Source of the DNA: a virus
IMG/VR virus record: IMGVR_UViG_3300049027_000047
Location: 1 to 64,000 of that record
Reading direction: 5' to 3' (one strand)
Length of the DNA: 64,000 bases
Position numbers and translations under genes: made by a program. The notes under the pieces are model-generated. The model made no database searches, was not told where the DNA came from, and saw only the letters and a list, made by a program, of their open reading frames with translations. Shown in pieces: positions 1-64,000 of this stretch; the stretch's first letter is position 1; each line of letters starts with the position of its first letter.

Positions 1-153
1 CTGGATCGTAGGCACGGACCCCTCAACGATGAACAGCCCATCCCGAGACGCCCTGAAACACGGAGGAAGGGCGGTAGGCAGGTCTGAGAGCCAAGTACGG
101 TTCAGTTCATGGGCCACCTCTTCCTTGGCAGCGATGATGTTGTTGGATGTCAT
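1..153 (-). CDS. hypothetical protein, N-terminal fragment cut by window edge
   Basis: The first 51 codons of a leftward gene run off the left edge with no stop. The N-terminus reads MTSNNIIAAKEEVAHELN and is followed by a Trp/Pro-containing stretch. No family is recognised. The ATG at 151-153 sits 7 nt after a copy of the dispersed palindrome (161-174), which could act as an operator for this gene. The tRNA-Arg gene lies just upstream. Confidence 0.6.
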   Translation of the reverse strand, partial: MTSNNIIAAKEEVAHELNRTWLSDLPTALPPCFRASRDGLFIVEGSVPTIQ

Positions 154-160
154 GTGAAAA

Positions 161-174
161 TCTGTTGTGACAGA
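161..174. repeat. dispersed palindrome copy 1
   Basis: Core TCTGTTGTGACAGA, flanked by AAAA on both sides. It lies between tRNA-Arg and the start codon at 153, 7 nt from that codon. Confidence 0.9.
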
Positions 175-180
175 AAAGAG

Positions 181-252
181 TGCCTCCATCGGGAATCGAA
201 TCCGAATCTTCAGCTTAGAAGGCCGTTGCTCTGTCCGTTGAGCTATGGAGGC
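181..252 (-). tRNA. tRNA-Arg (anticodon TCT)
   Basis: The minus strand folds into a full cloverleaf: acceptor GCCTCCA/TGGAGGC, D stem GCTC/GAGC, and anticodon loop CTTCTAA giving TCT. The T loop is TTCGATT. Two weak positions are visible: an A-A opposition at the base of the anticodon stem and an A-C pair at 53-61. CCA is not encoded. It reads rare Arg codons AGA/AGG, which the phage uses freely. Confidence 0.85.
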
Positions 253-272
253 AGAAGTTACTCTATAGAGCA

Positions 273-725
273 TCAAAACGGAATATCTATGTCCTCATCC
301 CGAGGGCTCCTCATGTCCAAGTCGTCCTCAAACTTTGGTTCTTCATCCAAGTAGTCCTTCACGGAGTTCTTGGCTGGGTAGGTTTTGGAACCGTCATCTG
401 ACTTCCGCTCAGGTTCCACCTGTATAATCACCTTGCCGCCCCTCCCAATGCACTTGGCTGCACTGAGTGAGCCTGCATTGTAGGATTGAATGAGACCTGT
501 AGTGCAGCAGAAATGACGCAGCTTATAGGCCAGCTTTTCAAGCAGGTAGTCAGTCACCTTTCGGAACCCGCCATCCTTATTAAACACCTTGAGTTCAACA
601 ACGATCATATCGTTTCCTCCCTTGGAAAGCTTCTCTTCAGCTTCCACGACCTCGAAGTCGTAGGTTCCAGCAGGCATGATGAGTTCGGAGGCGATCTCCT
701 CTTCGGTTTTTGGAGCAAATTTCAT
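273..725 (-). CDS. ssDNA-binding-like protein (DUF669-type)
   Basis: A 150-residue protein that resembles the DUF669 group of phage single-strand-DNA-binding proteins. The C-terminus is acidic and ends in Asp-Ile-Pro-Phe, matching the protein-docking tip of bacterial SSB. The gene follows, 17 nt downstream, a RecA-fold ATPase (743-1621), a pairing typical of phage recombination or annealing modules. Inferred role: coat ssDNA and recruit partners through the tail. DUF669 assignment is by pattern only; the SSB-like tail is directly seen. Confidence 0.65.
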   Translation of the reverse strand: MKFAPKTEEEIASELIMPAGTYDFEVVEAEEKLSKGGNDMIVVELKVFNKDGGFRKVTDYLLEKLAYKLRHFCCTTGLIQSYNAGSLSAAKCIGRGGKVIIQVEPERKSDDGSKTYPAKNSVKDYLDEEPKFEDDLDMRSPRDEDIDIPF

Positions 726-742
726 GGTGTGTAGTTGTTGTT

Positions 743-1621
743 TTATTTACTGATCTTCTTGCTGTAGGCATCGATTACCTTGCTAGCTTGGTCTGACGTG
801 AGCTCATTCCAAGAGGAAGCCCCGGCCTTGTTCCATATCTTCTGGACATCTTCTTCACTGGGTCGCAGAATTCCAACCAGACGATGCAACTCGGTTACTT
901 GCTCCTCTGTGGCCAGTTCGATGTTGGAACCTTTTTTCTCAATAATGTCCTTCCCGTACATCTCGGAGAACTTCGGGTATGAAAGTTCAAACTGGTGAAG
1001 GTCAGGGAAGCCTACAAGGCGGGACTTGCGGACAACTCCGTACCGGGAGTTTCCCTGTTTAATTGCCCTGAAAGCAAGATCTAGTTCATACTCCAACTTG
1101 TCCCAGCAGTCGAACGTGTGCCCAGTTGCGACGCGGTCACCCTTGGCATCCTGCCCCCATTCTTCCTTCTGGTGGGCAATCAATACAACATTCATGTCGA
1201 GGCGCTGAATCCATGCCACTAGACGGCGCATAAAGGCCACTGCGGGCTTTTTGGAGGCCCCGAAGGCATCTTTAGACCCAAGGCGCTCAGCCTCGTTAGC
1301 GACCGCTGTATTGAATAACTTTGTGATGCTGTCGATGACTACTGTTCTGAAAGGGTGATCTTCCGAAGCAAGAGCTTGAAGCTGTCCTATGACTGTCTCG
1401 AAGTCCAATGCGCCCTCTTCCAGACCCATCACCATGCCTCCTGATTTACTCAGCTTGTCCATGTAGTGGGTTCTGGACGCTCCTCCCTCGGTGTCGATGT
1501 AGTAGCAGTTTGGGAAATCCAAGCTGAACCAAGTTTTCCCAACCCCCGGAGGTCCATAAATGAGGATTTTTGGTTTGGTTGGCTGATGGTCGGATGGTGC
1601 TTTTGCTTTTAGTTTGCTCAT
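743..1621 (-). CDS. RecA-fold ATPase, Sak4-like recombinase
   Basis: A 292-residue ATPase. Walker A GPPGVGKT is at residues 23-30 and a Walker B-like VVIDS at 94-98, in a single compact RecA/Sak4-type domain. Phage proteins of this size and layout (often annotated AAA or ATP-binding, Pfam AAA_24) support ssDNA annealing or recombination next to an SSB-like gene, as here. The start ATG is at 1621. No strong Shine-Dalgarno site is visible upstream. Confidence 0.8.
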   Translation of the reverse strand: MSKLKAKAPSDHQPTKPKILIYGPPGVGKTWFSLDFPNCYYIDTEGGASRTHYMDKLSKSGGMVMGLEEGALDFETVIGQLQALASEDHPFRTVVIDSITKLFNTAVANEAERLGSKDAFGASKKPAVAFMRRLVAWIQRLDMNVVLIAHQKEEWGQDAKGDRVATGHTFDCWDKLEYELDLAFRAIKQGNSRYGVVRKSRLVGFPDLHQFELSYPKFSEMYGKDIIEKKGSNIELATEEQVTELHRLVGILRPSEEDVQKIWNKAGASSWNELTSDQASKVIDAYSKKISK

Positions 1622-1719
1622 AAGATTTGAAAGTTGGTCGCCTCCCAGCCTCAGGTTATACGGGGCGACTGCGTTACGGACTGGAGCACGAGTTCGTCAG
1701 GCTCTACTGGGAGACGGTT

Positions 1720-1733
1720 TCTGTCACAACAGA
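1720..1733. repeat. dispersed palindrome copy 2
   Basis: Core TCTGTCACAACAGA, 2 nt past the stop codon of the leftward gene 1736-2101 and about 100 nt upstream of the ATPase gene. Confidence 0.9.
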
Positions 1734-1735
1734 TT

Positions 1736-2101
1736 TTAGAACTCAGCAGGTTTCAGAGTCTCCACCTCTCCAGAGTCCTTGGAGAGCTTGAAGTAGCCTC
1801 CATGTCGGGTGAACCAGAGATGCTCTGGGGATTCTCCGGTGATGATGCCGAACTGGTAACAGTTATGGTTGTGGAGTATGAGGAGGGTTTTGCCTTCTCG
1901 GGAGTAGCGGTGAGAAGTGGGAGGGGCGTAGTCAGGGAAAATCCTCAGCAATCGATCAGGTGTGATGGCATTCCAAGGTCCCCATTGAGTTGGTGTGGTC
2001 CAGCAAGAATCATCCTCATGGTCGTATTTCCACTGCCACGGCACCTCTGGATGCTCCATCAGGTAAGCGCAGAGGCGGAGTTGGGCAGGAGTTGGGGTCA
2101 T
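1736..2101 (-). CDS. hypothetical protein, 121 aa
   Basis: Not recognised. A soluble, Trp- and His-rich protein (several WQW/CWTTP-type stretches). Its start overlaps the stop of the upstream gene by 4 nt (ATGA at 2098-2101), so the two are probably translationally coupled in one leftward operon driven from the promoter at 2364-2392. Confidence 0.7.
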   Translation of the reverse strand: MTPTPAQLRLCAYLMEHPEVPWQWKYDHEDDSCWTTPTQWGPWNAITPDRLLRIFPDYAPPTSHRYSREGKTLLILHNHNCYQFGIITGESPEHLWFTRHGGYFKLSKDSGEVETLKPAEF

Positions 2102-2355
2102 GAGAAGGAGAGCTTTTCCAGTTTAGCGATCTGTTTTTTGAGTGAGGCGATCTTTTTGATTCGCATCGCTTCAGCGTGTTTTGCTGCCTCAGTCCTGTCA
2201 GTCGTCCAGTGGGATTTGTTATGAAAGAATCTGGCTTCCCCATATCGAGCGCCTGCATGACCATGATTGTAGAAATACTTCCCGCACTCGGTCAACTCAC
2301 CTTCAAGCTCTTGAATCCCCTCAGTGAGGGCGTACTTTGTAACGTATGCTTTCAT
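2098..2355 (-). CDS. hypothetical coiled-coil protein, 85 aa
   Basis: A small charged protein with a C-terminal helical stretch rich in Lys/Glu/Leu (residues about 60-85), likely a coiled coil. It is the first gene of a leftward operon. The ATG is 8 nt beyond a TAGTAT -10, so the transcript should have almost no leader. No function is recognised. Confidence 0.7.
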   Translation of the reverse strand: MKAYVTKYALTEGIQELEGELTECGKYFYNHGHAGARYGEARFFHNKSHWTTDRTEAAKHAEAMRIKKIASLKKQIAKLEKLSFS

Positions 2356-2363
2356 ATTCTTCT

Positions 2364-2392
2364 ATACTAGCTAAGCTATGAGCGGGCGTCAT
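2364..2392 (-). promoter_or_regulatory. promoter with TAGCTTAGC spacer motif (near-leaderless)
   Basis: Minus strand: -35 ATGACG (2387-2392), 17 bp spacer ending in TAGCTTAGC, -10 TAGTAT (2364-2369), then 8 nt to the ATG at 2355. Same architecture as at 3120, 10621, 54501 and 55481. Confidence 0.65.
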
Positions 2393-3111
2393 GATTTGGC
2401 CGTCTTAAGCAATTGGAGAAGCGTAGCAGCCTCCCATTCATAGTGCGCCGACTCCGCCGACTCCGCCGCCGACTCCGCCGACCTCGCCGACTCCGCCGAC
2501 CTCGCCGACTCCGCCGCCGACTCCGCCGCCGACTCCGCCGACTCCGCCGCCGACCTCGCCGCCGACCACGCCGACTCCGCCGCCGACCACGCCGACTCCG
2601 CCGCCGACCACGCCGACTCCGCCGCCGACCTCGCCGACTCCGCCGCCGACCATCTCTGCGGCTCACAGCCCATTCCAATCAACTCAGAATTATGCCAAGC
2701 AATCACAAGTTGCAACGCATTGCGGCATTCGACAGCATAGGGTTCTTGATTGTCCTTGAGTCGTTCAAGAGCCAGTTCTTGCCGTGCAATCCCGAGTTTG
2801 TGGCGCACAGGTTCCACATCAGCGCCAACAGGAATTGCAGCCAAGAAGTCTTCAGCGAACTGCTCAGCTTTACCTTTTGGAAGCCCCTCAAAGATGGCAT
2901 CCTCCAGTCGCGCCAGCCATTCAGGAAGCCCCAACTCTACTGGGTAACGGGAGTGGTCGTATTGATCCAACGTGCACCCCACTGCGCAACCTTTTCCGCC
3001 TTCCCATCCGGTGCCTTGGATAAGTTCCTCAAGCCGTCGATGCTCTTGCATGCGGGCTACGTATTTGTCCTTTATGGATTGGTCTCCATGGTATGCTTTT
3101 AGCGCTTTCAT
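2389..3111 (-). CDS. phage protein with C-terminal Ala-Ser-Glu repeats
   Basis: A 240-residue protein. The N-terminal 150 residues match a conserved phage domain of unknown function (features GGKGCAVGCT and an LEDxIFExLP stretch). From about residue 155 the sequence becomes degenerate tandem repeats of SAAESAW / SARSAES type, then a short unique tail. The repeat is mirrored in the DNA as a GCCGACTCC array. Such tails in related phage proteins vary in length, presumably by slippage. The start is fixed by a promoter whose -10 is 8 nt upstream. Confidence 0.7.
   Translation of the reverse strand: MKALKAYHGDQSIKDKYVARMQEHRRLEELIQGTGWEGGKGCAVGCTLDQYDHSRYPVELGLPEWLARLEDAIFEGLPKGKAEQFAEDFLAAIPVGADVEPVRHKLGIARQELALERLKDNQEPYAVECRNALQLVIAWHNSELIGMGCEPQRWSAAESARSAAESAWSAAESAWSAAESAWSAARSAAESAESAAESAAESARSAESARSAESAAESAESAHYEWEAATLLQLLKTAKS
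2453..2652. repeat. GCC-GAC-TCC tandem array inside a coding region
   Basis: About 200 bp of imperfect tandem units (GCCGACTCCGCC, GCCGACCTCGCC, GCCGACCACGCC). On the minus strand it encodes the Ala/Ser/Glu/Trp repeats of the 2389-3111 gene. Its low complexity also opens spurious Arg-rich frames on both strands. Confidence 0.9.
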
Positions 3112-3119
3112 ATCCTTCT

Positions 3120-3147
3120 ATGAAAGCTAAGCTATGAGTTTTGTCAA
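3120..3147 (-). promoter_or_regulatory. promoter with TAGCTTAGC spacer motif (near-leaderless)
   Basis: Minus strand: -35 TTGACA (3142-3147), 16 bp spacer ending TAGCTTAGC, -10 TTTCAT (3120-3125), 8 nt to the ATG at 3111. It overlaps the stop codon of the upstream gene. Confidence 0.65.
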
Positions 3148-3413
3148 ACTGAATCCGTTTGGATTTTCTTGAAGTCTTCCTGTAATCTGGCGATCCAGTC
3201 CCGGTGACGATTGCTCCTCTGGTGGGCTCCATTGTGGGGATTGAGCCAGTCTGGAGGACCGTGCAGGTCAGTAGGGAGCAGAGGTCTGAAAACCCTCTCC
3301 AGCTCCTTCCCAGAGCATTCCTCAGCCAGAGAGACGGCTCCATAGTGTCTCTGTTCGTCCAAGGTGAATCGCTCCAGGTCTTTCTGGAGCCAGAGAGGGT
3401 GGTTGTGGGTCAT
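3144..3413 (-). CDS. hypothetical protein, 89 aa
   Basis: A small soluble protein with many charged and His residues (begins MTHNHPLWLQKDLERF). It overlaps the upstream gene by 4 nt (ATGA at 3410-3413), so it is the distal member of the 3144-4237 gene set. No family is recognised. Confidence 0.6.
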   Translation of the reverse strand: MTHNHPLWLQKDLERFTLDEQRHYGAVSLAEECSGKELERVFRPLLPTDLHGPPDWLNPHNGAHQRSNRHRDWIARLQEDFKKIQTDSV

Positions 3414-3799
3414 TCACCCTCCTCCCAGAGACCAAGGGTCAGGCCGAAGGCTTCAGCGCGTTGGGCTGCTTTAGCCCCTAAAAAATCTCTACATGCAAAT
3501 TTCCCATCTCCTAGGAGGGTCCACCCATATTTAGAATATTCATCATCAGTCAAAATAGCCTCCATCTCATGGCAGGCATTGAGGTCGTTGAAGTAGTCTG
3601 GAGCATGAAGGACACCAAACCCACACCTGCGACTTCCTTTCACTTCCTTCACAAATTCAGGCCCATGCACGTGGCCCAACATTATTCCTTTAGCCTCAAG
3701 ACCTTTTGGAAACAGCCATGAGAGATTGTCGTTTTTGCGAGTGAGCCATTCCCACCCGCATGCCTCGGCGATCTTGATTCGTTTTTCGGATTGGGTCAT
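3410..3799 (-). CDS. hypothetical protein, 129 aa (LysM/ABA-sandwich-type phage family)
   Basis: It begins with a basic helix and IAEACGW, then an NDLNACHEMEA segment. Both segments resemble a frequent phage family of unknown function in which an N-terminal IAxAxGW is followed by NDLNAMHEAE. The neighbour 3806-4237 has the same DLNAVHEVE segment, so the two are probably paralogues. Overlaps the downstream gene by 4 nt. No function is known. Confidence 0.65.
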   Translation of the reverse strand: MTQSEKRIKIAEACGWEWLTRKNDNLSWLFPKGLEAKGIMLGHVHGPEFVKEVKGSRRCGFGVLHAPDYFNDLNACHEMEAILTDDEYSKYGWTLLGDGKFACRDFLGAKAAQRAEAFGLTLGLWEEGE

Positions 3800-3805
3800 A
3801 GGAGA

Positions 3806-4237
3806 TTATGGGTCGTTCTTGATCGCCTTCCATTTGTCGGGGGCGAGGGTCATCAGGAGGGCGATGCAGCGTTGCAGGGCGGGGGCCGAGATCCAGGCTC
3901 GCTCCGACTCCATAACGCGTTGCTCCTGATTCACAATGTCCGAATACGTAACGTCCACCAAGTGACCCCGAAAATCATAGTGCTGGTCATCATTCAGGCT
4001 ATTCTCCACCTCATGCACCGCGTTTAGATCGCCGGTGTAGTCGGGCAGAGGCCCGTTAGTACCATCCCACCATTCTAATGTCTCTGCGCACCATGGACAC
4101 AGCGTCCCCAGCGTCGCATGATCCGGCGTCACTTCGCTGTGTTGAGGGCATCGAAACCACGGATCACGCCCCGCCGCCTCCGCGACGGCGATGCGGATTG
4201 CCTGGAGTTGCTTTGGTGTGAAATCTGAAGCATTCAT
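3806..4237 (-). CDS. hypothetical protein, 143 aa, paralogous to its neighbour
   Basis: The reading frame extends to a TTG at 4255 inside the palindrome, but the ATG at 4237 (MNASDFTPKQLQA) is the better start. The protein contains IRIAVAEAAG, a CPQH...CPWC pair that could bind zinc, and GDLNAVHEVE as in the gene at 3410. The dispersed palindrome (4246-4259) lies 8 nt before the ATG. Confidence 0.65.
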   Translation of the reverse strand: MNASDFTPKQLQAIRIAVAEAAGRDPWFRCPQHSEVTPDHATLGTLCPWCAETLEWWDGTNGPLPDYTGDLNAVHEVENSLNDDQHYDFRGHLVDVTYSDIVNQEQRVMESERAWISAPALQRCIALLMTLAPDKWKAIKNDP

Positions 4238-4245
4238 AATTAAAT

Positions 4246-4259
4246 TCTGTCGCAACAGA
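4246..4259. repeat. dispersed palindrome copy 3
   Basis: Core TCTGTCGCAACAGA, 8 nt upstream of the ATG at 4237 and 3 nt before the stop of the gene at 4262. Confidence 0.9.
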
Positions 4260-4261
4260 TT

Positions 4262-4609
4262 TCACACTGCTGCATGTTCCAAGTGTTCTTTGACCACCTT
4301 CAGGAGGCTCTGGACGGCCTCCTGTACGTCTGATTCAGTCTTAGGCTCTCCGTAGTCCAGCATGATAGGCCGGAGCCGTCTGGCCTGTGGGAAATGCAGA
4401 AGAACCCGCATTCCGCACGCTGGGAGCCTGCCCACCTGGACCTTCTCAGGCTGCATGACCTCCAGTTTCAACGGCCCATCAGAGCACCGGATGATCCATC
4501 CTTTCTCTGCCGGACGATGCCAGAGCTTGCCAAGAGTATAGCCCCGTGCTCCCAGAGGCTCCACGGCCTGCTGTAGAGAGGACTCCCAGAGGGTAAAGAG
4601 AGCGCTCAT
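4262..4609 (-). CDS. hypothetical protein, 115 aa
   Basis: The ATG at 4609 overlaps the upstream stop (ATGA at 4606-4609) and is preferred over the longer frame reaching 4666. The protein has an amphipathic N-terminal helix, a beta-rich middle and a charged C-terminal helix. No family is recognised. Confidence 0.6.
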   Translation of the reverse strand: MSALFTLWESSLQQAVEPLGARGYTLGKLWHRPAEKGWIIRCSDGPLKLEVMQPEKVQVGRLPACGMRVLLHFPQARRLRPIMLDYGEPKTESDVQEAVQSLLKVVKEHLEHAAV

Positions 4610-5277
4610 GCTTCCTCCTTCTGTTGAGGTGCTGGAGGCATGGGCATCCAGTGGGTGGGACGGCATTTGTGCACAAAATCACGGATGACTACCTCAAACT
4701 GACCCCGTGGACCTTCGCCAAGTGCAGCAAGTTCGCCACTTTGAGACAGTGGGCTGAAGTCCATCCAACGGCATTGGTAAACCCACACATTTTCATCATC
4801 TACAGGAGGTCCATAAACGAGAATGAAAGTGCCATCCCTCGGAGCCGTCTTGATGTCCCGCCATCCATCCAGCGTGTACCGTGTAGGTTGAGGGGTGGAG
4901 TTGGAGAGAACGGACTTAAGTTTCCGAAAATCATTCCATGAAATTTCACACGCCACATGTCCACCATATTCTGTTACATCGTCTTCCTCAATCCAGTAGG
5001 GAAGCAGGTCTTTAAGGGCCTCCTCCAACTCCTGGACGCGGGCGCGGAGGGCCTTCTTGTCCTCCTCGTGATCCTCTTTGGCCTTCCTCTCTGCCGCGCT
5101 CCAACGATGCGTCTCGTCAATCAGGCGTTGGACCTCAGCCTTCGACCTTAGCCCCTCTTCTGCCGCTGCGATGAGAGTTTCTCTATTATGCCAAAATGTA
5201 TCATTTGTTATCGGGTCATTTGGATAGCGCAAAAGCCGTTTCAGTTCATTTAGCTTTCCTTGTGTTAGTGTGTTCAT
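4606..5277 (-). CDS. coiled-coil plus DUF551-like protein
   Basis: A 223-residue protein. Residues about 45-95 form a Glu/Lys/Ala-rich coiled coil. The C-terminal half carries the DUF551 signature: GWRDIKTAPRDGT, an ILVYGPP strand and a closing THWMPMPPAP. DUF551 domains are common in phages and have no known activity. The gene overlaps both neighbours by 4 nt. A second DUF551-like domain is encoded at 57114-57599. Confidence 0.75.
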   Translation of the reverse strand: MNTLTQGKLNELKRLLRYPNDPITNDTFWHNRETLIAAAEEGLRSKAEVQRLIDETHRWSAAERKAKEDHEEDKKALRARVQELEEALKDLLPYWIEEDDVTEYGGHVACEISWNDFRKLKSVLSNSTPQPTRYTLDGWRDIKTAPRDGTFILVYGPPVDDENVWVYQCRWMDFSPLSQSGELAALGEGPRGQFEVVIRDFVHKCRPTHWMPMPPAPQQKEEA

Positions 5278-5546
5278 GCTAGTGGATTGATGATTCTAAG
5301 TTCCTGTTTGAGTGATCGGACCTCCAGTTGCAGCTTGAGCACCTCATTACGGAGGTTCTGCATCTGGACGAGCAAATCTGTCACGACAGAATGCTCAGGA
5401 CGGCGGTTGATCTTCCTTTCCATTCGGTCAAGAACACTTCCAATCCATCCAGCCCCCAAATACAAAGGCAAAATAGACCAAACACTGGCCGTTCCTGAAA
5501 CCAGGTCAAAAGCAACGCAACAAGCAAGGAGAATGAATTTATTCAC
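5274..5546 (-). CDS. small membrane protein with C-terminal coiled coil
   Basis: A 90-residue protein. Hydrophobic N-terminal segments (residues about 3-40) suggest one or two membrane helices, and residues 55-85 form a Leu/Glu heptad pattern. The palindrome copy at 5377-5390 is coding here (Ser-Val-Val-Thr-Asp). A holin or spanin-like role is possible but unsupported. It overlaps neighbours on both sides by 4 nt. Confidence 0.65.
   Translation of the reverse strand: MNKFILLACCVAFDLVSGTASVWSILPLYLGAGWIGSVLDRMERKINRRPEHSVVTDLLVQMQNLRNEVLKLQLEVRSLKQELRIINPLA
5377..5390. repeat. dispersed palindrome copy 4
   Basis: Core TCTGTCACGACAGA, inside the coding region of the 5274-5546 gene. Confidence 0.9.
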
Positions 5547-5752
5547 TTGATTTCCTCCAAGATAAAAGGTTGAAAAGACCGTCCCTCAACACGGTAAGGG
5601 AGTTGATTGGCAGCATAGGCTACTCTCCAGGCATCCCGGTTGTCTTTGGTGGTCCCAGCCTTGGGGAAGCAAAGCCTCCGCTTGGTGAGATCCTCTGCAA
5701 AGCAGTCCGGCAGAACGGAGGTAAAGGCGAAGTGGTTGAACTCAGTCTTCAC
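5543..5752 (-). CDS. hypothetical protein, 69 aa
   Basis: A short soluble protein (MKTEFNHFAFTSVLPDCF...). It overlaps upstream and downstream genes by 4 nt each, which is the main reason to accept it. No family is recognised. Confidence 0.6.
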   Translation of the reverse strand: MKTEFNHFAFTSVLPDCFAEDLTKRRLCFPKAGTTKDNRDAWRVAYAANQLPYRVEGRSFQPFILEEIK

Positions 5753-6117
5753 AATCCTTCCCCCTCTGTGTAGGTGATCTGGATGCAGGCGATTCGGTCA
5801 AATCGGTCAAATACAACATTTGAATTCGCCAATTCTTTCGTCGGATAGGCGTAACTCGTTCTACCTTCTGGGTAGATGTTGAGCCACTTCGTATGTTTCA
5901 TCGGGGCCATGAAGAGGTCGTTGGGAGAAGAGGCTTTGGAGTCGTACTGGAGACCAGTGTCAAATCGTGAACAAACAAGACCGTCAATGAGGCAGACAAC
6001 CTGATCCTCTTCTCGGGTCTCAGGCACATGCGCGATGAACTTCGCATGTCTTCCATCACGGGTTTGGATGGGGTGGCCTTCTTGGGCCAGTTTCAGGTCA
6101 AAAGGGATGAGTTTCAT
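5749..6117 (-). CDS. hypothetical protein, 122 aa
   Basis: The ATG at 6117 (MKLIPFDLKLAQEGHPIQTRDGR) is chosen because this opening is a recurrent phage motif. The downstream part reads KFIAHVPETREEDQ and VCLIDG, as in many small phage proteins of unknown function. It is probably a small beta-barrel. It heads a run of 4-nt-overlapping genes to 4262. Confidence 0.7.
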   Translation of the reverse strand: MKLIPFDLKLAQEGHPIQTRDGRHAKFIAHVPETREEDQVVCLIDGLVCSRFDTGLQYDSKASSPNDLFMAPMKHTKWLNIYPEGRTSYAYPTKELANSNVVFDRFDRIACIQITYTEGEGL

Positions 6118-6173
6118 AATGGATTCAAAGTGTTCAGGTTGTGCGTATCTACGACGCACCCCGGATGCAAATG

Positions 6174-6347
6174 CTAGACCAAGAGGGTCACGTTCTGGCG
6201 ATGCTGGAGGTGGCGCTGGATGTTCTTCCAGCGACGGTAGTGATTGTCGGTGTCCTGCTGAAGTTCAGGAGTCATGCCGTTTTTTCGGCGCTCATGAAGG
6301 CGGCGTTCCTTTTCGGCCCAGGTCTTGACTTGTGTATGATGGAGCAT
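6174..6347 (-). CDS. possible small basic protein, 57 aa
   Basis: A short frame filling the gap between two accepted leftward genes. The product is Lys/Arg/His-rich (MLHHTQVKTWAEKERRLHERRK). No Shine-Dalgarno site or homologue is recognised. An opposite-strand frame covers the same DNA, so coding status is uncertain. Confidence 0.35.
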   Translation of the reverse strand: MLHHTQVKTWAEKERRLHERRKNGMTPELQQDTDNHYRRWKNIQRHLQHRQNVTLLV

Positions 6348-6436
6348 GGTATTCTGCGGTTTGTGGTGGGCAGGGTTGATTCCCGGCCTCCCTTCTGCCA
6401 GCAATCCAGGGGGTGGACTACTGGCAGCATGGGAAG

Positions 6437-7063
6437 CTAGCAAAGCATTTTCAGCATGACCGTTGCCGTGTTGGTATTGGACTCTTTGAACGCTGATCCG
6501 GGGAGTTGAATCCATTCGGAGCAGAGATGCCGAAGGGCCTTTTCCCTGTGGGCGGTATCCATGCAGATGGCCACAAGGACGCCCGGTTTCACAAACTGCC
6601 GCGCATGAAGAATGTGCTGGATGTCTGAGCGCATGTGAAAGGGAGGATTCATCGCCACCACATCGAAGGTTCCTGCTTCTTCTGGTGTGACAGTGAGGAA
6701 GTCCCTCTGAAGAATCCGAACGGCTTCCCGGTCCTGAGTGAACAACTCCCAGCAGCAATCAGGCGACTGCTCAACCGCAACAACTTCTGAAGGTGAATGT
6801 ACAGCCAGAGCATCCAGGATGCGCCCTAGGCCCGCAGAAGGCTCAAGAACACGCATTCCTACAGAGACTCCAGCCAGAGCCACCAAATCTGTTGCAACAG
6901 AAACAGGGGTCTGAAAGAGCTGGTAAGCAGTGACAGCGCGGGGAGCAGTGCCGTTTTCCTTGCGGTTCCTGATTCCCACGAAGCGGCCCCGCATGTCATC
7001 CATGCGAAAGCCTGCTTCGTCATTTTCCATGCGGAGTGCATGGAGGCGGTGAAATCCACTCAT
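6437..7063 (-). CDS. N6-adenine-type methyltransferase
   Basis: A 208-residue SAM-dependent methyltransferase. Motif I LEPSAGLG is at residues 73-80, an acidic strand end (VVAVEQS) follows, and the catalytic NPPF is at 139-142, typical of adenine or aminogroup methylation. There is no obvious target recognition domain. The start at 7063 overlaps the DUF3560 gene stop by 4 nt, so the two are made together. The palindrome at 6888 is coding here (Ser-Val-Ala-Thr-Asp). Confidence 0.85.
   Translation of the reverse strand: MSGFHRLHALRMENDEAGFRMDDMRGRFVGIRNRKENGTAPRAVTAYQLFQTPVSVATDLVALAGVSVGMRVLEPSAGLGRILDALAVHSPSEVVAVEQSPDCCWELFTQDREAVRILQRDFLTVTPEEAGTFDVVAMNPPFHMRSDIQHILHARQFVKPGVLVAICMDTAHREKALRHLCSEWIQLPGSAFKESNTNTATVMLKMLC
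6888..6901. repeat. dispersed palindrome copy 5
   Basis: Core TCTGTTGCAACAGA, inside the methyltransferase gene. Confidence 0.9.
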
Positions 7064-8688
7064 GCAAGGGCCTCCTGAGCTTTGGTTTCCCAGACGGAAT
7101 CCGGGAACGGTTTCCCCGGCTTGTCCGTGAGAACGATGATGCTTTTCGGCGTGTATGGGCCTGAGCCGCCGTAGGTGGTGCGCAGTTTGCAAACATCCTT
7201 CCCGGTGGACTTGGGGAAGCGGCTCGCGAGAACGCCACCAGCAGCTAGGCCCAGAGTCTCAGCGCGAGCGTAAGCGCCCTTGCTGGCTTCGCTGTAGGTC
7301 TCCTGTTTGATGTAGACCACCTTGGCGGGCTCAAACTCCCCGTAATAGCGACCGTTGCGCTTGCCTTCGTTGTACTTCTCCCGGCCTTCTTCGTTCCAAA
7401 TGGATTGCAGGCGCTCTGCATCTTCCTTTGTGGGATTGATGAGCGGGCAGGCGTCTTTGACTGGCTTGCCTGTTTTCTGTGCCTGCTTAAGTTCTTCGAG
7501 TTCTGCCAAAGACTCCGCATCCGGTGGTGTGTAGGCTCCAGGAGCAAGGCGCTCTGTGGGGAATTGGTGCAAGGCGAACTCAGTGCCTGGGAGGTTCTGC
7601 GCTCTGTAGGTCCATCCTGTCACTTTTGGACCCTTTACGGAAACTGACGTAACGCGGCCAGAAGTGGAGGACTTGTTCACCTTCACGATCAGTTTACCAC
7701 CAAGACGGCCACCGATTTGCATTTCAAGATCTCCAGCGCGTCCGCCTTGAGCTTCGAGCATTTGATTCTCGTAGGCGATACGCATTCTCAGGTGCCGAGT
7801 GTAACGGGTGCCCGTCTCAGGGTTCCAGTCCTCTGGGCGCTCGCGTCCTGCCAGCCAATCGCGGGCAATGTCCGCAGCGGGTCGCGTTGCTTTGCTTGCC
7901 TCCGTGGCCAGAGCCTTCCATGCTTCAGGGTTGCCGTAGCCAGAAGTCAGAGCGGAAATAATGACGGCCCGGCGGACTTGTTCAGGGTTTGAGGGTTCAC
8001 CTTCTGCCACGTTCTCCGACTCGCGGATACGGGAGAGTTCCCACCGGAAATCTGCTAGACTGGTGGGCGCTTTAGGTTTCTCGCGGGTGCCCTCCGCGTT
8101 CTCAACCACTGACAGCATGGAATCAAAGCGAGATTGCTCGCTTTCGGCATGTTCGGACCATGATTTTTCTGCCTTCCTCAATTCAGCTTCAAGCGTCTTG
8201 ATGCGCCCCATGCGCACGGCAGGCGAGGAGACATGCAGAGCGTGGGAAATGACGCCCGCTGTCCGCTGCTGCCAGTATTCGGCCTTGTCCCACTGGGAGA
8301 CAGCTTTGCCCCCTATGCGGTCATGACGTGCCGCCATGCGCTCGCCCTTTGCTTGCGACTGGTAGCCATGGGCGGAAGGGCCGGAGTCGTAGCGGTCAGC
8401 CAGTCCCACCGCTTCACCAAGGCGTTTGTCCCGGTATCCGCCGAAGCGCTCCGCACGATCAGCCGCACGATCTTCAGGGGACTGGTCTTCGTCTTCGATC
8501 TCTCCTGAGTCACAATAGGAGAGAGCGGTTGCTTCCCGCTGAGGGGTCCAGGTGGCCACGAAGTCGCAATCCTGTTTCGGGGTTGAGGTCCAGCCTTCAT
8601 CGCGAAGGGCCTCGTATTCATCACGGGAAACGCGCCCAACGTAAAGGCGCAATTTGTCATCTTCGGGGCAATAAGTGGCGTAGTTCAT
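7060..8688 (-). CDS. DUF3560 domain protein
   Basis: A 542-residue protein. The N-terminal third matches DUF3560: RAERFGGYRDKR, ADRYDSGPSAHGYQSQAKGERMAARHDRI, then an alpha-helical segment. The remainder is not recognised. DUF3560 proteins occur on phages and plasmids, often near methyltransferases or anti-restriction genes; here a methyltransferase follows with a 4-nt overlap. A promoter (8727-8755) lies just upstream. Role in DNA protection is inference from context. Confidence 0.8.
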   Translation of the reverse strand: MNYATYCPEDDKLRLYVGRVSRDEYEALRDEGWTSTPKQDCDFVATWTPQREATALSYCDSGEIEDEDQSPEDRAADRAERFGGYRDKRLGEAVGLADRYDSGPSAHGYQSQAKGERMAARHDRIGGKAVSQWDKAEYWQQRTAGVISHALHVSSPAVRMGRIKTLEAELRKAEKSWSEHAESEQSRFDSMLSVVENAEGTREKPKAPTSLADFRWELSRIRESENVAEGEPSNPEQVRRAVIISALTSGYGNPEAWKALATEASKATRPAADIARDWLAGRERPEDWNPETGTRYTRHLRMRIAYENQMLEAQGGRAGDLEMQIGGRLGGKLIVKVNKSSTSGRVTSVSVKGPKVTGWTYRAQNLPGTEFALHQFPTERLAPGAYTPPDAESLAELEELKQAQKTGKPVKDACPLINPTKEDAERLQSIWNEEGREKYNEGKRNGRYYGEFEPAKVVYIKQETYSEASKGAYARAETLGLAAGGVLASRFPKSTGKDVCKLRTTYGGSGPYTPKSIIVLTDKPGKPFPDSVWETKAQEALA

Positions 8689-8726
8689 AGTTTGATTTCT
8701 AGGTGAATTGTTCGTCTGACAGGTTA

Positions 8727-8755
8727 GGAATACTCCATCCCAGTTGATTCGTCAA
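8727..8755 (-). promoter_or_regulatory. sigma70-like promoter
   Basis: Minus strand: -35 TTGACG (8750-8755), 17 bp, -10 TATTCC (8727-8732). The leader is about 30 nt to the DUF3560 start at 8688. Confidence 0.6.
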
Positions 8756-8762
8756 CAAGAAT

Positions 8763-9164
8763 CTACGCATTGTTAGAAGAGTCCTCTTTTCCTTCAGGTC
8801 CCAGGGATTCCAGAGCTGGCCCTAGTCCTCCTTTTTGGGAGGATAGAGTCCTGAACCAGAGAGCCGTGGTTGAGGTGGTGTCGAAATTGAAGCGTTGGTC
8901 GCGCTTGATTCCTCCGGTGGGTTTGCGTCCAGCGTTTGGGCGTTTACCGCCTTTGTTGTGGGTGGATTTTAGGTGCTTACGTAGAGATTTGAGCGTTGCA
9001 ATGGCCAGAGCAGTGGAGGCTTCTGGGTCTTCGTCAACGAGACTGGCGCTTTCCACGCGCACCTTGCGGCGGCTGGCAATCTTCACGGCCTCATTACAAT
9101 CCCACGCCCTCAAACGGAGCGTGGTTTTTCCGTCGTTTCCGGTGACGGTCCAAAGTGGCTTCAT
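8763..9164 (-). CDS. basic protein with AT-hook-like GRKP motif
   Basis: A 133-residue protein. Residues about 71-82 read GGKRPNAGRKP, a motif seen in many phage and plasmid DNA-associated proteins, preceded by a Lys/His-rich helix. The N-terminus is a small beta-alpha unit. DNA binding is plausible; no catalytic motif is seen. Confidence 0.6.
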   Translation of the reverse strand: MKPLWTVTGNDGKTTLRLRAWDCNEAVKIASRRKVRVESASLVDEDPEASTALAIATLKSLRKHLKSTHNKGGKRPNAGRKPTGGIKRDQRFNFDTTSTTALWFRTLSSQKGGLGPALESLGPEGKEDSSNNA

Positions 9165-9227
9165 TCTCTTGGTTCAATCTTGATTGTTCTAGGTTGTGAT
9201 GCGCCCTGCGATCAACGCTTTCCGCGC

Positions 9228-9289
9228 CTCGTAGGATGGGCTTAACCATTGCTGATGGCTCTCAGAGCGGTGTTGATATGGGTAGAGGG
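9228..9289. repeat. 62-bp exact direct repeat, copy A
   Basis: Identical to 10672-10733. It covers the last codons and stop of the leftward gene 9242-9568 plus 14 bp beyond it. Confidence 0.95.
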
Positions 9290-9568
9290 GTCTTCCCAAG
9301 AGGAAGCGAGCCGTGCAGATGCCAGCCATGTCTGGGCCTCAGAGGCGATCCAGTCCCCAAGGAAGTCGGAGAACGTCTTACCGGGCCGGAAGTTTGGAAC
9401 ATCGTAGTCCAGAGCTTGGGTTTTGCTCAGGATCTGGAATGACTCCCGGTCCGACTTGGTGGCGCGGGGCCGGACATGATAGAGGTGTCCATTGAAGGAC
9501 AGCACAGGGTCAATAACCTGGCTGAACAGGAGGGCCTTTGCGGCGGTGTGTGGGCAGGTGGTTCTCAT
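9242..9568 (-). CDS. hypothetical protein, 108 aa
   Basis: A small protein with N-terminal CPHTAAKALLFSQV and a C-terminal helix. No family is recognised with confidence. Its 3' end is duplicated 1,444 bp upstream, suggesting that a second copy once existed or that the intervening genes were inserted. Confidence 0.6.
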   Translation of the reverse strand: MRTTCPHTAAKALLFSQVIDPVLSFNGHLYHVRPRATKSDRESFQILSKTQALDYDVPNFRPGKTFSDFLGDWIASEAQTWLASARLASSWEDPSTHINTALRAISNG

Positions 9569-9610
9569 GGGTTTGGGCAGAGGGATCAGGCATGGCAGAC
9601 CTCTCTAAAA

Positions 9611-9624
9611 TCTGTCATGACAGA
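9611..9624. repeat. dispersed palindrome copy 6
   Basis: Core TCTGTCATGACAGA, intergenic, about 40 nt upstream of the start at 9568. Confidence 0.9.
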
Positions 9625-9644
9625 ATGCAGGTGAGTTGCGAGAG

Positions 9645-10292
9645 CTACAGGGCCATTTTTCTCTTAATGTCCTCTGGAATAAGCGCAATTACCTCGTTGC
9701 GCTTAGCTTCCATGCTGTCCTCGTCCCAGCTTTCTGGATACTCTCCGCTGGTCAAGAGACGAAGATGCGGAGCCTCCACCCAAGATGTTAGAAACTCGCC
9801 CTCGCTTTTGAGCGATTCAATCCTGTAGAGAATAGCCTCCCGTGCATCGAAGGAGCCAATCAGAACACCATCCGTGAATCCGCCGCTGACTTGCGCGGGC
9901 CAATGAGAGGCGTCCTTCATACGAAGGTTGAAATGCACATCGCCTCCATTCATAAAGCCATGAAAGGTGTCAAACACCAGAAAAAGTCCATCATCGTGCC
10001 ACAACCCGTATTGCTTTTCGCCTTCCGATCCGCTTTTGAATACGGCTGGACGCTCCCACAGGATTTTAAATCCAGCCCCCAGAACGATCGCCATGTAACG
10101 CTCGACGGGCGTCATAAAGCAGGTGTCTCCGTTAGCAGACAGGATTTCATCCTTTCTCTTTCCATCTTCACTTCCAAGAGCCATCCCTAGCCAGACGACT
10201 GATTCGTCCTCATGGTAGGTTTTTCCGATGATCTTTTCAGCTGTGGCAAGCGGATCACGGTTGAGTAGGTAATCTAGTTCGCTGTTTTTCAT
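9645..10292 (-). CDS. hypothetical protein, 215 aa
   Basis: A soluble, mixed alpha/beta protein with two Trp-rich strands (GLWHDDGLFLVFDTF). No family is recognised. It stands alone between the palindrome at 9611 and the gene at 10395, inside the segment bounded by the 62-bp direct repeats. Confidence 0.65.
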   Translation of the reverse strand: MKNSELDYLLNRDPLATAEKIIGKTYHEDESVVWLGMALGSEDGKRKDEILSANGDTCFMTPVERYMAIVLGAGFKILWERPAVFKSGSEGEKQYGLWHDDGLFLVFDTFHGFMNGGDVHFNLRMKDASHWPAQVSGGFTDGVLIGSFDAREAILYRIESLKSEGEFLTSWVEAPHLRLLTSGEYPESWDEDSMEAKRNEVIALIPEDIKRKMAL

Positions 10293-10394
10293 AGGTTTTC
10301 AGGTAGTGGATTCAACAGAGACAGGCGGGGAACAGTTCCCCTCTAATCTCCCTACAGACCCCATGGAATGGATTCCAGGGATCTGGATGGGAGG

Positions 10395-10580
10395 CTAATG
10401 GAGAAGTGAACAGGGATGCGCATCCCTTTCCTCTCGCATGGCGACCACCTCTTCAATCTGTTCGATTGTTCTCCAATGGCCAATCGACGGAATCCAGTAG
10501 GTGCCATCATCAGCTTGGACATCGACGGTATATCCAACGCGTGATGCTCTGGCCTTTAGTTCTTCGGAGATATGTTTCAT
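10395..10580 (-). CDS. hypothetical protein, 61 aa
   Basis: The ATG at 10580 (MKHISEELKARASRVGYTVDVQ) is chosen because the longer frame starts within the -35 box of its own promoter. The product is a small helical-plus-strand protein. No function is recognised. Confidence 0.55.
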   Translation of the reverse strand: MKHISEELKARASRVGYTVDVQADDGTYWIPSIGHWRTIEQIEEVVAMREERDAHPCSLLH

Positions 10581-10620
10581 GGATATTCTATAGGGTTGTG
10601 GTGAACTGACTGATTCCGTG

Positions 10621-10649
10621 ATACTAGCTAAGCTATTAGATGATGTCAA
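10621..10649 (-). promoter_or_regulatory. promoter with TAGCTTAGC spacer motif
   Basis: Minus strand: -35 TTGACA (10644-10649), 17 bp spacer ending TAGCTTAGC, -10 TAGTAT (10621-10626). The leader is about 35 nt to the ATG at 10580. Confidence 0.7.
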
Positions 10650-10671
10650 AGCAGATTGTGATTAAACTTCG

Positions 10672-10733
10672 CTCGTAGGATGGGCTTAACCATTGCTGAT
10701 GGCTCTCAGAGCGGTGTTGATATGGGTAGAGGG
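10672..10733. repeat. 62-bp exact direct repeat, copy B
   Basis: Identical to 9228-9289, but here it is detached from any complete gene: a remnant of the tail of the 9242-type gene. Confidence 0.95.
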
Positions 10734-10777
10734 ATTCTTAGTCGTTGATTAGCTGAACTCCGCACGGGGTTCCGTCA

Positions 10778-10888
10778 TCATGGGAAGATGCGGATGAATA
10801 GGAAAATCAGGAAAAAGATGCTGGCGCAGGCAATGAGGGTCAGAAGGCCAGGGCGTTCGTCTAGGAGTTTCCAGAATATTTGTTTCAT
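10778..10888 (-). CDS. 36-aa single-span membrane microprotein
   Basis: A short leftward frame starting at ATG 10886-10888. The N-terminal half is charged and residues 15-34 are continuous hydrophobic (LLTLIACASIFFLIFLFI), so it should be a single membrane span. It lies directly downstream of the 10913-11539 gene. Too short to classify. Confidence 0.5.
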   Translation of the reverse strand: MKQIFWKLLDERPGLLTLIACASIFFLIFLFIRIFP

Positions 10889-10912
10889 ATGATTGTCTTG
10901 TTTATGCGGTCA

Positions 10913-11539
10913 TCACTTTTCGACCCACCCAGCGTGGCGGAAAACCGCCATCTTGCGCACGCTCCCGTCAGGCTGTGGAGAGTCCACACTCTCCCGCTTG
11001 GAGAATGCATAGACTGGCTCAATACCTCGCTCGCAAAGCGCCTCCTCCAGGGAGGCCATGAAATACGGTGCTCCCCCAATCATGGCGTGGGTAGCACCCA
11101 TGCTGGCGGCAATGTCCGCGAGGGATTTTGCCCGGTCTATCATCTCCGCCAGACGTGGAGGAGCGTCAAACGTGATGAGACGCTGCACACGCGCCTTGTC
11201 GGGCGGCTCAATGCACCGCTGCTCCGGCGTCGCATCGTGCTGGGTTAGGTTGACCCGCTTCACCGGGCGGATGTCCGCCAGAGTGAGTATTGGGAGCTCC
11301 TGAATCTCCCCTCTGGCGTCCTTGTCCTGATCGATCAGGACAATCATGTCCTCGTCCGCCACGCATGGAGGGGGAGCCGCGTCTACGGTCCAGCGTTTGT
11401 CGCGCCAAATCACTTCGTCGCCGCGATTATAGCGTTTGGGCGTGATCGTGATCGTGATTTTTCCGGTGTCGCCGCACCGTTGGCAAGGCCGGAAGTGGCC
11501 CCCGTAGCATTCGGGGCAATTGTATGCGGTAGTGCTCAT
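10913..11539 (-). CDS. phage protein with N-terminal zinc-ribbon
   Basis: A 208-residue protein. Residues 8-24 contain CPEC...CQRCGDTG, a DnaJ-like CxxCxGxG-type zinc site. The C-terminal 80 residues (ATHAMIGGAPYFMASLE, then VYAFSKRESV, then a closing VFRHAGW) match a small domain common in phages that resembles a nucleotide-binding or Rossmann fold. Exact role is unknown. Confidence 0.7.
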   Translation of the reverse strand: MSTTAYNCPECYGGHFRPCQRCGDTGKITITITPKRYNRGDEVIWRDKRWTVDAAPPPCVADEDMIVLIDQDKDARGEIQELPILTLADIRPVKRVNLTQHDATPEQRCIEPPDKARVQRLITFDAPPRLAEMIDRAKSLADIAASMGATHAMIGGAPYFMASLEEALCERGIEPVYAFSKRESVDSPQPDGSVRKMAVFRHAGWVEK

Positions 11540-11606
11540 AGTGTTTTCAGGTTGGATTTCTTTGCGTTTTGAGATTGCGTTTTGAGAATGTCAAGGGACC
11601 GATTGG

Positions 11607-12197
11607 CTAGGGGTTAGCCTGATCATAGATGTCGTCCATCAGCTCTGGAGTGATCTCCCCTGAAACCACTAGGTCATTCAGCTGGAGGAAAAAATTCCGC
11701 TGGCGCAGCAACGCCTGATAGATGTGGGCTGGCACCCCATCCGCAATGCCGCATCCTCTGACGAATGCATCAGAGGCGGTCGGGATGTCGCCGCCAGCGG
11801 CATGGATGGAGAGGAGCTCGTCGCGGATCGCCGTAGCCAGCGCGGCAAGATCCGCTTCGAGTGCTGCCACCTCTTCGCGGAGGTGAGGGATGACCCGCTT
11901 TCCGCGGCCAGGGTCTTTCGCGTTGGCTGACTCCAGGTCAGCCAGCTTGGCCCGCTTGGCCTCCAGGTGGTGCTTGACCTGATTAAGGCACAGGCCGGTT
12001 GCCGCGCCGAATTGGGTGGAGGAAGTATTTTTCGACCGCTCCTCAATGAGGAGATGTTGCCCGATCGTCACCACGCTCTCTGCTGTGGTCGTGATGCCGA
12101 TTTCATTTACTGTCGCAAGAAACGATGGGCTCGTGCAGAGCCACCCCCACTGGTCGGAGGTGAATTTAGCGGCAGGGTTGGCGGTGATGGTTTTCAT
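11607..12197 (-). CDS. hypothetical protein, 196 aa, central coiled coil
   Basis: An Ala/Glu/Leu-rich coiled coil spans residues about 70-130, followed by a helical C-terminus. No family is recognised. It is the middle member of a leftward group (12464, 12197, 11539). Confidence 0.65.
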   Translation of the reverse strand: MKTITANPAAKFTSDQWGWLCTSPSFLATVNEIGITTTAESVVTIGQHLLIEERSKNTSSTQFGAATGLCLNQVKHHLEAKRAKLADLESANAKDPGRGKRVIPHLREEVAALEADLAALATAIRDELLSIHAAGGDIPTASDAFVRGCGIADGVPAHIYQALLRQRNFFLQLNDLVVSGEITPELMDDIYDQANP

Positions 12198-12281
12198 ATG
12201 TGTTCTCTGTTTTGCTTTTGTGTGACAGTCTCATCAGTGCTGGATCGTCAGCCCAGCAGACGCCCGTAGGCGTTTCGACAC

Positions 12282-12464
12282 TCATTCTTCCCGGAGCCCA
12301 ATCGTTAGGCTCAGCCCGATAGAGTCGGCGGCGGTCACATGGTAGGAGCCATGCCCCGAAAATCCAATCACTCCAGAGGCAATGGAGGAATGGTCTTTGC
12401 ATGCGGCCTCAATGGCTAAGGCTACGGCTCCGGCTCCGGCGACTTGTTCGATTGTGATTTTCAT
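12282..12464 (-). CDS. hypothetical protein, 60 aa
   Basis: A short Gly/Ala-rich protein (MKITIEQVAGAGAVALAIEAACKDHSS). It is the first gene after the promoter at 12517-12545. No function is recognised. Confidence 0.5.
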   Translation of the reverse strand: MKITIEQVAGAGAVALAIEAACKDHSSIASGVIGFSGHGSYHVTAADSIGLSLTIGLREE

Positions 12465-12516
12465 ATTCTTGATTCTACTTGGTTTGCTTTGCGTTTTGGC
12501 TTCTTACTACACACAC

Positions 12517-12545
12517 TTTATACGCTCTCCTCTATGATTGTTCAA
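12517..12545 (-). promoter_or_regulatory. sigma70-like promoter
   Basis: Minus strand: -35 TTGAAC (12540-12545), 17 bp, -10 TATAAA (12517-12522). It drives 12464 and the genes below it. Confidence 0.65.
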
Positions 12546-12671
12546 CAAAAATCATTCAGATTGACTATACAAAGAAAGTATGCTCGCTCTGAATCCGTCA
12601 TAACTCCTTGATCCTGTACGTAGATATGCTAGAATGGATGGAGTGAAAAAAGCTGGGAGAGGCAAAATAAA

Positions 12672-12685
12672 TCTGTTGCGACAGA
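12672..12685. repeat. dispersed palindrome copy 7
   Basis: Core TCTGTTGCGACAGA with symmetric AAA/TTT flanks, intergenic. The stretch 12546-12703 around it shows no gene. Confidence 0.9.
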
Positions 12686-12703
12686 TTTCTGGCGGGGCGG
12701 GAG

Positions 12704-12827
12704 TCATCTATTGCACAATTTCGTTGTACCCCCCCCTCCTGCGAGGAATGAGGCAATAGCCTCCTCAAGAGAGGAGGTGGAAAGTAACGGTTTCGCCCAA
12801 TGTACGGTTATAGACTCTATACTGCAT
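12704..12827 (-). pseudogene. possible frameshifted small gene
   Basis: An ATG at 12827 opens a plausible phage-like frame (MQYRVYNRTLGETVTFHLLS) that stops at 12765, while an overlapping second frame continues with SLEEAIASFLAGG to 12704. Joined, the two give one ordinary small protein. A run of eight C (12729-12736) lies in the second part. It follows the 12846-13007 gene by 18 nt. Confidence 0.35.
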
Positions 12828-12845
12828 AAGGATGAGAGATGAGGA

Positions 12846-13007
12846 TTAGGCGTCCACGTTGTTTTCAGCTGGCCATGTGGCCAGATAGATGTGAGCCTCT
12901 GGCTTTTGTGCCTTGAGTATGTCCCACAAAGGCAAGGCCTCTGAGATGGTGAGAGGTCCAACAGACACATGGTTTGCGCCATCGATGTGCAGGTATTGTG
13001 TTTTCAT
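12846..13007 (-). CDS. hypothetical protein, 53 aa
   Basis: A short protein (MKTQYLHIDGANHVSVGPLTI...). Accepted because a good promoter (13015-13043) places its -10 exactly 7 nt before the ATG. This frame is preferred over an overlapping longer one on the same strand. Confidence 0.6.
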   Translation of the reverse strand: MKTQYLHIDGANHVSVGPLTISEALPLWDILKAQKPEAHIYLATWPAENNVDA

Positions 13008-13014
13008 AGTCCTC

Positions 13015-13043
13015 TATCTACCCTCCCTGCATAGATTAGTCAA
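13015..13043 (-). promoter_or_regulatory. leaderless-type promoter
   Basis: Minus strand: -35 TTGACT (13038-13043), 17 bp, -10 TAGATA (13015-13020), 7 nt to ATG 13007. Confidence 0.7.
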
Positions 13044-13114
13044 CAATAATCTACTCAGTCCCTTCACTTTCTTCCCTCTTGCCCTCTAGAGGCTGGAGAG
13101 CTAAGCTAGTGGGT

Positions 13115-13153
13115 ATGAGTCTAGGACTAGGAGAGCAAAGAGACAAGCCATGA
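13115..13153 (+). CDS. possible 12-aa leader peptide
   Basis: ATG at 13115 encodes MSLGLGEQRDKP and its stop overlaps the next start by 4 nt (ATGA, 13150-13153). A GCTAAGCTAG element resembling the phage promoter spacer lies just upstream (13100-13109). Coupling, rather than the peptide itself, may be the function. Confidence 0.3.
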   Translation: MSLGLGEQRDKP

Positions 13154-13314
13154 GCTCCATCATCGAAGAGCTAGCTAGAAAGGCCCCGCCAGGGAAAATC
13201 CTGCGTCTCGCAATCCCCAGAGAGTCCCGATCCATCCCATGCAACCGCCTGCGAGAGAAGGAAGAGCCTCACTACAGGCGCGCGCTCAACGCAACCCACC
13301 CCATCAATCCCTGA
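13150..13314 (+). CDS. hypothetical basic protein, 54 aa
   Basis: A short Arg/Pro-rich protein beginning MSSIIEELARKAPPGKILRLAIPRES. It is the first clear gene of the rightward block and ends 3 nt before the terminase-small candidate. No family is recognised. Confidence 0.5.
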   Translation: MSSIIEELARKAPPGKILRLAIPRESRSIPCNRLREKEEPHYRRALNATHPINP

Positions 13315-13317
13315 TCC

Positions 13318-13881
13318 ATGCCAGCCCCAGTCCTCTCAAAAGCAGAATGGGAAGAAGTCAAAGCCGCCTCCATAGCAGGCATCCCAGACAGAAAAATAGC
13401 CAAAGAATGGGGAATCGGCGTGGCTGCTATCAAACAGCAGAGACGTAGAGGTGCATGGCCCACGAAAAACAAGGCCCTTATAGAACAGCAGAAGGCCATG
13501 CAAGCCCTGAAGGACAAGGGAAGCCCGCTCATTCAATCATTGCATGGAGCAGAAGAATTGTCACCGGATGTAACTGGGAGCCCAAAAGCACTAGATCTGG
13601 TATCAAAAAGCCTGGGAGAATACGCTGACGGGATGGCGTTGGCCCTTGTCCCCAAGCTGTCCTCCCTCGCAGAGGGCGTGGTGACAAAGAATCCAGCGCT
13701 CTTCGCCCCCGCCGACCTCAAGGAACTAGGCCAATCAGTTGCCTTGGTCTGGAAGCTAACAGGGAGAGACAAGCCCCAAACAGAGGTGAATGTCTCCCTC
13801 TGGTCAACGCAACTCTCTCAAACTGAGAGAGATGTCACGCCTTCGCACGCAGAGGATGTGACGGATGAGTTGCTGGGTTGA
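13318..13881 (+). CDS. terminase small subunit candidate
   Basis: A 187-residue protein. Residues about 5-45 form a helix-turn-helix (GIPDRKIAKEWGIGVAAIKQ) of the kind found in small terminases and other DNA-recognition subunits. The rest is helical with an acidic C-terminal tail. Small terminases bind the packaging site and load the large subunit. The large subunit is 35 kb away on the other strand, so the call rests on the fold pattern and size. Confidence 0.5.
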   Translation: MPAPVLSKAEWEEVKAASIAGIPDRKIAKEWGIGVAAIKQQRRRGAWPTKNKALIEQQKAMQALKDKGSPLIQSLHGAEELSPDVTGSPKALDLVSKSLGEYADGMALALVPKLSSLAEGVVTKNPALFAPADLKELGQSVALVWKLTGRDKPQTEVNVSLWSTQLSQTERDVTPSHAEDVTDELLG

Positions 13882-14413
13882 GGCTGTCTCAACTGTGGAG
13901 AATCGGTCATACCTGCAAGATCGGTCACAAGGTGCGTTCATACTGAGGCAGTTACGTGAAGTTGTCCTTGCCATTATTCTTTATTGCCTCCACCTTTGCA
14001 CTAGCACATCTTGTAAAGATGCAGGGAAACAGGAAGAGCAAAGCCCTCAAGGTGAGCAGGTTAGGGAGCCGTGGGTTAGTTGAGACAAACTTAACGAAGG
14101 AGTGAGTAGCTAGCACGCAAGCAAGAGCCATCGAAGGCAAGGGGAGGACCCGGCGGGTGGGTGGAGAGGGGGCGGATGGTGAGGCCCGGCGTTGTAGCGT
14201 AGGCCTCCATCCAAGTTTTTCCCTCTTTTGCCTCTCCGTGACACCCCCCCTCATTTTCCTGGATTTCCCAAATCAGTTCTATTTCTATTCTGCATCCTAA
14301 TTTTTTTGGTCCATCCTTGAGTCCGTGACATGGTTGGTAGCTGTTGCAGGATTTTCGATGAGTGCGTAGATGGGTAATTCTTGCAACACCTTGTGGAGCG
14401 ATTACAGTGGTAG
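13882..14413. other. 532-bp region without a gene
   Basis: No convincing reading frame on either strand. It contains a GAGGCC/GGCCTC hairpin (14181-14207) followed by T-rich DNA, and a purine-rich stretch at 14140-14190. Position next to the small-terminase candidate makes a packaging or replication signal conceivable, but no iterated sites are seen. Confidence 0.5.
14181..14220 (+). terminator. possible terminator hairpin
   Basis: A 6-bp GAGGCC/GGCCTC stem (14181-14186 with 14202-14207) is followed after 8 nt by TTTTT. Stem is short, so only a weak call. Confidence 0.35.
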
Positions 14414-14569
14414 ATGCCTGTATGCGTTGTCTGCCAGAAGGAGTTTAGAGCCAGGAGAAAGGATGCTCAGAGTTGCTCTCCCAAGTGCCGGACCATGCGG
14501 CATAGGGAAGCGAAGGGGTCTTGGTATGTGAAGACTGGGAAGAGGAGAGGGAGACCAAGGAAGGCTTAA
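14414..14569 (+). CDS. 51-aa C2C2 zinc-finger protein with AT-hook tail
   Basis: Begins MPVCVVCQKEFRARRKDAQSC and contains CxxC...CxxxC (CVVC and CSPKC), then a basic tail ending KRRGRPRKA, a classic AT-hook core (RGRP). The first 30 residues are clearly related to the products at 57596, 58248 and 59305. Probably a small DNA-binding protein; its partner is unknown. Confidence 0.65.
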   Translation: MPVCVVCQKEFRARRKDAQSCSPKCRTMRHREAKGSWYVKTGKRRGRPRKA

Positions 14570-14601
14570 TAGTGTTTCTGTTTCTATTTAACCTTTTCTA
14601 C

Positions 14602-14629
14602 TTGCATTCTTTTCATTTCACACTAGAAT
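14602..14629 (+). promoter_or_regulatory. leaderless-type promoter
   Basis: -35 TTGCAT (14602-14607), 16 bp, -10 TAGAAT (14624-14629), 6 nt to the ATG at 14636. Confidence 0.7.
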
Positions 14630-14635
14630 CCGTTT

Positions 14636-15619
14636 ATGGGAACGTTTGTAGATCTGGCAGGGAGGACATTTGGACGCTGGACTGTGCTTGAGTGCAGTGG
14701 CAGGGTTTCCAAGAAGTCCGGGTCCTCAGTTGGGCAGTCTACCTGGAAGTGTCAGTGCTCCTGTGGCAGGGTGAAGGAAAAGGTTCTGTACGCCTCCTTG
14801 ACCAAAGGAGGCAGTCAGTCCTGTGGGTGCCTCAGAAAAGAGACTTGGGTTGCCAAGAAAAAGCATGGCCTATCCAAGAGCACTGAGATGGTAATCTATC
14901 AGAGCATGAAGACCCGGTGCCTGAATGAGCAGCATGCGAGCTTTAAGCGGTACGGAGCAAGGGGTATCACCGTTTGCGAACGATGGCAGGGAGAGGGTGG
15001 GTTTGAACGGTTCTACTCGGACATGGGGGAACGGCCTTCCTTGAATCACACGCTGGAGCGAAAGGATAACAACGGCCCCTACTCACCTGAGAACTGTATC
15101 TGGGCTACTCGCAGGGAACAAAACAGGAACAAGGCAAGTAATGTCTGGGTTGGGTGGAACGGAAAGGAGATGATCCTGAGCGATGTATGCGAATTGGAGG
15201 GAGTGGACAAGGCCACCGTCAGCTATGGCATAAGGCAGCTTGGAATGCAGGCATGGGACGCGGTTAAGCGGGCCAGAGACCTAGGTACCACGCCAAAGTC
15301 CACCGCAAGACCTTTAACAGGCCAGAGAGTGCGCAATGGCGTGACGTGGGATGATGTGGACTGGTCAAAGTCCAACATCGAGATCGCCGCCATAAAAGGT
15401 GTCACCACTCAATCTGTCGGGAATCAACGAAAACTCCGATCTCCTGACCTGAAAGGAACTCCCCGACAAAAAGGCACCGTTCAGAAACCCAACCAGGAAT
15501 CTGACCCTTTCGAAGGCATCGACTGGGGTCGATGCTCTATTGATCTGGTGGTGGATGCCACCGGAAAATCCAGAGACGAGGTAGTTCGAGCACGAAAGAA
15601 GGCTCTGGGATTGAAGTAG
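14636..15619 (+). CDS. HNH-like homing endonuclease candidate
   Basis: A 327-residue protein. It opens GRTFGRWTVLE, has a zinc-type CxCSCG...SCGCL pair (residues about 40-70), then the block RYGARGITVCERW, FYSDMGERP, DNNGPYSPENCIWAT and EQNRN. This block defines a phage family generally annotated as HNH or AP2-type endonuclease. Two or three helix-turn-helix-like repeats follow (GVDKATVSYGIRQLG; SNIEIAAIKGVTTQSVGNQ). Paralogue at 36563-37258. It has its own promoter, typical of mobile genes. Confidence 0.7.
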   Translation: MGTFVDLAGRTFGRWTVLECSGRVSKKSGSSVGQSTWKCQCSCGRVKEKVLYASLTKGGSQSCGCLRKETWVAKKKHGLSKSTEMVIYQSMKTRCLNEQHASFKRYGARGITVCERWQGEGGFERFYSDMGERPSLNHTLERKDNNGPYSPENCIWATRREQNRNKASNVWVGWNGKEMILSDVCELEGVDKATVSYGIRQLGMQAWDAVKRARDLGTTPKSTARPLTGQRVRNGVTWDDVDWSKSNIEIAAIKGVTTQSVGNQRKLRSPDLKGTPRQKGTVQKPNQESDPFEGIDWGRCSIDLVVDATGKSRDEVVRARKKALGLK

Positions 15620-15685
15620 CACCCCTCCATGAAGTCCAGGCAGTCCGTAAATCCCTGCTGGAGATCGGTAGAATCTAAACCCACT

Positions 15686-15922
15686 ATGAAAAGACGATCC
15701 TTCTTCTCGCAACTGGCCATCGCAGTCACCTCTGCGGTCTTCGCCTCCTCTGTGGAGGTCTTTGGAGTCAAACCTCAGCCTGTCTTCTTCAACTTCTTCT
15801 TCGCGGACTTCGGCGACTGGCCCAAATCTGGGAACTGGTTTGCCGGAATGGTGGAGGGACCTTCTCCCATCGTGAGGCCAGAAAGAGTTGTTGAATACCT
15901 TGAGAGGGCGCTGAAGCCGTGA
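15686..15922 (+). CDS. small exported protein, 78 aa
   Basis: The ATG at 15686 gives MKRRSFFSQLAIAVTSAVFAS, a textbook signal peptide (basic start, hydrophobic core, Ala-x-Ser end), with a possible twin-arginine flavour (KRRSFF). The mature part is about 55 residues and Phe/Pro-rich. Function unknown. Confidence 0.6.
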   Translation: MKRRSFFSQLAIAVTSAVFASSVEVFGVKPQPVFFNFFFADFGDWPKSGNWFAGMVEGPSPIVRPERVVEYLERALKP

Positions 15923-15967
15923 ATCTACCAATAGAACCCCGAACCCCAACCCGCACAACACACCACT

Positions 15968-16195
15968 ATGAACTACACCATTGAAGACAATGTACCCCTC
16001 CCCGCTTGCCGTCAGGGCCTTAAAGGAGGATACTCTGGCACCGTCAGGAGCCTGAAACCCGGACAGAGTTTCTTCTGCGGCGATAATCCAAGAAGCTCAA
16101 TTCAGAGCCAGACATGGGCGATCGCTAAGAAAACAGGGGCCAAGTTCTCTGTCTGCAAAGAGGAAGAGGGGTTCCGGGTCTTCCGAATCAGTTAA
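15968..16195 (+). CDS. conserved small phage protein, 75 aa
   Basis: Layout YxIEDxVPLP, LKPGQSFF, AIAKKTGAKFSVCKEEEGFRVFRI matches a very widespread small phage protein of unknown role. The C-terminal helix-strand resembles a DNA-binding unit. It is well spaced from its neighbours. Confidence 0.7.
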   Translation: MNYTIEDNVPLPACRQGLKGGYSGTVRSLKPGQSFFCGDNPRSSIQSQTWAIAKKTGAKFSVCKEEEGFRVFRIS

Positions 16196-16222
16196 ACCGA
16201 AATCCAAGATCACCGACAAACC

Positions 16223-16375
16223 ATGAAATTCACCGAACGATTCAAATGGACATTCCACAACCTTGTTGCCCACCCACTCAGTGAGGTGGCTTGGCTTTTT
16301 GGAATGACAAAGCTTTCCAACTGGATTCACGATGCTTCTATTCCAAAGCACAACCCAGGAGAGGGGCGTGGTTAG
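16223..16375 (+). CDS. conserved 50-aa phage protein
   Basis: MKFTERFKWTFHNLVAHPLSEV followed by LSNWIHDASIPKH matches a tiny protein found in many phages of aquatic bacteria (FHNLVAHPL...LxDWxHD). The function is unknown. Predicted amphipathic or membrane-associated helix. Confidence 0.65.
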   Translation: MKFTERFKWTFHNLVAHPLSEVAWLFGMTKLSNWIHDASIPKHNPGEGRG

Positions 16376-16416
16376 CATGATTTCAGTTTTTAATCCTTAA
16401 CCCAGCACCCAAGACC

Positions 16417-16692
16417 ATGTTTGAAATTGGAGAAAAGGCAGTATGCATCGACGATTCGCCAGGATCTGTGCCAAGCACATCCTGTGTGGAGAAGGGGAAA
16501 ATCTACGTCGTTCGATCCTTCGAGGCAGAAACCGCTCTGCACTGGGCGGTCAGCCAGCTTGTTGGAATCGAGGGCGACTGGTTCGTTCACCGCTTCCGTA
16601 AGCTCTCTGACATCCAGCAGGAAAACAGGGAGAAGCGAAGGAAGAAGGGCCTTTTAGGGCGCGTTGGACCACGAGGTTTCTCGGTAGAGTAA
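16417..16692 (+). CDS. hypothetical SH3-like protein, 91 aa
   Basis: Begins MFEIGEKAVCIDDS with the pattern of small beta-barrels (KGKIYVVRSF, WFVHRFRKL), common in phages as DUF-type proteins with an N-terminal GxxVVCID strand. The basic C-terminus could bind nucleic acid. Confidence 0.6.
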   Translation: MFEIGEKAVCIDDSPGSVPSTSCVEKGKIYVVRSFEAETALHWAVSQLVGIEGDWFVHRFRKLSDIQQENREKRRKKGLLGRVGPRGFSVE

Positions 16693-16700
16693 GACTAAAA

Positions 16701-16714
16701 TCTGTCACAACAGA
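16701..16714. repeat. dispersed palindrome copy 8
   Basis: Core TCTGTCACAACAGA, intergenic, 6 nt before the ATG at 16721. Confidence 0.9.
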
Positions 16715-16720
16715 AAACCT

Positions 16721-16978
16721 ATGACACAAGAACAACGAGAAGAGATTGAAGAACTTATCGGAATGATTGTTGCAGGCCAAGGGACGAGTCAGGCCCTTTA
16801 TGCAGAGGATTTGCTTTCACTGGCCAGCTTCGCCCGTCAGCAACTCAACCTGCGGGTGGATGGGGAGAAGCTGAGGCAGGAAATTTGGAAGAGATTCACG
16901 GCCAACATCAAGCCCAAGCACAACGCTGAACTTGAAGCCCTCGTCATGGAATGCCTCACTACGGAGGAGAAGTTTTAA
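16721..16978 (+). CDS. hypothetical helical protein, 85 aa
   Basis: An acidic, all-helical protein (MTQEQREEIEELIGMIVAGQG). Its stop overlaps the next start by one base (TAATG). The palindrome 6 nt upstream could regulate this gene and the coupled string to 18182. Confidence 0.6.
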   Translation: MTQEQREEIEELIGMIVAGQGTSQALYAEDLLSLASFARQQLNLRVDGEKLRQEIWKRFTANIKPKHNAELEALVMECLTTEEKF

Positions 16979-17229
16979 TGGACTCGTTTGCCATCTTTAA
17001 TCATCCATTCGACCTTCGAGGCATGAAACCCGGAGATAAATTCCGTGGGTGCAGGGTTCGTAAAATCCAGATTCATCCTGACTGCGCTTACCCATCTTGT
17101 GATGGATGGAACATCTACGATTTCACACAAGAAGATTCGGATATGATGGAGTTTGATCCAAGTTATGGGCGAGGGCACCCTGATTTGGAGAAGATTGGCT
17201 ACGACCAGAAAGCGGAGGAGAAGGAATGA
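16978..17229 (+). CDS. hypothetical protein, 83 aa
   Basis: Starts at the ATG overlapping the upstream stop. A Shine-Dalgarno-like GGAGGAG lies upstream. It contains FDLRGMKPGDKFRGCRVRKIQ, a small beta protein. No family is recognised. Confidence 0.6.
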   Translation: MDSFAIFNHPFDLRGMKPGDKFRGCRVRKIQIHPDCAYPSCDGWNIYDFTQEDSDMMEFDPSYGRGHPDLEKIGYDQKAEEKE

Positions 17230-17507
17230 GCGAAGAACTTGAACCATACAAATACTCGCCTCCTGCTATGGAGGAAAGCTGGGGCTACAGATTTGCCATT
17301 GAATCCAGCCGATTCATCTACTTCAACGGCAGATATCCCAAGGAGGCATTCGTCTCCAACAAACTGATTGAAAGTATGAAGAAGGACCTTGCCAGATTTG
17401 AGATAATTAAGGACTCCAGTCTTCCTCTGATGCCAGACGGCTCATACGGAACCTACAATGACATCACCATCTACTCAACCTCCAAACCCGGCATCACTTT
17501 CGCATGA
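17226..17507 (+). CDS. hypothetical protein, 93 aa
   Basis: 4-nt overlaps with genes on both sides and a GGAGGAGAAGG ribosome-binding site. Mixed alpha/beta with many Tyr (YKYSPPAMEES...). Not recognised. Confidence 0.6.
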   Translation: MSEELEPYKYSPPAMEESWGYRFAIESSRFIYFNGRYPKEAFVSNKLIESMKKDLARFEIIKDSSLPLMPDGSYGTYNDITIYSTSKPGITFA

Positions 17508-17659
17508 GCGAGAAAGAACAGATCGACAGGTTCTCCAAAGAACTGGTGGCCCTCATCAACCGCTATCGGGCTGAATATGAACTCACCCTGGCCTCCGCAG
17601 TAGGAGTTCTGGAGGTGGTGAAACATGAACTCATCCACGAACAAATCACTGAAGAATGA
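17504..17659 (+). CDS. hypothetical helical protein, 51 aa
   Basis: Begins MSEKEQIDRFSKELVALINRYR and is entirely helical. Overlaps both neighbours by 4 nt (ATGA). Its size and pattern recall small phage proteins with a regulatory role, but nothing specific is recognised. Confidence 0.55.
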   Translation: MSEKEQIDRFSKELVALINRYRAEYELTLASAVGVLEVVKHELIHEQITEE

Positions 17660-17904
17660 GCGAAGATCAAGAAACAAAACGACTGCTGGACCTGTTGGAC
17701 AGGACTCTGGAAGAACTTCACCGGGAAGGAATGGAGCACATCCAGATCCTCGCCTGCTGGAATGAGCAGGGAGAATCTAGATCCCTCTTTCGCGGGACTG
17801 GGAACTTCTACGCCAGATTCGGAACGGCTCATGAGTTCCTGGATTTTCAGAGGGCAAGGTCTCACCACGAGACCAAAAGAAGGGAATACTCAGACGAACC
17901 ATGA
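17656..17904 (+). CDS. hypothetical protein, 82 aa
   Basis: Begins MSEDQETKRLLDLLDRTLEELH; helical N-terminus then a short beta part with HIQILACWNEQGES. Overlaps both neighbours by 4 nt. Not recognised. Confidence 0.6.
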   Translation: MSEDQETKRLLDLLDRTLEELHREGMEHIQILACWNEQGESRSLFRGTGNFYARFGTAHEFLDFQRARSHHETKRREYSDEP

Positions 17905-18182
17905 ACACCATCACCTCCGCCTTCCAAGAAGACGCCCAGCATGTCATCGGCCCTGACAACCATCGCTGGTACAAGTACGTGGTCTCCTACAGAGACAAGA
18001 GAGGCATCGAGTACAACTTCGACATCTACGCCACCTCTGACAAGGACGCGCTAGAACGTCTGGACAGAATCCAGCAAGGAAACCTCGAAGCATTCCAGTG
18101 CTACGCCACCATCCCTGTCACTCCATTGAGCAAGGTATGGGTGCCGCTTTTGGTCTGGTGGAAGAGCCTGTTCAAGTCTTGA
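17901..18182 (+). CDS. hypothetical protein, 93 aa
   Basis: Contains RWYKYVVSYRDKRGIEYNFD and ATSDKDALERLDRIQQG, a beta-strand pair and helix as in small phage proteins that handle nucleotide or peptide ligands. Last gene of the overlapping string 16721-18182. Confidence 0.6.
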   Translation: MNTITSAFQEDAQHVIGPDNHRWYKYVVSYRDKRGIEYNFDIYATSDKDALERLDRIQQGNLEAFQCYATIPVTPLSKVWVPLLVWWKSLFKS

Positions 18183-18216
18183 TTTAGCACTCCAAACGGT
18201 TCACATTGCCAGCAAC

Positions 18217-18615
18217 ATGAAAAACCTCGTCATACTCTATCGGGCCTCCCAGTTCATCGTCCACAGATTCCACAACATCACCAAAGGACCGTCGTTCTTC
18301 CAAGACCACGAGTTCTTCGGAGACCTCTACCCAGCATACGAGACTGCCTACGACCAGATTGTAGAGAGAATGATGGGGCTGGATCAGAAACTGGACCTCA
18401 ACGCCATCAACACCGAAGCCGCCAAAACGGCCTCAGCATTCACCGACTCCTCCCCAGAGAGCATGTTCCGGCAGCTCCTGAAGATCGAGAAGACCTTGCA
18501 GGAAAATCTCACCAAAGAGATCCCCAAAGCCACCCAAGGCACTGCCAACCTGCTGGCCCAACTGGCAGATGACTCAGAATCCAGGGTGTACAAGATCAAG
18601 CAACGGCAGGCTTGA
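18217..18615 (+). CDS. Dps/ferritin-like helical protein, 132 aa (tentative)
   Basis: All-helical with HNITKGPSFFQDHEFFGDLYPAYETAYDQIVERM, the spacing and H/D/E residues of a Dps-like or other ferritin-fold four-helix bundle. If Dps-like it would bind DNA or iron. Metal-ligand completeness cannot be judged by eye, so the call is tentative. Its stop lies inside the promoter of the next gene. Confidence 0.4.
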   Translation: MKNLVILYRASQFIVHRFHNITKGPSFFQDHEFFGDLYPAYETAYDQIVERMMGLDQKLDLNAINTEAAKTASAFTDSSPESMFRQLLKIEKTLQENLTKEIPKATQGTANLLAQLADDSESRVYKIKQRQA

Positions 18616-18639
18616 CCGGAACAATAGCTTTGCTAATAT
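18612..18639 (+). promoter_or_regulatory. promoter with TAGCTTTGC spacer motif
   Basis: -35 TTGACC (18612-18617), 16 bp spacer ending TAGCTTTGC, -10 TAATAT (18634-18639). The short leader that follows contains a palindrome copy (18653-18666). Confidence 0.75.
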
Positions 18640-18652
18640 CAGGTCCTGTAAA

Positions 18653-18666
18653 TCTGTTGCAACAGA
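18653..18666. repeat. dispersed palindrome copy 9
   Basis: Core TCTGTTGCAACAGA, between the promoter at 18612 and the ATG at 18673, 6 nt from the ATG: an operator-like position. Confidence 0.9.
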
Positions 18667-18672
18667 AAACGC

Positions 18673-19176
18673 ATGAGTGAAACCGCTGCCGCCAGACATA
18701 TTCTGGCCCCTTACTGCAAAGGACTTGGACTGGACCTCGGTTTCGGAGGGGACAAGGTTGTGCCAGAAGCCCTATCCTTCGACCTTCACCAGAAATACAC
18801 GCACGTAGGGGGTGACGCCCAGATCCTGCAAGGGGACTGTCGAAACCTGTCATTCATCTGCGATGGGGTGTTGGACTACTGCTACTCCAGCCACCTTTTG
18901 GAGGACCTGTGGTTCCATGAGTTGAAGCAGACGCTGGCGGAGTGGAGACGGGTCCTGAAACCGGGAGGACTGCTTATCACCCTCTGCCCAGACCAGCAGG
19001 TGTACTCTTTTCACTGTCAGAGGACAGGCCAACCCTACAATGAAGCACACAAAGAGCCCACGTTCTCCCTGTCCACATTCACAGAGGTAGCTCGCTCGGT
19101 CGGCAACTGGGAGACGGTTCTGGAGATCCCTCTGTTCAACACCTACTCGTTTGTCAGCATCCTTCGCAAGGCATGA
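18673..19176 (+). CDS. class I SAM-dependent methyltransferase
   Basis: A 167-residue Methyltransf_11-type enzyme. Motif I is LGLDLGFGGDK (residues about 17-26), followed by ALSFDLHQKY, an acidic GDCRNL, and the post-core EWRRVLKPGGLLITLCPD. Substrate not evident. It opens a cassette with two further methyltransferases and a glycosyltransferase, so a glycan or small-molecule target is likelier than DNA. Confidence 0.85.
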   Translation: MSETAAARHILAPYCKGLGLDLGFGGDKVVPEALSFDLHQKYTHVGGDAQILQGDCRNLSFICDGVLDYCYSSHLLEDLWFHELKQTLAEWRRVLKPGGLLITLCPDQQVYSFHCQRTGQPYNEAHKEPTFSLSTFTEVARSVGNWETVLEIPLFNTYSFVSILRKA

Positions 19177-19235
19177 AGTTCTTCATCATCAGCCCTGATG
19201 CCCACGGGAGGGTGGATGGATGGAACCAATTCTGA
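19173..19235 (+). pseudogene. 20-aa remnant of a gene start
   Basis: An ATG overlapping the previous stop by 4 nt encodes MKFFIISPDAHGRVDGWNQF and stops. This looks like the beginning of a longer enzyme truncated by deletion; a coupling-only leader is the alternative. Confidence 0.3.
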
Positions 19236-19251
19236 AACACCTTGACCTTCT

Positions 19252-19866
19252 ATGAGCAACATCACCAAGATTTCATGGCTGGAACCTTCTTCAATCCTCG
19301 ACTGCGGGGCATGGCTTGGTCACTGGGCCATGGAGGCGCATCGCGTCTGGCCTTATGCATCCATCCACTGTGTTGAGGGCAATCCGGCCTGTGAGGAGGC
19401 GCTGAAACTCACGGGGTTCCCTTATCAGATCGCCATGCTGGGAGAATATCACACCTCCAAGACCTACTACAAACAGGAAGGGACGGACATCGGGACCGGA
19501 AATGGACTGTATCGGGAGAATTCCCAGTGGTTTGAGAGATGCACGAGCGAGGAAGTGGACATTGTGCCTCTGGAATCCTTGTTCCCGCCAGACGCCCAGT
19601 TCGACCTGATCAAGCTCGACCTGCAAGGGGCAGAGATTGACGCCATGATGGGAGGACGAGACATTATTAAGAGGGCAAAAGCCCTGCTGATTGAGACATC
19701 AGTATCCAACTACAACCAAGGAGCACCCATGCAAGATCAAGTCATTGGATTTTGCAGGGCCATTGGTTTCCCATACTATCAAGCCATTGAAAACATCCAT
19801 CATCCCGCGAACCCATCCCTCCTGATTCAGCAGGATCTGTTGTTTACGCCCACATTTATAGGTTAA
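19252..19866 (+). CDS. FkbM-type methyltransferase
   Basis: A 204-residue enzyme. Motif I LDCGAWLGHW is at residues 17-26, IHCVEGNP follows, and KLDLQGAEIDAMMGG (residues about 124-138) is the FkbM hallmark. FkbM enzymes O-methylate sugars and polyketides. Neighbouring glycosyltransferases suggest a sugar substrate. Confidence 0.85.
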   Translation: MSNITKISWLEPSSILDCGAWLGHWAMEAHRVWPYASIHCVEGNPACEEALKLTGFPYQIAMLGEYHTSKTYYKQEGTDIGTGNGLYRENSQWFERCTSEEVDIVPLESLFPPDAQFDLIKLDLQGAEIDAMMGGRDIIKRAKALLIETSVSNYNQGAPMQDQVIGFCRAIGFPYYQAIENIHHPANPSLLIQQDLLFTPTFIG

Positions 19867-19874
19867 AGCAACAC

Positions 19875-20597
19875 ATGAAACATTCTCACGGCTTCAACCC
19901 ATCACCTGCCCACCCAGAGTACGAAATCTGCGAAGGGTGCGGGTCTCTCCACCGCATTAAAGATGTCGCGCCTGCATCCATCTACCAAACAGGGTACTGG
20001 AACCGGAAGGGATTCTCAAACCTACAGGAACAGGTTTTCAACGTCTCCCAGTTCAAGTCACACAAGGGGCTCGCCAAGGTGGAAGCGGTCATGCAGTACG
20101 CTGGAAAAGGCTCCCATGCTCTTGAGCTTGCCTGCGCCCCAGGATCGCTCTTGAAGGCACTGAGAGGGCATTACGACCATGTTGTAGGAGTGGAAGTTGA
20201 TCCGTCTTACCGGCAGCCCATGCTGGACATCATCCAAGGCGATGCAGCGATGGTGTTCGGTACGTTCCCGGAGGTCTCCAAGGCATGGCCCAGCGAGTCC
20301 TTTGACTTCATCTGTGGTTTAGACCTGTTCGAACACATCGACGACGGAGAGGCGTTCATGGCTGAGATCCTCCGGCTTCTCAAACCTGATGGAACTGTGG
20401 TGCTCATGTCTCCGTTCCAGACCAAGGAAGAACCATTGGATGAAGGCCAGTTCTGTGGAGAGCATGTCTGGCTCTATTCTGAATCCTTCATCAAGGAGTG
20501 GTTTGGAGAGATGTTCAAATCTGTCGTGACAGATAAATGGATTCACAACCACAACATCGTTGTCGGAAAGGGGAAGAAGACCAAGAAAGAAAAATAG
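19875..20597 (+). CDS. SAM methyltransferase with N-terminal zinc ribbon
   Basis: A 240-residue Methyltransf_23-like enzyme. It opens with YEICEGCGSLH (zinc-type CxxC), then motif I ALELACAPGSLL at about residues 77-88, VVGVEVDP, CGLDLFEHIDD, and RLLKPDGTVVLMSPF. The N-terminal zinc ribbon is typical of sugar C-methyltransferases. The palindrome at 20520 codes for Ser-Val-Val-Thr-Asp near its end. Confidence 0.85.
   Translation: MKHSHGFNPSPAHPEYEICEGCGSLHRIKDVAPASIYQTGYWNRKGFSNLQEQVFNVSQFKSHKGLAKVEAVMQYAGKGSHALELACAPGSLLKALRGHYDHVVGVEVDPSYRQPMLDIIQGDAAMVFGTFPEVSKAWPSESFDFICGLDLFEHIDDGEAFMAEILRLLKPDGTVVLMSPFQTKEEPLDEGQFCGEHVWLYSESFIKEWFGEMFKSVVTDKWIHNHNIVVGKGKKTKKEK
20520..20533. repeat. dispersed palindrome copy 10
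   Basis: Core TCTGTCGTGACAGA, inside the methyltransferase gene near its 3' end. Confidence 0.9.
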
Positions 20598-20598
20598 C

Positions 20599-21630
20599 AT
20601 GCTTACCAGCTCGACATTTGGGGATTGCGGAGATGGTGTGTACGTGGGGTGCATTCTCCACGAATTGGGAGGCAAACACCGATTCTTGTTTGAGCGATGC
20701 ACTGCCACCAAAGGCGTCACCAACCTGCGTCCTCTCATGCCTCTGATGCAATCCCAGCCCTACATTGAGGAGTGCCGCAACGCGACAGCTGGCGATGTCA
20801 TCCAATGGCAGTCAGGCAAATTCAGGGATATTGGGGCACACTCTCCAACGCTTACGCTGATTGCAGCCCACCTGAAGCACTACAACCAATTCTTCCGCAC
20901 CTCTCACAGGTTCACCGGAGATCGCCCGTGGATCTACGCTGACAAATCTCCAAAGTCTGATGGCAAAATAATCATCAACAGGACTTTCAGGTACAGGAAT
21001 CCCAACTTCCAGTGGAAGCAGGTGGTGGATTTCTACGGAGACAAGATTCTCTTCATCGGAGCACCCAACGAGCATGAAGATTTCTGCAATCAGTTTGGAT
21101 TCGTGGAATACAAGCCCACCAAAGACCTCCTAGAAGCCGCCCAACTGATTGCTGGGTCTCTCCTGTTCATTGGGAACCAGAGCGTCTGCGGGGCGATAGC
21201 TCAAGGGCTGCATCATCCGATCATCACAGAAGTGGCGATGCACATCCCTGACTGCATTTTCAAGAGGGACAACGCCCAATACTGCTATAACGGGGAAGTG
21301 ACGCTCCCCGGCTTCGACAAGCCGGACCTTAAGATCCCGGCAGTCAAGATCACCCCTGGTCGCCCCAGCACTGTCACCACGCCTCCTGGACAATGGCAGT
21401 ACGGCCCCTACAAGAGCTATTCCGCGGCTGATCTGGTCAACACCGTGAGACGTGCGGACTCCTCAGAAGACACTCCAGACCTTCTGGATCGCATTCTCCA
21501 GTTTAATGTCATGCGCTGCCCTGACTTCTTCATCGACCAAGGAGCCATCACCGGGTACAAGCGGGTGGAACAGGCCAGACTCAACGCTGGATATCCGCCA
21601 AGAGATTTTCGGGCCATAATCGGCATGTAG
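20599..21630 (+). CDS. GT-B glycosyltransferase-like protein
   Basis: A 343-residue protein starting one base after the methyltransferase stop. The C-terminal half has DKILFIGAPNEHEDF, LLEAAQLIAGSLLFIGNQSVCGAIAQGL and PIITEVA: the nucleotide-sugar-binding Rossmann half of GT9/GT-B-like enzymes (FIGNQS...AIA). Phage relatives occur next to FkbM enzymes. Acceptor unknown; virion or host-surface glycan are both possible. Confidence 0.6.
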   Translation: MLTSSTFGDCGDGVYVGCILHELGGKHRFLFERCTATKGVTNLRPLMPLMQSQPYIEECRNATAGDVIQWQSGKFRDIGAHSPTLTLIAAHLKHYNQFFRTSHRFTGDRPWIYADKSPKSDGKIIINRTFRYRNPNFQWKQVVDFYGDKILFIGAPNEHEDFCNQFGFVEYKPTKDLLEAAQLIAGSLLFIGNQSVCGAIAQGLHHPIITEVAMHIPDCIFKRDNAQYCYNGEVTLPGFDKPDLKIPAVKITPGRPSTVTTPPGQWQYGPYKSYSAADLVNTVRRADSSEDTPDLLDRILQFNVMRCPDFFIDQGAITGYKRVEQARLNAGYPPRDFRAIIGM

Positions 21631-21631
21631 G

Positions 21632-21659
21632 ACTTGCAAATTAAAAGCTTACCTAGTAT
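21632..21659 (+). promoter_or_regulatory. promoter with AGCTTACC spacer motif
   Basis: -35 ACTTGC (21632-21637), 16 bp, -10 TAGTAT (21654-21659), then 11 nt to the ATG at 21671: leader of about 4 nt. Confidence 0.5.
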
Positions 21660-21670
21660 TCTCAACTCCA

Positions 21671-23101
21671 ATGCGTTTCGTCGTTCCCGTCAGCCAGAGT
21701 GACCGTCATCTGTTGTCTAAGCGGATCGAGGTGTTTAAGCACCTTGGAGGGTGGAAGAACCACCACCTCCTCTTTGCTCCTGCCCCATCCTGTCTGGCAG
21801 AGGTTGAAAAAGTTGCTGAGGAGATGCGACCCTACTGTCCGAATGTCGAAGTCCGTGCGGTGGTACGTGAACCCTCTGGAGGATGGCCGGAAGCCTGCAA
21901 CAAGCACTTCCACGATACTGTCAACCTCCTCGGAAAACTCAGCAACCACCTCAACTGGTTCTTCTTGGAATTGGATTGCAATCCCCTCCGCCAAGGGTGG
22001 CAGGACGCGTTGGAAACAGCCTACAACTCTGGTGGAAAACCGTTCTGTGGGCACGTCCGTCCTACTTCCGAGGTGACAAGCCCTCCGCTAAAAGGGTCGC
22101 ACATGGTTGGAGCGGGAATGTATCCCTTCAACTTCCATGTCATCGCTGCTGCTGAATACCCGTATTTGGCACCAAAAGTACCGTTTGATGTGACTCTGCG
22201 GTGGAGGGTGCTTCAAAGTGGTGTGACGCACACGGACTTGATCGCCCACCGTCATTCTACCAAGGAGTACACTCTGGAAGGTCCGGTTTTGATTCCCAAT
22301 GAAGGGACACCTGTGGACATCAACGGTACCGCCTTGGTACACGGGTGCAAGGATGACAGTCTGGCTGATCTGGTGCTCTCGGGCGCTCTGGATTCTTTCC
22401 CTCCGCTTATCAAAGCTGCTCCAGCTGCCGTAAAGGCTGAGGTGACGACCAAGGCGCATGTCCCATCTCTGGAGTCTCAGCTTTCCTCGGCAGGCTACAG
22501 GAGCATCATGAAGGGTGTCTGGGCGCACTCAACGGTTTCCAACGAGTCGATTGCCAACCATCTTGGAGTCAAGACTGAGGTTCAGGCATCCAAGCCGCCC
22601 CTCACAGATATGGATTACGCTATCATGCGGGAAAGACGCAAGCTTGAGTCCCAGCCTGTTGTGGTCCCACAAGTTTCTCAGGAGGAATCTGTTGCAACAG
22701 ATTTGCCTCAACCAATTTCCGAAAGTCAGCATGGTATTCAGGGAGAACCTGAATCGGGTCTGGTGACACCTCATGAAACACTGATCTCGGAAGATACATC
22801 GCCAGAGCCGGGCGCTGATAATGCGGCTCCTCCTATTCATACCGTGACTGAGGACACGGGGCATCAAGGGGAAAGATGTGATGCCAGTTCAGTAGCTGCG
22901 TCCGGCAGTGAATCCCAGACCGGACAATCTTTCATCGACGATCTCACTCTCAAGGTGGCCCGATCCAAGCCCAAGCGCATCCGGGATTGGGCAGAAGAGT
23001 TGCAAGTTACTCACGAAGAACTAAGATCGCTGATTAACAGCCATCCTGAGTCCCGGTTGAAGATCGCCACCGCAGGCTGGTTGAGCATCGCCTCTGCATA
23101 A
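21671..23101 (+). CDS. glycosyltransferase-like N-domain with long linker and HTH-like C-domain
   Basis: A 476-residue protein. Residues 1-215 resemble GT-A phage glycosyltransferases (PSGGWPEACNKHF, WFFLELDCNPLRQGWQDAL, with ELDCN as the probable acidic metal motif). Residues about 300-430 are low-complexity and acidic. The last 60 residues (KRIRDWAEELQVTHEELRSLI, then KIATAGWLSIA) form a helix-turn-helix-like unit. It overlaps the portal start by one base, a placement seen in other phages. Confidence 0.6.
   Translation: MRFVVPVSQSDRHLLSKRIEVFKHLGGWKNHHLLFAPAPSCLAEVEKVAEEMRPYCPNVEVRAVVREPSGGWPEACNKHFHDTVNLLGKLSNHLNWFFLELDCNPLRQGWQDALETAYNSGGKPFCGHVRPTSEVTSPPLKGSHMVGAGMYPFNFHVIAAAEYPYLAPKVPFDVTLRWRVLQSGVTHTDLIAHRHSTKEYTLEGPVLIPNEGTPVDINGTALVHGCKDDSLADLVLSGALDSFPPLIKAAPAAVKAEVTTKAHVPSLESQLSSAGYRSIMKGVWAHSTVSNESIANHLGVKTEVQASKPPLTDMDYAIMRERRKLESQPVVVPQVSQEESVATDLPQPISESQHGIQGEPESGLVTPHETLISEDTSPEPGADNAAPPIHTVTEDTGHQGERCDASSVAASGSESQTGQSFIDDLTLKVARSKPKRIRDWAEELQVTHEELRSLINSHPESRLKIATAGWLSIASA
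22688..22701. repeat. dispersed palindrome copy 11
   Basis: Core TCTGTTGCAACAGA in the low-complexity part of the 21671-23101 gene (reads Ser-Val-Ala-Thr-Asp). Confidence 0.9.
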
Positions 23102-25386
23102 TGAGCACTCCTGTCCCCACCTCTTCCTACGATGGGCTTTTGAACGTGACTACCCCCAACGGCGAACTTGCCGTAGGGGAGCGCGTAAAGACGGTGTCAG
23201 ATGCCGCCAGCATCTACTGGACCATGCGGGAGGCTGACCAAGCCTCTGCTATGAACCGGGTCCAGATCCAGGCCATCCTTGACGGAGCGCCTCCTTACAA
23301 CCCCAGAATGGCAGCACGTCGGGGAATTGGAGACATTGCCAATGTGAACTTTGGGTTCATGGAGGACGCCCTCAATCTGTTTGAGGCTCCTTTCAACGAC
23401 CTGTTTGAGGAAGAGGTGCTCTTCACTACCCCAACTCGCTACGGGACAGACATCCAAAAACGGCAGGAAGACAGTCAAATCATTGCTGAGGAGTTCACCA
23501 AGCTGATCTCCAATCTGCCAGGGGTGGAGTTTGAGCGCCCCAACATGGTGAGAATGTTCGGCCTCCACGGGGTATCAATTCCCTACTTCCCAGACACAAT
23601 GGGAATTGAGTGGGAGACCACTTCCATGGGAGACTTCCTTATCCCCCGACATGTTCGGGCGAAGGTGGGGAGCATTGAGGTGGCATGTTTCGTCAAAGAC
23701 TGGATCACCAGCGATCTCTACAAGTTCATCAAAGATCCAGCAGTTGCAGAAGCTGAGGGCTGGAATGTCGCTGCTGTCAAAGAGCAGATCAAAAACGCCC
23801 ACGTCCAGAGCAACAACCCATGGAACCCTGAGCAGTGGGAGGATAGCTGGAAGAACAATGACATCGCCATGTCCATGGGGCGATCCAAGACAGTCAGGGC
23901 TGTGACCATGCTGGTGACATCCTTGGAAGGTCCGGTTTCCATGTACATCTTCCCCGAGGGAGGAAGTGCTGAGAACGGCACCACGGGTGAGTTCATGTTC
24001 AAGAAGCTGAACAAGTACGGCTCCCAGTCTGAGGCTTACACGATCATGACAGACTCCGTGGGAACTAACGGGTTCTACCACGGGATTCGCGGGGTGGGCT
24101 ACAAGCTCTTTGAGATCGTCAAGCAGATGAACATGCTCTGGAGCAGCTTCATCGACGCCATTCGCATGTCCTCAAAGCTGGTGATCAAGCCAACTTCGGA
24201 CAACTCCATGGAGAACCTCAACATGGTCCACTTTGGAAATTACGTGGTGATGCCGCCCAACACGGATACGGTGCAATGGCAGTTCCCCAACCTTCAGAAC
24301 ACGATCATCCCGGGGCTGAACATGATGAACGGCGTTCTCTCTGAGAAGGTGGGACGCTACACCTCAGAGGCAGACCTCAATCAAGCCAAAGAACAGACCA
24401 GGGCTGAGGTCATGGCAAGGGTGGATCAGGTGGCCAAACTATCCTTCTCACGGCTTAACATCTTCCTTCGAGCCTTCACCCGGCTGGGAAGAGAGCAGTT
24501 CCGCCGTGTCATGCGTCGTGACTGGACAGAACAGGATCGCAACGGCCCTGAAGTGCTGGCCTTCTACGCTGCCTGCAAACGCCGTGGAGTGGAGGCTGAG
24601 GCCATTCACAACGTGGACCTCTCAGAAGTGATTGCAGTCCGTCCGATTGGCAACGGTTCTGCCGCTGCCCGTACTGCCATCTACGACCGACTGTGGCAGG
24701 TGTTCCCCTACATGGATGAAGAGGGCAAAAACCTTTTCCTTCGCGATGTCACCAGAACCACTGGCGGAGTGACGGCGGCAGACAAGTACATGCCCAAGAT
24801 TCCCGGCCAGCGTCCTCCGATTGACGCGAAAGTGGCCATTCTGGAGAACAAGGACATGCGGGCTGGTGAGTTCATGCAGGTGGAACCCAACGAACTCCAC
24901 GCTGTGCACATTCCTGAGCACCTTCAGGAGATGCTGGCCATCATCAACCAGCTTATGGGCATGGAGATTTCTGAGGAACAGGCGATCCCTTCGCTTTCCC
25001 TACTCCAAGAACACACCTATACCCATCTCGGGTACATCAGCCCTCAAGACCCACGGCATGCCCAGTGGAATCAAGCCCTCCAGCAGACAGACGAGATCAT
25101 CACCAATGGTCAGCGTTCACTGGAGAAGAAGATGAAGGAGCAGGCAGAGGCTGAGGCTGCTGGACAGGATTACCAAGCCGCCCCTGATGAAGTGGGGGTT
25201 GCAGAACGTATCCAGTTTGAACAAGCTGCCATGGCGCTTGACAACGCCCTGAAGGAACAGAAGCTCAATATCAATGAGGCCAACCAGAACCTCAAAGTCC
25301 GTGAGGCGGAGCAGAAGATGGCCCTGCGTGATGCTGAAACTGCCAGCAAGATTCGAACCCAACGCCGCAAACCTTCCCGCCAATGA
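23101..25386 (+). CDS. portal (head-tail connector) protein
   Basis: A 761-residue protein. Its length, position upstream of scaffold and capsid genes, and features (long helical stem, GYKLFEIVKQMNMLWSSF, EKVGRYTSEADLNQAKEQTRAEVMARV, and a Gln/Glu-rich C-terminal helix) match podovirus portals. The portal forms the dodecameric channel through which DNA enters and leaves the capsid. Confidence 0.8.
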   Translation: MSTPVPTSSYDGLLNVTTPNGELAVGERVKTVSDAASIYWTMREADQASAMNRVQIQAILDGAPPYNPRMAARRGIGDIANVNFGFMEDALNLFEAPFNDLFEEEVLFTTPTRYGTDIQKRQEDSQIIAEEFTKLISNLPGVEFERPNMVRMFGLHGVSIPYFPDTMGIEWETTSMGDFLIPRHVRAKVGSIEVACFVKDWITSDLYKFIKDPAVAEAEGWNVAAVKEQIKNAHVQSNNPWNPEQWEDSWKNNDIAMSMGRSKTVRAVTMLVTSLEGPVSMYIFPEGGSAENGTTGEFMFKKLNKYGSQSEAYTIMTDSVGTNGFYHGIRGVGYKLFEIVKQMNMLWSSFIDAIRMSSKLVIKPTSDNSMENLNMVHFGNYVVMPPNTDTVQWQFPNLQNTIIPGLNMMNGVLSEKVGRYTSEADLNQAKEQTRAEVMARVDQVAKLSFSRLNIFLRAFTRLGREQFRRVMRRDWTEQDRNGPEVLAFYAACKRRGVEAEAIHNVDLSEVIAVRPIGNGSAAARTAIYDRLWQVFPYMDEEGKNLFLRDVTRTTGGVTAADKYMPKIPGQRPPIDAKVAILENKDMRAGEFMQVEPNELHAVHIPEHLQEMLAIINQLMGMEISEEQAIPSLSLLQEHTYTHLGYISPQDPRHAQWNQALQQTDEIITNGQRSLEKKMKEQAEAEAAGQDYQAAPDEVGVAERIQFEQAAMALDNALKEQKLNINEANQNLKVREAEQKMALRDAETASKIRTQRRKPSRQ

Positions 25387-25712
25387 CCGACCTGGAAAGA
25401 TGGTTTCAAGATCCTGAGAACCCGAAGGAACTGGCGCAAGCCCTTTCAATTCCTGCGGTGCAGAAGGCCATTCAGATGCTGGTGATGCTCAACCTGCCTG
25501 ACGGGTTTACCAGCGGTGATGCCATGACAAAAGTCACGCAAGCGGCCCACAACTGGCATTACTACGCTGGATTCCACGATTTCCACCGCAAGCTGAAGTC
25601 ACTGTCCATTTCCCTTGAACCAGAAGACAAGGAACCCTTGGAAGCTTTTGATCCTGCATGGTTGAAGGAATGGAGTGAGACCCGTCAGAAGAACCAATCT
25701 AAATCCGCATGA
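25383..25712 (+). CDS. conserved structural-operon protein, 109 aa
   Basis: Helical; ISxSLEPEDKEPLEAFDPAW near the C-terminus and WHYYAGFHDFHRKL in the middle. Overlaps portal and scaffold genes by 4 nt. The position between portal and scaffold suggests a head-assembly function. No family is recognised. Confidence 0.65.
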   Translation: MTDLERWFQDPENPKELAQALSIPAVQKAIQMLVMLNLPDGFTSGDAMTKVTQAAHNWHYYAGFHDFHRKLKSLSISLEPEDKEPLEAFDPAWLKEWSETRQKNQSKSA

Positions 25713-26857
25713 GCACTGAACTACTTGAAGCACCCGCAGGAGTGGACCCTTTCGACGGGGGTCTGGACCAGTTTATCAATCCTAAGCCGGAGGCCAAGGC
25801 AGAGCCTGACCAGAAGGTCGGAGAACCCGTCGTGACAGAGGTTGTGACGCCCGAGGTGAAAGCCGAAGAGGTTGCCCCTGTCAAAGATGACCTCCTTAGT
25901 GGAATCTCCGATGAGTCGGAATCTGTTACGACAGAAAAAGCAGAGGAGGAGATCAAGGAATACCCGCCAGAGATCCGGTCCATGAAGGCGCGGGAACATT
26001 TTGATGCCCTAAAAGCCTCCAAACGTGCCGCAGAACGCCGCGCTGCTGAGCTTGAGACCAAGGTCAAGGACTTGGAGTCTAAAGGAGGAATCAAAGCCCC
26101 GGAAGTGGCTGTATTGCAGAAGCAATACGATGAACTCAAGGAGAAGTGGGATGAAGCGCAGAAGGAACTCTCTTCTTCCTTCCTGCAAGGCACTGAGGAG
26201 TTCAAGAATGCCGTGGTGCGCCCCATGCAGGAGGCGACTACCGGACTGAAGAAGTTTGCTGAGGTCTATGAACTCTCCACCTCGGACATTGACGCTGCCC
26301 TTGGGGAGCCTGACGAGTTCAAGCGCAATGAGATGGTCTCCGACATCGCAGAGAGCATCCGTGGCCTCATGAACAAGGCCAAGTTTGAGAAGCTGGTGGA
26401 TCAATTCATCACCGCCAAGGCTAAGGAGGACGAGCTTTACCAGAACGCCGAGGGGTCGATGGAGTTCGCCAAGACCAAGAAGGCTGAGGAAGAAGCTGCC
26501 GCCAAGCTGAAAGCCGCTGAGGAGTACAAATCTGCACGTCAGACAGTCATTGAAAACCTATCCACCAAGCTTACGGACCTCAAAGAGGAGCCGGGAACAT
26601 GGGAGAAGGTCGTGGCAGACGCGGAGAGTGTGGATTTTGACTCCCTCTCACCAAAGATGAAGGCGTTTGCTGCCGTGGCAATGAACTCCATCAAACCCTA
26701 CCAAGCCAAAGTGGCGACTCTTGCAGCCAAGATTAAGCATCTGGAAGGAGTGATTGCCTCCCGTAATGCTGCCAGCCCTGGAGCAGCATCTGGATCGGTG
26801 ACGCAGACGATGAAGAAGGAAGGCGACTTCCTTGATGGCATCCCTATTCCCCGGTAA
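25709..26857 (+). CDS. scaffolding-like coiled-coil protein
   Basis: A 382-residue, highly charged protein with long coiled coils (residues about 100-165 and 250-340) between portal and capsid, exactly where podoviruses encode the internal scaffold. The N-terminal 90 residues are acidic and disordered-looking. The palindrome at 25922 is coding here. Confidence 0.7.
   Translation: MSTELLEAPAGVDPFDGGLDQFINPKPEAKAEPDQKVGEPVVTEVVTPEVKAEEVAPVKDDLLSGISDESESVTTEKAEEEIKEYPPEIRSMKAREHFDALKASKRAAERRAAELETKVKDLESKGGIKAPEVAVLQKQYDELKEKWDEAQKELSSSFLQGTEEFKNAVVRPMQEATTGLKKFAEVYELSTSDIDAALGEPDEFKRNEMVSDIAESIRGLMNKAKFEKLVDQFITAKAKEDELYQNAEGSMEFAKTKKAEEEAAAKLKAAEEYKSARQTVIENLSTKLTDLKEEPGTWEKVVADAESVDFDSLSPKMKAFAAVAMNSIKPYQAKVATLAAKIKHLEGVIASRNAASPGAASGSVTQTMKKEGDFLDGIPIPR
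25922..25935. repeat. dispersed palindrome copy 12
   Basis: Core TCTGTTACGACAGA inside the scaffold gene (reads Ser-Val-Thr-Thr-Glu). Confidence 0.9.
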
Positions 26858-27344
26858 AATGGTCCATGGAGGTGATGGCAAACCCCTCAACCCTCATCTC
26901 CACTACCGGACACCCTTGAAGCATCACAGGCCCAAAAGGCTGACCTAGGAAAGCTCTTAGACCGTACATTGTTCGTGGTCCTGCCATGGCAATGACGGTC
27001 TTTTCCTTTGGGACCAGCCATGAGAGATTCATAAGCAATTCTCTCGCAAGAGACGGACTGACCGAGGAGACATGCCAACTCATGGGCCAAATCATGCCCA
27101 GTTTGCGTGCTGTCAGCAATGCTTTTCTTGCGCAGAGGAACCGATTGGTGTTGACAATCAACGCCTATTGAGCAAACCTCGCAATAGGCGGCCCACCTTT
27201 AACGGGCAAAAAACACTCGGAGAATAATCACCCAGAGGTCTCCAACTGGGAACTTGAGCAACAACTGCTGGACATTGCTCCCGGCGCTCACCGTGGTCCC
27301 ACCAACGAGGATCACAAGTTCCAACCTCTTTTCTTTCTCCTTTT
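26858..27344 (+). other. 487-bp capsid upstream region
   Basis: An unusually long gap in a compact operon. A 61-codon forward frame (26986-27171) and a 105-codon reverse frame (26844-27161) overlap each other here and neither has clear support. The last 150 bp have no frame. It may be a capsid mRNA leader, carry a promoter, or hold a small unrecognised gene. Confidence 0.5.
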
Positions 27345-28565
27345 ATGCCTACTCCTGAGTGTTCCGCAGTGAACGACTACTTCGTGACTGAGAGCGGTCG
27401 TTTCATTGACAAGATCGTCGAACGTGGCCGCATGAAGTCTTGGTGGTCTTCCCTTGGCGGCAATGGTATTCCCTCTGAACCCTATCCTGACGGGATGGGC
27501 CTAAACTTCAACAACACCATCTGGGAGCGTTCTGGACGCACGGGTGGGGGCTGGACGGCTCAAGCGCTGAACTCTGGCGGCACTTCTGTCTGCGTACCTG
27601 ACGCGGGCATTGTGTACCCTGCCAACACGGTGCGCACCTCCGTTGGCTACAAGCAGGTGCTCTACACCGACTACATCTGCTTGGAAGACGTTCGCCGTGG
27701 CTACGAGTTCAAGCAGCAGGTCGCTGGCATCCGGGACAACTTCCAAGACCAGATTGTTGACGAGTGGGAATACCTCAACCGTCAGCAGTACGTGACTCTT
27801 GGGAAGAACAAGGTGGTGTTTAACCCCCAGCTTCCCAACAACACCTCTGGCACCACGATGACGGACTTCCCGGCTCAAGAGCCGACCAGTCCCATCACCC
27901 AGAACTACCTCGACCACCTGCGTTATGCGCTCAACCGCAACTCCGCAGCCATCGACGGTGGGGCCTATGCCATGGAAGACGGCCAGCCCGTTTACATGGT
28001 GGTGATGTCCCCTGAGCAGCAGCAGAGCCTGTTCCAGTCTGGCGGTACGATCTACCAGTCCAGCCGCATCAACCAGGACCTGCGCTACACCTCGGAGGCT
28101 GACAAGCTTTTGAAGGCATACGGTGTGAACCGGACTTACCACGGCTGGTTCCACATGATCGACTACAAGGCCCCCCACTACAACTTCGTCAACGGAGCAT
28201 GGGTGGAAGTGCCTTACTACTCGTCTGCCGCTGCCACCAACGGTACGCAGCTTCAGGTGAACCCTGACTACGAATCCGCTGACTATGAACTTGTCATCGT
28301 GTTTGTGAAGACGGCGATCACCCGCATGGTTCCCAAGACCTTCACCAGTGCCGGATCTGATGCCACCTTCAAGGCATGGGATTACGCTGGCACGGTCCAG
28401 TGGATCAACGCCTACGACCGCACCTGCAACCCGCTGCTCAACAACGGGTACTTTGCAGCCCAGCTGCAGGCCACCTACAACCCGAAGAAGATCGATAACG
28501 CCTACTCCATTATGGTGAAGCGTTGCCCCCGCGACTTCGAGATGGTGACCTGCACTGTGTCCTAA
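27345..28565 (+). CDS. major capsid protein candidate
   Basis: A 406-residue protein. Placed after the scaffold, preceded by a long leader, and followed by a strong hairpin, as highly expressed capsid genes are. It is Asn/Tyr/Gly-rich with an N-terminal helical part and long beta segments. No signature motif can be named by eye, so the call rests on position, size and composition. Confidence 0.7.
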   Translation: MPTPECSAVNDYFVTESGRFIDKIVERGRMKSWWSSLGGNGIPSEPYPDGMGLNFNNTIWERSGRTGGGWTAQALNSGGTSVCVPDAGIVYPANTVRTSVGYKQVLYTDYICLEDVRRGYEFKQQVAGIRDNFQDQIVDEWEYLNRQQYVTLGKNKVVFNPQLPNNTSGTTMTDFPAQEPTSPITQNYLDHLRYALNRNSAAIDGGAYAMEDGQPVYMVVMSPEQQQSLFQSGGTIYQSSRINQDLRYTSEADKLLKAYGVNRTYHGWFHMIDYKAPHYNFVNGAWVEVPYYSSAAATNGTQLQVNPDYESADYELVIVFVKTAITRMVPKTFTSAGSDATFKAWDYAGTVQWINAYDRTCNPLLNNGYFAAQLQATYNPKKIDNAYSIMVKRCPRDFEMVTCTVS

Positions 28566-28577
28566 TCACCCATCCCC

Positions 28578-28617
28578 AGAGCGGGCAGCTTGAGGTCTTC
28601 CTTGAGTTGCCCGCTCT
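28578..28617 (+). terminator. hairpin after the capsid gene
   Basis: A perfect 10-bp stem AGAGCGGGCA/TGCCCGCTCT with a 20-nt loop, 13 nt after the capsid stop. It is followed by TTAATAG rather than a T-run, so it may be an mRNA-stabilising or attenuating hairpin rather than a full terminator. Confidence 0.6.
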
Positions 28618-28635
28618 TAATAGAAAGGCATTTTT

Positions 28636-28929
28636 ATGGCTGGACTTGAAATCGAGATTGAGAAGAAGGGTGGAGACTACATCGAGATGAGTCCCCCAGA
28701 GGGATTCATGGTCCCAGAAGGACTGGATGAGGATGCCACCTTTGAGACTGTCACTGAATGGCGGCTCAAGCCCAATGGCAAGATGTGCGTCGTCTCTATT
28801 GACGGCGTGGAGGTGCCTGAGAAAGAAGACAAAATGGAGGAGCTTGAAGGGGAGGAAGACTTCTACCAGCCCCCTACTTCTGGCGATGATGACTTCATTG
28901 CTGGAATGGAAAGAAGCATGCGAGCCTAA
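28636..28929 (+). CDS. acidic capsid-associated protein candidate, 97 aa
   Basis: Very acidic; it has a beta-strand core (KMCVVSIDGVEVPE) and a Glu/Asp-rich C-terminus ending FIAGMERSMRA. The position directly after the capsid suggests a decoration or head-completion role. No family is recognised. Confidence 0.55.
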   Translation: MAGLEIEIEKKGGDYIEMSPPEGFMVPEGLDEDATFETVTEWRLKPNGKMCVVSIDGVEVPEKEDKMEELEGEEDFYQPPTSGDDDFIAGMERSMRA

Positions 28930-28934
28930 AACCT

Positions 28935-29222
28935 ATGTCTGACGCATTCCAAAATCCAACACCTCTGGCCAACGAGTACCCAAGTCAGGCCGTACATAAG
29001 TTCGTTGTGGGCGTCTGGGAGCAGATTCAGTCTGGATCGTTTGGAGGAGGAGGCGGTCTCCCAATCCCTCCAAACCAGACTGATGTTGCCATTGCTTATT
29101 ACGGCTCCACCAACAACATCCAGACAGTGACGTATTCGCCTAGTGGATACACGTTGACTCTGACCTACGCTGGCGGTGGAGTGGCTGACAATGATCTTCT
29201 CACCAACGTATCAGGATCCTGA
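28935..29222 (+). CDS. small virion protein, 95 aa
   Basis: Gly-rich hinge (SFGGGGGLPIPP) followed by beta strands (NNIQTVTYSPSGYTLTLTYAGGG). This resembles the short fibre-adaptor or head-fibre base proteins located before fibre genes. Ends 4 nt before the next gene. Confidence 0.55.
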   Translation: MSDAFQNPTPLANEYPSQAVHKFVVGVWEQIQSGSFGGGGGLPIPPNQTDVAIAYYGSTNNIQTVTYSPSGYTLTLTYAGGGVADNDLLTNVSGS

Positions 29223-29225
29223 TCT

Positions 29226-30083
29226 ATGCCATACGTTTTTAATCCACTCACTGGGAGGCTGGACTTCACCAATCCGGGGTCCTCTTTTGATCCTCATTCT
29301 CCTGGTCCGATTGGGGATGTGACTCCATCTACTGGGGCGTTCACTTCCATTACATCTGCTCCAGGGAATGACGAGTCAGGTCTTTCCATTACAGCCGGGT
29401 CCATCACAGGTTCAGGAACCACTCCCTTTTTGTCTGTGGCGGGCGAATGGGACACGACAGGATCTCCCGCTGCGATCCAGGTGGACGTGACGGCGGGTGC
29501 CTTTGGGAGCGATGCTAGCCTGATTGACCTTAGGTCCGGCGGGGTCTCGCGCTTTGCTGTGGATATCAACGGCGCTCTGAGGCATTCGCTTGTGACCTCT
29601 GGCGATGTGGTGCTCGGTGGGTCTGTGATCGCCACGGGAACGCTAGAGACCGCAAGCGAAGTTATTGGTAATAACTTCTTCGCATCTGGTGACGTCGTGG
29701 TTGAAGGGTCAGTGCTGTGCGCTGGCTACGCAGAGATTGCTGGGTACTTGACGGTGGTAGGCAATGTGACCATGAACAATGCCGCGATTGAAGGAGAGTT
29801 CTTGCTGAAGAATAATGTGCTCCTTTCGGCAGTTGGTACCGGGGTTCTGACGTTGCTAGACTCGACTTACGTTTCCTTCGACCGATTGCAATTTGGCGGG
29901 GAGACAAGCGACTATCCATCGATGCAGCGATCTGGGGCGGCGATGGTCGTCCGCCTGGCAGATGACAGTGCAGATGCAGGGCTGCGGGCGGCATCACTCC
30001 ATCTTTCGGACTTGCCCACGTCTGATCCTGGAGACCCCGGGGTGGTGTGGAATGATGGAGGAACTCTAAAGATTTCGATATGA
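29226..30083 (+). CDS. fibre-like protein, 285 aa
   Basis: Thr/Ser/Gly-rich beta-repeat composition throughout. The C-terminus reads SDPGDPGVVWNDGGTLKIS, a motif common at the end of phage fibre subunits. It may be a head fibre or short tail fibre; the position close to the capsid favours a head-associated fibre. Confidence 0.65.
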   Translation: MPYVFNPLTGRLDFTNPGSSFDPHSPGPIGDVTPSTGAFTSITSAPGNDESGLSITAGSITGSGTTPFLSVAGEWDTTGSPAAIQVDVTAGAFGSDASLIDLRSGGVSRFAVDINGALRHSLVTSGDVVLGGSVIATGTLETASEVIGNNFFASGDVVVEGSVLCAGYAEIAGYLTVVGNVTMNNAAIEGEFLLKNNVLLSAVGTGVLTLLDSTYVSFDRLQFGGETSDYPSMQRSGAAMVVRLADDSADAGLRAASLHLSDLPTSDPGDPGVVWNDGGTLKISI

Positions 30084-30430
30084 GCACCAATTTAATTCCC
30101 ACTACACCCAAGACTGCCGCCGAGATTCAGGCGGACGCAATCGTCAACGGCGTGAATCAACAGCTCAAGGCGCGGGTGAGTACGCACAAGATTATCTGGT
30201 CCAGTCTCTGGGAAAGCCCTGCTACATCTGCGGTGGATATCCTGGCCGCGCTGGGGCCGCGCGGAGTGAGAGCGCTCCAGGCGGGGGCGCAATCCGTGGC
30301 GGATCTGACGGCCTGCGCCGCCATTGCTGGTACTACGGTGGAGGCACTGGTGGGTGATGCCAAGTACCTCACAACGAAGCTGCCGGTATCCATCACTGAA
30401 GATGGAGTTGTGACGATCAGCGACGATTGA
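30080..30430 (+). CDS. virion-operon protein, 116 aa
   Basis: Helical N-terminal half (AAEIQADAIVNGVNQQLKAR...), Ala-rich middle and C-terminal beta hairpin. It matches small phage proteins that follow head fibres. Overlaps the fibre gene by 4 nt. Confidence 0.6.
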   Translation: MSTNLIPTTPKTAAEIQADAIVNGVNQQLKARVSTHKIIWSSLWESPATSAVDILAALGPRGVRALQAGAQSVADLTACAAIAGTTVEALVGDAKYLTTKLPVSITEDGVVTISDD

Positions 30431-30446
30431 CACCGCCTCCCTCGAC

Positions 30447-30474
30447 GGAGCTTTGATCATACTGTCAAAGCTCC
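30447..30474 (+). promoter_or_regulatory. 10-bp hairpin in intergenic region
   Basis: Perfect stem GGAGCTTTGA/TCAAAGCTCC with an 8-nt loop, between two rightward virion genes. It lacks a T-run. Possibly an mRNA processing or attenuation element. Confidence 0.5.
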
Positions 30475-30505
30475 TGAAGGAGGAGACGGGAAAGACTGAT
30501 GAATA

Positions 30506-31300
30506 ATGGCCAATCCTGATCCATTTGTTGTTGTCGGAACCGTTAACCCTAACGAGTTCTCCTTCATCACGTATGTACGGGCGCAGTGGAACATCCAGCT
30601 TCCGGTGGCTGGAGTGACAATCTACAACGACTGGAAAGAGGCTGTCTATCCTCAAGCCACCTTGGACTGGGGAGGTTATGTGTACGGGGATACGGTTGAA
30701 GCCCCTACAGGATGGTTGGGGTTCTTGTGGGTGAGGAAGAAGACTGAGACTGAGAAGAACACCCCTTACAGGACATTCACAAGGAATGGGAACCATCGGT
30801 GGCCTCCTGTGCTCTACTCACTGAACTTCATTCAGGATGCGTCCTTCCCAGCTTCAACGAACGGGCCTGACGGGTCCATTGTGCGTGCGCCAAGAGTCTT
30901 TGTAAGACAGGTGTTCAAGCCTGAATCCAACGAAGGCTCCCTCTTCAAGTACGAGTATTTCCTGTCTGACAGCAAGTACGAGATCCCCCCTTATCCTGCT
31001 CCTCAGCCACAGGAGGTCTCCTACGACTTTCTAGGGGCCTCTGGCACGTTCCCAGAATCCCTTCATAAGAAGATCGTCATCCGCCCTCAGAGGACCGCTG
31101 TAGCCAAGTACAGCGTTGGCGGAGGGGAGCAGGGCGTTGGAGGAGGCGTCCTGGGAGGCCAGCTTTTTCCTTCTACAGAACCGTTTGAGGACTGGGTGCC
31201 TTACGTCATCTCTGACAACCAGACTTTTCAACAAGGCCAGTACAGCCGTGAGAGAGTGACTGTGTTCCCTCCGATTCTGGACAACATCACAACCCGCTAA
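30506..31300 (+). CDS. structural protein candidate, 264 aa
   Basis: Beta-rich, with many Trp/Tyr/Pro residues and a Gly-rich loop (VGGGEQGVGGGVLGGQLF). Position in the virion operon implies a tail or fibre-related component. No family is recognised. Confidence 0.6.
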   Translation: MANPDPFVVVGTVNPNEFSFITYVRAQWNIQLPVAGVTIYNDWKEAVYPQATLDWGGYVYGDTVEAPTGWLGFLWVRKKTETEKNTPYRTFTRNGNHRWPPVLYSLNFIQDASFPASTNGPDGSIVRAPRVFVRQVFKPESNEGSLFKYEYFLSDSKYEIPPYPAPQPQEVSYDFLGASGTFPESLHKKIVIRPQRTAVAKYSVGGGEQGVGGGVLGGQLFPSTEPFEDWVPYVISDNQTFQQGQYSRERVTVFPPILDNITTR

Positions 31301-31304
31301 TTCC

Positions 31305-31736
31305 ATGCCCTGGTCCAATGCTGCCCCCGCCCCCTATGTCCTCCTTCTCAGGAATGGCATCCAGACCAGCGTGCCTGGAGTCCAGTCTGAGACGCAAGAG
31401 GATCTCCAGCTCTTTGACGGTGAGACCTACCGTGATGAACTGGATGCCACTTTCCTAGGTACAGGGAGGAACGTCGCAGTAACTGGATCTGGAACTGACG
31501 CCATCATTACCAACGGGAACCAGTCCAGCATTACCGGGTCCACAGGATACCAAGCGGTGCAAGACCCTTTGATGGAGGAGTCGGATTCATTCTCTCACAC
31601 GCCTCCACGGCCAGTCGAGAGCACCCGTACCCGGCTCTTGTGGTGGAGCGCAGCTTCTGGCACTGGAAATGTGGTGGGTTGGGCATGGGCAGATCAGGTG
31701 GTTGACTTCTCTCCTTCGACGCATGTCCGCATCTAG
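31305..31736 (+). CDS. structural protein candidate, 143 aa
   Basis: Beta-rich, opens MPWSNAAPAPYVLLLRNG and ends in WAWADQVVDFSPSTHVRI. Starts 5 nt after the previous gene, and its stop is immediately followed by the next ATG. Confidence 0.6.
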   Translation: MPWSNAAPAPYVLLLRNGIQTSVPGVQSETQEDLQLFDGETYRDELDATFLGTGRNVAVTGSGTDAIITNGNQSSITGSTGYQAVQDPLMEESDSFSHTPPRPVESTRTRLLWWSAASGTGNVVGWAWADQVVDFSPSTHVRI

Positions 31737-31934
31737 ATGGACTCCAACGCCTTCAAGTTCTCTGACCCAAGTTCCCCATGGCTGACCCCCATGGGACCTT
31801 TGGTATTGAGGGGAGGGTTGAGAGGGATGGTCTCACAGTACAGTGACGGGGTCACGAATCTGCTGACCCCTAAAAGGGTCCCTATGAGGCGCAAGACAGA
31901 CTTCACGTACGTGTCTTTCCCTATTGAAACTTGA
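31737..31934 (+). CDS. hypothetical protein, 65 aa
   Basis: Starts directly after the upstream stop (TAGATG). Basic, Pro/Arg-rich. Its end overlaps the promoter of the next gene. Not recognised. Confidence 0.55.
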   Translation: MDSNAFKFSDPSSPWLTPMGPLVLRGGLRGMVSQYSDGVTNLLTPKRVPMRRKTDFTYVSFPIET

Positions 31935-31958
31935 ACTCCTTATTAGCTTTGCTATTGT
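31931..31958 (+). promoter_or_regulatory. leaderless-type promoter with TAGCTTTGC spacer
   Basis: -35 TTGAAC (31931-31936), 16 bp spacer ending TAGCTTTGC, -10 TATTGT (31953-31958), 7 nt to the ATG at 31966. Confidence 0.7.
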
Positions 31959-31965
31959 CGGGTCA

Positions 31966-32691
31966 ATGCCTGATCCTATTGCTCTCACTATTATCAGTCC
32001 CTCCTACGAAAAGATGGGACGAGAAGCGGTGAAGAGGGTTCGGAAGCACACGGGATTGGATGTAAAAGTGGTCCGTTGTCCTGACGCTGAGGGGTTCAAA
32101 ATGAAACTGCGGCTGGATGAACTGGCAGGAAATCGACCTGTGCTGTTCTTTGATTGCGATTACTGGATGCTTCAGCCATGGGATTTACGTGGGTTCTTGG
32201 GTGCTCCAACAGTGATGGCTGTCCATGACTCGGCGGTGTTCCAGCCTGCCTCATTCGTTCATCAGGACTGCCTGTTTCATGGTTTGGACTGGCAGAGGTA
32301 TATCAACACAGGAGCCATGTGCCTCGATTTCAGCAGGAAAGAGCACCGTGATGTCATGATTCTGTCACGACAGATTTACTGGAGGATCAAGGCTGGAAAG
32401 ATTCAGACGGCTGACAACACGGACCAGTTCGCCATCAATGCCGCTCTGATTCAACTCGGGACGCCGCAAACCCTCCTCCCCATCAAATACAATTTCTACT
32501 CCAAAAGCGTGGAATGGGGTCAGCTCCCGTTCTACCCGAGGGATATAGTGGGGCTGCATGCTGCTGGGTATGTCCGTGACGAGAAGCTTGCAGCCCTTAA
32601 AAGGGAGGCGGCATTCTTTGAGAGGAACAACCACCCCATGCTGCCCGGTTCCGTAAACTTTGAATTCCACCGTTGGTTTGATCTCCGATGA
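31966..32691 (+). CDS. GT-A glycosyltransferase-like protein, 241 aa
   Basis: The conserved acidic motif is VLFFDCDYWML at residues about 65-75 (DxD type, metal and nucleotide-sugar binding), followed by NTGAMCLDFSRKEH and DNTDQFAINAAL, as in GT8-like enzymes. It is transcribed from its own leaderless-type promoter. The palindrome at 32361 is coding here. Confidence 0.7.
   Translation: MPDPIALTIISPSYEKMGREAVKRVRKHTGLDVKVVRCPDAEGFKMKLRLDELAGNRPVLFFDCDYWMLQPWDLRGFLGAPTVMAVHDSAVFQPASFVHQDCLFHGLDWQRYINTGAMCLDFSRKEHRDVMILSRQIYWRIKAGKIQTADNTDQFAINAALIQLGTPQTLLPIKYNFYSKSVEWGQLPFYPRDIVGLHAAGYVRDEKLAALKREAAFFERNNHPMLPGSVNFEFHRWFDLR
32361..32374. repeat. dispersed palindrome copy 13
   Basis: Core TCTGTCACGACAGA inside the glycosyltransferase gene; here the frame differs (reads Ile-Leu-Ser-Arg-Gln-Ile). 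Confidence 0.9.
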
Positions 32692-33413
32692 AACACGCAT
32701 TCTACATCACTGCCTACAACGATCCGAAGGAAGCGTCCAGATCAATGGCCCAGTTTGGACCTCTCTTCCCAGAAGCTGAGAAATTCCTTTCCAACCAGTC
32801 CTCTGAGGAGTTCTGGGGCGAGTACGATGCGCTCTGTAAGGAACATGGGTTCACTCACTTGAAATGGACCAATGAGGGGGCAAGCGCTGCCAAGCGTAAA
32901 GTGGTAAAGCATGCTCATCAGAACGGCTTTGGAATCATCTCCCAGATCAGTGAAGACTTTGAACTCACTCCATTTGAGGACACTAACCCGTCTGTAGCCA
33001 ACGGCAGGAATCACTTCGTTAAAGATGCATTGAAGATCCTCACAGAGGAGCCGAAACTGGCGTTCATGCATTGGACCTACATCCGCAGCGGGGTTCATCA
33101 AGGATACTTCTGGTCCCTCACCAGAGGGCCTTCCATGCGATTTAGACGCCATCCTAAAACCGTTCTGCCTTACCTAGATGGGGAAGTATCCCTGTTCAAC
33201 TGGCCCTACACAGGCAAGGTCAAAGAAGTGGATGAGCTTTGGGAACAGGCTCTCATTTTTACCCCTAAGGACACCCAAGAGGTGAATGACAACAAAGCTA
33301 GCGGTGGAGAGTACGCTTTGACCCAAGTGTCTCTTGGGAAGGGTGGATGCCTTGTAGCCCACCCTGTGCGTCATACAGACCGCGCCAAGAAACCGGAGGG
33401 AAGCATGTCATGA
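32688..33413 (+). CDS. GT2-like glycosyltransferase candidate, 241 aa
   Basis: Opens KHAFYITAYNDP, as GT2-type transferases do, with FGIISQISEDFELTPFEDT as the likely acidic active-site segment. The C-terminal half has aromatic-rich strands. Overlaps neighbours by 4 nt on both sides (ATGA). Confidence 0.5.
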   Translation: MKHAFYITAYNDPKEASRSMAQFGPLFPEAEKFLSNQSSEEFWGEYDALCKEHGFTHLKWTNEGASAAKRKVVKHAHQNGFGIISQISEDFELTPFEDTNPSVANGRNHFVKDALKILTEEPKLAFMHWTYIRSGVHQGYFWSLTRGPSMRFRRHPKTVLPYLDGEVSLFNWPYTGKVKEVDELWEQALIFTPKDTQEVNDNKASGGEYALTQVSLGKGGCLVAHPVRHTDRAKKPEGSMS

Positions 33414-34081
33414 AAGCTTTTACCACATTTACTGCAAACTACCTCCCAATGGCCAAGGAAGCGGGAGACCGTTTCATGCGTTTTGGCGGCATTTCCCATG
33501 TTGATTACATCAGATGCAAGGATGCCAGAGAATGCTACAAGCTGAGGATGGAGACTCTGCTCAACTACCAAGAGCCTGTCTGGCATTTTGATTCGGACCT
33601 CTGGATGTTGCAGGAGTGTCTTCTTCCAACTCCCTCGAAGAACTTGGTGTTTGCAGCCCCGTCTGATGGGTTGAATGCCCGGTACATGAAGACCGTCGTC
33701 CCGCCTTGTTCAGCGCTGGACACCTGTCTAGTGGGGCTGGATATGGGCCATGAACCCATCAGGAAGCTCGTAGAGCGGGCCATTGAGCTACAGGCCGGGG
33801 ATTACAGGGACGACACGACTGCCTTCAACCTCGCCTTCCACAATGAGCCGTGGGTGCTGCTCGCACGGTTGAGCAACACATGGAACTGGTGCGGGCCACC
33901 CAAAGAGCGGACCATCGCCATGCACTGCGCCCTCAGACCTGACAAGCTGGAATGGTTGACCAAGAACTCGGAAGCTTATGAACACCTACCAAGACAGGTA
34001 TCTGGCCCACCAGGGAAGGAAGCGGGAGGTTCTCATGGAAATAATGAAGGAGAGGCACTCGCTGAGGGTGTTCAGGGATGA
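33410..34081 (+). CDS. GT-A glycosyltransferase-like protein, 223 aa
   Basis: Related to the 31966 gene: acidic motif VWHFDSDLWML (residues about 58-68), then LDTCLVGLDMG and DDTTAFNLAFHNEPW. The start at 33410 overlaps the previous stop. Its last 35 codons overlap the nitroreductase gene in another frame and look non-conserved (Gly/Glu-rich), suggesting a shifted or extended end. Confidence 0.65.
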   Translation: MKAFTTFTANYLPMAKEAGDRFMRFGGISHVDYIRCKDARECYKLRMETLLNYQEPVWHFDSDLWMLQECLLPTPSKNLVFAAPSDGLNARYMKTVVPPCSALDTCLVGLDMGHEPIRKLVERAIELQAGDYRDDTTAFNLAFHNEPWVLLARLSNTWNWCGPPKERTIAMHCALRPDKLEWLTKNSEAYEHLPRQVSGPPGKEAGGSHGNNEGEALAEGVQG

Positions 34082-34487
34082 AAGAGTCCCTGATGAGACT
34101 GTAGCTGAACTGGTAAAGTCCGTCATCTACTGCCCCTCCTCCTGTGACCGGAAGGCCATCAGGATCGTCAGGATCAACGACAGGGACAATAAGGCCCTGC
34201 TGGGAGGTATTCTTGTGGGAGGAACAGGATGGATACACCGCGCCCCTGAAATCTTCCTCCTCATGGCTGACAGAGAGGCGTACAAGGCTCTGGGAGAGGT
34301 CCAATACATGCCCTACTTGGATGCTGGGGTGGTCGTGCAGCAGCTTTACCTCTGCGCTACAGCGTTGGGTCTTGCTTCAACGTTCTGCAACCCTTCTATC
34401 CGGGAGGTGAATAAGGAGCACTTCCACAAGGTGTTCGGGGATGGGATATTCTGCGGGGCCTTTGCTTTTGGCCACAAAGCAGGTTGA
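33978..34487 (+). CDS. nitroreductase-family protein
   Basis: A 169-residue protein. MEIMKERHSLRVFRDERVPDETV at residues 20-42 carries the R(H)S(L)R FMN-phosphate motif, followed by YCPSSCDRKAIRIV, GGTGWIHRAPEIFLLMAD and DAGVVVQQLYLCATALGLAS. This is the standard order for FMN-dependent nitroreductases. A start at 34035 is also possible. It overlaps the glycosyltransferase by up to 104 bp. Rare in phages; role perhaps redox modification of a sugar or nucleotide. Confidence 0.8.
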   Translation: MNTYQDRYLAHQGRKREVLMEIMKERHSLRVFRDERVPDETVAELVKSVIYCPSSCDRKAIRIVRINDRDNKALLGGILVGGTGWIHRAPEIFLLMADREAYKALGEVQYMPYLDAGVVVQQLYLCATALGLASTFCNPSIREVNKEHFHKVFGDGIFCGAFAFGHKAG

Positions 34488-34512
34488 CTATCCAATTCTG
34501 CTGGCATAACAT
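34484..34512 (+). promoter_or_regulatory. promoter for the tRNA cluster
   Basis: -35 TTGACT (34484-34489), 17 bp, -10 TAACAT (34507-34512), about 65 nt before tRNA-Gln. Confidence 0.6.
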
Positions 34513-34577
34513 TACCCACATGATTCTACATCGACCGCGACCAAGCCGAAATCGGCTCCAGCAACGTCCCTGAAAGT

Positions 34578-34651
34578 AGGGACTTGGTGTAGTGGTAGCG
34601 CAATGGGCTTTGAACCCATCGGGACAAGTTCAATTCTTGTAGTCCCTTCCA
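34578..34651 (+). tRNA. tRNA-Gln (anticodon TTG)
   Basis: Complete cloverleaf: acceptor AGGGACT/AGTCCCT, anticodon loop CTTTGAA (TTG at 34610-34612), T arm ACAAG-TTCAATT-CTTGT, encoded CCA. Confidence 0.93.
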
Positions 34652-34653
34652 AA

Positions 34654-34728
34654 TGTCGGGTAGAACAGCGGTAGTTCAGCGGATTGTTAATCCGCAGGTC
34701 AATGGTTCGAATCCATTCCCGACAGCCA
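34654..34728 (+). tRNA. tRNA-Asn (anticodon GTT)
   Basis: Complete cloverleaf: acceptor TGTCGGG/CCCGACA, D stem GAAC/GTTC, anticodon loop TTGTTAA (GTT at 34686-34688), T loop TTCGAAT, encoded CCA. Confidence 0.95.
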
Positions 34729-34823
34729 ATTTACGACACCGAGTAGTCAGTTGGTCTGACGACTCACAGCTCAAGTCGAGAAGTCGTCCGGCGTCCCCAG
34801 CCGTTTGAGTAGGGGAGATTTAT
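34729..34823 (+). other. structured spacer in the tRNA cluster
   Basis: About 95 nt between tRNA-Asn and tRNA-Pro. It contains a 7-bp GACGACT/AGTCGTC stem and CCCC/GGGG pairing. A decayed tRNA is possible but no standard cloverleaf could be completed. Confidence 0.35.
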
Positions 34824-34899
34824 CGGGATGTAGCGCAGTGGTCAGCGTACTCGCCTTGGAAGCGAGTGGCCGTTGGTTCGAGTCCAACCATCCCGACCA
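34824..34899 (+). tRNA. tRNA-Pro (anticodon TGG)
   Basis: Acceptor CGGGATG/CATCCCG with the C1-G72 pair typical of bacterial tRNA-Pro, D stem GCGC/GCGT, loop CTTGGAA (TGG), T arm GTTGG-TTCGAGT-CCAAC, encoded CCA. Confidence 0.93.
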
Positions 34900-34903
34900 T
34901 TTT

Positions 34904-34975
34904 GCATCGTTCGTCCAAAGGATAGGACGCAGGGCTACGAACCCTGAGATTTAGGTTCGAGTCCTGAGCGGTGCA
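34904..34975 (+). tRNA. tRNA-Arg (anticodon ACG)
   Basis: Acceptor GCATCGT/GCGGTGC (two G-T pairs), D stem GTCC/GGAC, loop CTACGAA (ACG at 34937-34939), T loop TTCGAGT. CCA is not encoded. Confidence 0.88.
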
Positions 34976-35449
34976 CTATTTTCTTCTTGCGCTTCATGCC
35001 AAGGATTGTAGTTTTGATGCAGCCAATCCGATTGCTGTCACAATCAGGCGTAGATTTCCGAGGGAGAGAATCCTGAGGCAGAATACCGAAACCCCCGAGT
35101 TGTGACAGCGGCCCGGGGGTTTCCTGTTTACAGGAAGGATGACGCTTGACCCTCTCATCTGCTAAACAGGGGCCAGAGACCACCGAGAGGGTTCTCACAG
35201 CGCAATAGTGCAGGGCAGGGATGTTCAGTGCGTGCGGCGCTTTAAAAGCTAGCAGACACCTAGGCGAAAGCTGGGAATTGCCGGAGAAATCTGACTGTTC
35301 TGGACGGGTGGATAATCATTGTTCAAGGGGTTACCCCATTCTGACTTCTCACTTTCCTGTGGGGAGGAGGGAGGGGTTTGGCTGATATAGATGCTCGGTG
35401 CTTTAAGAGAGGAAGCGCAGTCTCCTCTTCTACCCTTCCAAGTTAGCTG
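34976..35449. other. 474-bp region without a gene
   Basis: No convincing frame. A reverse frame that enters the tRNA-Arg gene is an artefact. It holds the terminator-like hairpin at 35088-35123; the rest shows no recognisable element. Confidence 0.5.
35088..35123 (+). terminator. terminator-like hairpin after tRNA cluster
   Basis: Perfect 10-bp stem GAAACCCCCG/CGGGGGTTTC with a 16-nt loop; a few Ts follow. It probably ends the tRNA transcript. Confidence 0.65.
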
Positions 35450-35477
35450 TTGCAGGTCCCTGATATTCAGGCATAAT
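35450..35477 (+). promoter_or_regulatory. leaderless-type promoter before a GTG start
   Basis: -35 TTGCAG (35450-35455), 16 bp, -10 CATAAT (35472-35477), 7 nt to GTG 35485. Confidence 0.65.
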
Positions 35478-35484
35478 CCCCTCT

Positions 35485-36459
35485 GTGAACACAGAATTGA
35501 CCGTCCAACTCGCTGCCAGTCTTCTGTCAGAGTTCACTGGTCCTAATTTCGTCAAGAACCTCAACCTCGTCCGGCAGCGTCTGATGCTCAGCGGACTCTG
35601 GAAAGGCGTTTGCAACTTGGGAACGTACACGTTGCCTGCTGGGCAGGGTTACTTCACTCTTTCCCGTGGTGATGAGAGTATTCTAGGCATCGACATCTGC
35701 TCCCGCCCTGTTGAGGTGTACAACATCTGGTACCCATTCAACCCTGATGGGATCGGGTACATGCCAGAGGATAAAAGGGGTTGCGGCCCTTTGGTGGACA
35801 TTGGGGATGGGTACGTGGTCCAGAAGGACATCTCCGAAAACTGCACTCTCCGTCTCAAGCTGGAAGACGCTGCTGACGCTAGTAAAACCGTTAGATTGTT
35901 CGGTCTGGATGAGGATGGGAGGGAGATTTACGACACCAACGGTTTCAAAGGCATCACCCTCACCACGGCTTCCCCCTCGTCGGACACCACGCAGGTCTTC
36001 TCTCGCATCACGGGAATCCAATTCCCGTTCATGCAAGGGTATTCCACGCTCTGGCAGGTCGTCAGTGGGGTGGAGACCCAAATCGGGGTATATGCACCGG
36101 GTGAAATGATCCCATGCTACCGCCGCTACAAGACAGGAATTCTCAATCAGAACGATGATGTCACTCTACGGACTTATTGCCGTCAACGCTTCGTCTCTGT
36201 TGTCGCTCCTACTGACTACGTGATCCCTGATAATGTCGGGGCGTACAAATACGGATTCCTCGGCCTAAAACATGAGGATGCTGGCCGGATTGAAGAGGCT
36301 GACATCTGCTGGGCGAGAAGCGAAAAACTTCTTAACGAACAGCTTGCCGCCCTCCGTGGATCAGCTGTCACAACCCTCCGCATCCGTGGAAATGAAGACC
36401 TTCAGGGTTACGCATGGGTTGGTGGGTATGGCTACGGTTACGGCAGGACGGTGAACTGA
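35485..36459 (+). CDS. head-tail adaptor / tail tubular protein candidate
   Basis: A 324-residue protein starting with GTG. The N-terminal helix (AASLLSEFTGPNFVKNLNLVRQRL) and two long beta blocks, followed by an EDAGRIEEADICWARSEKLLNEQLAALRG helix, match proteins of podovirus tail-neck complexes. It ends in a Gly/Tyr-rich tail (GYGYGYGRTVN). Function inferred from position and fold pattern. Confidence 0.5.
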   Translation: MNTELTVQLAASLLSEFTGPNFVKNLNLVRQRLMLSGLWKGVCNLGTYTLPAGQGYFTLSRGDESILGIDICSRPVEVYNIWYPFNPDGIGYMPEDKRGCGPLVDIGDGYVVQKDISENCTLRLKLEDAADASKTVRLFGLDEDGREIYDTNGFKGITLTTASPSSDTTQVFSRITGIQFPFMQGYSTLWQVVSGVETQIGVYAPGEMIPCYRRYKTGILNQNDDVTLRTYCRQRFVSVVAPTDYVIPDNVGAYKYGFLGLKHEDAGRIEEADICWARSEKLLNEQLAALRGSAVTTLRIRGNEDLQGYAWVGGYGYGYGRTVN

Positions 36460-36472
36460 AGTCCATATGCTG

Positions 36473-36501
36473 TTGATACTGAATAGTTTTTATGCTAAAA
36501 T
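36473..36501 (+). promoter_or_regulatory. extended -10 promoter
   Basis: -35 TTGATA (36473-36478), 17 bp, TGC-TAAAAT (-10 at 36496-36501). It drives the HNH-like gene with a leader of about 55 nt. Confidence 0.65.
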
Positions 36502-36562
36502 GACAAAGCTGAGAGCCTGTTTCCGCAGACTCCCAGCCTCTAACCCTAGACATGCTGTAATC

Positions 36563-37258
36563 ATGAATAGAACTGACATCATCAAGCCACAGACGCAGTC
36601 CACATTCAAGGACATTACTGGACAAAAGTTTAACCGTTTGACCGTTCTCGGAGTCAGCGCATCAACTCCAAAATGGCCGTATATGTGGGTTGTGAAATGC
36701 GACTGCGGGAATATACGGGTATCTGGTAAAAGTCATCTTTCCCTAGGGAAATACACTAGCTGCGGGTGTAGAAAAGCTGAAAATAAATCTACCCACGGGG
36801 CCACCAGAAAAGGGAGCATCAAGACTCAGGAATATGGCATCTGGGAAAAGATGAAAGCCCGTTGCTACAACCCTTCTCAGCATGCTTACCATAGATATGG
36901 AGGCCGTGGAATTTTGATGTGCGAAAGATGGAGAACCTCCTTCAGCGCATTTTATGAGGATATGGGCAAGAGACCGTCAAAACTGTATCAGATTGACAGG
37001 ATAGACAATGATGGCCCATACTCGCCTGAAAATTGTAGGTGGGTCACTAGGAAAGAGCAGTCGAGAAATAAATCCACAAATGTTTTACTTCATGCTTTTG
37101 GTGAAACGCTGTGTGTTACAGACTGGGCAAATCGACTAGGTATCACCACTTCTTCCCTTTCTAAGCGCCTGAGAAAGGGATGGCCATTAGAGGTCGCTCT
37201 CTCTACCCCACGAACCTTAAAATTCAACAAATGTACCCATGCCGTACACCCCATTTAA
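36563..37258 (+). CDS. HNH-like homing endonuclease candidate
   Basis: A 231-residue protein. GQKFNRLTVLG, CDCGNIRVSG and SCGCR open the protein; the core is RYGGRGILMCERW, FYEDMGKRP, IDRIDNDGPYSPENCRWVT, EQSRNKSTN. Same family as 14636-15619 but shorter. The start MNRTDII at 36563 is chosen since the longer frame runs through its own promoter. It sits between two virion genes and overlaps the next by 20 bp, as expected of a mobile insertion. Confidence 0.75.
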   Translation: MNRTDIIKPQTQSTFKDITGQKFNRLTVLGVSASTPKWPYMWVVKCDCGNIRVSGKSHLSLGKYTSCGCRKAENKSTHGATRKGSIKTQEYGIWEKMKARCYNPSQHAYHRYGGRGILMCERWRTSFSAFYEDMGKRPSKLYQIDRIDNDGPYSPENCRWVTRKEQSRNKSTNVLLHAFGETLCVTDWANRLGITTSSLSKRLRKGWPLEVALSTPRTLKFNKCTHAVHPI

Positions 37259-38144
37259 ATTTTTAGATCCAGCTTCCCAAAATACTTCGGGTAGGGGAGG
37301 GTTGTCCACGTCTAGGGGAGGTCAAACATGGTTGGGTGCAGCCCCAGTTCCTCAATCTGTAGCCCCTGCTGGCGGGACTCGGCTCATGCCATCCCGCAGA
37401 CGTTCTGTAGCCCCACTAGGCTCCACTATCACCTACAACGGCGGATCTGGCGGCATGGGCAGGCGTCAGCCATCTGGAGGCGGTGACATGTCCAGCCGTC
37501 CAACATTTCTTTCATCAGACGCCTATTACAACGCCCGTGGCTCTGGTCTGGACTGGCTGGAACGCTACGGTCCTAACCGTGGATCACAAGCTGCTCCATC
37601 CCTTGGATCTGCTTCCTACGGTGGGCGCACATTGCCATCAAATGGCACCATCACCAACGCTGCTGGCACCCGTGCACGTTCTGGGAACTCGGTGATTGAC
37701 TTCACCACTGGTCAGAACCTTCCAGCCACCAATCCCTACACTGAACTCACTGGAGACTACGATGCCCCTGTAAGCGATACATCCCCTGAAGGACGGTTTG
37801 CCCGTATGGGACAGGAACAGGAGATGCTGGCTGCTGAAGGACTGGAAGCTGGTCGCGCTGCTGCCAATCAAGTCCGTCAGATGCAGGATCAGGCATCTGT
37901 CCCAGCCCTGACCCAAACTGCCACACCTTCTGGCCTTGGAAGGATGGCTACAGGGCGCTACGGGGTTGGATCAGTGTATCCAACAGGAGGAGGTCCATCC
38001 AAATCCTTTGGACGATTCAACTCCCCTTCGCCTGAAGCTGACCGACAGGTTGAGTTGGGAGAGAAGGCCATCGCCAACAGGCGCAAGGCTGGCATCTCTG
38101 AACAAAGCCTCCTGGATTCCTATTACCGCAGATTCGGCCGATGA
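37239..38144 (+). CDS. virion protein candidate, 301 aa
   Basis: Low-complexity N-terminal half (Ser/Gly/Pro/Arg-rich), then an Ala/Gln-rich helix around residues 185-225 and a short C-terminal helix ending YRRFGR. Lies directly before the internal virion proteins, so probably an ejected or internal core component. Confidence 0.55.
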   Translation: MPYTPFKFLDPASQNTSGRGGLSTSRGGQTWLGAAPVPQSVAPAGGTRLMPSRRRSVAPLGSTITYNGGSGGMGRRQPSGGGDMSSRPTFLSSDAYYNARGSGLDWLERYGPNRGSQAAPSLGSASYGGRTLPSNGTITNAAGTRARSGNSVIDFTTGQNLPATNPYTELTGDYDAPVSDTSPEGRFARMGQEQEMLAAEGLEAGRAAANQVRQMQDQASVPALTQTATPSGLGRMATGRYGVGSVYPTGGGPSKSFGRFNSPSPEADRQVELGEKAIANRRKAGISEQSLLDSYYRRFGR

Positions 38145-39145
38145 ATTTCAACCGGACCAACGCCCAAGACTTCCTTGGTGAGATGAGTCCTGCCGGGCAG
38201 CGTGTCCAGCAGGCTCTTTCGCCTTATCAGCAATTCCGCGTCAGCGGGAGTGTTACTCCTCCTGCTCAAGATGTGGGTTTCTCTGATCCATTGGGGGCGT
38301 TTGAAGAACTGGACCCAGCAGATGACTCCTTCCTTGAGAAGCAGAGTGTCATCTTCCAGTCTGCTCCTCCAGAGCTGTTCCGTAGCCCTTCTGTCCAGAA
38401 CCGGATCAGACAGGCCAATGCAGCCCATGCAGAGGCCCAGACCTACTTCAAGGAAGATCCAACACTGGTGGACTTCTACATCGAACAGCGGGGTCAGAAC
38501 ATTCCTCCTTCTGTGGCGCTGGGGGAACTCAGGAAGCGTGCGCAGGACAACTCCCTCAAAGGAGCGTTCCTGAAAGCTGGTGGATTGGTGGATGAGTATG
38601 AGACGCTACGTGATCCTACCACGGGACAAGTGGACAGGTTCAAGATGCTTGACTACGTAAACCGTAGGGAGAGGGAAGCGTCCGTCAAGAAAGCGAATGC
38701 TCCCAAGGAACTTCCGGCAGAGGCTTACAGCAGGATCGACAAGGCCCGCTCTGATGTTGAGAATCTGATGGCCATCTCCTCCGACCCAGCGAAACTGGCA
38801 GCGTATTACGAAGACAAGACCAAGAAGAAGATGAACTCGGGCAAGACCGACAATATCGACGAAGCTTGGCGGATGATTAATGAAGAACTGAAGGCTGCAA
38901 AAGATGTGAATGACCGCACCCTGAGATCGTACAGCAGGCAGTATTCCGTCCCTCCTGAGCTTGGTGGAGAGGCTCCCGTTGAACCCCAGTGGATGGATGG
39001 CCCAAATCTGTTGCAACAGAATGCTCAACCAGAGAGCATCCAGTCCAACGCAGCAGTTCCTGCCACTGTCGCTCCACCGACTGCCGCCGCTCCCGCCAAG
39101 GAGCCAGTCACTTCATGGCTTGAGCGCAACAAGAAAAAGCTCTGA
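38141..39145 (+). CDS. internal virion protein candidate, 334 aa
   Basis: Mostly helical and charged, with low-complexity Ala/Pro-rich C-terminal 60 residues. Overlaps the upstream gene by 4 nt and precedes the giant virion gene by 5 nt, an order typical for podovirus ejection proteins. The palindrome at 39007 is coding here. Confidence 0.6.
   Translation: MNFNRTNAQDFLGEMSPAGQRVQQALSPYQQFRVSGSVTPPAQDVGFSDPLGAFEELDPADDSFLEKQSVIFQSAPPELFRSPSVQNRIRQANAAHAEAQTYFKEDPTLVDFYIEQRGQNIPPSVALGELRKRAQDNSLKGAFLKAGGLVDEYETLRDPTTGQVDRFKMLDYVNRREREASVKKANAPKELPAEAYSRIDKARSDVENLMAISSDPAKLAAYYEDKTKKKMNSGKTDNIDEAWRMINEELKAAKDVNDRTLRSYSRQYSVPPELGGEAPVEPQWMDGPNLLQQNAQPESIQSNAAVPATVAPPTAAAPAKEPVTSWLERNKKKL
39007..39020. 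repeat. dispersed palindrome copy 14
   Basis: Core TCTGTTGCAACAGA inside the 38141-39145 gene, read in the second frame (Asn-Leu-Leu-Gln-Gln-Asn). Confidence 0.9.
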
Positions 39146-39150
39146 TCCAA

Positions 39151-42100
39151 ATGGCAACGAATATCCTTCCTCCTGACATTGACGAAATCACTGGATCTGA
39201 AGACTGGAAGACCTTTACTCCAGACCAGCGCAATGCCCTGGTAGATGATTGGGCTGTACAAGCTCGTAATGCCCAAGACTGGTCCCCTGATGAACTGAAA
39301 GCTCTGGATGAGTCTGTAGACTACTTCCGCGCTAATGCGCTGGAGACCTTCGGAGAACAGGCCAAGCGTATTGTCAAAGAGGGGGCTGTAGGAGCGGTGA
39401 AGTCGCTGGCAGCGCTTCCTCTTGCTGTTCCCAAGCTCGGGTTTCAGACGGGTAAACTGACTGGTTACGGCCAAGATCCAAACGTCTCTTCACGGGAATT
39501 GGTCGAGGCTGCCCCTGAAATTGCAAAAATGGGCGTGGCAGGTGAGCAAACAATCCAAGGTTTGGATACGCTTCGCCGTCAATACGATCCTTTCACAGAC
39601 ACTGATGAAGAATGGGAGGGGGAGTTCGATTCTCTCAGGCAAGATGTTTTGGATAGGAAACTTCCTGAAGATCCAGACAAACTGTACGACTACCTCAAGA
39701 AGAAGGCATTCAAGATCGCCCAGCAGAACGCCAAGTTTTACGGGGGAGAGGCCGATGACTATATGCCCCAAGAGTTCCAAGGCGGCAATGACGAGGAGAT
39801 TTTCAAGAACTACTTTAACCAGGCCCTCACAGGAAAACGTCCAGAGGGGTTCATCGAGTTCCGCGATGATACTGTCCCTCAGCAGGGTCTGGTGACTAAG
39901 AACCAGTCCCGATCCCTCATCACCTCACCGGAAAACCTTGGCCTGCTGATGAAGTTCAGCGCCACAAGAAACCCGATGTATTTCGAGGCCCTCAAGCAGC
40001 GCCTTGGAAGATCGCGTGAGCGTCAGGTGAGCGATGCGGTCATGGAATACATCGAGGACAGGCGTGGAGAGGGAGATTTTTTCGATGATGCTGCTCAGAC
40101 AATATTTTCTGTAGGTGGACAGTTCCCAGAAGCTGGGAAGGCCATGGAGGAAGAAGTCAAGGCGCTTGCGTCTTCACCCGTGGACATGGCAAGCACTGTG
40201 TTCAGCTTTGGTCTTGGTAAACAGGCCGTCAGGCAGGCAGTAGAGAGAAACCTTCTGAAGTCTGCTGGCTCTGTTGCAGCAGGTGTTGGTACAGAATTCC
40301 TGGAAGGGGCGCTAAGTGGTGTAGCAGACACATCTATTCCCGATCCTAAAAACATCCTTGAACAGGGTCTCATGGAGGCAGTTGGTGGGGGTGTAATACA
40401 GGGCGCTGGAGCAAGTGTTGCAGCCCTAAGGGAGGCTGCAAACAGGTCTGCAATACCACTGGATGAAAGTACGCCAGTCGAAACAGTTGATTCCGCTCAA
40501 CCTCTTCTCACCCCAGAGGAGCAGGTGGAGATAGTGCCTCTTTCTCCTGAAGTGGAAGAAACTCTTGCTCAGGCAGATGTCGTAGATCAAGCTTCGTCAC
40601 CTCTTACGGCGGAAGTATTGAGAGAGGAGGCAGACGCCCTTTACCAAGAGGAGACTTCTCCCATTGAGGAACCCGTTGAGCCTGCTGTTACTGAGCAAGC
40701 CTTGGAGGAAGGAGCAGTGGATCTAGCCTCCATGACTCAGGAGGAGTACGCGGACTATCTGGCAGAGAATGGAACTCCAGAAGGCGTGTCCATGTACGAT
40801 GCTTTGACTGCCAGGCCCGACCAGAGGGGGTTCACAGCAGCCCAGAGGGTGGAAGCCTACCAAAAGAACAAAGACGCCTCCAAGGCCTTTACACAGCGAA
40901 TGGTGGATCTTTGGGAGGCGCTTAGACGCACTCCTATTGATGGCATCCTTGCCCGTGGAGCAGACTCTGGATGGACGAACTTTGAAGTGGGCCAAGACAC
41001 CCACCAAGCAAGGACGGACCGCTACAAGTCCTACGCGACACTCCGAGACCCTCTTGCTCTCTCCCAAGAGCAGGCAGTTGGATTTCTTGAGGCCCTGAGA
41101 GATGCTGGATACAATGGGCAGGTGAAGTTTCCAGGCATGGGAACAAGAGCGCTCCTGGGATTTGACAATGTTGTGATGCATGGAGCCTCACAACAGGACG
41201 CCGCTCTAGGAGAACAAGTGGCAAGGCAGTTCTTTGGAGGCGACCTAACAGCTACCCAGTTTGGAGTGGATCGTGGTGGTAAAAGCCATTCACAGAGCCT
41301 TGCAGAGCAGACAGAAGCAAAGCGTAAAGCAAATGAAGGAGCCAAGTCTAACGACCCAACAGGTGCAGGAACTACGTCTAATGCCAGCCAGGCAGAGGTA
41401 TCGCAACCTGCTCCGCAAGGGACTCAGCCGACAGGAGGTGCGAAAGCTGCTACACAAGCACGGCCTGTAAATCTGTCACAACAGAATCCGCTGCTAGAAG
41501 CAGACCCTGTTGGCAGACTGGCATCCCAGATTGAGCAGGCTGAAGCGGCTGAAGTCGATCCCGCTGAGAAGTCCAAGCTGACAGCTTTCAGGGATCAGCT
41601 TCCAGCCATCCTTGACCGTTACCGCAACCTCTTTGAAGGGGTCATGTTCACGCGCCTTCGCTCAGGAGGTGGCGTCACGACTGGGGAGCTTACTGACACG
41701 CTCAGGATTGATCCTCAGAGACTCTTGGAGAACATCATGGCCGCTCCTACGACCGAGGATTCCATCGTGGCGTTTGAGACGATGATGGATGAGGAATTCC
41801 GGCATCGCGTCACGCTTGAACTGGACAGGACAAACCCAGAGTTCAAGACGGATCTACAGGCGCTCTGGGACAATCTACCAGAGGATGTTAAGACTGCCTC
41901 AGCGGAACTCTACTTCAAAGAGACAGGGGCACGGTACAACTCCGACTGGCAGGCTAAACACGAATTTTTCCGCCAGTATTGGCAGGATGCAGACATTCGC
42001 AGGCTCACAGAGGCATCCCTGAAAGAAGGGGGACGCTTTGAGTTCCTGCAACGCCTGCTGGACAGCTTTGTCAAAGCCCTCCGCTCCCTTAGAGAGGGCG

Positions 42101-45100
42101 CTGATGCCAACCTTAAACCCATTCTGGACCGTCTCATTGCCCGTGCTGAACAGCGGGCCAACGAGATCAAGTCAGCATCAAAGACGGATACAAAACCCTC
42201 CACAACCCAGACATTTGCGCCGGGTCTATCACAGGAGCAGCGTGCGGAATTTGTCAAAACCGTTGGAGAGGCTGCGAGATCCGTTCCCGAGCAATCACGA
42301 TGGGGTGATGACAAGGTGTTCATCTCAGACCTGTACAAGGAGTGGTCTAAATCCCATCCCGAATCTACCTTGGAAGACTTCAAGGAGATGCTGACGGAGG
42401 CCCGTGGAGAGGTCCAGCTTGGTCGTCTTGACTTGGTTGAGTCCCTCAAGCCTGAGCAACGTCAAAAGATGAATGAGTCCATGATTCACTACATGGATGA
42501 ACAATGGAGCCTGTTGAGGATTCCAACCCAGAAAGCGGCCCCCAGTGCTGAGACGGTTGAGGAAAGAGCAGCACCTGTCAAAAAGCCCGTACTCAGGGAA
42601 GCCCCTGAAGGACTGACTTTCCCAAAGATTCCCACCCAGCAGTCAACCGTAAAACCAACAGGCCCACCCAAAGCTCCTGTCCCGGTTCAGCAAGAGGCTA
42701 CGCAAGAACCAGAAATAACCTCTCTCAAACGTGCTGTAGTAGATGCAGAGAGAGTTTCCCGTGGTGCTGAGGCCATCCCCACCCCTAAACGTCGCGGGTG
42801 GTCGCAGGCAGACCTTGAGGCTGAGGCGCAAGTCAAAGCCAACCCAAAGGCAGGACAAGAACTGCTGGCAAAGCTTCAGGCCAATCCACGTGCTCTGTCC
42901 GACACGGAGAACTCCCTTCTCTTGTTCTACAAGGTGGATGTGCGTAATGCCATCGACAACGCCTCCAAAGCAGTCAATGAAGCAACCTCAGAGACAGACA
43001 AGGCTGACGCTCAAGCTGTCCTTGACCAACTTCTCAACGAGTACAACAACATTGATATCTTCAGCCGTCTTGCAGGAACGGAGGCTGGACGGTCTCTCAA
43101 CGCCCGCAAGATGGAGCGGGAACTCCTCAAGCGGGACATTAGCCTTGCATCCCTCCTCCAACAGTACCGCAATGCCAAAGGAGAGTCTCTTACAGAGACT
43201 GAGCGCAAGGAGGTGGAGAAGAATGCCGAATCCCTTCAGAAGGCGCAGGAGAAGGTTGATAAAGCCAAGGCTGACAAAGAGACTCAGAAGTCCAAGCCTG
43301 TAGAACGACAGATTGCCAAGGACACCTTAAAGCAGGTCCGGGAAGAACGCGCCTCCGTGAAAGGCGGTGTAAAGAAGCGCCTCGCTGAGAAAGCCAAGGG
43401 GGCCAGGGAATGGCGCAAGGCGAATCCTTCTCCTGTTGCTGAGCTGGGTCAGGCCGATGTACCGGAAGCTGTTGAGCCAGTTAAACAAGCAGCCCTAGAA
43501 GCCCTGGAGCCGCCGTCACGTCCAGTTCCTAAAATCACCCTGAAAGCTCCCACTGCTGAGCAGCAAGCTCGCATGGAGATGATGGACAAGGCCAGGAAAT
43601 CTGGCCCGGTGAGAGCTATTGCCAAGGAGGCAAAACCTTCAAAAAAGGTCACTGTTGCAGAGTTACGAGACAGTGTGCGAGGGACCTATCCTGCTCTGAA
43701 CAAGGCGGCTGGCTCTGAGGTGGTGGACGAGTATTCCGAGCAGGCGTTTGCCTATGAAGGCGATGCCATGGCATTGGCTAGAACCTTGGGTAACTTTGAT
43801 GTCGCAGTTCTGGACGGTCCTTGGAACAATTTCGCCAAAACAATAGGTCTTCCTCACAATGAGGTCTTCAGACATCTTTCCAACCTGCTCAACCAGGTTG
43901 ATTCAGGGACTCCTCGTGGAGTTGTTGCAGAAGATCTAGACCGGGTGATTGCCCGAATTCCTGAATTCGTCAAGGCGCTACGCAGTCTCTCCAAAGAACA
44001 GCTGGATACCCTTAAGAGCCTTGGTAGCACCGTCGATTACAAGGCTGCCGCTGATGTTTACGAGACCGTTGCTCCCGAGGTGTTTAACTCCTTCAGGGAC
44101 TACATCCTGACTGAACCTGAACAGGGCCTGAGCGCTCCAAGTTCACTCACTGATAGCAACATGCCTCCTGGAGCTGCATCCATGAGAGGGAAAAGCATGT
44201 CTCAAACCTCTAAGGAAGTTGGAAAATACAAATCGCAAGCCTGGGAGAAGGCGAAAGTGGATGCAACCAAGGGGCTTAAAGGGTCCAAACTTGCCAAGGC
44301 CAACAAGGCGATTAGCTACTTAGAAAAGGCGCTGGATAAATATCAGCACCTTTTTGTAAAAGGCGTGCGCCTGTCTGATCCTTCTGTTGGATCTGATGCC
44401 GAACACATTGCTGATGGAACTCCAATGTGGCCGGGAGAGTACTCGGGGAAAACCGATCTTGTCATTGATATTCCGAATTTTTTAAATGCATTTGCAGAAA
44501 AGCCTAATGCAAAGACAATTCAAACCCAGGTCGAAGAGGAAATCGTCCATCGCGGCGTGATGGCGGTAATTTCTCCAGAGGAGGCCGCAAGATTGTGGGA
44601 AAATCTCCCGAAAGGGATTCAGGAGCGTGTCCACAGGACCTATCACTTTCGCAACATTCTTTCTGGAAATTTGGCGGCTGATCTTGCTCCAGATTTGACG
44701 GAAAACCAAAAATCCAACTATGCGCACGAGTTTCTCAGAGCACTGATTTCTGACAAAGTATTTCGTGGGAGAGTCACTGAGTCTGTTTTAAGCAAGGACC
44801 TTCCACTCGCCAGGAAGGTGATGCTGTATCTTCAGAAATATGTAGAGCGGCTTCGTGAAATGCTCTCTACAGCTCCAAAAGCTGTTCAGCAGGAGATTCG
44901 ACTTTATGAGGATCTGGTGTCCCGCGCCTTGAGAGACATGCAGAAAGGCATTCCGCGTCTTGGTGGATTGCGCTTCTCTTCTAAAACGCCTGGAGCGCCT
45001 TCTGTCGCAGGCAATGTATTCTACCGTGCTGGAGATGCTGATGAGGTTGGCATCAAGCCTTGGTCTTCATGGACTCGTAAAAAAAAGACCGCTGAAGCTT

Positions 45101-48100
45101 ACCAGGACAATCCTGGATTCGGCGGTCCAGTGATACGTTCAGAATCGTTGCCAAGTGATCTAAACATCTATGAACTAGATCGCCCTTCAAGACGCGTCTT
45201 TGGGGACATGGCAGAAGCTATTGGCCTAGATAGAGAGACCGGGGAAGATTGGTTTGATTCTGGATACCAATACCCATGGGAAGAATCGTCAAATGCAAGG
45301 AAGGCCTTCGAGGAGTCGGAATTTGATGCCATTGAGTACACAGATGACTTTCCTGCTGGAGCAAGAACCATTGTTTTCACTCGACCAGTATCCTCATCCC
45401 CAGTTGAGGAAGGTCTCTCAGCGCCTTCAGCCATCAACGCACATGCCGAAGCACTAGCAACTATCGGCGCTGAGTACATCGAGAACGGAGCAACCACCCT
45501 CCCAAAGTACACCAAAGAACTGGTGAAGGAGTTTGGAGAATCTGTCCGTCCACAGGCCCAGATGCTCTTTGAACGGTCCAAGGAGATTCGTGAAGAGACC
45601 CAAAAAGAAATCGCTGCTGAAGAAGAGGCGATCAAGAACTCCTCTGATCCCGCCAAGGTGCTGGAAGCTGGGAAAAAGCGGCTAGAAGACCAGCCGTCTG
45701 ACAAGGTGAACAAGAAACTGGCGGCGGACATCTACAGGGCCTACATCCGTTCCAAACCCTCCATGAAACCGGAGGATATCGTAGCCAGTGTAACCAAGGA
45801 TATTCATGGGATCTACCCCAATGCCACGGAGAGCGATGTCCGTGTTGCTCTGACAGACTACGGGAAGGCCAAGTGGCCCAGCAAAGACGCTCTGAAAGCC
45901 AGAGAGGCTGAGGATCGGAGGATCATCCGGTTGATTGAGTCTATCGAGAGGACCAAGAGAGGAGATAAACCACTTAAATCAGGTCTCCAGCGCAGCAAGC
46001 CCACCGCAAGGGAGCGCGAGCTGACCAAGGAGTTGAAGGACCTGATGCGTGACAACAAGGTTGAGACCACCTCTGAGGCTCAGCTGACCTCTTCACGGAA
46101 AGCCATTGTCAACCGCCTCAAAAACCAGATTGAGGAGTTGAATAGGATCATTGAAGGTAAGGCCAAGCCTGGAAAGGACCGTCAGACCGTCGAATACGAC
46201 CAGGAAATCAACGACCTCATCAAAGAGCGAAATGACCTCAAGGCGTATGTCGATGATCTGACTGGACCCTCTCCATCTGGGAAGTGGAACCAACAGGCCC
46301 AGCGTGCTGCAAAGGCTATGGCAGAGTATTACCGCCGTAGAATTCAGCAGAACGACCTTCGCAGCAAGGTTTCCCCGTCATTTAAGGCTACCGAAGAGAC
46401 TGATAAACTCAAACAGGAGGCATTGGATGCCAAGGCTGAGTTTGACACCCTTCGAGATGCTGCTGGGATCACCCAGGAGGAGCAACTGGCCTTGCAGAAA
46501 GCTGCTCTGGAGAAGAAGGTAGCTGAACTGGAGAAACAGATCCAGACTGGTCAGAATCCCCCAGAAGGCAAGAAGAGGGCCAAGTTCTCTGAACTGGAAC
46601 CACTTAAACAACAACTCAAGAGCCTTCGTTCCACCATCAAACTTCTGGAAGGCAAAACCCCAGAGACTGCAAGGGCCAAAGCTGCTACCAAGGCCATCCA
46701 GAAGTCCATCGACGAACTGCAACGCAGGATCGCCCAGAAAGACACCTCCAAGCCTGAAAAGAGGACTCCCGTGGACAACGAGGAGCTTCGAGCACTGCGT
46801 CATGAGCGTGACTTCTGGAAGGAAATCTATGATGGAGTCAAAGAGGCTGAAAACCCACGCAGACTCCCTGAAGAGATTGCCTTGGACAACCTCAAGCGCA
46901 GGATCGAGAAGAAGCGTTATGAGGCTGAGAAGGGCATCAAGAATCAGGAGTATCTTGCTGTGCCTCCCGTGAATCCAATGTTTGAGCAGAGGGTGAAGAC
47001 CGCTCTGTTTGAGCAGGATCAGGCCCGTAAGGAGTGGAACAACTGGCTTCTGGAGAGAAAGCTTGCAAGCAGAGGCAAGGGAGCCAAGGCTCTGGACTTT
47101 GTTGGTGAGATGCTCAACCTGTCCCGTGGCATCATGACCTCCATAGACATGAGCGCCGTGTTGCGACAGGGAGGTTTCCTTGTGGGGGCAGACCCAAGGG
47201 ATCTAGCTAAAAGCTTCGAACCTATGATCAAGGCTTTCTTCCACGAACAGGCCCAGTTTGAAGCCATGGAGGCTATCAAAAATGACCCCGATTACGCTGC
47301 ATCACAAAGGGCGCAAGTCTTCCTCTCAGACATGAATGACTCCGATCTATCCAAGATCGAGGAGGCGTTTTTCAGCCGCTGGTTGAAGTATGTAAAGGGA
47401 TGGAAAGGGGCTGCGCTTGGTGCCGTCATCGGAGGGGCCACGTTTGGACCTGTCGGAGCTATTGTAGGGGCTGGGATTGGCGGTTCTGGAGCCATTCAAG
47501 GCTCTCAGCGTGCGTACACTACCTTCCTGAACGTCCTTCGCTTTACTCGGTTCAAGGCTATGAAAAACGCCTTGGAAGCCAATGGTCCAGAACTGACCTT
47601 GGAGGAAGGGCGTCAGCTCGGAAAGTTCATCAACATGGCGACCGGAAGAGGTTCTTACGGGTTGAGCGAGAAGAATGCCGCGAACCCATTACTATCAACG
47701 ATTTTCTTTGCTCCCCGGTTGGTGGCATCGCGGTTCAATCTCCTGTTCGGCCAACCGCTCTACGGCGGCACAATGCGGACAAGGAAGGCGATTGCCAAAC
47801 AGTATGCCGGATTCCTTGCGTCAACTACGCTGGCCCTCGGCCTATTAGCTCTGATGCGACCGCCAGAGGATGATGATAAGAAGTTCATTGAGTTTGATCC
47901 ACGGTCTGCCGACTTCCTCAAGGCCCGGTTTGGGAACACCCGTCTTGATATTTTTGGTGGTCTCCTGCAAGTGACTGTACTTCTTAGCCGTCTTTTCACA
48001 GGAGAGACCAAGACAATAGCAGGCAACGAAGTTGCTTTGAGGGACACGTTCAGGCCGTTGGAATATCTACGCGAAAAGATGGGCAAGGAACTCTTGGGAG

Positions 48101-48375
48101 ACAAGCCCCGCATTGGTGGTGGAGGTCTCGATGTGATCGGGCGCTTTCTACGTAGCAAGCTCAGCCCCATTGCAGGATCTCTATCCAACATAATGGATGG
48201 CAAGGATTTCAACAATGAGCCTACATCTGTGCAGAAAGAGCTTGAGAAGATGCTGGTCCCCATGAGCGCCAACAGCATCTTGGAGGCCATGGTGGACCAA
48301 GGAATCCCCAGAGGAACAGCCCTTAGTATTCTCGCATGGTTCGGGGCTGGACTACAAACCTACGAGCCCAAATAA
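39151..48375 (+). CDS. giant polyvalent internal virion (ejection-type) protein, 3,074 aa
   Basis: Regions by eye: helical N-terminus; a domain ending DNVVMHGAS (about 671); a duplicated EExxHR...LWxNLP...HEF unit (877-935 and 1793-1858) that looks zincin-like; coiled coils (about 1350-1430 and 2140-2600); an ADP-ribosyltransferase-like domain (about 1953-2085, opening FYRAGDADE and ending FDAIEYTDDFPAG); a Gly-zipper membrane segment (about 2750-2787); and a C-terminus resembling large-polyvalent-protein domain LPD38. Such proteins are packaged and ejected with the DNA. Domain names are pattern-based inference. Confidence 0.75.
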   Translation: MATNILPPDIDEITGSEDWKTFTPDQRNALVDDWAVQARNAQDWSPDELKALDESVDYFRANALETFGEQAKRIVKEGAVGAVKSLAALPLAVPKLGFQTGKLTGYGQDPNVSSRELVEAAPEIAKMGVAGEQTIQGLDTLRRQYDPFTDTDEEWEGEFDSLRQDVLDRKLPEDPDKLYDYLKKKAFKIAQQNAKFYGGEADDYMPQEFQGGNDEEIFKNYFNQALTGKRPEGFIEFRDDTVPQQGLVTKNQSRSLITSPENLGLLMKFSATRNPMYFEALKQRLGRSRERQVSDAVMEYIEDRRGEGDFFDDAAQTIFSVGGQFPEAGKAMEEEVKALASSPVDMASTVFSFGLGKQAVRQAVERNLLKSAGSVAAGVGTEFLEGALSGVADTSIPDPKNILEQGLMEAVGGGVIQGAGASVAALREAANRSAIPLDESTPVETVDSAQPLLTPEEQVEIVPLSPEVEETLAQADVVDQASSPLTAEVLREEADALYQEETSPIEEPVEPAVTEQALEEGAVDLASMTQEEYADYLAENGTPEGVSMYDALTARPDQRGFTAAQRVEAYQKNKDASKAFTQRMVDLWEALRRTPIDGILARGADSGWTNFEVGQDTHQARTDRYKSYATLRDPLALSQEQAVGFLEALRDAGYNGQVKFPGMGTRALLGFDNVVMHGASQQDAALGEQVARQFFGGDLTATQFGVDRGGKSHSQSLAEQTEAKRKANEGAKSNDPTGAGTTSNASQAEVSQPAPQGTQPTGGAKAATQARPVNLSQQNPLLEADPVGRLASQIEQAEAAEVDPAEKSKLTAFRDQLPAILDRYRNLFEGVMFTRLRSGGGVTTGELTDTLRIDPQRLLENIMAAPTTEDSIVAFETMMDEEFRHRVTLELDRTNPEFKTDLQALWDNLPEDVKTASAELYFKETGARYNSDWQAKHEFFRQYWQDADIRRLTEASLKEGGRFEFLQRLLDSFVKALRSLREGADANLKPILDRLIARAEQRANEIKSASKTDTKPSTTQTFAPGLSQEQRAEFVKTVGEAARSVPEQSRWGDDKVFISDLYKEWSKSHPESTLEDFKEMLTEARGEVQLGRLDLVESLKPEQRQKMNESMIHYMDEQWSLLRIPTQKAAPSAETVEERAAPVKKPVLREAPEGLTFPKIPTQQSTVKPTGPPKAPVPVQQEATQEPEITSLKRAVVDAERVSRGAEAIPTPKRRGWSQADLEAEAQVKANPKAGQELLAKLQANPRALSDTENSLLLFYKVDVRNAIDNASKAVNEATSETDKADAQAVLDQLLNEYNNIDIFSRLAGTEAGRSLNARKMERELLKRDISLASLLQQYRNAKGESLTETERKEVEKNAESLQKAQEKVDKAKADKETQKSKPVERQIAKDTLKQVREERASVKGGVKKRLAEKAKGAREWRKANPSPVAELGQADVPEAVEPVKQAALEALEPPSRPVPKITLKAPTAEQQARMEMMDKARKSGPVRAIAKEAKPSKKVTVAELRDSVRGTYPALNKAAGSEVVDEYSEQAFAYEGDAMALARTLGNFDVAVLDGPWNNFAKTIGLPHNEVFRHLSNLLNQVDSGTPRGVVAEDLDRVIARIPEFVKALRSLSKEQLDTLKSLGSTVDYKAAADVYETVAPEVFNSFRDYILTEPEQGLSAPSSLTDSNMPPGAASMRGKSMSQTSKEVGKYKSQAWEKAKVDATKGLKGSKLAKANKAISYLEKALDKYQHLFVKGVRLSDPSVGSDAEHIADGTPMWPGEYSGKTDLVIDIPNFLNAFAEKPNAKTIQTQVEEEIVHRGVMAVISPEEAARLWENLPKGIQERVHRTYHFRNILSGNLAADLAPDLTENQKSNYAHEFLRALISDKVFRGRVTESVLSKDLPLARKVMLYLQKYVERLREMLSTAPKAVQQEIRLYEDLVSRALRDMQKGIPRLGGLRFSSKTPGAPSVAGNVFYRAGDADEVGIKPWSSWTRKKKTAEAYQDNPGFGGPVIRSESLPSDLNIYELDRPSRRVFGDMAEAIGLDRETGEDWFDSGYQYPWEESSNARKAFEESEFDAIEYTDDFPAGARTIVFTRPVSSSPVEEGLSAPSAINAHAEALATIGAEYIENGATTLPKYTKELVKEFGESVRPQAQMLFERSKEIREETQKEIAAEEEAIKNSSDPAKVLEAGKKRLEDQPSDKVNKKLAADIYRAYIRSKPSMKPEDIVASVTKDIHGIYPNATESDVRVALTDYGKAKWPSKDALKAREAEDRRIIRLIESIERTKRGDKPLKSGLQRSKPTARERELTKELKDLMRDNKVETTSEAQLTSSRKAIVNRLKNQIEELNRIIEGKAKPGKDRQTVEYDQEINDLIKERNDLKAYVDDLTGPSPSGKWNQQAQRAAKAMAEYYRRRIQQNDLRSKVSPSFKATEETDKLKQEALDAKAEFDTLRDAAGITQEEQLALQKAALEKKVAELEKQIQTGQNPPEGKKRAKFSELEPLKQQLKSLRSTIKLLEGKTPETARAKAATKAIQKSIDELQRRIAQKDTSKPEKRTPVDNEELRALRHERDFWKEIYDGVKEAENPRRLPEEIALDNLKRRIEKKRYEAEKGIKNQEYLAVPPVNPMFEQRVKTALFEQDQARKEWNNWLLERKLASRGKGAKALDFVGEMLNLSRGIMTSIDMSAVLRQGGFLVGADPRDLAKSFEPMIKAFFHEQAQFEAMEAIKNDPDYAASQRAQVFLSDMNDSDLSKIEEAFFSRWLKYVKGWKGAALGAVIGGATFGPVGAIVGAGIGGSGAIQGSQRAYTTFLNVLRFTRFKAMKNALEANGPELTLEEGRQLGKFINMATGRGSYGLSEKNAANPLLSTIFFAPRLVASRFNLLFGQPLYGGTMRTRKAIAKQYAGFLASTTLALGLLALMRPPEDDDKKFIEFDPRSADFLKARFGNTRLDIFGGLLQVTVLLSRLFTGETKTIAGNEVALRDTFRPLEYLREKMGKELLGDKPRIGGGGLDVIGRFLRSKLSPIAGSLSNIMDGKDFNNEPTSVQKELEKMLVPMSANSILEAMVDQGIPRGTALSILAWFGAGLQTYEPK
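41472..41485. repeat. dispersed palindrome copy 15
   Basis: Core TCTGTCACAACAGA; the only copy in the 9.2-kb giant gene (reads Asn-Leu-Ser-Gln-Gln-Asn). Confidence 0.9.
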
Positions 48376-48377
48376 GC

Positions 48378-48932
48378 ATGTTGATCCCCAAGGTCTTCAA
48401 CACTACTCCCCAGGGAGGATGGGTTTACGTCTCAGAGTTCTCTGGGATGAGGCATGGCCCATTCTACTCCTACGACCAACTCCTGGATTCCGTCAAGAAA
48501 CACCGTCAGGCCAACGGAATCTCCACTCCTCTGGGATGGGAATATGATTTGTGGAATGACTACTGCACCCAGCAGCACGCTGACTGCAAGGAGAACAATG
48601 AAGTCCATGAAGACCAGCTAGTCACCCAGATTGGACGGGCGTTGTGGGTGGAATTGCACGAGTACACACAGAACTACCCAGATTCTCCTACAGAATCAGA
48701 TCAGAAGTACGCTGGAGAGTGGCTGGGTCATTGGATCAACAGGATTCCACGGTTCTCAAAGTGTGGATGCAGGTCCAGCTTTGACAAATGGTACTCGGTT
48801 TACCCTGCGCCATTCAGTTCAGGGGCAGAGTTCAGGCGCTGGGCTGTCATCATCCATGACAGGGTGAACCAAAAGCTGGGGAGACCGCTTTATGACGAAG
48901 GCAGCCGCACCCACCCGATATTTCAGGTCTAA
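48378..48932 (+). CDS. Erv1/ALR-like protein, 184 aa
   Basis: The C-terminal part reads CGCRSSFDKW...PFSSGAEFRRWAVIIHDRVNQKLGRP. This matches the conserved end of Erv/ALR sulfhydryl oxidases (active-site cysteines, then a helix ending in H-x-x-VN-x-x-LGKP). The start ATG at 48378 follows the giant gene stop by 2 nt. The usual CxxC is CxC here, and another two Cys pairs lie upstream. Disulfide formation in virion proteins is an inference. Confidence 0.5.
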   Translation: MLIPKVFNTTPQGGWVYVSEFSGMRHGPFYSYDQLLDSVKKHRQANGISTPLGWEYDLWNDYCTQQHADCKENNEVHEDQLVTQIGRALWVELHEYTQNYPDSPTESDQKYAGEWLGHWINRIPRFSKCGCRSSFDKWYSVYPAPFSSGAEFRRWAVIIHDRVNQKLGRPLYDEGSRTHPIFQV

Positions 48933-48991
48933 ATTTCCATTGCGCCACGTCCTCACTTGAGCCATGATGTTGCCAAGCCTTTCCAAAGCAT

Positions 48992-49032
48992 GGCTCCGTT
49001 TCCGGCTCGCGCTGGGACGGGGCCACTTTTTT
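48992..49032 (+). terminator. rho-independent terminator
   Basis: GGCTCCGT...GACGGGGCC hairpin followed by a run of six T (49027-49032), at the convergent junction between the rightward virion operon and the leftward terminase gene. Confidence 0.7.
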
Positions 49033-51103
49033 AACCAGACCCGTATGTGAAGGTCTGACCGAAGAAAGTGTCCACCTCCTGCATCTTGCGGGACCATGCT
49101 GCCCATGGGCTCTCTGCTGGAGCACCGTTTTGTGTTGCTTTGACAAGAGATGTCTCTTTGGAGGACAGATCAAACCTCTTTCTGGCGGCAAAAATGCAGA
49201 GGAATAAACTGTCTGCACGATCTGGACTCTTCCCAGTGATTTTCTTCATCTCCTCTTTGGGTTGAACCCGGATCTTTCCATTGCGCGTCTCGTAGGTTCT
49301 TGCGATCATCTGGGTGATGGTGTCTGCATCCAGACCCCTGATCTGTCCATTGCGCATCAACTCCTTCCCGACGTGCCAAAGTTCTGCCACCATCCGGTCG
49401 TAAATCTCGTTTGATGGTCTCTTGTCCGTGTTGGAAGCAGGCATGTCGCTAGGCTTCCCGCCAAATTCCACTGCCAGCCAGCCGTCTCCAATCTCCCGGC
49501 GCAGCAGAGAACCGAAGGAGGCCGCTCCAGACACGTCCACAGCCCCATTAATGACCTTGAGCTGCTTCTTCGCCAACAACTCCTTCACCTTGGCGGCAAC
49601 CTGTTCGTCCTTTGGGAGTGGATTGTTCACATCCACATCAATCCTGATGGTTTCTTTACGCTCGAAGGTCTTGTAGCCAGTGGCCGAATCGTTCCCTACG
49701 TGACCAATGGTGAAAATAGCATCATCTCCTCCATGTTTAAAGGAAGGATCAAGGCTCCAGCACTGGTCAAATCCACTTCTCCAGTTCCACCCCTGACCTA
49801 CTGGCCTGTCAGCGCCATAAGTGACAATCTCACTCTCCGTGTAGATGCTCTCAATGGAACCTGTAGGGCACCAGAAACCCCGGTACATCTGGTAGAACCC
49901 AGGAGAATTCTCACCCAGGGCTATTTTGGCATCTTCGTAATCCTGATACTCAAGAAGTCCCTTGTAGATGTTCTTTCTGGCCAGCACGTTGGGACTGGTT
50001 CTGGCATCAAACCGTATCACAAACGCTTTTTTACCCTCCCACTCAAACAAGGACTCGTTGACCGATGACCAGCCATCCTTGGGCTCGCACATTTTCCCAA
50101 GAGGATCATAGAAGCTGGTTGGGTTTCCTATCCCCACCATCTGAAAGAAGTGGTTGTTGCGCAAGTTGCTCTCTGCTGAGGAGAGCAGGTTGTCGGAAAG
50201 GTCCGTCATTTCATCGCAAATGAAGAAGAACCGTGGTCGCTTGAACCCTTTGATCTTGTTCCAAGACTTGGCGGCTTCACTTTTATCGCCTGCAACAAGA
50301 GTCATCCCAGCCTTGTCAGTGGAATCACTGCCGATCACGCAACGGATTGTTCCATCAGAAGACACCAGTTTCCCCGGGACATCCCCGCCGTAAGCGTCTG
50401 CGGCAGCACCCCAGAACTCCTCCACATCCCCCCAGATTCGACCGCGGGAATCCTTGAGTGAAGTGGAGGTGATTAAAACTTTGGTGTTGATGGGAAAACA
50501 GAGGTAATTCCATACCCCCCATGCTGCTGGAACGTAGGTCTTCCCCCCGGAAGCGTGACCGCCTATGGCAAGGAACTGCTTCTCACATAAGGCTTTAAGC
50601 ATCCTCTCTGTGTAGGGGCTGAAGACAACAGGTTTTCTGGTGTTGATGCCCCAGATCATCTCCATCCCCCGTTTACAATGCTCGTACTTGCTGATGGCCC
50701 CAGGAACCCAGATTTGGTATTCCTTCTGGGTGCGCATGTTCATTTGAGGGTTGAAGCTCAAATAGCACTGCATCTCGATCTCCACATCCAGCATGGCCCT
50801 GATGGGGACCAGTTCCACTTTCCCGCTCTTGGCTTTCCTCTCAATGCAATGAGAACCCCATCTCCTCCCGTACTTGAACCGCTCAAACTTGCCGAGGGGC
50901 TTCCTCTTCAACTGCTCTGATCCCCAATCCTCCAAAAGAGTGTCATAGGCCAGACCCAGTTCTACATCCTCAATCTCCTTGAGATTGGGGACGCCCAGTT
51001 TCTTGAAGGAAGCGACTGCTGAATCCTTGAAGCCCTCTTTGACGATGACCTGGATCAGCCCTTTTACGTCGTCTCGGGTGCGTTCCATGCTAGAAACACC
51101 CAT
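49031..51103 (-). CDS. terminase large subunit
   Basis: A 690-residue protein. ATPase: Walker A AIGGHASGGKT (about residue 185) and Walker B PRFFFICDEM (about residue 295). The nuclease half has SLDPSFKHGGDDAIF and GAVDVSGAASFG, with the spaced acidic residues of the RNase H fold. It cuts and pumps DNA into the head. It lies on the minus strand between rightward operons. The ATG at 51103 is favoured over TTG at 51130. Confidence 0.88.
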   Translation of the reverse strand: MGVSSMERTRDDVKGLIQVIVKEGFKDSAVASFKKLGVPNLKEIEDVELGLAYDTLLEDWGSEQLKRKPLGKFERFKYGRRWGSHCIERKAKSGKVELVPIRAMLDVEIEMQCYLSFNPQMNMRTQKEYQIWVPGAISKYEHCKRGMEMIWGINTRKPVVFSPYTERMLKALCEKQFLAIGGHASGGKTYVPAAWGVWNYLCFPINTKVLITSTSLKDSRGRIWGDVEEFWGAAADAYGGDVPGKLVSSDGTIRCVIGSDSTDKAGMTLVAGDKSEAAKSWNKIKGFKRPRFFFICDEMTDLSDNLLSSAESNLRNNHFFQMVGIGNPTSFYDPLGKMCEPKDGWSSVNESLFEWEGKKAFVIRFDARTSPNVLARKNIYKGLLEYQDYEDAKIALGENSPGFYQMYRGFWCPTGSIESIYTESEIVTYGADRPVGQGWNWRSGFDQCWSLDPSFKHGGDDAIFTIGHVGNDSATGYKTFERKETIRIDVDVNNPLPKDEQVAAKVKELLAKKQLKVINGAVDVSGAASFGSLLRREIGDGWLAVEFGGKPSDMPASNTDKRPSNEIYDRMVAELWHVGKELMRNGQIRGLDADTITQMIARTYETRNGKIRVQPKEEMKKITGKSPDRADSLFLCIFAARKRFDLSSKETSLVKATQNGAPAESPWAAWSRKMQEVDTFFGQTFTYGSG

Positions 51104-51142
51104 ATTGCCATCTTCCTTGGCGCAGAGCAACGGCTAAAAGTC

Positions 51143-51170
51143 TTGAACTTCCACGCTTTTACGCCACAAT
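51143..51170 (+). promoter_or_regulatory. leaderless-type promoter before a GTG start
   Basis: -35 TTGAAC (51143-51148), 16 bp, -10 CACAAT (51165-51170), 6 nt to GTG 51177. It starts between the divergent terminase and lysis-side genes. Confidence 0.6.
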
Positions 51171-51176
51171 GGCCGC

Positions 51177-51596
51177 GTGAGATTTTTTTTCAACCGTGAT
51201 ACCGGACTCCTGAGATACCGTGGGATCAGTCCTCCGGTCATGGTCGCTGGCAACACCGCCAGAGGAATCACTGTCACCATCTCTGATGACGGCTCCCCCG
51301 TGTTCCTGACAGGAGACTTCACCATTACCTGCTCGGTGAGGAATCCATCAATCTACAGTGAAGCACCTCTGGCGAACACCGATGAGTTCTCTTACGTTCC
51401 AGGAACAGCAGGAGATTATGAGGGTGTAATCGACCTATCAGGACAGGATTTGGACGAGTTCATGGCACAATCCGCCCAGAAGGATGTGGTTCTCCAATTC
51501 ACCTTGGAGCACCCGACAGGGGATACAGTCAGTTCCATTGCGGTCCCTGCCATCATGCAGAACTACACAGCTAATCCAGAGTTCAATGGTTCCTGA
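51177..51596 (+). CDS. beta-sandwich structural protein candidate, 139 aa
   Basis: Alternating strands with DDGSPVFLTGDFTITCSV and DVVLQFTLEHPTGDTVSSIAVP; resembles Ig-like or baseplate-attachment domains of phages. GTG start fixed by its promoter. Role unproven. Confidence 0.55.
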   Translation: MRFFFNRDTGLLRYRGISPPVMVAGNTARGITVTISDDGSPVFLTGDFTITCSVRNPSIYSEAPLANTDEFSYVPGTAGDYEGVIDLSGQDLDEFMAQSAQKDVVLQFTLEHPTGDTVSSIAVPAIMQNYTANPEFNGS

Positions 51597-51618
51597 TGCG
51601 CCACCGGGAAATCGCGCC

Positions 51619-51647
51619 TTGACCTTTTCTGGTAGCATTGCTATTCT
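51619..51647 (+). promoter_or_regulatory. near-leaderless promoter with TAGCATTGC spacer
   Basis: -35 TTGACC (51619-51624), 17 bp spacer ending TAGCATTGC, -10 TATTCT (51642-51647), 8 nt to ATG 51656: the lysis cassette promoter. Confidence 0.75.
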
Positions 51648-51655
51648 TCCAGAAA

Positions 51656-51802
51656 ATGAGTAAACTAATCCTCCTGCTGCTGGTCATTCCCACGTTGGGA
51701 TTGAGTTCGTGCTCCCTCCTGCAAGCTCCTCCCGCTTCTGTTGGATTCCAGCAGTCACAGCAGGCAATGGCCTCCAAGATGTTCGGGGAGGTGGGGAAGT
51801 GA
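51656..51802 (+). CDS. small lipoprotein, 48 aa
   Basis: Begins MSKLILLLLVIPTLGLSSCS: a lipoprotein signal with lipobox LSSC, Cys at residue 19, and a short mature part of 30 residues. Size and location fit an Rz1-like outer-membrane spanin or lysis lipoprotein. Its stop overlaps the next GTG start. Confidence 0.65.
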   Translation: MSKLILLLLVIPTLGLSSCSLLQAPPASVGFQQSQQAMASKMFGEVGK

Positions 51803-52206
51803 AATCGTTGCTCTTGCTGCCGTTTCTGATGGCCTCCTGTGCGTTTGGACCAGGAGTGTACTATGGCAAGAGTGGATCGGTGTACGCTCACACTGGAGGG
51901 GCGTTTCTGGCGGCCCGCAAAGAGGTGATTGCTGAGGTGGAGACCAAGGCTGGGGACAAGATTAAATACATGGCCAAGGGTGAAGAGGCTGACGATGTGG
52001 CATTGGCTGCTGCCGCTGCCTACGGGATGGTCGGGATGGCCAAGGAGGCTACAGCCACCGCAGTTGCCAAAGAAAAGACCACTCAGCACGCAGCTACGCA
52101 GGCTACAGCGCAGCACGCCGCGACAACTAATGCCAAAACGGCTGTCACCACTGAAGCTATCAAAGCTGGCGCTCCTGTAACCGTGGCTCCCATCACCCCT
52201 CCCTGA
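51799..52206 (+). CDS. lipoprotein with Ala/Thr-rich tail, 135 aa
   Basis: GTG start overlapping the upstream stop. A second lipobox (LMASC, residues 10-14) follows the short signal; the middle is charged, and residues 75-120 are Ala/Thr-rich repeats (TTQHAATQATAQHAATT). Two consecutive lipoproteins are unusual; one may be a spanin subunit. Confidence 0.6.
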   Translation: MKSLLLLPFLMASCAFGPGVYYGKSGSVYAHTGGAFLAARKEVIAEVETKAGDKIKYMAKGEEADDVALAAAAAYGMVGMAKEATATAVAKEKTTQHAATQATAQHAATTNAKTAVTTEAIKAGAPVTVAPITPP

Positions 52207-52364
52207 TGCCCAAGTGGTCCATCTTTCTGAAGTCCGAGAAAACAAAGCCATCCGAAAAACGGGGGTTTGCGGTTGGACCGATGGTCACTTTCGAGTGGGA
52301 GAAGACAATGGATTGGTTGAAATCCAAAGCAAAGGCGATTACGGATGCTATCCAAAGGAAATAA
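52206..52364 (+). CDS. hypothetical protein, 52 aa
   Basis: ATG overlaps the upstream stop by one base. Basic and Lys-rich (begins MPKWSIFLKSEKTKPSEKRGF). No hydrophobic span. Part of the lysis operon by position. Confidence 0.5.
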   Translation: MPKWSIFLKSEKTKPSEKRGFAVGPMVTFEWEKTMDWLKSKAKAITDAIQRK

Positions 52365-52378
52365 AGAATTCTCCTGCC

Positions 52379-52831
52379 ATGACTCGATTCCTTTGGATGG
52401 CACCATTCCATGACCACATGAAATCCATCACACTGGCAACAGGGGCTGCGGGGATCTGGGTTGCCCAGACTGTGAATGACGCTTTCAACCATGCCAAAGA
52501 TCTCGGGTCTTGGGGCACTACTTCCATTCTGGCATTGATCTGTCTGGTGCTGGCATGGTGGGTGTACAAGCTGGAGAACGAGAAGAAGGCCGAGCAGGAG
52601 AAGCGGGAGAGGAAAGAGGAACAGCGGGAGCTGAAAGAGGAGGAGAAAGACCTCAAGATCCTGGCGGTGATTGACCGCAACTCTGATGCCATGGAGAACA
52701 TGGAGAGACAGTCAGCCGAGCAGACCCGTCACTTTGAGGGGATTGCCAAGAAACTCATGGAGAGGGGCATGGATGCCCCGCAAATCCCCCATGCGAGGAA
52801 AGACTCTCCCCCCAAGCGTTCCAACCCATGA
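52379..52831 (+). CDS. membrane protein with coiled coil, i-spanin-like
   Basis: The ATG at 52379 is used. A hydrophobic span at residues about 48-65 (SILALICLVLAWWVY) is followed by a 60-residue Glu/Lys coiled coil. This layout fits an inner-membrane spanin or an accessory holin, next to the lipoproteins and a holin candidate. Overlaps the next gene by 4 nt. Confidence 0.55.
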   Translation: MTRFLWMAPFHDHMKSITLATGAAGIWVAQTVNDAFNHAKDLGSWGTTSILALICLVLAWWVYKLENEKKAEQEKRERKEEQRELKEEEKDLKILAVIDRNSDAMENMERQSAEQTRHFEGIAKKLMERGMDAPQIPHARKDSPPKRSNP

Positions 52832-53208
52832 AGGATGCTCAAGAGTCCCTGCGTAAGCACAGAGCGGCAAGGATGGCCAAGTCGGAGCACATCCAGCCTG
52901 TCCTAGTCTCTGCTGGACCTCCATCTAAGATTGGGGTATTGGGAAAGATCAAGCTGGCCTCTCAGGCCCTCAAAACATACAACACTGCCAAATACAACAA
53001 CTTCGCCATGAACTCCAAATCTCTCAAGACCACTCTGTTTGGGTCCGGTGGATTCATCGTCCTTGCCGCCAATGTAGCCTCCATGCTGCTGGATGGTGAC
53101 CCGCACACCAACCCTGACTGGTCGGTGATCATCCCGCTGGCCATTTCCAACCTTGGCCTGTTGTTCGCCAAGGATTTCAACGCCACCCATACCACTGGGT
53201 CCAAGTAA
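52828..53208 (+). CDS. holin-like membrane protein, 126 aa
   Basis: Basic N-terminus, hydrophobic GGFIVLAANVASMLL and VIIPLAISNLGLLFAKDFNATHTTGSK segments in the C-terminal half. This C-terminal pattern recurs in small phage membrane proteins next to endolysins. Probably a holin. Confidence 0.55.
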   Translation: MKDAQESLRKHRAARMAKSEHIQPVLVSAGPPSKIGVLGKIKLASQALKTYNTAKYNNFAMNSKSLKTTLFGSGGFIVLAANVASMLLDGDPHTNPDWSVIIPLAISNLGLLFAKDFNATHTTGSK

Positions 53209-53337
53209 GAGTTTGACGTGCGCTGAGTGTCGCACGCAGAGCATAAGGCATGAGAGTGCTGCCAAGGTCTCATAGCACCTTCTACTAGTGTGCCGTCACC
53301 CCACACGAGGCGATCCATGCCGGGTGACACTTAACTT

Positions 53338-53351
53338 TCTGTCGCAACAGA
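53338..53351. repeat. dispersed palindrome copy 16
   Basis: Core TCTGTCGCAACAGA, 3 nt before the ATG of the endolysin gene at 53355: an operator-like position. Confidence 0.9.
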
Positions 53352-53354
53352 TTT

Positions 53355-53963
53355 ATGACTACCGAAGAGATCAAAGACATCCAGCGCAAGATTGGTGTCA
53401 TTCCAGATGGAGAGTGGGGTAAAATCAGCAACACTGCCTGCCAGAAGTATCTGAAGGATCTGATGGTCAAGTCTGGGCGATCCTTCCCCAAGCCGAAGAC
53501 AGCGTCTTTCAATGAGTTCTGGGGGCCTCATGGAGTGGCTGGCGGATACACTCCCCCGATGAGGAAGATTACCCTGCCATTCACTCTCTACCTGTACGGA
53601 GACAGGAATCAGCCTGTTCATTCTCTTCGTCCGCACGAGAAGGCGGCGGATGCGTTTCTGGAAGCGTTTGAGCACCTTGAGGCGCAATATCCTACTGAGG
53701 AGGCCCGCAACAAGGCTGGAATCACCATCTACGACGGTCTCTACAACCCACGGTTGATGCGTGGCAGTTCCACTACTTGGTCAATGCACTCTTGGGCGAT
53801 TGCCCTGGATCTAAACGCTGGCCCTAATGGTCTCCACGCTCACTGGCCCCGTAAGGCGGTGATGCCATTTGAGGTTTACGAGTGCTTTGCAAAAGCTGGA
53901 ATCTCCAGTCTAGGGTGGTCCCAGAACCGGGACGCGATGCACGCAGAGGCAGTGGGCATTTAG
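53355..53963 (+). CDS. endolysin, M15-type peptidase
   Basis: A 202-residue enzyme. The N-terminal 35 residues (EEIKDIQRKIGVIPDGEWGK) resemble a peptidoglycan-binding unit. The C-terminal domain has SMHSWAIALDLNAG and DAMHAEAVG, matching the SxHxxxxAxD and HxE zinc motifs of M15/VanY carboxypeptidases. It cleaves wall peptides for lysis. The palindrome overlapping its start region suggests tight control. No strong Shine-Dalgarno site is present. Confidence 0.8.
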   Translation: MTTEEIKDIQRKIGVIPDGEWGKISNTACQKYLKDLMVKSGRSFPKPKTASFNEFWGPHGVAGGYTPPMRKITLPFTLYLYGDRNQPVHSLRPHEKAADAFLEAFEHLEAQYPTEEARNKAGITIYDGLYNPRLMRGSSTTWSMHSWAIALDLNAGPNGLHAHWPRKAVMPFEVYECFAKAGISSLGWSQNRDAMHAEAVGI

Positions 53964-54268
53964 GGGACGTTCTTCTCCAGTTCCAGTAGCCTCAATTCCA
54001 GCACAGCAAGGCAATTCCAGGCCATATGGGCCTCATGCCAGAGCGAGGAGTCTTTGTCCTTATCCTCTACGGCGTGCTTGAGTAGATGCCTCTGGAGGGC
54101 ATCCCTGTAGCGTTGTAGGCCGTTTGGGACATCTTTCCATGATCCCTCCTCATGAAGGGTCAGGCCGTACATTCCGACTTCTGCAACAGCCTGTATGGCC
54201 CTTGGAAACCCATGTAGGATGAGCGATGGGCGGACCTTTCCTTGATCGAACTTGGCTCCTCCCTGCAT
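53960..54268 (-). CDS. dATP/dGTP diphosphohydrolase-like domain protein (former DUF5664)
   Basis: The ATG at 54268 gives MQGGAKFDQGKVRPSLILHG, followed by EEGSWKDVPNGLQRYRDALQRHLLK and EDSSLWHEAHMAWNCLAVLEL-type residues. This matches the former DUF5664 family, now described as dATP/dGTP diphosphohydrolase-like. It may trim the host dNTP pool. No PurZ partner is visible, so base replacement is not implied. Convergent with the endolysin gene. Confidence 0.75.
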   Translation of the reverse strand: MQGGAKFDQGKVRPSLILHGFPRAIQAVAEVGMYGLTLHEEGSWKDVPNGLQRYRDALQRHLLKHAVEDKDKDSSLWHEAHMAWNCLAVLELRLLELEKNVP

Positions 54269-54269
54269 G

Positions 54270-54494
54270 TCAGGCTTTCTTCTTCTTGGCTGCTTTGCGA
54301 CGCTTCTTCCACCCATTACTGAGGGCTTCAGAGAACTTCTCCTTGGCCTCTGGAGAGTGAGCCTTGGGGGCTGCCCACCGCTGCTTTCCACCCTTGGATC
54401 TCATCTCTCTGAGGTACTCGTCAATCACAAGCTTCTTCTCATCCTCAGAGAGGGGTTTCTGGCATGGTTGGTGAAGAATGACCTTCTCGCTCAT
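54270..54494 (-). CDS. small basic protein, 74 aa
   Basis: Helical N-terminal half, then GGKQRWAAPKAHSPEAKEKFSEAL and a C-terminal run of Lys/Arg (WKKRRKAAKKKKA). Probably nucleic-acid binding. Its promoter places the -10 only 6 nt before the ATG. Confidence 0.65.
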   Translation of the reverse strand: MSEKVILHQPCQKPLSEDEKKLVIDEYLREMRSKGGKQRWAAPKAHSPEAKEKFSEALSNGWKKRRKAAKKKKA

Positions 54495-54500
54495 GGGGTT

Positions 54501-54528
54501 ATAGTAGCAAAGCTATGAGGAGTGTCAA
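54501..54528 (-). promoter_or_regulatory. leaderless-type promoter with TAGCTTTGC spacer
   Basis: Minus strand: -35 TTGACA (54523-54528), 16 bp spacer ending TAGCTTTGC, -10 TACTAT (54501-54506), 6 nt to ATG 54494. Confidence 0.8.
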
Positions 54529-55187
54529 CTGACTGCTTCTTTCTCGCAGGGTTGCCATGTCTTTCCGTAATCAGCAGAGAATCGGTATTCATCTTGTAAA
54601 CCTTGGAAGGATATTCTCTTGAATTCTTGGTCTCTGATGGAGCAGCAAACGATCTCATCCGGTTGGCATGCAACAACGGTGAAGAACCAACCAGGATTCT
54701 CGCATGTCTTGTGCTGAAACCGCATATTTTCCCGAAGATCCTCCGGTCCAAGCGGCACCATCACCTTCTTCTTCGGAGGCTCTGGGAATGGGGTTGAAAT
54801 AGGGACGCGGTAAGATATGTGGGAAGCACACGCCATCCATCCTATTCCGTTGTTATTGTTCCACTCGCTACCGTTCCACGCTTCTACAAGATCATTAGAT
54901 GCGCCAAGAGCACAATAACTACCTTTGATGAACTCTCCATTCACAACCAGTCGGTGATCTGGCCCAACCTGCTCAGGCGTCAGGTTGTCTGGATTATGGT
55001 AGCATAAACCGTCTGGCAGCGGCGGGAACTCCAGAGGTTTGATGCGGAAGTGAAAATGGATGTTCTCGAAATTCGGGTCGGGGTTAACCAGCCAATCATT
55101 TGCTCCAATGAGGCGCTCCTCAATGTCCTTCTCTTCCACAAAGGCTTGGATGATTGGCAGCAGTTCTTTTGCACGTTCTCGGTTCAT
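54525..55187 (-). CDS. conserved phage protein, 220 aa
   Basis: N-terminal MNRERAKELLPIIQAFVEEKDIEERL, a small phage domain (usually followed by W and a conserved beta part), then a beta-rich segment with several Cys. No function is known. Its stop lies within the -35 of the next promoter. Confidence 0.65.
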   Translation of the reverse strand: MNRERAKELLPIIQAFVEEKDIEERLIGANDWLVNPDPNFENIHFHFRIKPLEFPPLPDGLCYHNPDNLTPEQVGPDHRLVVNGEFIKGSYCALGASNDLVEAWNGSEWNNNNGIGWMACASHISYRVPISTPFPEPPKKKVMVPLGPEDLRENMRFQHKTCENPGWFFTVVACQPDEIVCCSIRDQEFKRISFQGLQDEYRFSADYGKTWQPCEKEAVS

Positions 55188-55202
55188 AGTTCAATTGTCT
55201 TT

Positions 55203-55394
55203 CTAGTTCTTGAATGAGAGGAATGCCAGAAGCAAGGCTGTCCCGAGGAATCCTCCAAGGAACATCACCATGATGAGGCAGCAGCCTCCTGTGCATCCAT
55301 CCTGGGTGTCTTCTTCTGGTAGTGGGAGTCTGCGTGGCATGGGCATCAGAGATTCTGTCGTGACAGATTTGGTGGTGGGAGTGAGGCATTGCAC
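55203..55394 (-). CDS. small membrane protein, 63 aa (start uncertain)
   Basis: Residues about 35-60 are a hydrophobic span (GGCCLIMVMFLGGFLGTALLLAFL). It may start at GTG 55394 or ATG 55346. In the first case the palindrome copy at 55354 is coding (KSVTTES). No function is recognised. Confidence 0.5.
   Translation of the reverse strand: MQCLTPTTKSVTTESLMPMPRRLPLPEEDTQDGCTGGCCLIMVMFLGGFLGTALLLAFLSFKN
55354..55367. repeat. dispersed palindrome copy 17
   Basis: Core TCTGTCGTGACAGA at the 5' end of the 55203-55394 gene, 7 nt before its alternative ATG start at 55346. Confidence 0.9.
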
Positions 55395-55480
55395 CTTTTC
55401 GGGTTCATTAGAACGGACAGGGTACCATCTAGAATGCCTGCCCCAGCCTCTTTAGCTGTCTAAATCCCAACCATGAGCAT

Positions 55481-55508
55481 ATACTAGCTTAGCTACCATT
55501 CCTGTCAA
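55481..55508 (-). promoter_or_regulatory. promoter with TAGCTAAGC spacer motif
   Basis: Minus strand: -35 TTGACA (55503-55508), 16 bp spacer ending TAGCTAAGC, -10 TAGTAT (55481-55486). It drives the small membrane protein gene. Confidence 0.75.
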
Positions 55509-55723
55509 CTGACAATCTCATTCCAGAGTGGCCAGCCATTTCTCTGGGCAAGGCGTTCGATGGCATCCTCCTCTGTGGTGGCGAAGCAGAGCTGGGAGTT
55601 GAGCATCTTCTTGGATTCCTCGGCTGAGAACTGGGCTTCTTTGCCTGTGAAGGCCATCCATCTGCGTCCTACATCCAGACGGGTGCTTATATCGTGCTCT
55701 TGGAGCCATTGCTTCTTGGTCAT
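55505..55723 (-). CDS. hypothetical protein, 72 aa
   Basis: Begins MTKKQWLQEHDISTRLD and contains CFATTEEDAIERLAQRNGWPLW, a helix-strand unit like small phage ligand- or DNA-binding proteins. Overlaps the upstream gene by 4 nt. Confidence 0.6.
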   Translation of the reverse strand: MTKKQWLQEHDISTRLDVGRRWMAFTGKEAQFSAEESKKMLNSQLCFATTEEDAIERLAQRNGWPLWNEIVS

Positions 55724-55968
55724 AGTTCGGAGGCGTGGAGTTGGAAGATGGTCTTGATTCGGTCTTCGTCGATCTCCTCTTCGTTGATGGCGGATTCCAG
55801 GTCGGCAATCTCAGAGCCGGAGAGGAAGGAAAGCTCCAAGATCCTCTTGGCGAACTCAATTCCTCCGTCAGTCAGGAAGGACTGGTATTCCCATGAGGAT
55901 GCAAGATCAGGGTCTTCTCCCTCGATACAGGCTTCCTCACAGTGAAACATCGAGTCGTCCCAGTTCAT
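55720..55968 (-). CDS. acidic hypothetical protein, 82 aa
   Basis: Strongly acidic and helical (MNWDDSMFHCEEACIEGED...). Overlaps genes on both sides by 4 nt. An anti-host mimic of DNA is possible on composition but unproven. Confidence 0.6.
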   Translation of the reverse strand: MNWDDSMFHCEEACIEGEDPDLASSWEYQSFLTDGGIEFAKRILELSFLSGSEIADLESAINEEEIDEDRIKTIFQLHASEL

Positions 55969-56288
55969 GATGCGGCCTCCTCGGTAAATGGAAGAGGAGG
56001 GGAGACGGCAAGGGCCAGCTTGAGCTTCTCAGATTGGGAAAGGTCCATGTACACCTTTCCTTTGACGATCTTGGGCGCATAGCCTTCCCGATTCCACTTG
56101 TCTGCGATCTCCTGAAGGATGGCCTCAGCCTGTGGGCCAAACAGGGAATGGACCCTCAACCCCTCAAAATGGAGACGAGCCTCGAATCGTTTCTCGCCCC
56201 TCAGCGAGGAGGTTATGGGAATTTTCTTGTTCTGGACGGTGGTCTCTCTGCATGAGACGGTCCACCTCTCTTTGGATTCTGATTTCAT
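55965..56288 (-). CDS. hypothetical protein, 107 aa
   Basis: ATG 56288 is preferred over an upstream TTG. It has a basic N-terminus, beta strands in the middle and a short C-terminal acidic stretch. No family is recognised. A divergent regulatory region lies upstream. Confidence 0.55.
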   Translation of the reverse strand: MKSESKERWTVSCRETTVQNKKIPITSSLRGEKRFEARLHFEGLRVHSLFGPQAEAILQEIADKWNREGYAPKIVKGKVYMDLSQSEKLKLALAVSPPLPFTEEAAS

Positions 56289-56296
56289 ATTGCGCA

Positions 56297-56324
56297 ATCA
56301 TCCACACTCTCCAATCCTTGTCAA
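56297..56324 (-). promoter_or_regulatory. near-leaderless promoter, leftward arm of divergent region
   Basis: Minus strand: -35 TTGACA (56319-56324), 16 bp, -10 GATGAT (56297-56302), 8 nt to ATG 56288. Immediately upstream, TAGCTAAGC-TATTAT (-10 at 56324-56329) is a second candidate -10. Confidence 0.5.
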
Positions 56325-56344
56325 TAATAGCTTAGCTATTTTTC

Positions 56345-56372
56345 TTGACGGGAATCGGCTTTTGATTACGCT
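56345..56372 (+). promoter_or_regulatory. near-leaderless promoter, rightward arm of divergent region
   Basis: -35 TTGACG (56345-56350), 16 bp, -10 TACGCT (56367-56372), 8 nt to ATG 56381. The TAGCTTAGCTA element lies between the two -35 boxes. Confidence 0.5.
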
Positions 56373-56380
56373 TGTGGCCT

Positions 56381-56890
56381 ATGAAGTACACTACACTACC
56401 AGAAGGCCATCGTTGGCACCTGCCTGAAGGCGTCCCCACTCCAGAAGGTTGGAGGCATTGTTTGGAAGCGGAAGTCCGTGAGGGTAAAAATTGGGCGCTG
56501 AAATGCGTCTCTTGCAGGATGTGGTTTAAAGAACAGGGAAAGTGGTCTGAGGACGAGGATTATTTTGGAAACTCTACAGACGTGACCTACATCGTCCCAG
56601 ACACGACTCCCTTCGATATCCCAGAAGGTTTTGATGAGGAGGGCGAGATCTCTCAGGAGGAAGCGTTCAGGCATATTCCTCCTCGTCCGGCTACCAGAAT
56701 GGCCAAGGACATGACTCTGCGTGAGCATTACGCAGGGATGGCCATGCAGGGAATTCTAGCAAGTCCAACTCCGTGGACTGCTGATTGTGAGGCATCCACA
56801 CCCATGACATCTTGGAAGGATGTCGCCTCTGGCTCTGCCCAGATGGCAGATGCCCTCATTGCAGCCCTCAACCAGAAGGAGGAAGTATGA
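56381..56890 (+). CDS. phage protein with C-terminal MTLREHYAGMAMQG domain, 169 aa
   Basis: N-terminus MKYTTLPEGHRWHLPEGV with CVSC zinc-like pair; C-terminal MTLREHYAGMAMQGILASP...AQMADALIAALNQ is a recurrent phage domain of unknown function. First gene of the coupled rightward operon 56381-59451. Confidence 0.65.
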   Translation: MKYTTLPEGHRWHLPEGVPTPEGWRHCLEAEVREGKNWALKCVSCRMWFKEQGKWSEDEDYFGNSTDVTYIVPDTTPFDIPEGFDEEGEISQEEAFRHIPPRPATRMAKDMTLREHYAGMAMQGILASPTPWTADCEASTPMTSWKDVASGSAQMADALIAALNQKEEV

Positions 56891-57117
56891 ATTATAGCGT
56901 AGGCCCTGTAACTCCACTAGGGATTCCTGTGGAACATGACCAGCTATGGAAAGAGGTTGACCCTAGGTTTCATCGAGTGGTTAAAGTCGTTGGGTGGGAT
57001 CGAGATAACGGGAAAATTCAACTGGAATGCAACAACCGATACACCTACGCCACACTCTCGCGCTTCAATGGCAAGAGGGGTGGATACGAACCCTACAAGA
57101 AGGAGGAGACCAAGTGA
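56887..57117 (+). CDS. hypothetical SH3-like protein, 76 aa
   Basis: ATG overlaps the upstream stop (ATGA) and has a GGAGG site. Repeated beta strands with WDRDNGKIQL and RFNGKRGGYEPYKKEE; small beta-barrel-like. Unknown role. Confidence 0.6.
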   Translation: MNYSVGPVTPLGIPVEHDQLWKEVDPRFHRVVKVVGWDRDNGKIQLECNNRYTYATLSRFNGKRGGYEPYKKEETK

Positions 57118-57599
57118 GCAAACAATACTGGAGACTGCTGGAGCCGGGAGAGTGCGTTCAGCGAGGGGATGAGTATCATCTAAAAGGAGAAGGTCCTTGG
57201 GTATCGGTGGAAGTTAATGACATTGGCGATGTGATTGATCACGGGCACGTTCCATACCGTCGCCGCATCACCCTCCCTGAACCTCAAGGCTGGATCTCTG
57301 TGAAAGAAAGGATGCCGACGAAGGAGGATGGGAACAAACAGGGGAACGTGCTGTGGCGCATGTCTTTTAAAGACGGAGACCGTAGATTGCGTCAAGGTTT
57401 GTGGGACACGGAAATTGACCCGTGCCTCACCCACTGGGTCGCTATTCCTGATGAGCCAGAAGACGAGTCAAACCCTGATGAGGAGGCGTTCGAGAAGTTT
57501 TGGAAAAAAGCAGGCGGTATATCATGGGGAAGAATTGAAGCTCTATCCATCTTCCTCGCAGGCCGGAAATCTGTTGCAACAGAAGGAGGTCAGCCATGA
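57114..57599 (+). CDS. DUF551-like phage protein, 161 aa
   Basis: GTG start overlapping the upstream stop. The N-terminal unit YWRLLEPGECVQRGDEYHL is a common phage module; the C-terminal half has the DUF551 signature GWISVKERMPTKED...THWVAIPDEPEDE. The second DUF551 protein of the window (see 4606). The palindrome at 57570 codes for Ser-Val-Ala-Thr-Glu at its end. Confidence 0.75.
   Translation: MSKQYWRLLEPGECVQRGDEYHLKGEGPWVSVEVNDIGDVIDHGHVPYRRRITLPEPQGWISVKERMPTKEDGNKQGNVLWRMSFKDGDRRLRQGLWDTEIDPCLTHWVAIPDEPEDESNPDEEAFEKFWKKAGGISWGRIEALSIFLAGRKSVATEGGQP
57570..57583. repeat. dispersed palindrome copy 18
   Basis: Core TCTGTTGCAACAGA, at the end of the 57114 gene and 12 nt before the ATG at 57596; the AGGAGG ribosome site lies in between. 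Confidence 0.9.
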
Positions 57600-57916
57600 C
57601 TCCCTGCTACATCTGCGGACGGCCCTTTGAGATGAAGGGGAACCGGAAATACACCTGTAGCCGACACTGTTCCAGAGAGCGGAATCTGGCCATAGCACGG
57701 CAAAACAGGGTCTATACAGCCAATGAGTATGACAAGCTGGGGATGAGGGCTGTGGAGGCTGTAAAAGGGCTGGAACCTGTCTCCAGACGCAAGAGGTCCA
57801 TCATCATGGGGAGTTTCCTTGGTGAGGTGATGACCTTGGAGGATGAGGTGGCCATGGTGTTCAGTGAAGCCTCCCTCCTGGGCAGAGGTGTTCCTTACAG
57901 GGAGGTGATGGTATGA
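57596..57916 (+). CDS. C2C2 zinc-finger protein, 106 aa
   Basis: CYICGRPFEMKGNRKYTCSRHC provides four Cys ligands; a helical basic part follows, and the C-terminus reads EDEVAMVFSEASLLGRGVPYREVMV. It is a paralogue of 58248 (DEITLLFGQAQNLGRGMRYKGTE). AGGAGG Shine-Dalgarno. Probably DNA or RNA binding. Confidence 0.75.
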   Translation: MTPCYICGRPFEMKGNRKYTCSRHCSRERNLAIARQNRVYTANEYDKLGMRAVEAVKGLEPVSRRKRSIIMGSFLGEVMTLEDEVAMVFSEASLLGRGVPYREVMV

Positions 57917-58251
57917 ACGAAGAAGATTTCATTTTAGAGCTTGATGAGAAGCCAAAAGAATGGAGACAAGTGGTCCGGGTGACTACCCGTTACTGGAGCG
58001 ACAGGAGGGGTATCTACATGCGAAAAAGCCTTCTCTTTATGAAGAGAAAATCTTTTGGATACAATGTCCTCAAAGAGGACAGCTCAAACATGGGAGCAGA
58101 TGAGGTGGTGCCTCGCATTCTCAACTTGAATGAGGTTGAGGACGGACTGTACGAGCTTTATGTCGTCAATGAGGTTAAGGACTGGGAGACTGGGTGCGTA
58201 GAGGAGTGGGATTACAAGCTTTTCCCATATACTGAGGAGGTGGCGTCGTGA
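57913..58251 (+). CDS. hypothetical protein, 112 aa
   Basis: Overlaps both zinc-finger genes by 4 nt. Acidic N-terminus, then VVRVTTRYWSDRRGIYMRKSLLFMKR and an acidic C-terminus. Unknown; context suggests a partner of the zinc-finger proteins. Confidence 0.6.
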   Translation: MNEEDFILELDEKPKEWRQVVRVTTRYWSDRRGIYMRKSLLFMKRKSFGYNVLKEDSSNMGADEVVPRILNLNEVEDGLYELYVVNEVKDWETGCVEEWDYKLFPYTEEVAS

Positions 58252-58547
58252 ACTGCACCATCTGCGGCAAGGAGTTCCCCGGTAAACGGGTGGATGCCAA
58301 AACCTGTTCACCCAAGTGCAGGGTGGAGCACAACCGACAACGTGCGTTCTACCACCAGTCACGGTACGCCAAGGGAGAGAGGCAGTGCGACATTCTTCCT
58401 CCTCCCACCCGTGCTCAGAGGGAGAGGATGATGGAGGGCCTCTACAGGCTTGTTCTAACCCCTTCAGATGAGATAACCCTGTTGTTTGGACAGGCGCAGA
58501 ACCTAGGGAGAGGGATGCGCTACAAGGGAACGGAGGTGAGGCTGTGA
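58248..58547 (+). CDS. C2C2 zinc-finger protein, 99 aa
   Basis: GTG start. CTICGKEFPGKRVDAKTCSPKC, basic helix, then the DEITLLFGQAQNLGRGMRYKG tail shared with 57596. It is immediately followed, with a 4-nt overlap, by a DNA methyltransferase. Confidence 0.75.
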   Translation: MNCTICGKEFPGKRVDAKTCSPKCRVEHNRQRAFYHQSRYAKGERQCDILPPPTRAQRERMMEGLYRLVLTPSDEITLLFGQAQNLGRGMRYKGTEVRL

Positions 58548-59308
58548 ATGATGTACAACTTTGGATTGGTGATTGCCTAGAACTGATGGATTCCATCCCT
58601 GATGGATCGGTTGATATGGTCATGTGTGACCTGCCTTATGGGACAACCCAAAACAAGTGGGACTCCATCATCCCGCTGGAACCTTTGTGGGCCACGTACA
58701 AGAGGGTTTGCAAGCCTAACGCGGCAATCGTGCTCACCGCTGCCCAGCCGTTCACAAGTATTCTTACATGCAGCAATCTGAAGGGGTTCAGGTATGACTG
58801 GACTTGGGAGAAGACAACCCCATCAGGGCACTTGAATGCCAAAAAGATGCCAATGAGAGCACATGAAACCATCCTCGTGTTCGCTCATTCTACGCCTAGA
58901 TACTTCCCTCAAAAAACCTCTGGTCATAAACGTAAGTCGGCTAAAGCAGACCGATCTAAAAACCAGCCCAAATGTTACGGGTCTCAGAAAGGTCTGACCG
59001 TCTACGACAGCACGGATCGTTATCCAAGATCCGTTATTAAAACCAGCACCGACAGACAGAGGAGTAAATTACACCCTACCCAGAAGCCTGTGACATTGAT
59101 GGAGTACCTCGTGAAGACGTACACACTTTCTGGGGAGACAGTCTTGGACAACTGCATGGGTAGCGGGACAACCGGTGTGGCCTGTATGAACCTTGGCCGC
59201 AAGTTCATCGGAATTGAAAAGGACCCTGACTACTTCAAGGTCGCCTATGATAGAATCCATGGAGTGATTGAGGCAAACCGTAGAGTCAAGGAGGAGACGC
59301 TTCTGTGA
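58544..59308 (+). CDS. DNA methyltransferase (N6-adenine or N4-cytosine type)
   Basis: A 254-residue beta-class enzyme. Catalytic DLPYGTTQNKWD is at residues 29-40, then WEKTTPSGHLNAKKMPMRAHETILVF, PHTQKP-like HPTQKPVTLMEYLV and SAM-binding VLDNCMGSGTTGVA near residue 205. Such phage enzymes protect DNA from host restriction or mark phage DNA. GTG start overlaps the zinc-finger gene. No cognate nuclease is visible. Confidence 0.9.
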   Translation: MNDVQLWIGDCLELMDSIPDGSVDMVMCDLPYGTTQNKWDSIIPLEPLWATYKRVCKPNAAIVLTAAQPFTSILTCSNLKGFRYDWTWEKTTPSGHLNAKKMPMRAHETILVFAHSTPRYFPQKTSGHKRKSAKADRSKNQPKCYGSQKGLTVYDSTDRYPRSVIKTSTDRQRSKLHPTQKPVTLMEYLVKTYTLSGETVLDNCMGSGTTGVACMNLGRKFIGIEKDPDYFKVAYDRIHGVIEANRRVKEETLL

Positions 59309-59451
59309 GTCTAGGAATGATGAGGAAATGCTCGGTCTGTGGTCGTGAATACAGCCAGTGGGCACCGAGGCAGAAGACCTGCACCAAGAAGTGTTCCAGA
59401 GAGAGGGCTAAACGCTACGACAAGAAATACCGGGAGAAGAACAAATCATGA
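59305..59451 (+). CDS. C2C2 zinc-finger microprotein, 48 aa
   Basis: GTG start overlapping the methyltransferase stop (GTGA). CSVCGREYSQWAPRQKTCTKKC, then a Lys/Arg-rich helix (KKYREKNKS). Fourth member of the microprotein family in this window. Confidence 0.7.
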   Translation: MSLGMMRKCSVCGREYSQWAPRQKTCTKKCSRERAKRYDKKYREKNKS

Positions 59452-59475
59452 AGACATCAGGGGTATAATTCCCTG

Positions 59476-59513
59476 TTGACAGCAATACTAGCTAAGCTAC
59501 CATCACCCGTCAA
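59476..59513. promoter_or_regulatory. bidirectional promoter-like element at a convergent junction
   Basis: Plus strand: TTGACA (59476-59481), 16 bp, TACCAT (59498-59503). Minus strand: TTGACG (59508-59513), 17 bp ending TAGCTTAGC, TAGTAT (59485-59490). The two share the TAGCTAAGCTA centre. Both would transcribe antisense into the flanking operons. Confidence 0.55.
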
Positions 59514-59731
59514 CCAATATTCTCTTCCAGATCCAATCCTCCCCTCCTGATGTCCACCAATCTCTCAGAGACATCAAAGTGTTCTCCCAGCATAGCATCT
59601 GTCCATCCTTGGTTGTAGAGGTCCAGAAAGGGTTTCTCAGGCATGAGGAACCCAGCTGCAAACCAGTTGGCCTCGATGTCCAAGGAACGCCATGGCTCTC
59701 CAAACTCTCCTCTAGGGTAGATGTGGGTCAT
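59510..59731 (-). CDS. truncated ImmA/IrrE-like protein, 73 aa
   Basis: EPWRSLDIEANWFAAGFLMPEKPFLDL...GWTDAMLGEHFDVSERLVDIR resembles the C-terminal half of ImmA/IrrE (DUF955) peptidases (EANxFAAxLLMP...LAxxFxVSxxxxxxR). The HExxH zinc site that precedes this in the family is absent, so it is not an active peptidase by itself. Overlaps the upstream gene by 4 nt; palindrome 6 nt before the ATG. Confidence 0.6.
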   Translation of the reverse strand: MTHIYPRGEFGEPWRSLDIEANWFAAGFLMPEKPFLDLYNQGWTDAMLGEHFDVSERLVDIRRGGLDLEENIG

Positions 59732-59994
59732 GGGGATTCTGTTACGACAGATTTCGCCATAGATGGGAATGCAGGGTCAAAGTAGTGTGTACGTCTCTCC
59801 AAGACTCCCTCCCATGCCATAGGATCAAAATCTCCCTTGGGGACTACGTGGGTCATCCCTTCCAGCCCGTTCAACCTCTCCTCCAGTTCCTTGGTGTAGG
59901 CGATCAGCTTGGAGAGCTTCCCTGCGAGGAGTATCTCTGAGGCCGCGTAGCCATGACTCTGAGGGTCGATTCCGATGGATTCTAGTGTGGTCAT
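59728..59994 (-). CDS. hypothetical protein, 88 aa
   Basis: Coiled-coil-like N-terminal half, then MTHVVPKGDFDPMAWEGVLE, which resembles the start of the downstream gene (MTHIYPRGEFGEPWRSL), suggesting a local duplication. Its C-terminal codons contain palindrome copy 19. Confidence 0.6.
   Translation of the reverse strand: MTTLESIGIDPQSHGYAASEILLAGKLSKLIAYTKELEERLNGLEGMTHVVPKGDFDPMAWEGVLERRTHYFDPAFPSMAKSVVTESP
59738..59751. repeat. dispersed palindrome copy 19
   Basis: Core TCTGTTACGACAGA, 6 nt before the ATG of the IrrE-like gene, and coding in the gene above. Confidence 0.9.
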
Positions 59995-60001
59995 GATTCG
60001 T

Positions 60002-60460
60002 TTAGGTGAGGTGGTAGGGAATGGTGTAGCCCATGGTTTTTGCCCAGAGGCCGTTTTTCTCGATCTTGTCGTGATGCTGGCGGCAAACTGCCATAAACAA
60101 TTCTACCCGGAGGTAATTCTTGCCTCTTCGGCCTTTGTGATGCACCTCGGTAGCCGCCTTCTTGCACCTCTTCGCCTGACAGACCGGATTCTCCTCCAGA
60201 AAGACCTTCCTGAGCTTGCTGTACTCCTTCTCTTCCAGCTTGCGACGTTCAGACACCCTCCTGATGGGTTTTCTCTGGGTTTTGAGCGATCCTGGTTTCT
60301 TCTGAGGGTGATCAGTGCTGGAAGGCTTCCTGACGCGTCCTAGGGACTTCCTGCGCATCTTCTCCTTGCCGCACAAAGAGCAGCGCAAGGTTATGATTCT
60401 CTTGGAATCTGTTGTGACAGATCCTGAGAGGGTAAAACGGTGGAGGCACTTGGGTTTCAT
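60002..60460 (-). CDS. HNH endonuclease-like protein, 152 aa
   Basis: CxxC zinc pair (CSLCGKEKMRRK), basic middle, then CQAKRCKKAATEVHHKGRRGKNYLRVELFMAVCRQHHDKI: an HNH/Cys-His nuclease core (VHHKxxRG...CxxHH). It is more basic than typical HNH nucleases. Could nick DNA during packaging or homing. The palindrome at 60408 is coding. Confidence 0.7.
   Translation of the reverse strand: MKPKCLHRFTLSGSVTTDSKRIITLRCSLCGKEKMRRKSLGRVRKPSSTDHPQKKPGSLKTQRKPIRRVSERRKLEEKEYSKLRKVFLEENPVCQAKRCKKAATEVHHKGRRGKNYLRVELFMAVCRQHHDKIEKNGLWAKTMGYTIPYHLT
60408..60421. repeat. dispersed palindrome copy 20
   Basis: Core TCTGTTGTGACAGA, in the 5' part of the HNH-like gene. Confidence 0.9.
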
Positions 60461-60693
60461 TTATAGAGTCCCTTATTGTCTCTTCCAAAGGAGAAGAAGA
60501 GTTGACGACCGATCCATGTAATGCAGAAGCCCTTCATCTCCCAATGAGGGTGATAGAGTTTCCAGCAGAAGTGTGGAAACCACAGAAAACGCGGATACCC
60601 TCCGTCGCAATAGACTCTAATCGAATTGCGCCAGATGAATACCTTGCCTCGAAGTTTACATGTGGCGTTATGAATGTAATCTCGAAATCTCAT
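60457..60693 (-). CDS. aromatic-rich small protein, 78 aa
   Basis: Very Trp/Phe/Tyr-rich (FLWFPHFCWKLYHPHWEMKG). The start at 60693 overlaps the upstream stop. May be membrane-associated. Not recognised. Confidence 0.5.
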   Translation of the reverse strand: MRFRDYIHNATCKLRGKVFIWRNSIRVYCDGGYPRFLWFPHFCWKLYHPHWEMKGFCITWIGRQLFFSFGRDNKGLYK

Positions 60694-60938
60694 CGCTTCC
60701 ACTCCTCTCCTTCGTCATTACGGTTCCTGAGCACGTGCAGTAGGGCGTCATGGGCCACCACGGCTTTGATCGCCTCCCGTTGAATCTCCTCATAGCTCTC
60801 CTTCAGGACGGCAATGTAGTCATCCTTAGCCTTGTCCAACCGCCTCTGACACCAGAGGAAGAAGGAGAACAAGGCTCCGTAGATGACAGAGAAGATGCCG
60901 ATTCCAGTGCAGAATCCAGTCCAGTATTCAGTGTTCAT
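60690..60938 (-). CDS. single-span membrane protein, 82 aa
   Basis: The ATG at 60938 gives a hydrophobic N-terminus (WTGFCTGIGIFSVIYGALFSFFLW) followed by a charged helix. Unknown role. Confidence 0.6.
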   Translation of the reverse strand: MNTEYWTGFCTGIGIFSVIYGALFSFFLWCQRRLDKAKDDYIAVLKESYEEIQREAIKAVVAHDALLHVLRNRNDEGEEWKR

Positions 60939-60943
60939 AGTAG

Positions 60944-61129
60944 TCAGTCCCAGATCAAGGGATGATGGGAGATTCCGGCCTTCCATTTCTCATAGTCCCA
61001 GGAATAATAAAAGTCCTGGTCCTCCTTCGGGACATCCTCCACCCAAGGACGGGTCTGTCCGGCCAGTTCCTTTGTGAAAGGGCCTCTCTCTTCTTCTGGA
61101 AGGTCTCGTATGCGTGGGAAGTTGCTCAT
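60944..61129 (-). CDS. conserved phage protein with QTRPW motif, 61 aa
   Basis: FPRIRDLPEEERGPFTKELAGQTRPW...DQDFYYSWDYEKWKAG matches a widespread small phage protein (LPEEER.PF..WL.GQTRP...G......D.YYPWDYERW). Function unknown. Overlaps the downstream start of 61126-61521 by 4 nt. Confidence 0.7.
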   Translation of the reverse strand: MSNFPRIRDLPEEERGPFTKELAGQTRPWVEDVPKEDQDFYYSWDYEKWKAGISHHPLIWD

Positions 61130-61521
61130 GGTGCGCTGTAATAGGTTTTTCCTGTCATCCATCCTTTTGTGGTTTTTACGAACATAAAGTCTCCTTGCTT
61201 CTTCCCTTGGTGGACAGCACGACTGACAGGCAGCGAGCGATCTCCGTCAGGGGTTTGTATTTGCAAAGAGTAGCTAGACTCATACTCAGAAGTTAAAGGA
61301 ACCAATGTGTTTCCAACCTGAACAAATGTGGTTAAGGAGCCGCCAGAAGACGAGTGTTTGCTGACAACCTGAAAGCGCTCCAAGCTTTGTGGCATTCCTG
61401 ATTGATCAACAGCACTAAAAAGCGAGGAGACGATGACCAGAGCAATAAAGCCGAGGACCAAGGCAATACTTGCGACAAGAGCAAGTAGAACGCATCCCGG
61501 AACAGAGAATATGCGTTTCAT
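61126..61521 (-). CDS. exported or membrane-anchored protein, 131 aa
   Basis: Residues 10-37 are a hydrophobic anchor (VLLALVASIALVLGFIALVIV); the remainder is a Ser/Thr-rich beta domain. The anchor has no cleavage site, so it is probably inner-membrane anchored with the domain outside. Confidence 0.6.
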   Translation of the reverse strand: MKRIFSVPGCVLLALVASIALVLGFIALVIVSSLFSAVDQSGMPQSLERFQVVSKHSSSGGSLTTFVQVGNTLVPLTSEYESSYSLQIQTPDGDRSLPVSRAVHQGKKQGDFMFVKTTKGWMTGKTYYSAP

Positions 61522-61619
61522 GGCAGGTCGTGGTGATCCCAGTCAAGGGATGGTCTGACAAAGGGGTCCACCTCCATCTGGAGATGGGACAGGAATGAGA
61601 ATCCGGGTGGGAAGGTCAT
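61518..61619 (-). CDS. 33-aa microprotein
   Basis: ATG 61619 to TGA 61518, overlapping both neighbours by 4 nt. Begins MTFPPGFSFLSHLQMEVDPF. Accepted only because of the overlap chain. Confidence 0.45.
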   Translation of the reverse strand: MTFPPGFSFLSHLQMEVDPFVRPSLDWDHHDLP

Positions 61620-61741
61620 GGTTTGAGTTCTTTTGGTATTTTCACAGGTTCAGGCCCCTTCTTCGCATTCACCACCTTGCAGAGAGCCTGGAACTGGGTG
61701 GTAGCAGCACAGGAGGGCAGCAGGAGGCAGAGGATGAGCAT
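61616..61741 (-). CDS. 41-aa lipoprotein
   Basis: Starts MLILCLLLPSCA: very short signal and lipobox LPSC with Cys at residue 11. The mature part is Lys/Pro-rich (KIPKELKP). Its start codon is inside the 15-bp hairpin (61736-61770). Confidence 0.55.
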   Translation of the reverse strand: MLILCLLLPSCAATTQFQALCKVVNAKKGPEPVKIPKELKP

Positions 61742-61770
61742 TTCATGGAGCTAGTCTCCATGAAATGCTC
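61736..61770 (-). promoter_or_regulatory. 15-bp perfect hairpin over a start codon
   Basis: GAGCATTTCATGGAG / CTCCATGAAATGCTC with a 5-nt loop containing the TAG stop of the upstream gene. Its descending arm contains the ATG of the lipoprotein, so translation of that gene likely depends on ribosomes opening the stem from upstream. Confidence 0.75.
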
Positions 61771-61855
61771 CCAACAGCCAGCCTAACGCCACAGCGGCTA
61801 CGAAAAACATGGCAACCCACATGATAGGATGCAGTCGGGATAGTTCCTCACTCAC
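61751..61855 (-). CDS. 34-aa membrane microprotein
   Basis: GTG start at 61855 overlapping the upstream stop. Residues about 11-30 are hydrophobic (IMWVAMFFVAAVALGWLLGAF). Stop TAG lies in the hairpin loop. Confidence 0.5.
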   Translation of the reverse strand: MSEELSRLHPIMWVAMFFVAAVALGWLLGAFHGD

Positions 61856-62031
61856 GCTGGCCTCCCTTCCCTACGGCTGAGCCTCGCCCTATCCACCTTG
61901 ATGACAAGCATCCAGAGGGCCGGGAGAGTCAGGATCATGCCGATGATCTTGGCGGCGTTGGTGATTCCCTCCACGGCAGTCGGGATGACCACCCATGTGA
62001 GGACGATGATGATGGTGAAGATGATGCTCAT
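61852..62031 (-). CDS. 59-aa two-span membrane protein
   Basis: Starts MSIIFTIIIVLTWVVIP, then a short polar turn and a second hydrophobic segment (IIGMILTLPALWMLVI) and a basic tail. Hairpin topology with basic C-terminus, holin-like or a small channel; role unknown. Confidence 0.55.
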   Translation of the reverse strand: MSIIFTIIIVLTWVVIPTAVEGITNAAKIIGMILTLPALWMLVIKVDRARLSRREGRPA

Positions 62032-62207
62032 GATTTTATTCTAGTCCATTGCTTGTTTGATTGCCTCTTGTCCAGGAATGGCGCAGCATGATGAGCGCAC
62101 CAATGAGTCGTTACAACTTTTGGACGTCTGAATGCCAGACAGCGACAGACCCATTCAGGCGCATTGGTGCAGCCTTGCGATGCACAAGATTTTGCTCCCT
62201 CTTTCAC
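62028..62207 (-). CDS. 59-aa Cys/His-rich protein
   Basis: GTG start at 62207 after a GGAGG site. Cys/His at residues 8, 13, 21, 23, 35, 37, 39, 40 suggest zinc binding (CASQGCTNAPEWVCRC ... HWCAHH). Overlaps both neighbours by 4 nt. Confidence 0.5.
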   Translation of the reverse strand: MKEGAKSCASQGCTNAPEWVCRCLAFRRPKVVTTHWCAHHAAPFLDKRQSNKQWTRIKS

Positions 62208-62785
62208 GCCCCCTCCTTTCCACCCAGAATCTCTGGACTGATTGCAAGAGGGATGTGACCAACCTCCATATCAGCCAGTTCAAGGCATTTTTCAGTCGTC
62301 AAGGCTTGGAAAGGATTGCCGCTATCACCTTGGACCATTTTGTTGGCGTCGCTAATATGGTTGGAGAGGGCTGCACTCACAATGTCACGAGCAGGGCCTA
62401 CCGCCTCATTGCCTACGCGCTCGATAGCTTCGTTCCATCCGTACTCAGCCGCTTCATATCGGTCATGAATGCCGCGATCTTCGAGGCCTGCGCCCATGCC
62501 CTGATGGTGATACTCCGGCGAGAATTCCAATGCTGACTCTACGGACAGCAGCGCCTCCCGAAGCCTGGCGTTCTCGGTCTTTAGTTTCATTAAAAATGCA
62601 CCGACAACGATGTACTGAGAGCGGCCAAGGTATTTGGGCGACTGCGTATGCTCCTTCGGGAGGGCCTCAAACAAGCTGCTCCACTGTCCAAGAGCAGTCA
62701 TTGCCTGCGCCTTCCAGTCCTCCAGTTCAGCGATCCTTGCTTCCTTCTTTTCCAGCAAGAGGAGGGTGTTTAGTTCTGGTTTCAT
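62204..62785 (-). CDS. hypothetical coiled-coil protein, 193 aa
   Basis: Coiled coil at residues 10-30 and LKTENARLREALLSVESALE near 68-87, then helical. The palindrome lies 4 nt before the ATG. Not recognised. Confidence 0.65.
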   Translation of the reverse strand: MKPELNTLLLLEKKEARIAELEDWKAQAMTALGQWSSLFEALPKEHTQSPKYLGRSQYIVVGAFLMKLKTENARLREALLSVESALEFSPEYHHQGMGAGLEDRGIHDRYEAAEYGWNEAIERVGNEAVGPARDIVSAALSNHISDANKMVQGDSGNPFQALTTEKCLELADMEVGHIPLAISPEILGGKEGA

Positions 62786-62789
62786 AGAT

Positions 62790-62803
62790 TCTGTTGCAAC
62801 AGA
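62790..62803. repeat. dispersed palindrome copy 21
   Basis: Core TCTGTTGCAACAGA, intergenic, 4 nt before the ATG at 62785. Confidence 0.9.
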
Positions 62804-62808
62804 ATCTC

Positions 62809-62916
62809 TCAGTTCAGGTTCATGGCCTCCAGCCCGGCAAAGATGAGTTCAAACAACCCTGCCAGACCCAGGATCAGCAGGATGATGAAGAGGCAGGTCT
62901 TCAGGGATTCGTTCAT
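62809..62916 (-). CDS. 35-aa membrane microprotein
   Basis: MNESLKTCLFIILLILGLAG then a short amphipathic tail. Overlaps the upstream gene by 4 nt. Confidence 0.5.
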   Translation of the reverse strand: MNESLKTCLFIILLILGLAGLFELIFAGLEAMNLN

Positions 62917-63083
62917 TTCTTTGGTTCCTCTCTTCTAATTTCTGACCACCTCCTCCACGGAGGGGTGTTGTTGCTAAGCCATGCAGCAGCCTCAGACCAT
63001 GTGGTGAATGGTGGAGACTGGTAGCAGGGCTGTCCGTTGACGGTCTTGCCTCTTGGTGGGTGAAGGATGGCGGTAAAGGTCAT
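62913..63083 (-). CDS. 56-aa hypothetical protein
   Basis: MTFTAILHPPRGKTVNGQP and TTWSEAAAWLSNNT; Trp-rich, beta-alpha type. 4-nt overlaps at both ends, below usual gene-calling cutoffs. Confidence 0.5.
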   Translation of the reverse strand: MTFTAILHPPRGKTVNGQPCYQSPPFTTWSEAAAWLSNNTPPWRRWSEIRREEPKK

Positions 63084-63418
63084 GAAATGTCAACCTCTCG
63101 GAGTTCCCAGCGCATGGCCTTCTCTCCCCGCTTCACTTTCACCTTGCGCCAGCCATGCACAACGATCTTCCACCCAGCCTCACGGAGATGCTTAAGGGCC
63201 TCTGAATCCTGAATCTTCTGGATGCGGGCTGAGACGTTGGAGCCAGAGGTTGTCTGAACGGCTACAGTCTCGCCGTTCCCTACGCAGAGAACGTCCACAA
63301 ACCCATACAGGTCATTTCGGACCTTGGCGAACGGGTTCCAGTGCTCCACAACCTGAACGAGGGGGTAAATCTTACGCAGGTGCTCCAGAGAGCGTTGAGT
63401 TGGCGAGTTCTTGGCCAT
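63080..63418 (-). CDS. PD-(D/E)XK nuclease-like protein, 112 aa
   Basis: RNDLYGFVDVLCVGNGETVAVQTTSGSNVSARIQKI has the core of the fold (acidic residue, strand D-V-L, then strand ending in E-T-V-A-V-Q). Position of the usual E-x-K is replaced by Q-x-T here, which is common in a phage subgroup. It may be a Holliday-junction or homing-type nuclease, or an inactive relative. Confidence 0.6.
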   Translation of the reverse strand: MAKNSPTQRSLEHLRKIYPLVQVVEHWNPFAKVRNDLYGFVDVLCVGNGETVAVQTTSGSNVSARIQKIQDSEALKHLREAGWKIVVHGWRKVKVKRGEKAMRWELREVDIS

Positions 63419-63666
63419 CAGGACGCCTCCTCCTTTTCTGTCGTGACAGATTTTGCCAACTCCTTCACCCTCTCGATTAATTCGGACTGCATGAGTCGCC
63501 CCTCAGGGTCCCCCAGAGCCTTCCTGATCTCATAGAGGCAGTTGATCTGGTTCATCTCCTGGTGTTGCGCTCCAGCGAGGAAGGCTGGTAGCCAGTGCTT
63601 GTACTTGTCGGCTGGAAATAGCTCCCTGCTCTCCAGCCACTTCTCGAATGCTTCTTCTGGGGTCAT
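63418..63666 (-). CDS. hypothetical protein, 82 aa
   Basis: MTPEEAFEKWLESRELFPADKYKHWLPAFLAGA is a frequent phage opening (helical EAFExWxxxxxxxxxxxxAFxAG). Unknown function. The palindrome at 63437 codes for KSVTTEK near the C-terminus. Confidence 0.65.
   Translation of the reverse strand: MTPEEAFEKWLESRELFPADKYKHWLPAFLAGAQHQEMNQINCLYEIRKALGDPEGRLMQSELIERVKELAKSVTTEKEEAS
63437..63450. repeat. dispersed palindrome copy 22
   Basis: Core TCTGTCGTGACAGA, inside the end of the 63418-63666 gene. Confidence 0.9.
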
Positions 63667-63947
63667 ACGGTCTCCTTTCCGAGGGCTGCTTTAGCCTGTT
63701 TGATATAGCGTTTTGCCATGATAGGTCCTTCAACAGGCGTGCCTCCAGCCCTCCTGAAGTCTGCATGCTCGTCACAGAGCCAGATCATAATGCCCAACTG
63801 CTCCCTCAGTCTCAGGTTCTCCCTCGCTGCTTGCAGGAGTGCTGGAGCATAGTGGTGCAGGGATACCATTAAGTCTTCGTACCCATCCGCCTCCTTCTCT
63901 TCAGCATCCAGCAGGGCCTGTAGTTCGTCGATCAGTTCTTGGTTCAT
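63663..63947 (-). CDS. hypothetical coiled-coil protein, 94 aa
   Basis: Acidic N-terminal helix, then AARENLRLREQLGIMIWLCDEHADFRRAGG, a phage-type helix with a NxxLREQL core. Overlaps neighbours by 4 nt. Confidence 0.6.
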   Translation of the reverse strand: MNQELIDELQALLDAEEKEADGYEDLMVSLHHYAPALLQAARENLRLREQLGIMIWLCDEHADFRRAGGTPVEGPIMAKRYIKQAKAALGKETV

Positions 63948-64000
63948 TCGTAATCCTTTCCAAGGGGGATAGGGTGGGTGTCGGCATCAAATCCCAGTTC
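63944..64000 (-). CDS. C-terminal end of a gene cut by the window edge
   Basis: The frame ELGFDADTHPIPLGKDYE ends in TGA at 63944-63946, overlapping the next start by 4 nt. Only the last 18 residues are visible. Not identifiable. Confidence 0.5.
   Translation of the reverse strand, partial: ELGFDADTHPIPLGKDYE

Follow-up and report, generated by a model that had tools for sequence, protein, structure and literature searches.

The window, meaning the whole stretch of DNA that was analysed, comprises 64,000 bases out of a 68,558-base record of a virus of bacteria known from environmental DNA alone. Two sets of genes lie on its plus strand, one before a portal-like gene and one after a major-capsid-like (MCP-like) gene (Table 1). 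Cassette 1 contains three methyltransferase genes followed by g4 and g5, and the g5 stop overlaps the start of the portal-like gene at base 23101. Cassette 2 lies between f264 and t324. Several of the late genes here have overlapping stops and starts, and the starts listed for g4 (20599), GTa (31966) and GTc (33410) are likely the true ones. A scan for promoters and terminators gave a result at chance level.

Table 1. Positions of the two cassettes and neighbouring genes in the window, with the basis for each name
Feature	Position	Strand	Basis or remark
Cassette 1	18673-23101	+	MT1, MT2, MT3, g4, g5
MT1, class I SAM methyltransferase, 167 aa	18673..19176	+	Methyltransf_11, 1.1e-8; near-core
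MT2, FkbM-type methyltransferase, 204 aa	19252..19866	+	Methyltransf_21, 7.7e-8; optional member
MT3, Methyltransf_23-type methyltransferase, 240 aa	19875..20597	+	Methyltransf_23, 7.3e-17; optional member
g4, putative GT9/heptosyltransferase-like GT-B fold enzyme, 343 aa	20599..21630	+	AlphaFold model and Foldseek
g5, putative GT-A fold enzyme, 476 aa, with linker and small C-terminal domain	21671..23101	+	Model
Portal-like protein, 761 aa	23101..25386	+	Conserved homologues beside g5; name from gene order and size
MCP-like protein, 406 aa	27345..28565	+	Conserved homologues; name from gene order
f264, late virion-gene cluster protein before variable slot, candidate acceptor	30506..31300	+	Profile A9
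f143, small protein between f264 and GTa	31305..31736	+	Open frame
Cassette 2	31966-34487	+	In variable slot between f264 and t324
GTa, putative GT8-like glycosyltransferase, FFDCDYW	31966..32691	+	Family profile A4 versus LgtC
GTb, protein of no assigned family, 241 aa	32688..33413	+	Start overlaps GTa stop
GTc, putative GT8-like paralogue of GTa, HFDSDLW	33410..34081	+	Identity to GTa; alignment A4
Nitroreductase-family protein, slot cargo	33978..34487	+	PF00881, 2.1e-13
t324, late-cluster protein, far end of variable slot	35485..36459	+	Homologues there in relatives
Terminase large subunit, used for sampling relatives	49031..51130	-	Profile versus 8dkr

The labels "portal" and "head" were given by the order and sizes of the genes; profiles of the portal-like and MCP-like proteins found no match in the PDB or PHROGs. 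For the terminase, the profile matched the large terminase 8dkr with an E value of 0.00088, which is weak direct support, and the alignment contains a Walker-type motif. The small protein f143 weakly resembles (13 bits) a small protein upstream of f264 in a relative (L184). Other features of the window were recorded as well. A gap of ∼490 bases with no plus-strand coding frame (26858-27344) precedes the MCP-like gene; the only frame covering it is short and antisense (26844-27161). At the end of the slot, between the nitroreductase gene and t324, are four tRNA genes (Gln, Asn, Pro and Arg; 34578-34976). A 3074-aa frame (39151-48375) is conserved in relatives and has no Pfam or PHROG match; together with the sizes of the portal-like and MCP-like genes it gives a layout that recalls N4-like phages, by likeness only. 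Two related frames (14636-15619 and 36467-37258) share the stretch GRTF/KFNRLTV..., YSPENC.W.TR.EQ.RNK and by eye resemble HNH-type homing endonucleases.

Sampling of relatives

Among 50,697 phage records, no relative of the cassette region was found, nor any match to the portal-like, g5 or GTa proteins of the window or to the portal-like, g4 or g5 proteins of one relative (L017). Pattern scans of IMG/VR using the portal-like, MCP-like or GTa sequence of the window alone also returned nothing; relatives came up once single window sequences were replaced by alignments. An IMG/VR scan with g5 yielded relatives that also possess portal-like, MCP-like, terminase and g4 genes. Because selection by the genes under test was to be avoided, relatives were then resampled by terminase, giving 24 records of at least 31 kb each. 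Gene neighbourhoods were taken from 17 distinct lineages of terminase whose flanks reached 6 kb or more on each side. A literature search found no paper describing this locus.

Predicted activities of the cassette enzymes

All three methyltransferases scored above the Pfam gathering scores. MT2 reached 33.1 bits against Methyltransf_21, where the cut-off is 22.7, and so belongs to the FkbM family. Neither g4 nor g5 has a Pfam match or a meaningful PHROG match, so a fold test was needed for the claim that they are glycosyltransferases; since searches of PDB sequences with the g4 and g5 profiles gave nothing significant, folds were compared instead. AlphaFold models were built from alignments of 22 sequences for g4 and 24 for g5.

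The g4 model is confident (pLDDT 92) and matches GT9 structures over the whole domain. Against WaaC, the Foldseek value is 2.7e-7 and the structural alignment has a Z of 15.6 over 227 residues (rmsd 3.8); TibC follows with a Z of 13.3, and other, non-GT9 proteins of the GT-B fold have Z values of 8 or below. In the g4 alignment, G11-D12 (GD) is invariant and coincides in position with the N-terminal motif of GT9 enzymes. We model g4 as a GT-B fold protein of the GT9/heptosyltransferase type and a putative glycosyltransferase. It shares the whole fold and the invariant GD with the GT9 heptosyltransferases WaaC and TibC, but differs from them by an extra C-terminal region and by having no match to the Pfam GT9 model (a cellular relative of g4 gives 0.077 only); due to the latter, it is filed as GT9-like rather than as a GT9 member. 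A g4 relative with 33% identity in a Fimbriimonadaceae genome (L176, 4755-8696) adjoins a 1039-aa GT2 and TPR protein.

For g5, the core of the model has pLDDT values >90, and the top 50 structure matches are all GT-A enzymes (Z 13-16 over ∼200 residues), from which it is modelled as a GT-A fold protein and putative glycosyltransferase. Where a DxD motif is expected, g5 carries a near-invariant ExD (E100, D102) that may bind metal, and these residues and HGCKD are among its most conserved. The C-terminal part (22390-23098 of the window) consists of a variable linker and then a short conserved domain (...LA..L.V......GW.) that is common to many relatives and missing in the L007-L019 group. The single pattern used found no g5 relative in bacterial genomes.

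GTa and GTc have no Pfam match. They are paralogues, with 40% identity over a stretch. Their family profile (A4) matches the GT8 galactosyltransferase LgtC with an E value of 0.0032, weak but correctly placed, in a comparison by sequence only; the DxD and the later Asp/Asn positions of LgtC are shared, and D63, D65, D153 and N158 are invariant in the A4 alignment. GTa and GTc are thus weakly indicated to be GT8-like, putative glycosyltransferases. GTb matched nothing in Pfam, PHROGs or the PDB or by profile comparison, and comparisons of the GTa/GTc profile with g5, and of the GTb profile with both, gave no support for kinship.

An earlier sequence-only reading had placed here three methyltransferases (one FkbM, one of zinc-ribbon type), two glycosyltransferase-like genes directly before the portal gene and three more, with DCDYW or DSDLW motifs, downstream. 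All three methyltransferases stand, the FkbM enzyme by Pfam, and the upstream pair is borne out by the models of g4 and g5. Downstream, the claim holds for GTa and GTc by motif and by the weak LgtC match. The zinc ribbon attributed to MT3 comes down to a single CxxC that is missing from the nearest relatives, and it was dropped, as was the assignment of GTb.

Distribution of the two gene sets among relatives

In the terminase-selected sample, g5 is present in 22 of the 24 records and g4 in 20. The flanks of the 17 terminase lineages contain g5 in 14 cases, g4 in 13 and MT1 in 11. In one lineage (L022) the g4-g5 pair is found elsewhere in the genome (L119), outside the terminase flank, and one clade (L058, L059) is without the pair. 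Distance matrices for terminase, g4 and g5 (21 lineages plus the window) correlate with r values of 0.70-0.87, which none of 2000 permutations reached, as expected if the genes are inherited together. Judged by gene content, a wide lineage of uncultured phages has MT1, g4 and g5 as near-core genes. An FkbM gene of the MT2 type occurs in the same module of two other lineages (L037/L149 and a 69,426-base record holding L023 and L100). MT3 is directly upstream of g4 in L119 and L100 and beside MT1 in L010.

A one-base overlap between the g5 stop and the start of the portal-like gene was seen in 37 of 66 adjacent pairs, some of the records counted being near-identical. A further large group has its g4-g5 module between terminase and a protein homologous to the 3074-aa one, not next to the portal-like gene. 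The acceptor therefore cannot be read from the neighbouring gene, and the module is tied to late genes, not strictly to the head. These arrangements bear on the idea that g4 and g5 are glycosyltransferase folds serving mainly in structure or assembly, for example of the portal or head. We think this quite improbable: the overlap with the portal-like gene, the near-core conservation and the variable linker and extra C-terminal domain of g5 would all suit such a role, but the most conserved residues resemble active sites (G11-D12 in g4; E100, D102 and HGCKD in g5), the companion methyltransferases are kept, and some genomes have the pair at a site that does not adjoin the portal-like gene.

Cassette 2 has a different distribution. 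Of 37 records, 16 match the f264 profile (A9) and 6 contain the GTa family, always just downstream of f264 (6 of 16 f264-positive versus 0 of 21 f264-negative records). In other f264-positive records, the slot holds a GT2-Methyltransf_24 fusion next to f264 (L181), genes for a GT2-TPR protein, a hexapeptide-repeat protein and a collagen-like protein together (L183), a Methyltransf_24-like protein with GT9 (L187) or with GT2 (L188), or a collagen gene with a 2OG-Fe(II) oxygenase (L186). A wider set of 42 f264 loci came down to 13 lineages, of which 12 have a modification enzyme downstream of f264 and none has one upstream; since several seeds came from the slot itself and the records are related, these counts describe the pattern and do not test it. 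On this pattern of neighbours, the contents of the slot are exchangeable cargo, in which unrelated enzymes of similar predicted function are swapped between lineages.

The 69,426-base IMG/VR record has the collagen-like gene after f264 (PF01391, 2.9e-23) and the oxygenase (3.2e-11) at L186 2035-4882, and a PLOD-type glycosyltransferase (3e-26) in cassette 1 at L182 8716-9426. Together these genes resemble a phage pathway that would hydroxylate and glycosylate collagen.

Candidate targets and comparison with known systems

The sequence-only reading had treated the two cassettes as wrapped around the head genes and proposed either glycosylation and methylation of a virion protein or fibre, or modification of host surface sugars to exclude other phages. 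Both gene sets are real, but one being near-core and the other exchangeable cargo, they do not form one functional unit. As to the target, conservation, the slot and the fusion speak for the virion, and the host surface is the less likely of the two.

Our preferred reading, held with somewhat better than even confidence, is that the enzymes of both cassettes are soluble products of late genes and assemble a methylated glycan on at least one virion protein in the infected cell. In a core step, g4 and g5 would transfer sugars from nucleotide-sugar donors of the host, and methylation of these sugars would fall to MT1 together with the optional enzymes FkbM and MT3. In a variable step, GTa, GTc and perhaps GTb would extend or vary the glycan on a protein of the f264 late virion cluster. 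Catalysis, sugar identity, the virion-protein acceptor and the benefit, which may be shielding, stability or altered adsorption, are what we infer. A virion-protein glycan is favoured because the enzymes appear soluble (no strongly hydrophobic 19-residue stretch, maximum 1.58), the genes are late genes, exchange occurs beside a virion-cluster protein, and a glycosyltransferase is fused to a methyltransferase in one slot. A search for a sugar-nucleotide synthesis gene of the PF00483 type found none, so sugar donors would come from the host. The conservation of the core genes suggests that the lineage as a whole puts sugars on its own virions.

WaaC and LgtC act on lipopolysaccharide, and as the closest folds of g4 and GTa/GTc include these enzymes, action on the host surface would fit them equally well. 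Late alteration of host lipopolysaccharide, capsule or S-layer, by which other phages would be excluded or progeny kept from binding debris, accordingly has the likeness of g4 to the heptosyltransferase WaaC, the weak likeness of GTa/GTc to the galactosyltransferase LgtC and the GT2-TPR neighbour of the bacterial g4 relative on its side. We nevertheless consider it unlikely. Neither cassette contains the membrane-embedded glycosyltransferase and flippase of Gtr-type serotype conversion, and the setting is one of late genes. Phage genes that modify surfaces are usually accessory, whereas g4 and g5 form a near-core pair that accompanies virion genes. Cassette 2 is linked to the virion-cluster protein f264, and relatives have collagen-like genes in the same slot.

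Phage DNA is a far less probable substrate. Glycosyltransferases that modify DNA are known in phages (as cited in PMC12619734), and this genome has an N6/N4-type DNA methylase (58544-59308) that could hint at hypermodified bases. The enzymes are located among late genes, however, and no gene that would make a base for glycosylation was found: the 68,558-base record lacks a thymidylate-synthase-type gene (PF00303), and a search for a C5 DNA methylase found none, with control genomes positive in both searches. A TET/JBP search gave no match, with control genomes silent too.

On a more ambitious version of virion glycosylation, which we regard as doubtful, g4, g5 and MT1 would be a lineage-defining glycosylation machine; in many members, co-translation of g5 and the portal-like protein would let the growing head be glycosylated as it is assembled. 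The f264-t324 slot would be a site dedicated to exchange, by which the lineage varies its surface decoration, including hydroxylated collagen-like fibres in some relatives.

If virion glycosylation is near-core here, it is a basic property of the lineage rather than a rare accessory. The exchangeable slot offers a testable route to the decorated virion protein, and its natural variants supply alternative enzymes that presumably share one target. Virions of mycobacteriophages are glycosylated by phage-encoded glycosyltransferases (Freeman et al. 2023, as cited in PMC12619734), and enzymes of this general kind are proposed here to put glycans on virion proteins. According to that source, subunits of the mycobacteriophage capsid and tail tube have been demonstrated to carry the glycan, whereas here it is deduced from genes; moreover, no phage record matches the present enzymes, two of which form a near-core GT-B/GT-A pair. 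Moraphage, as described in PMC12619734, likewise represents an uncultured aquatic phage lineage with several core glycosyltransferases, a likeness by description only, but these are jumbo phages and the genome here is ∼68.6 kb. Phage-encoded glycosylation of virions is known; the present case differs by having g4 and g5 as a near-core pair in an uncultured lineage and by the swappable slot at f264.
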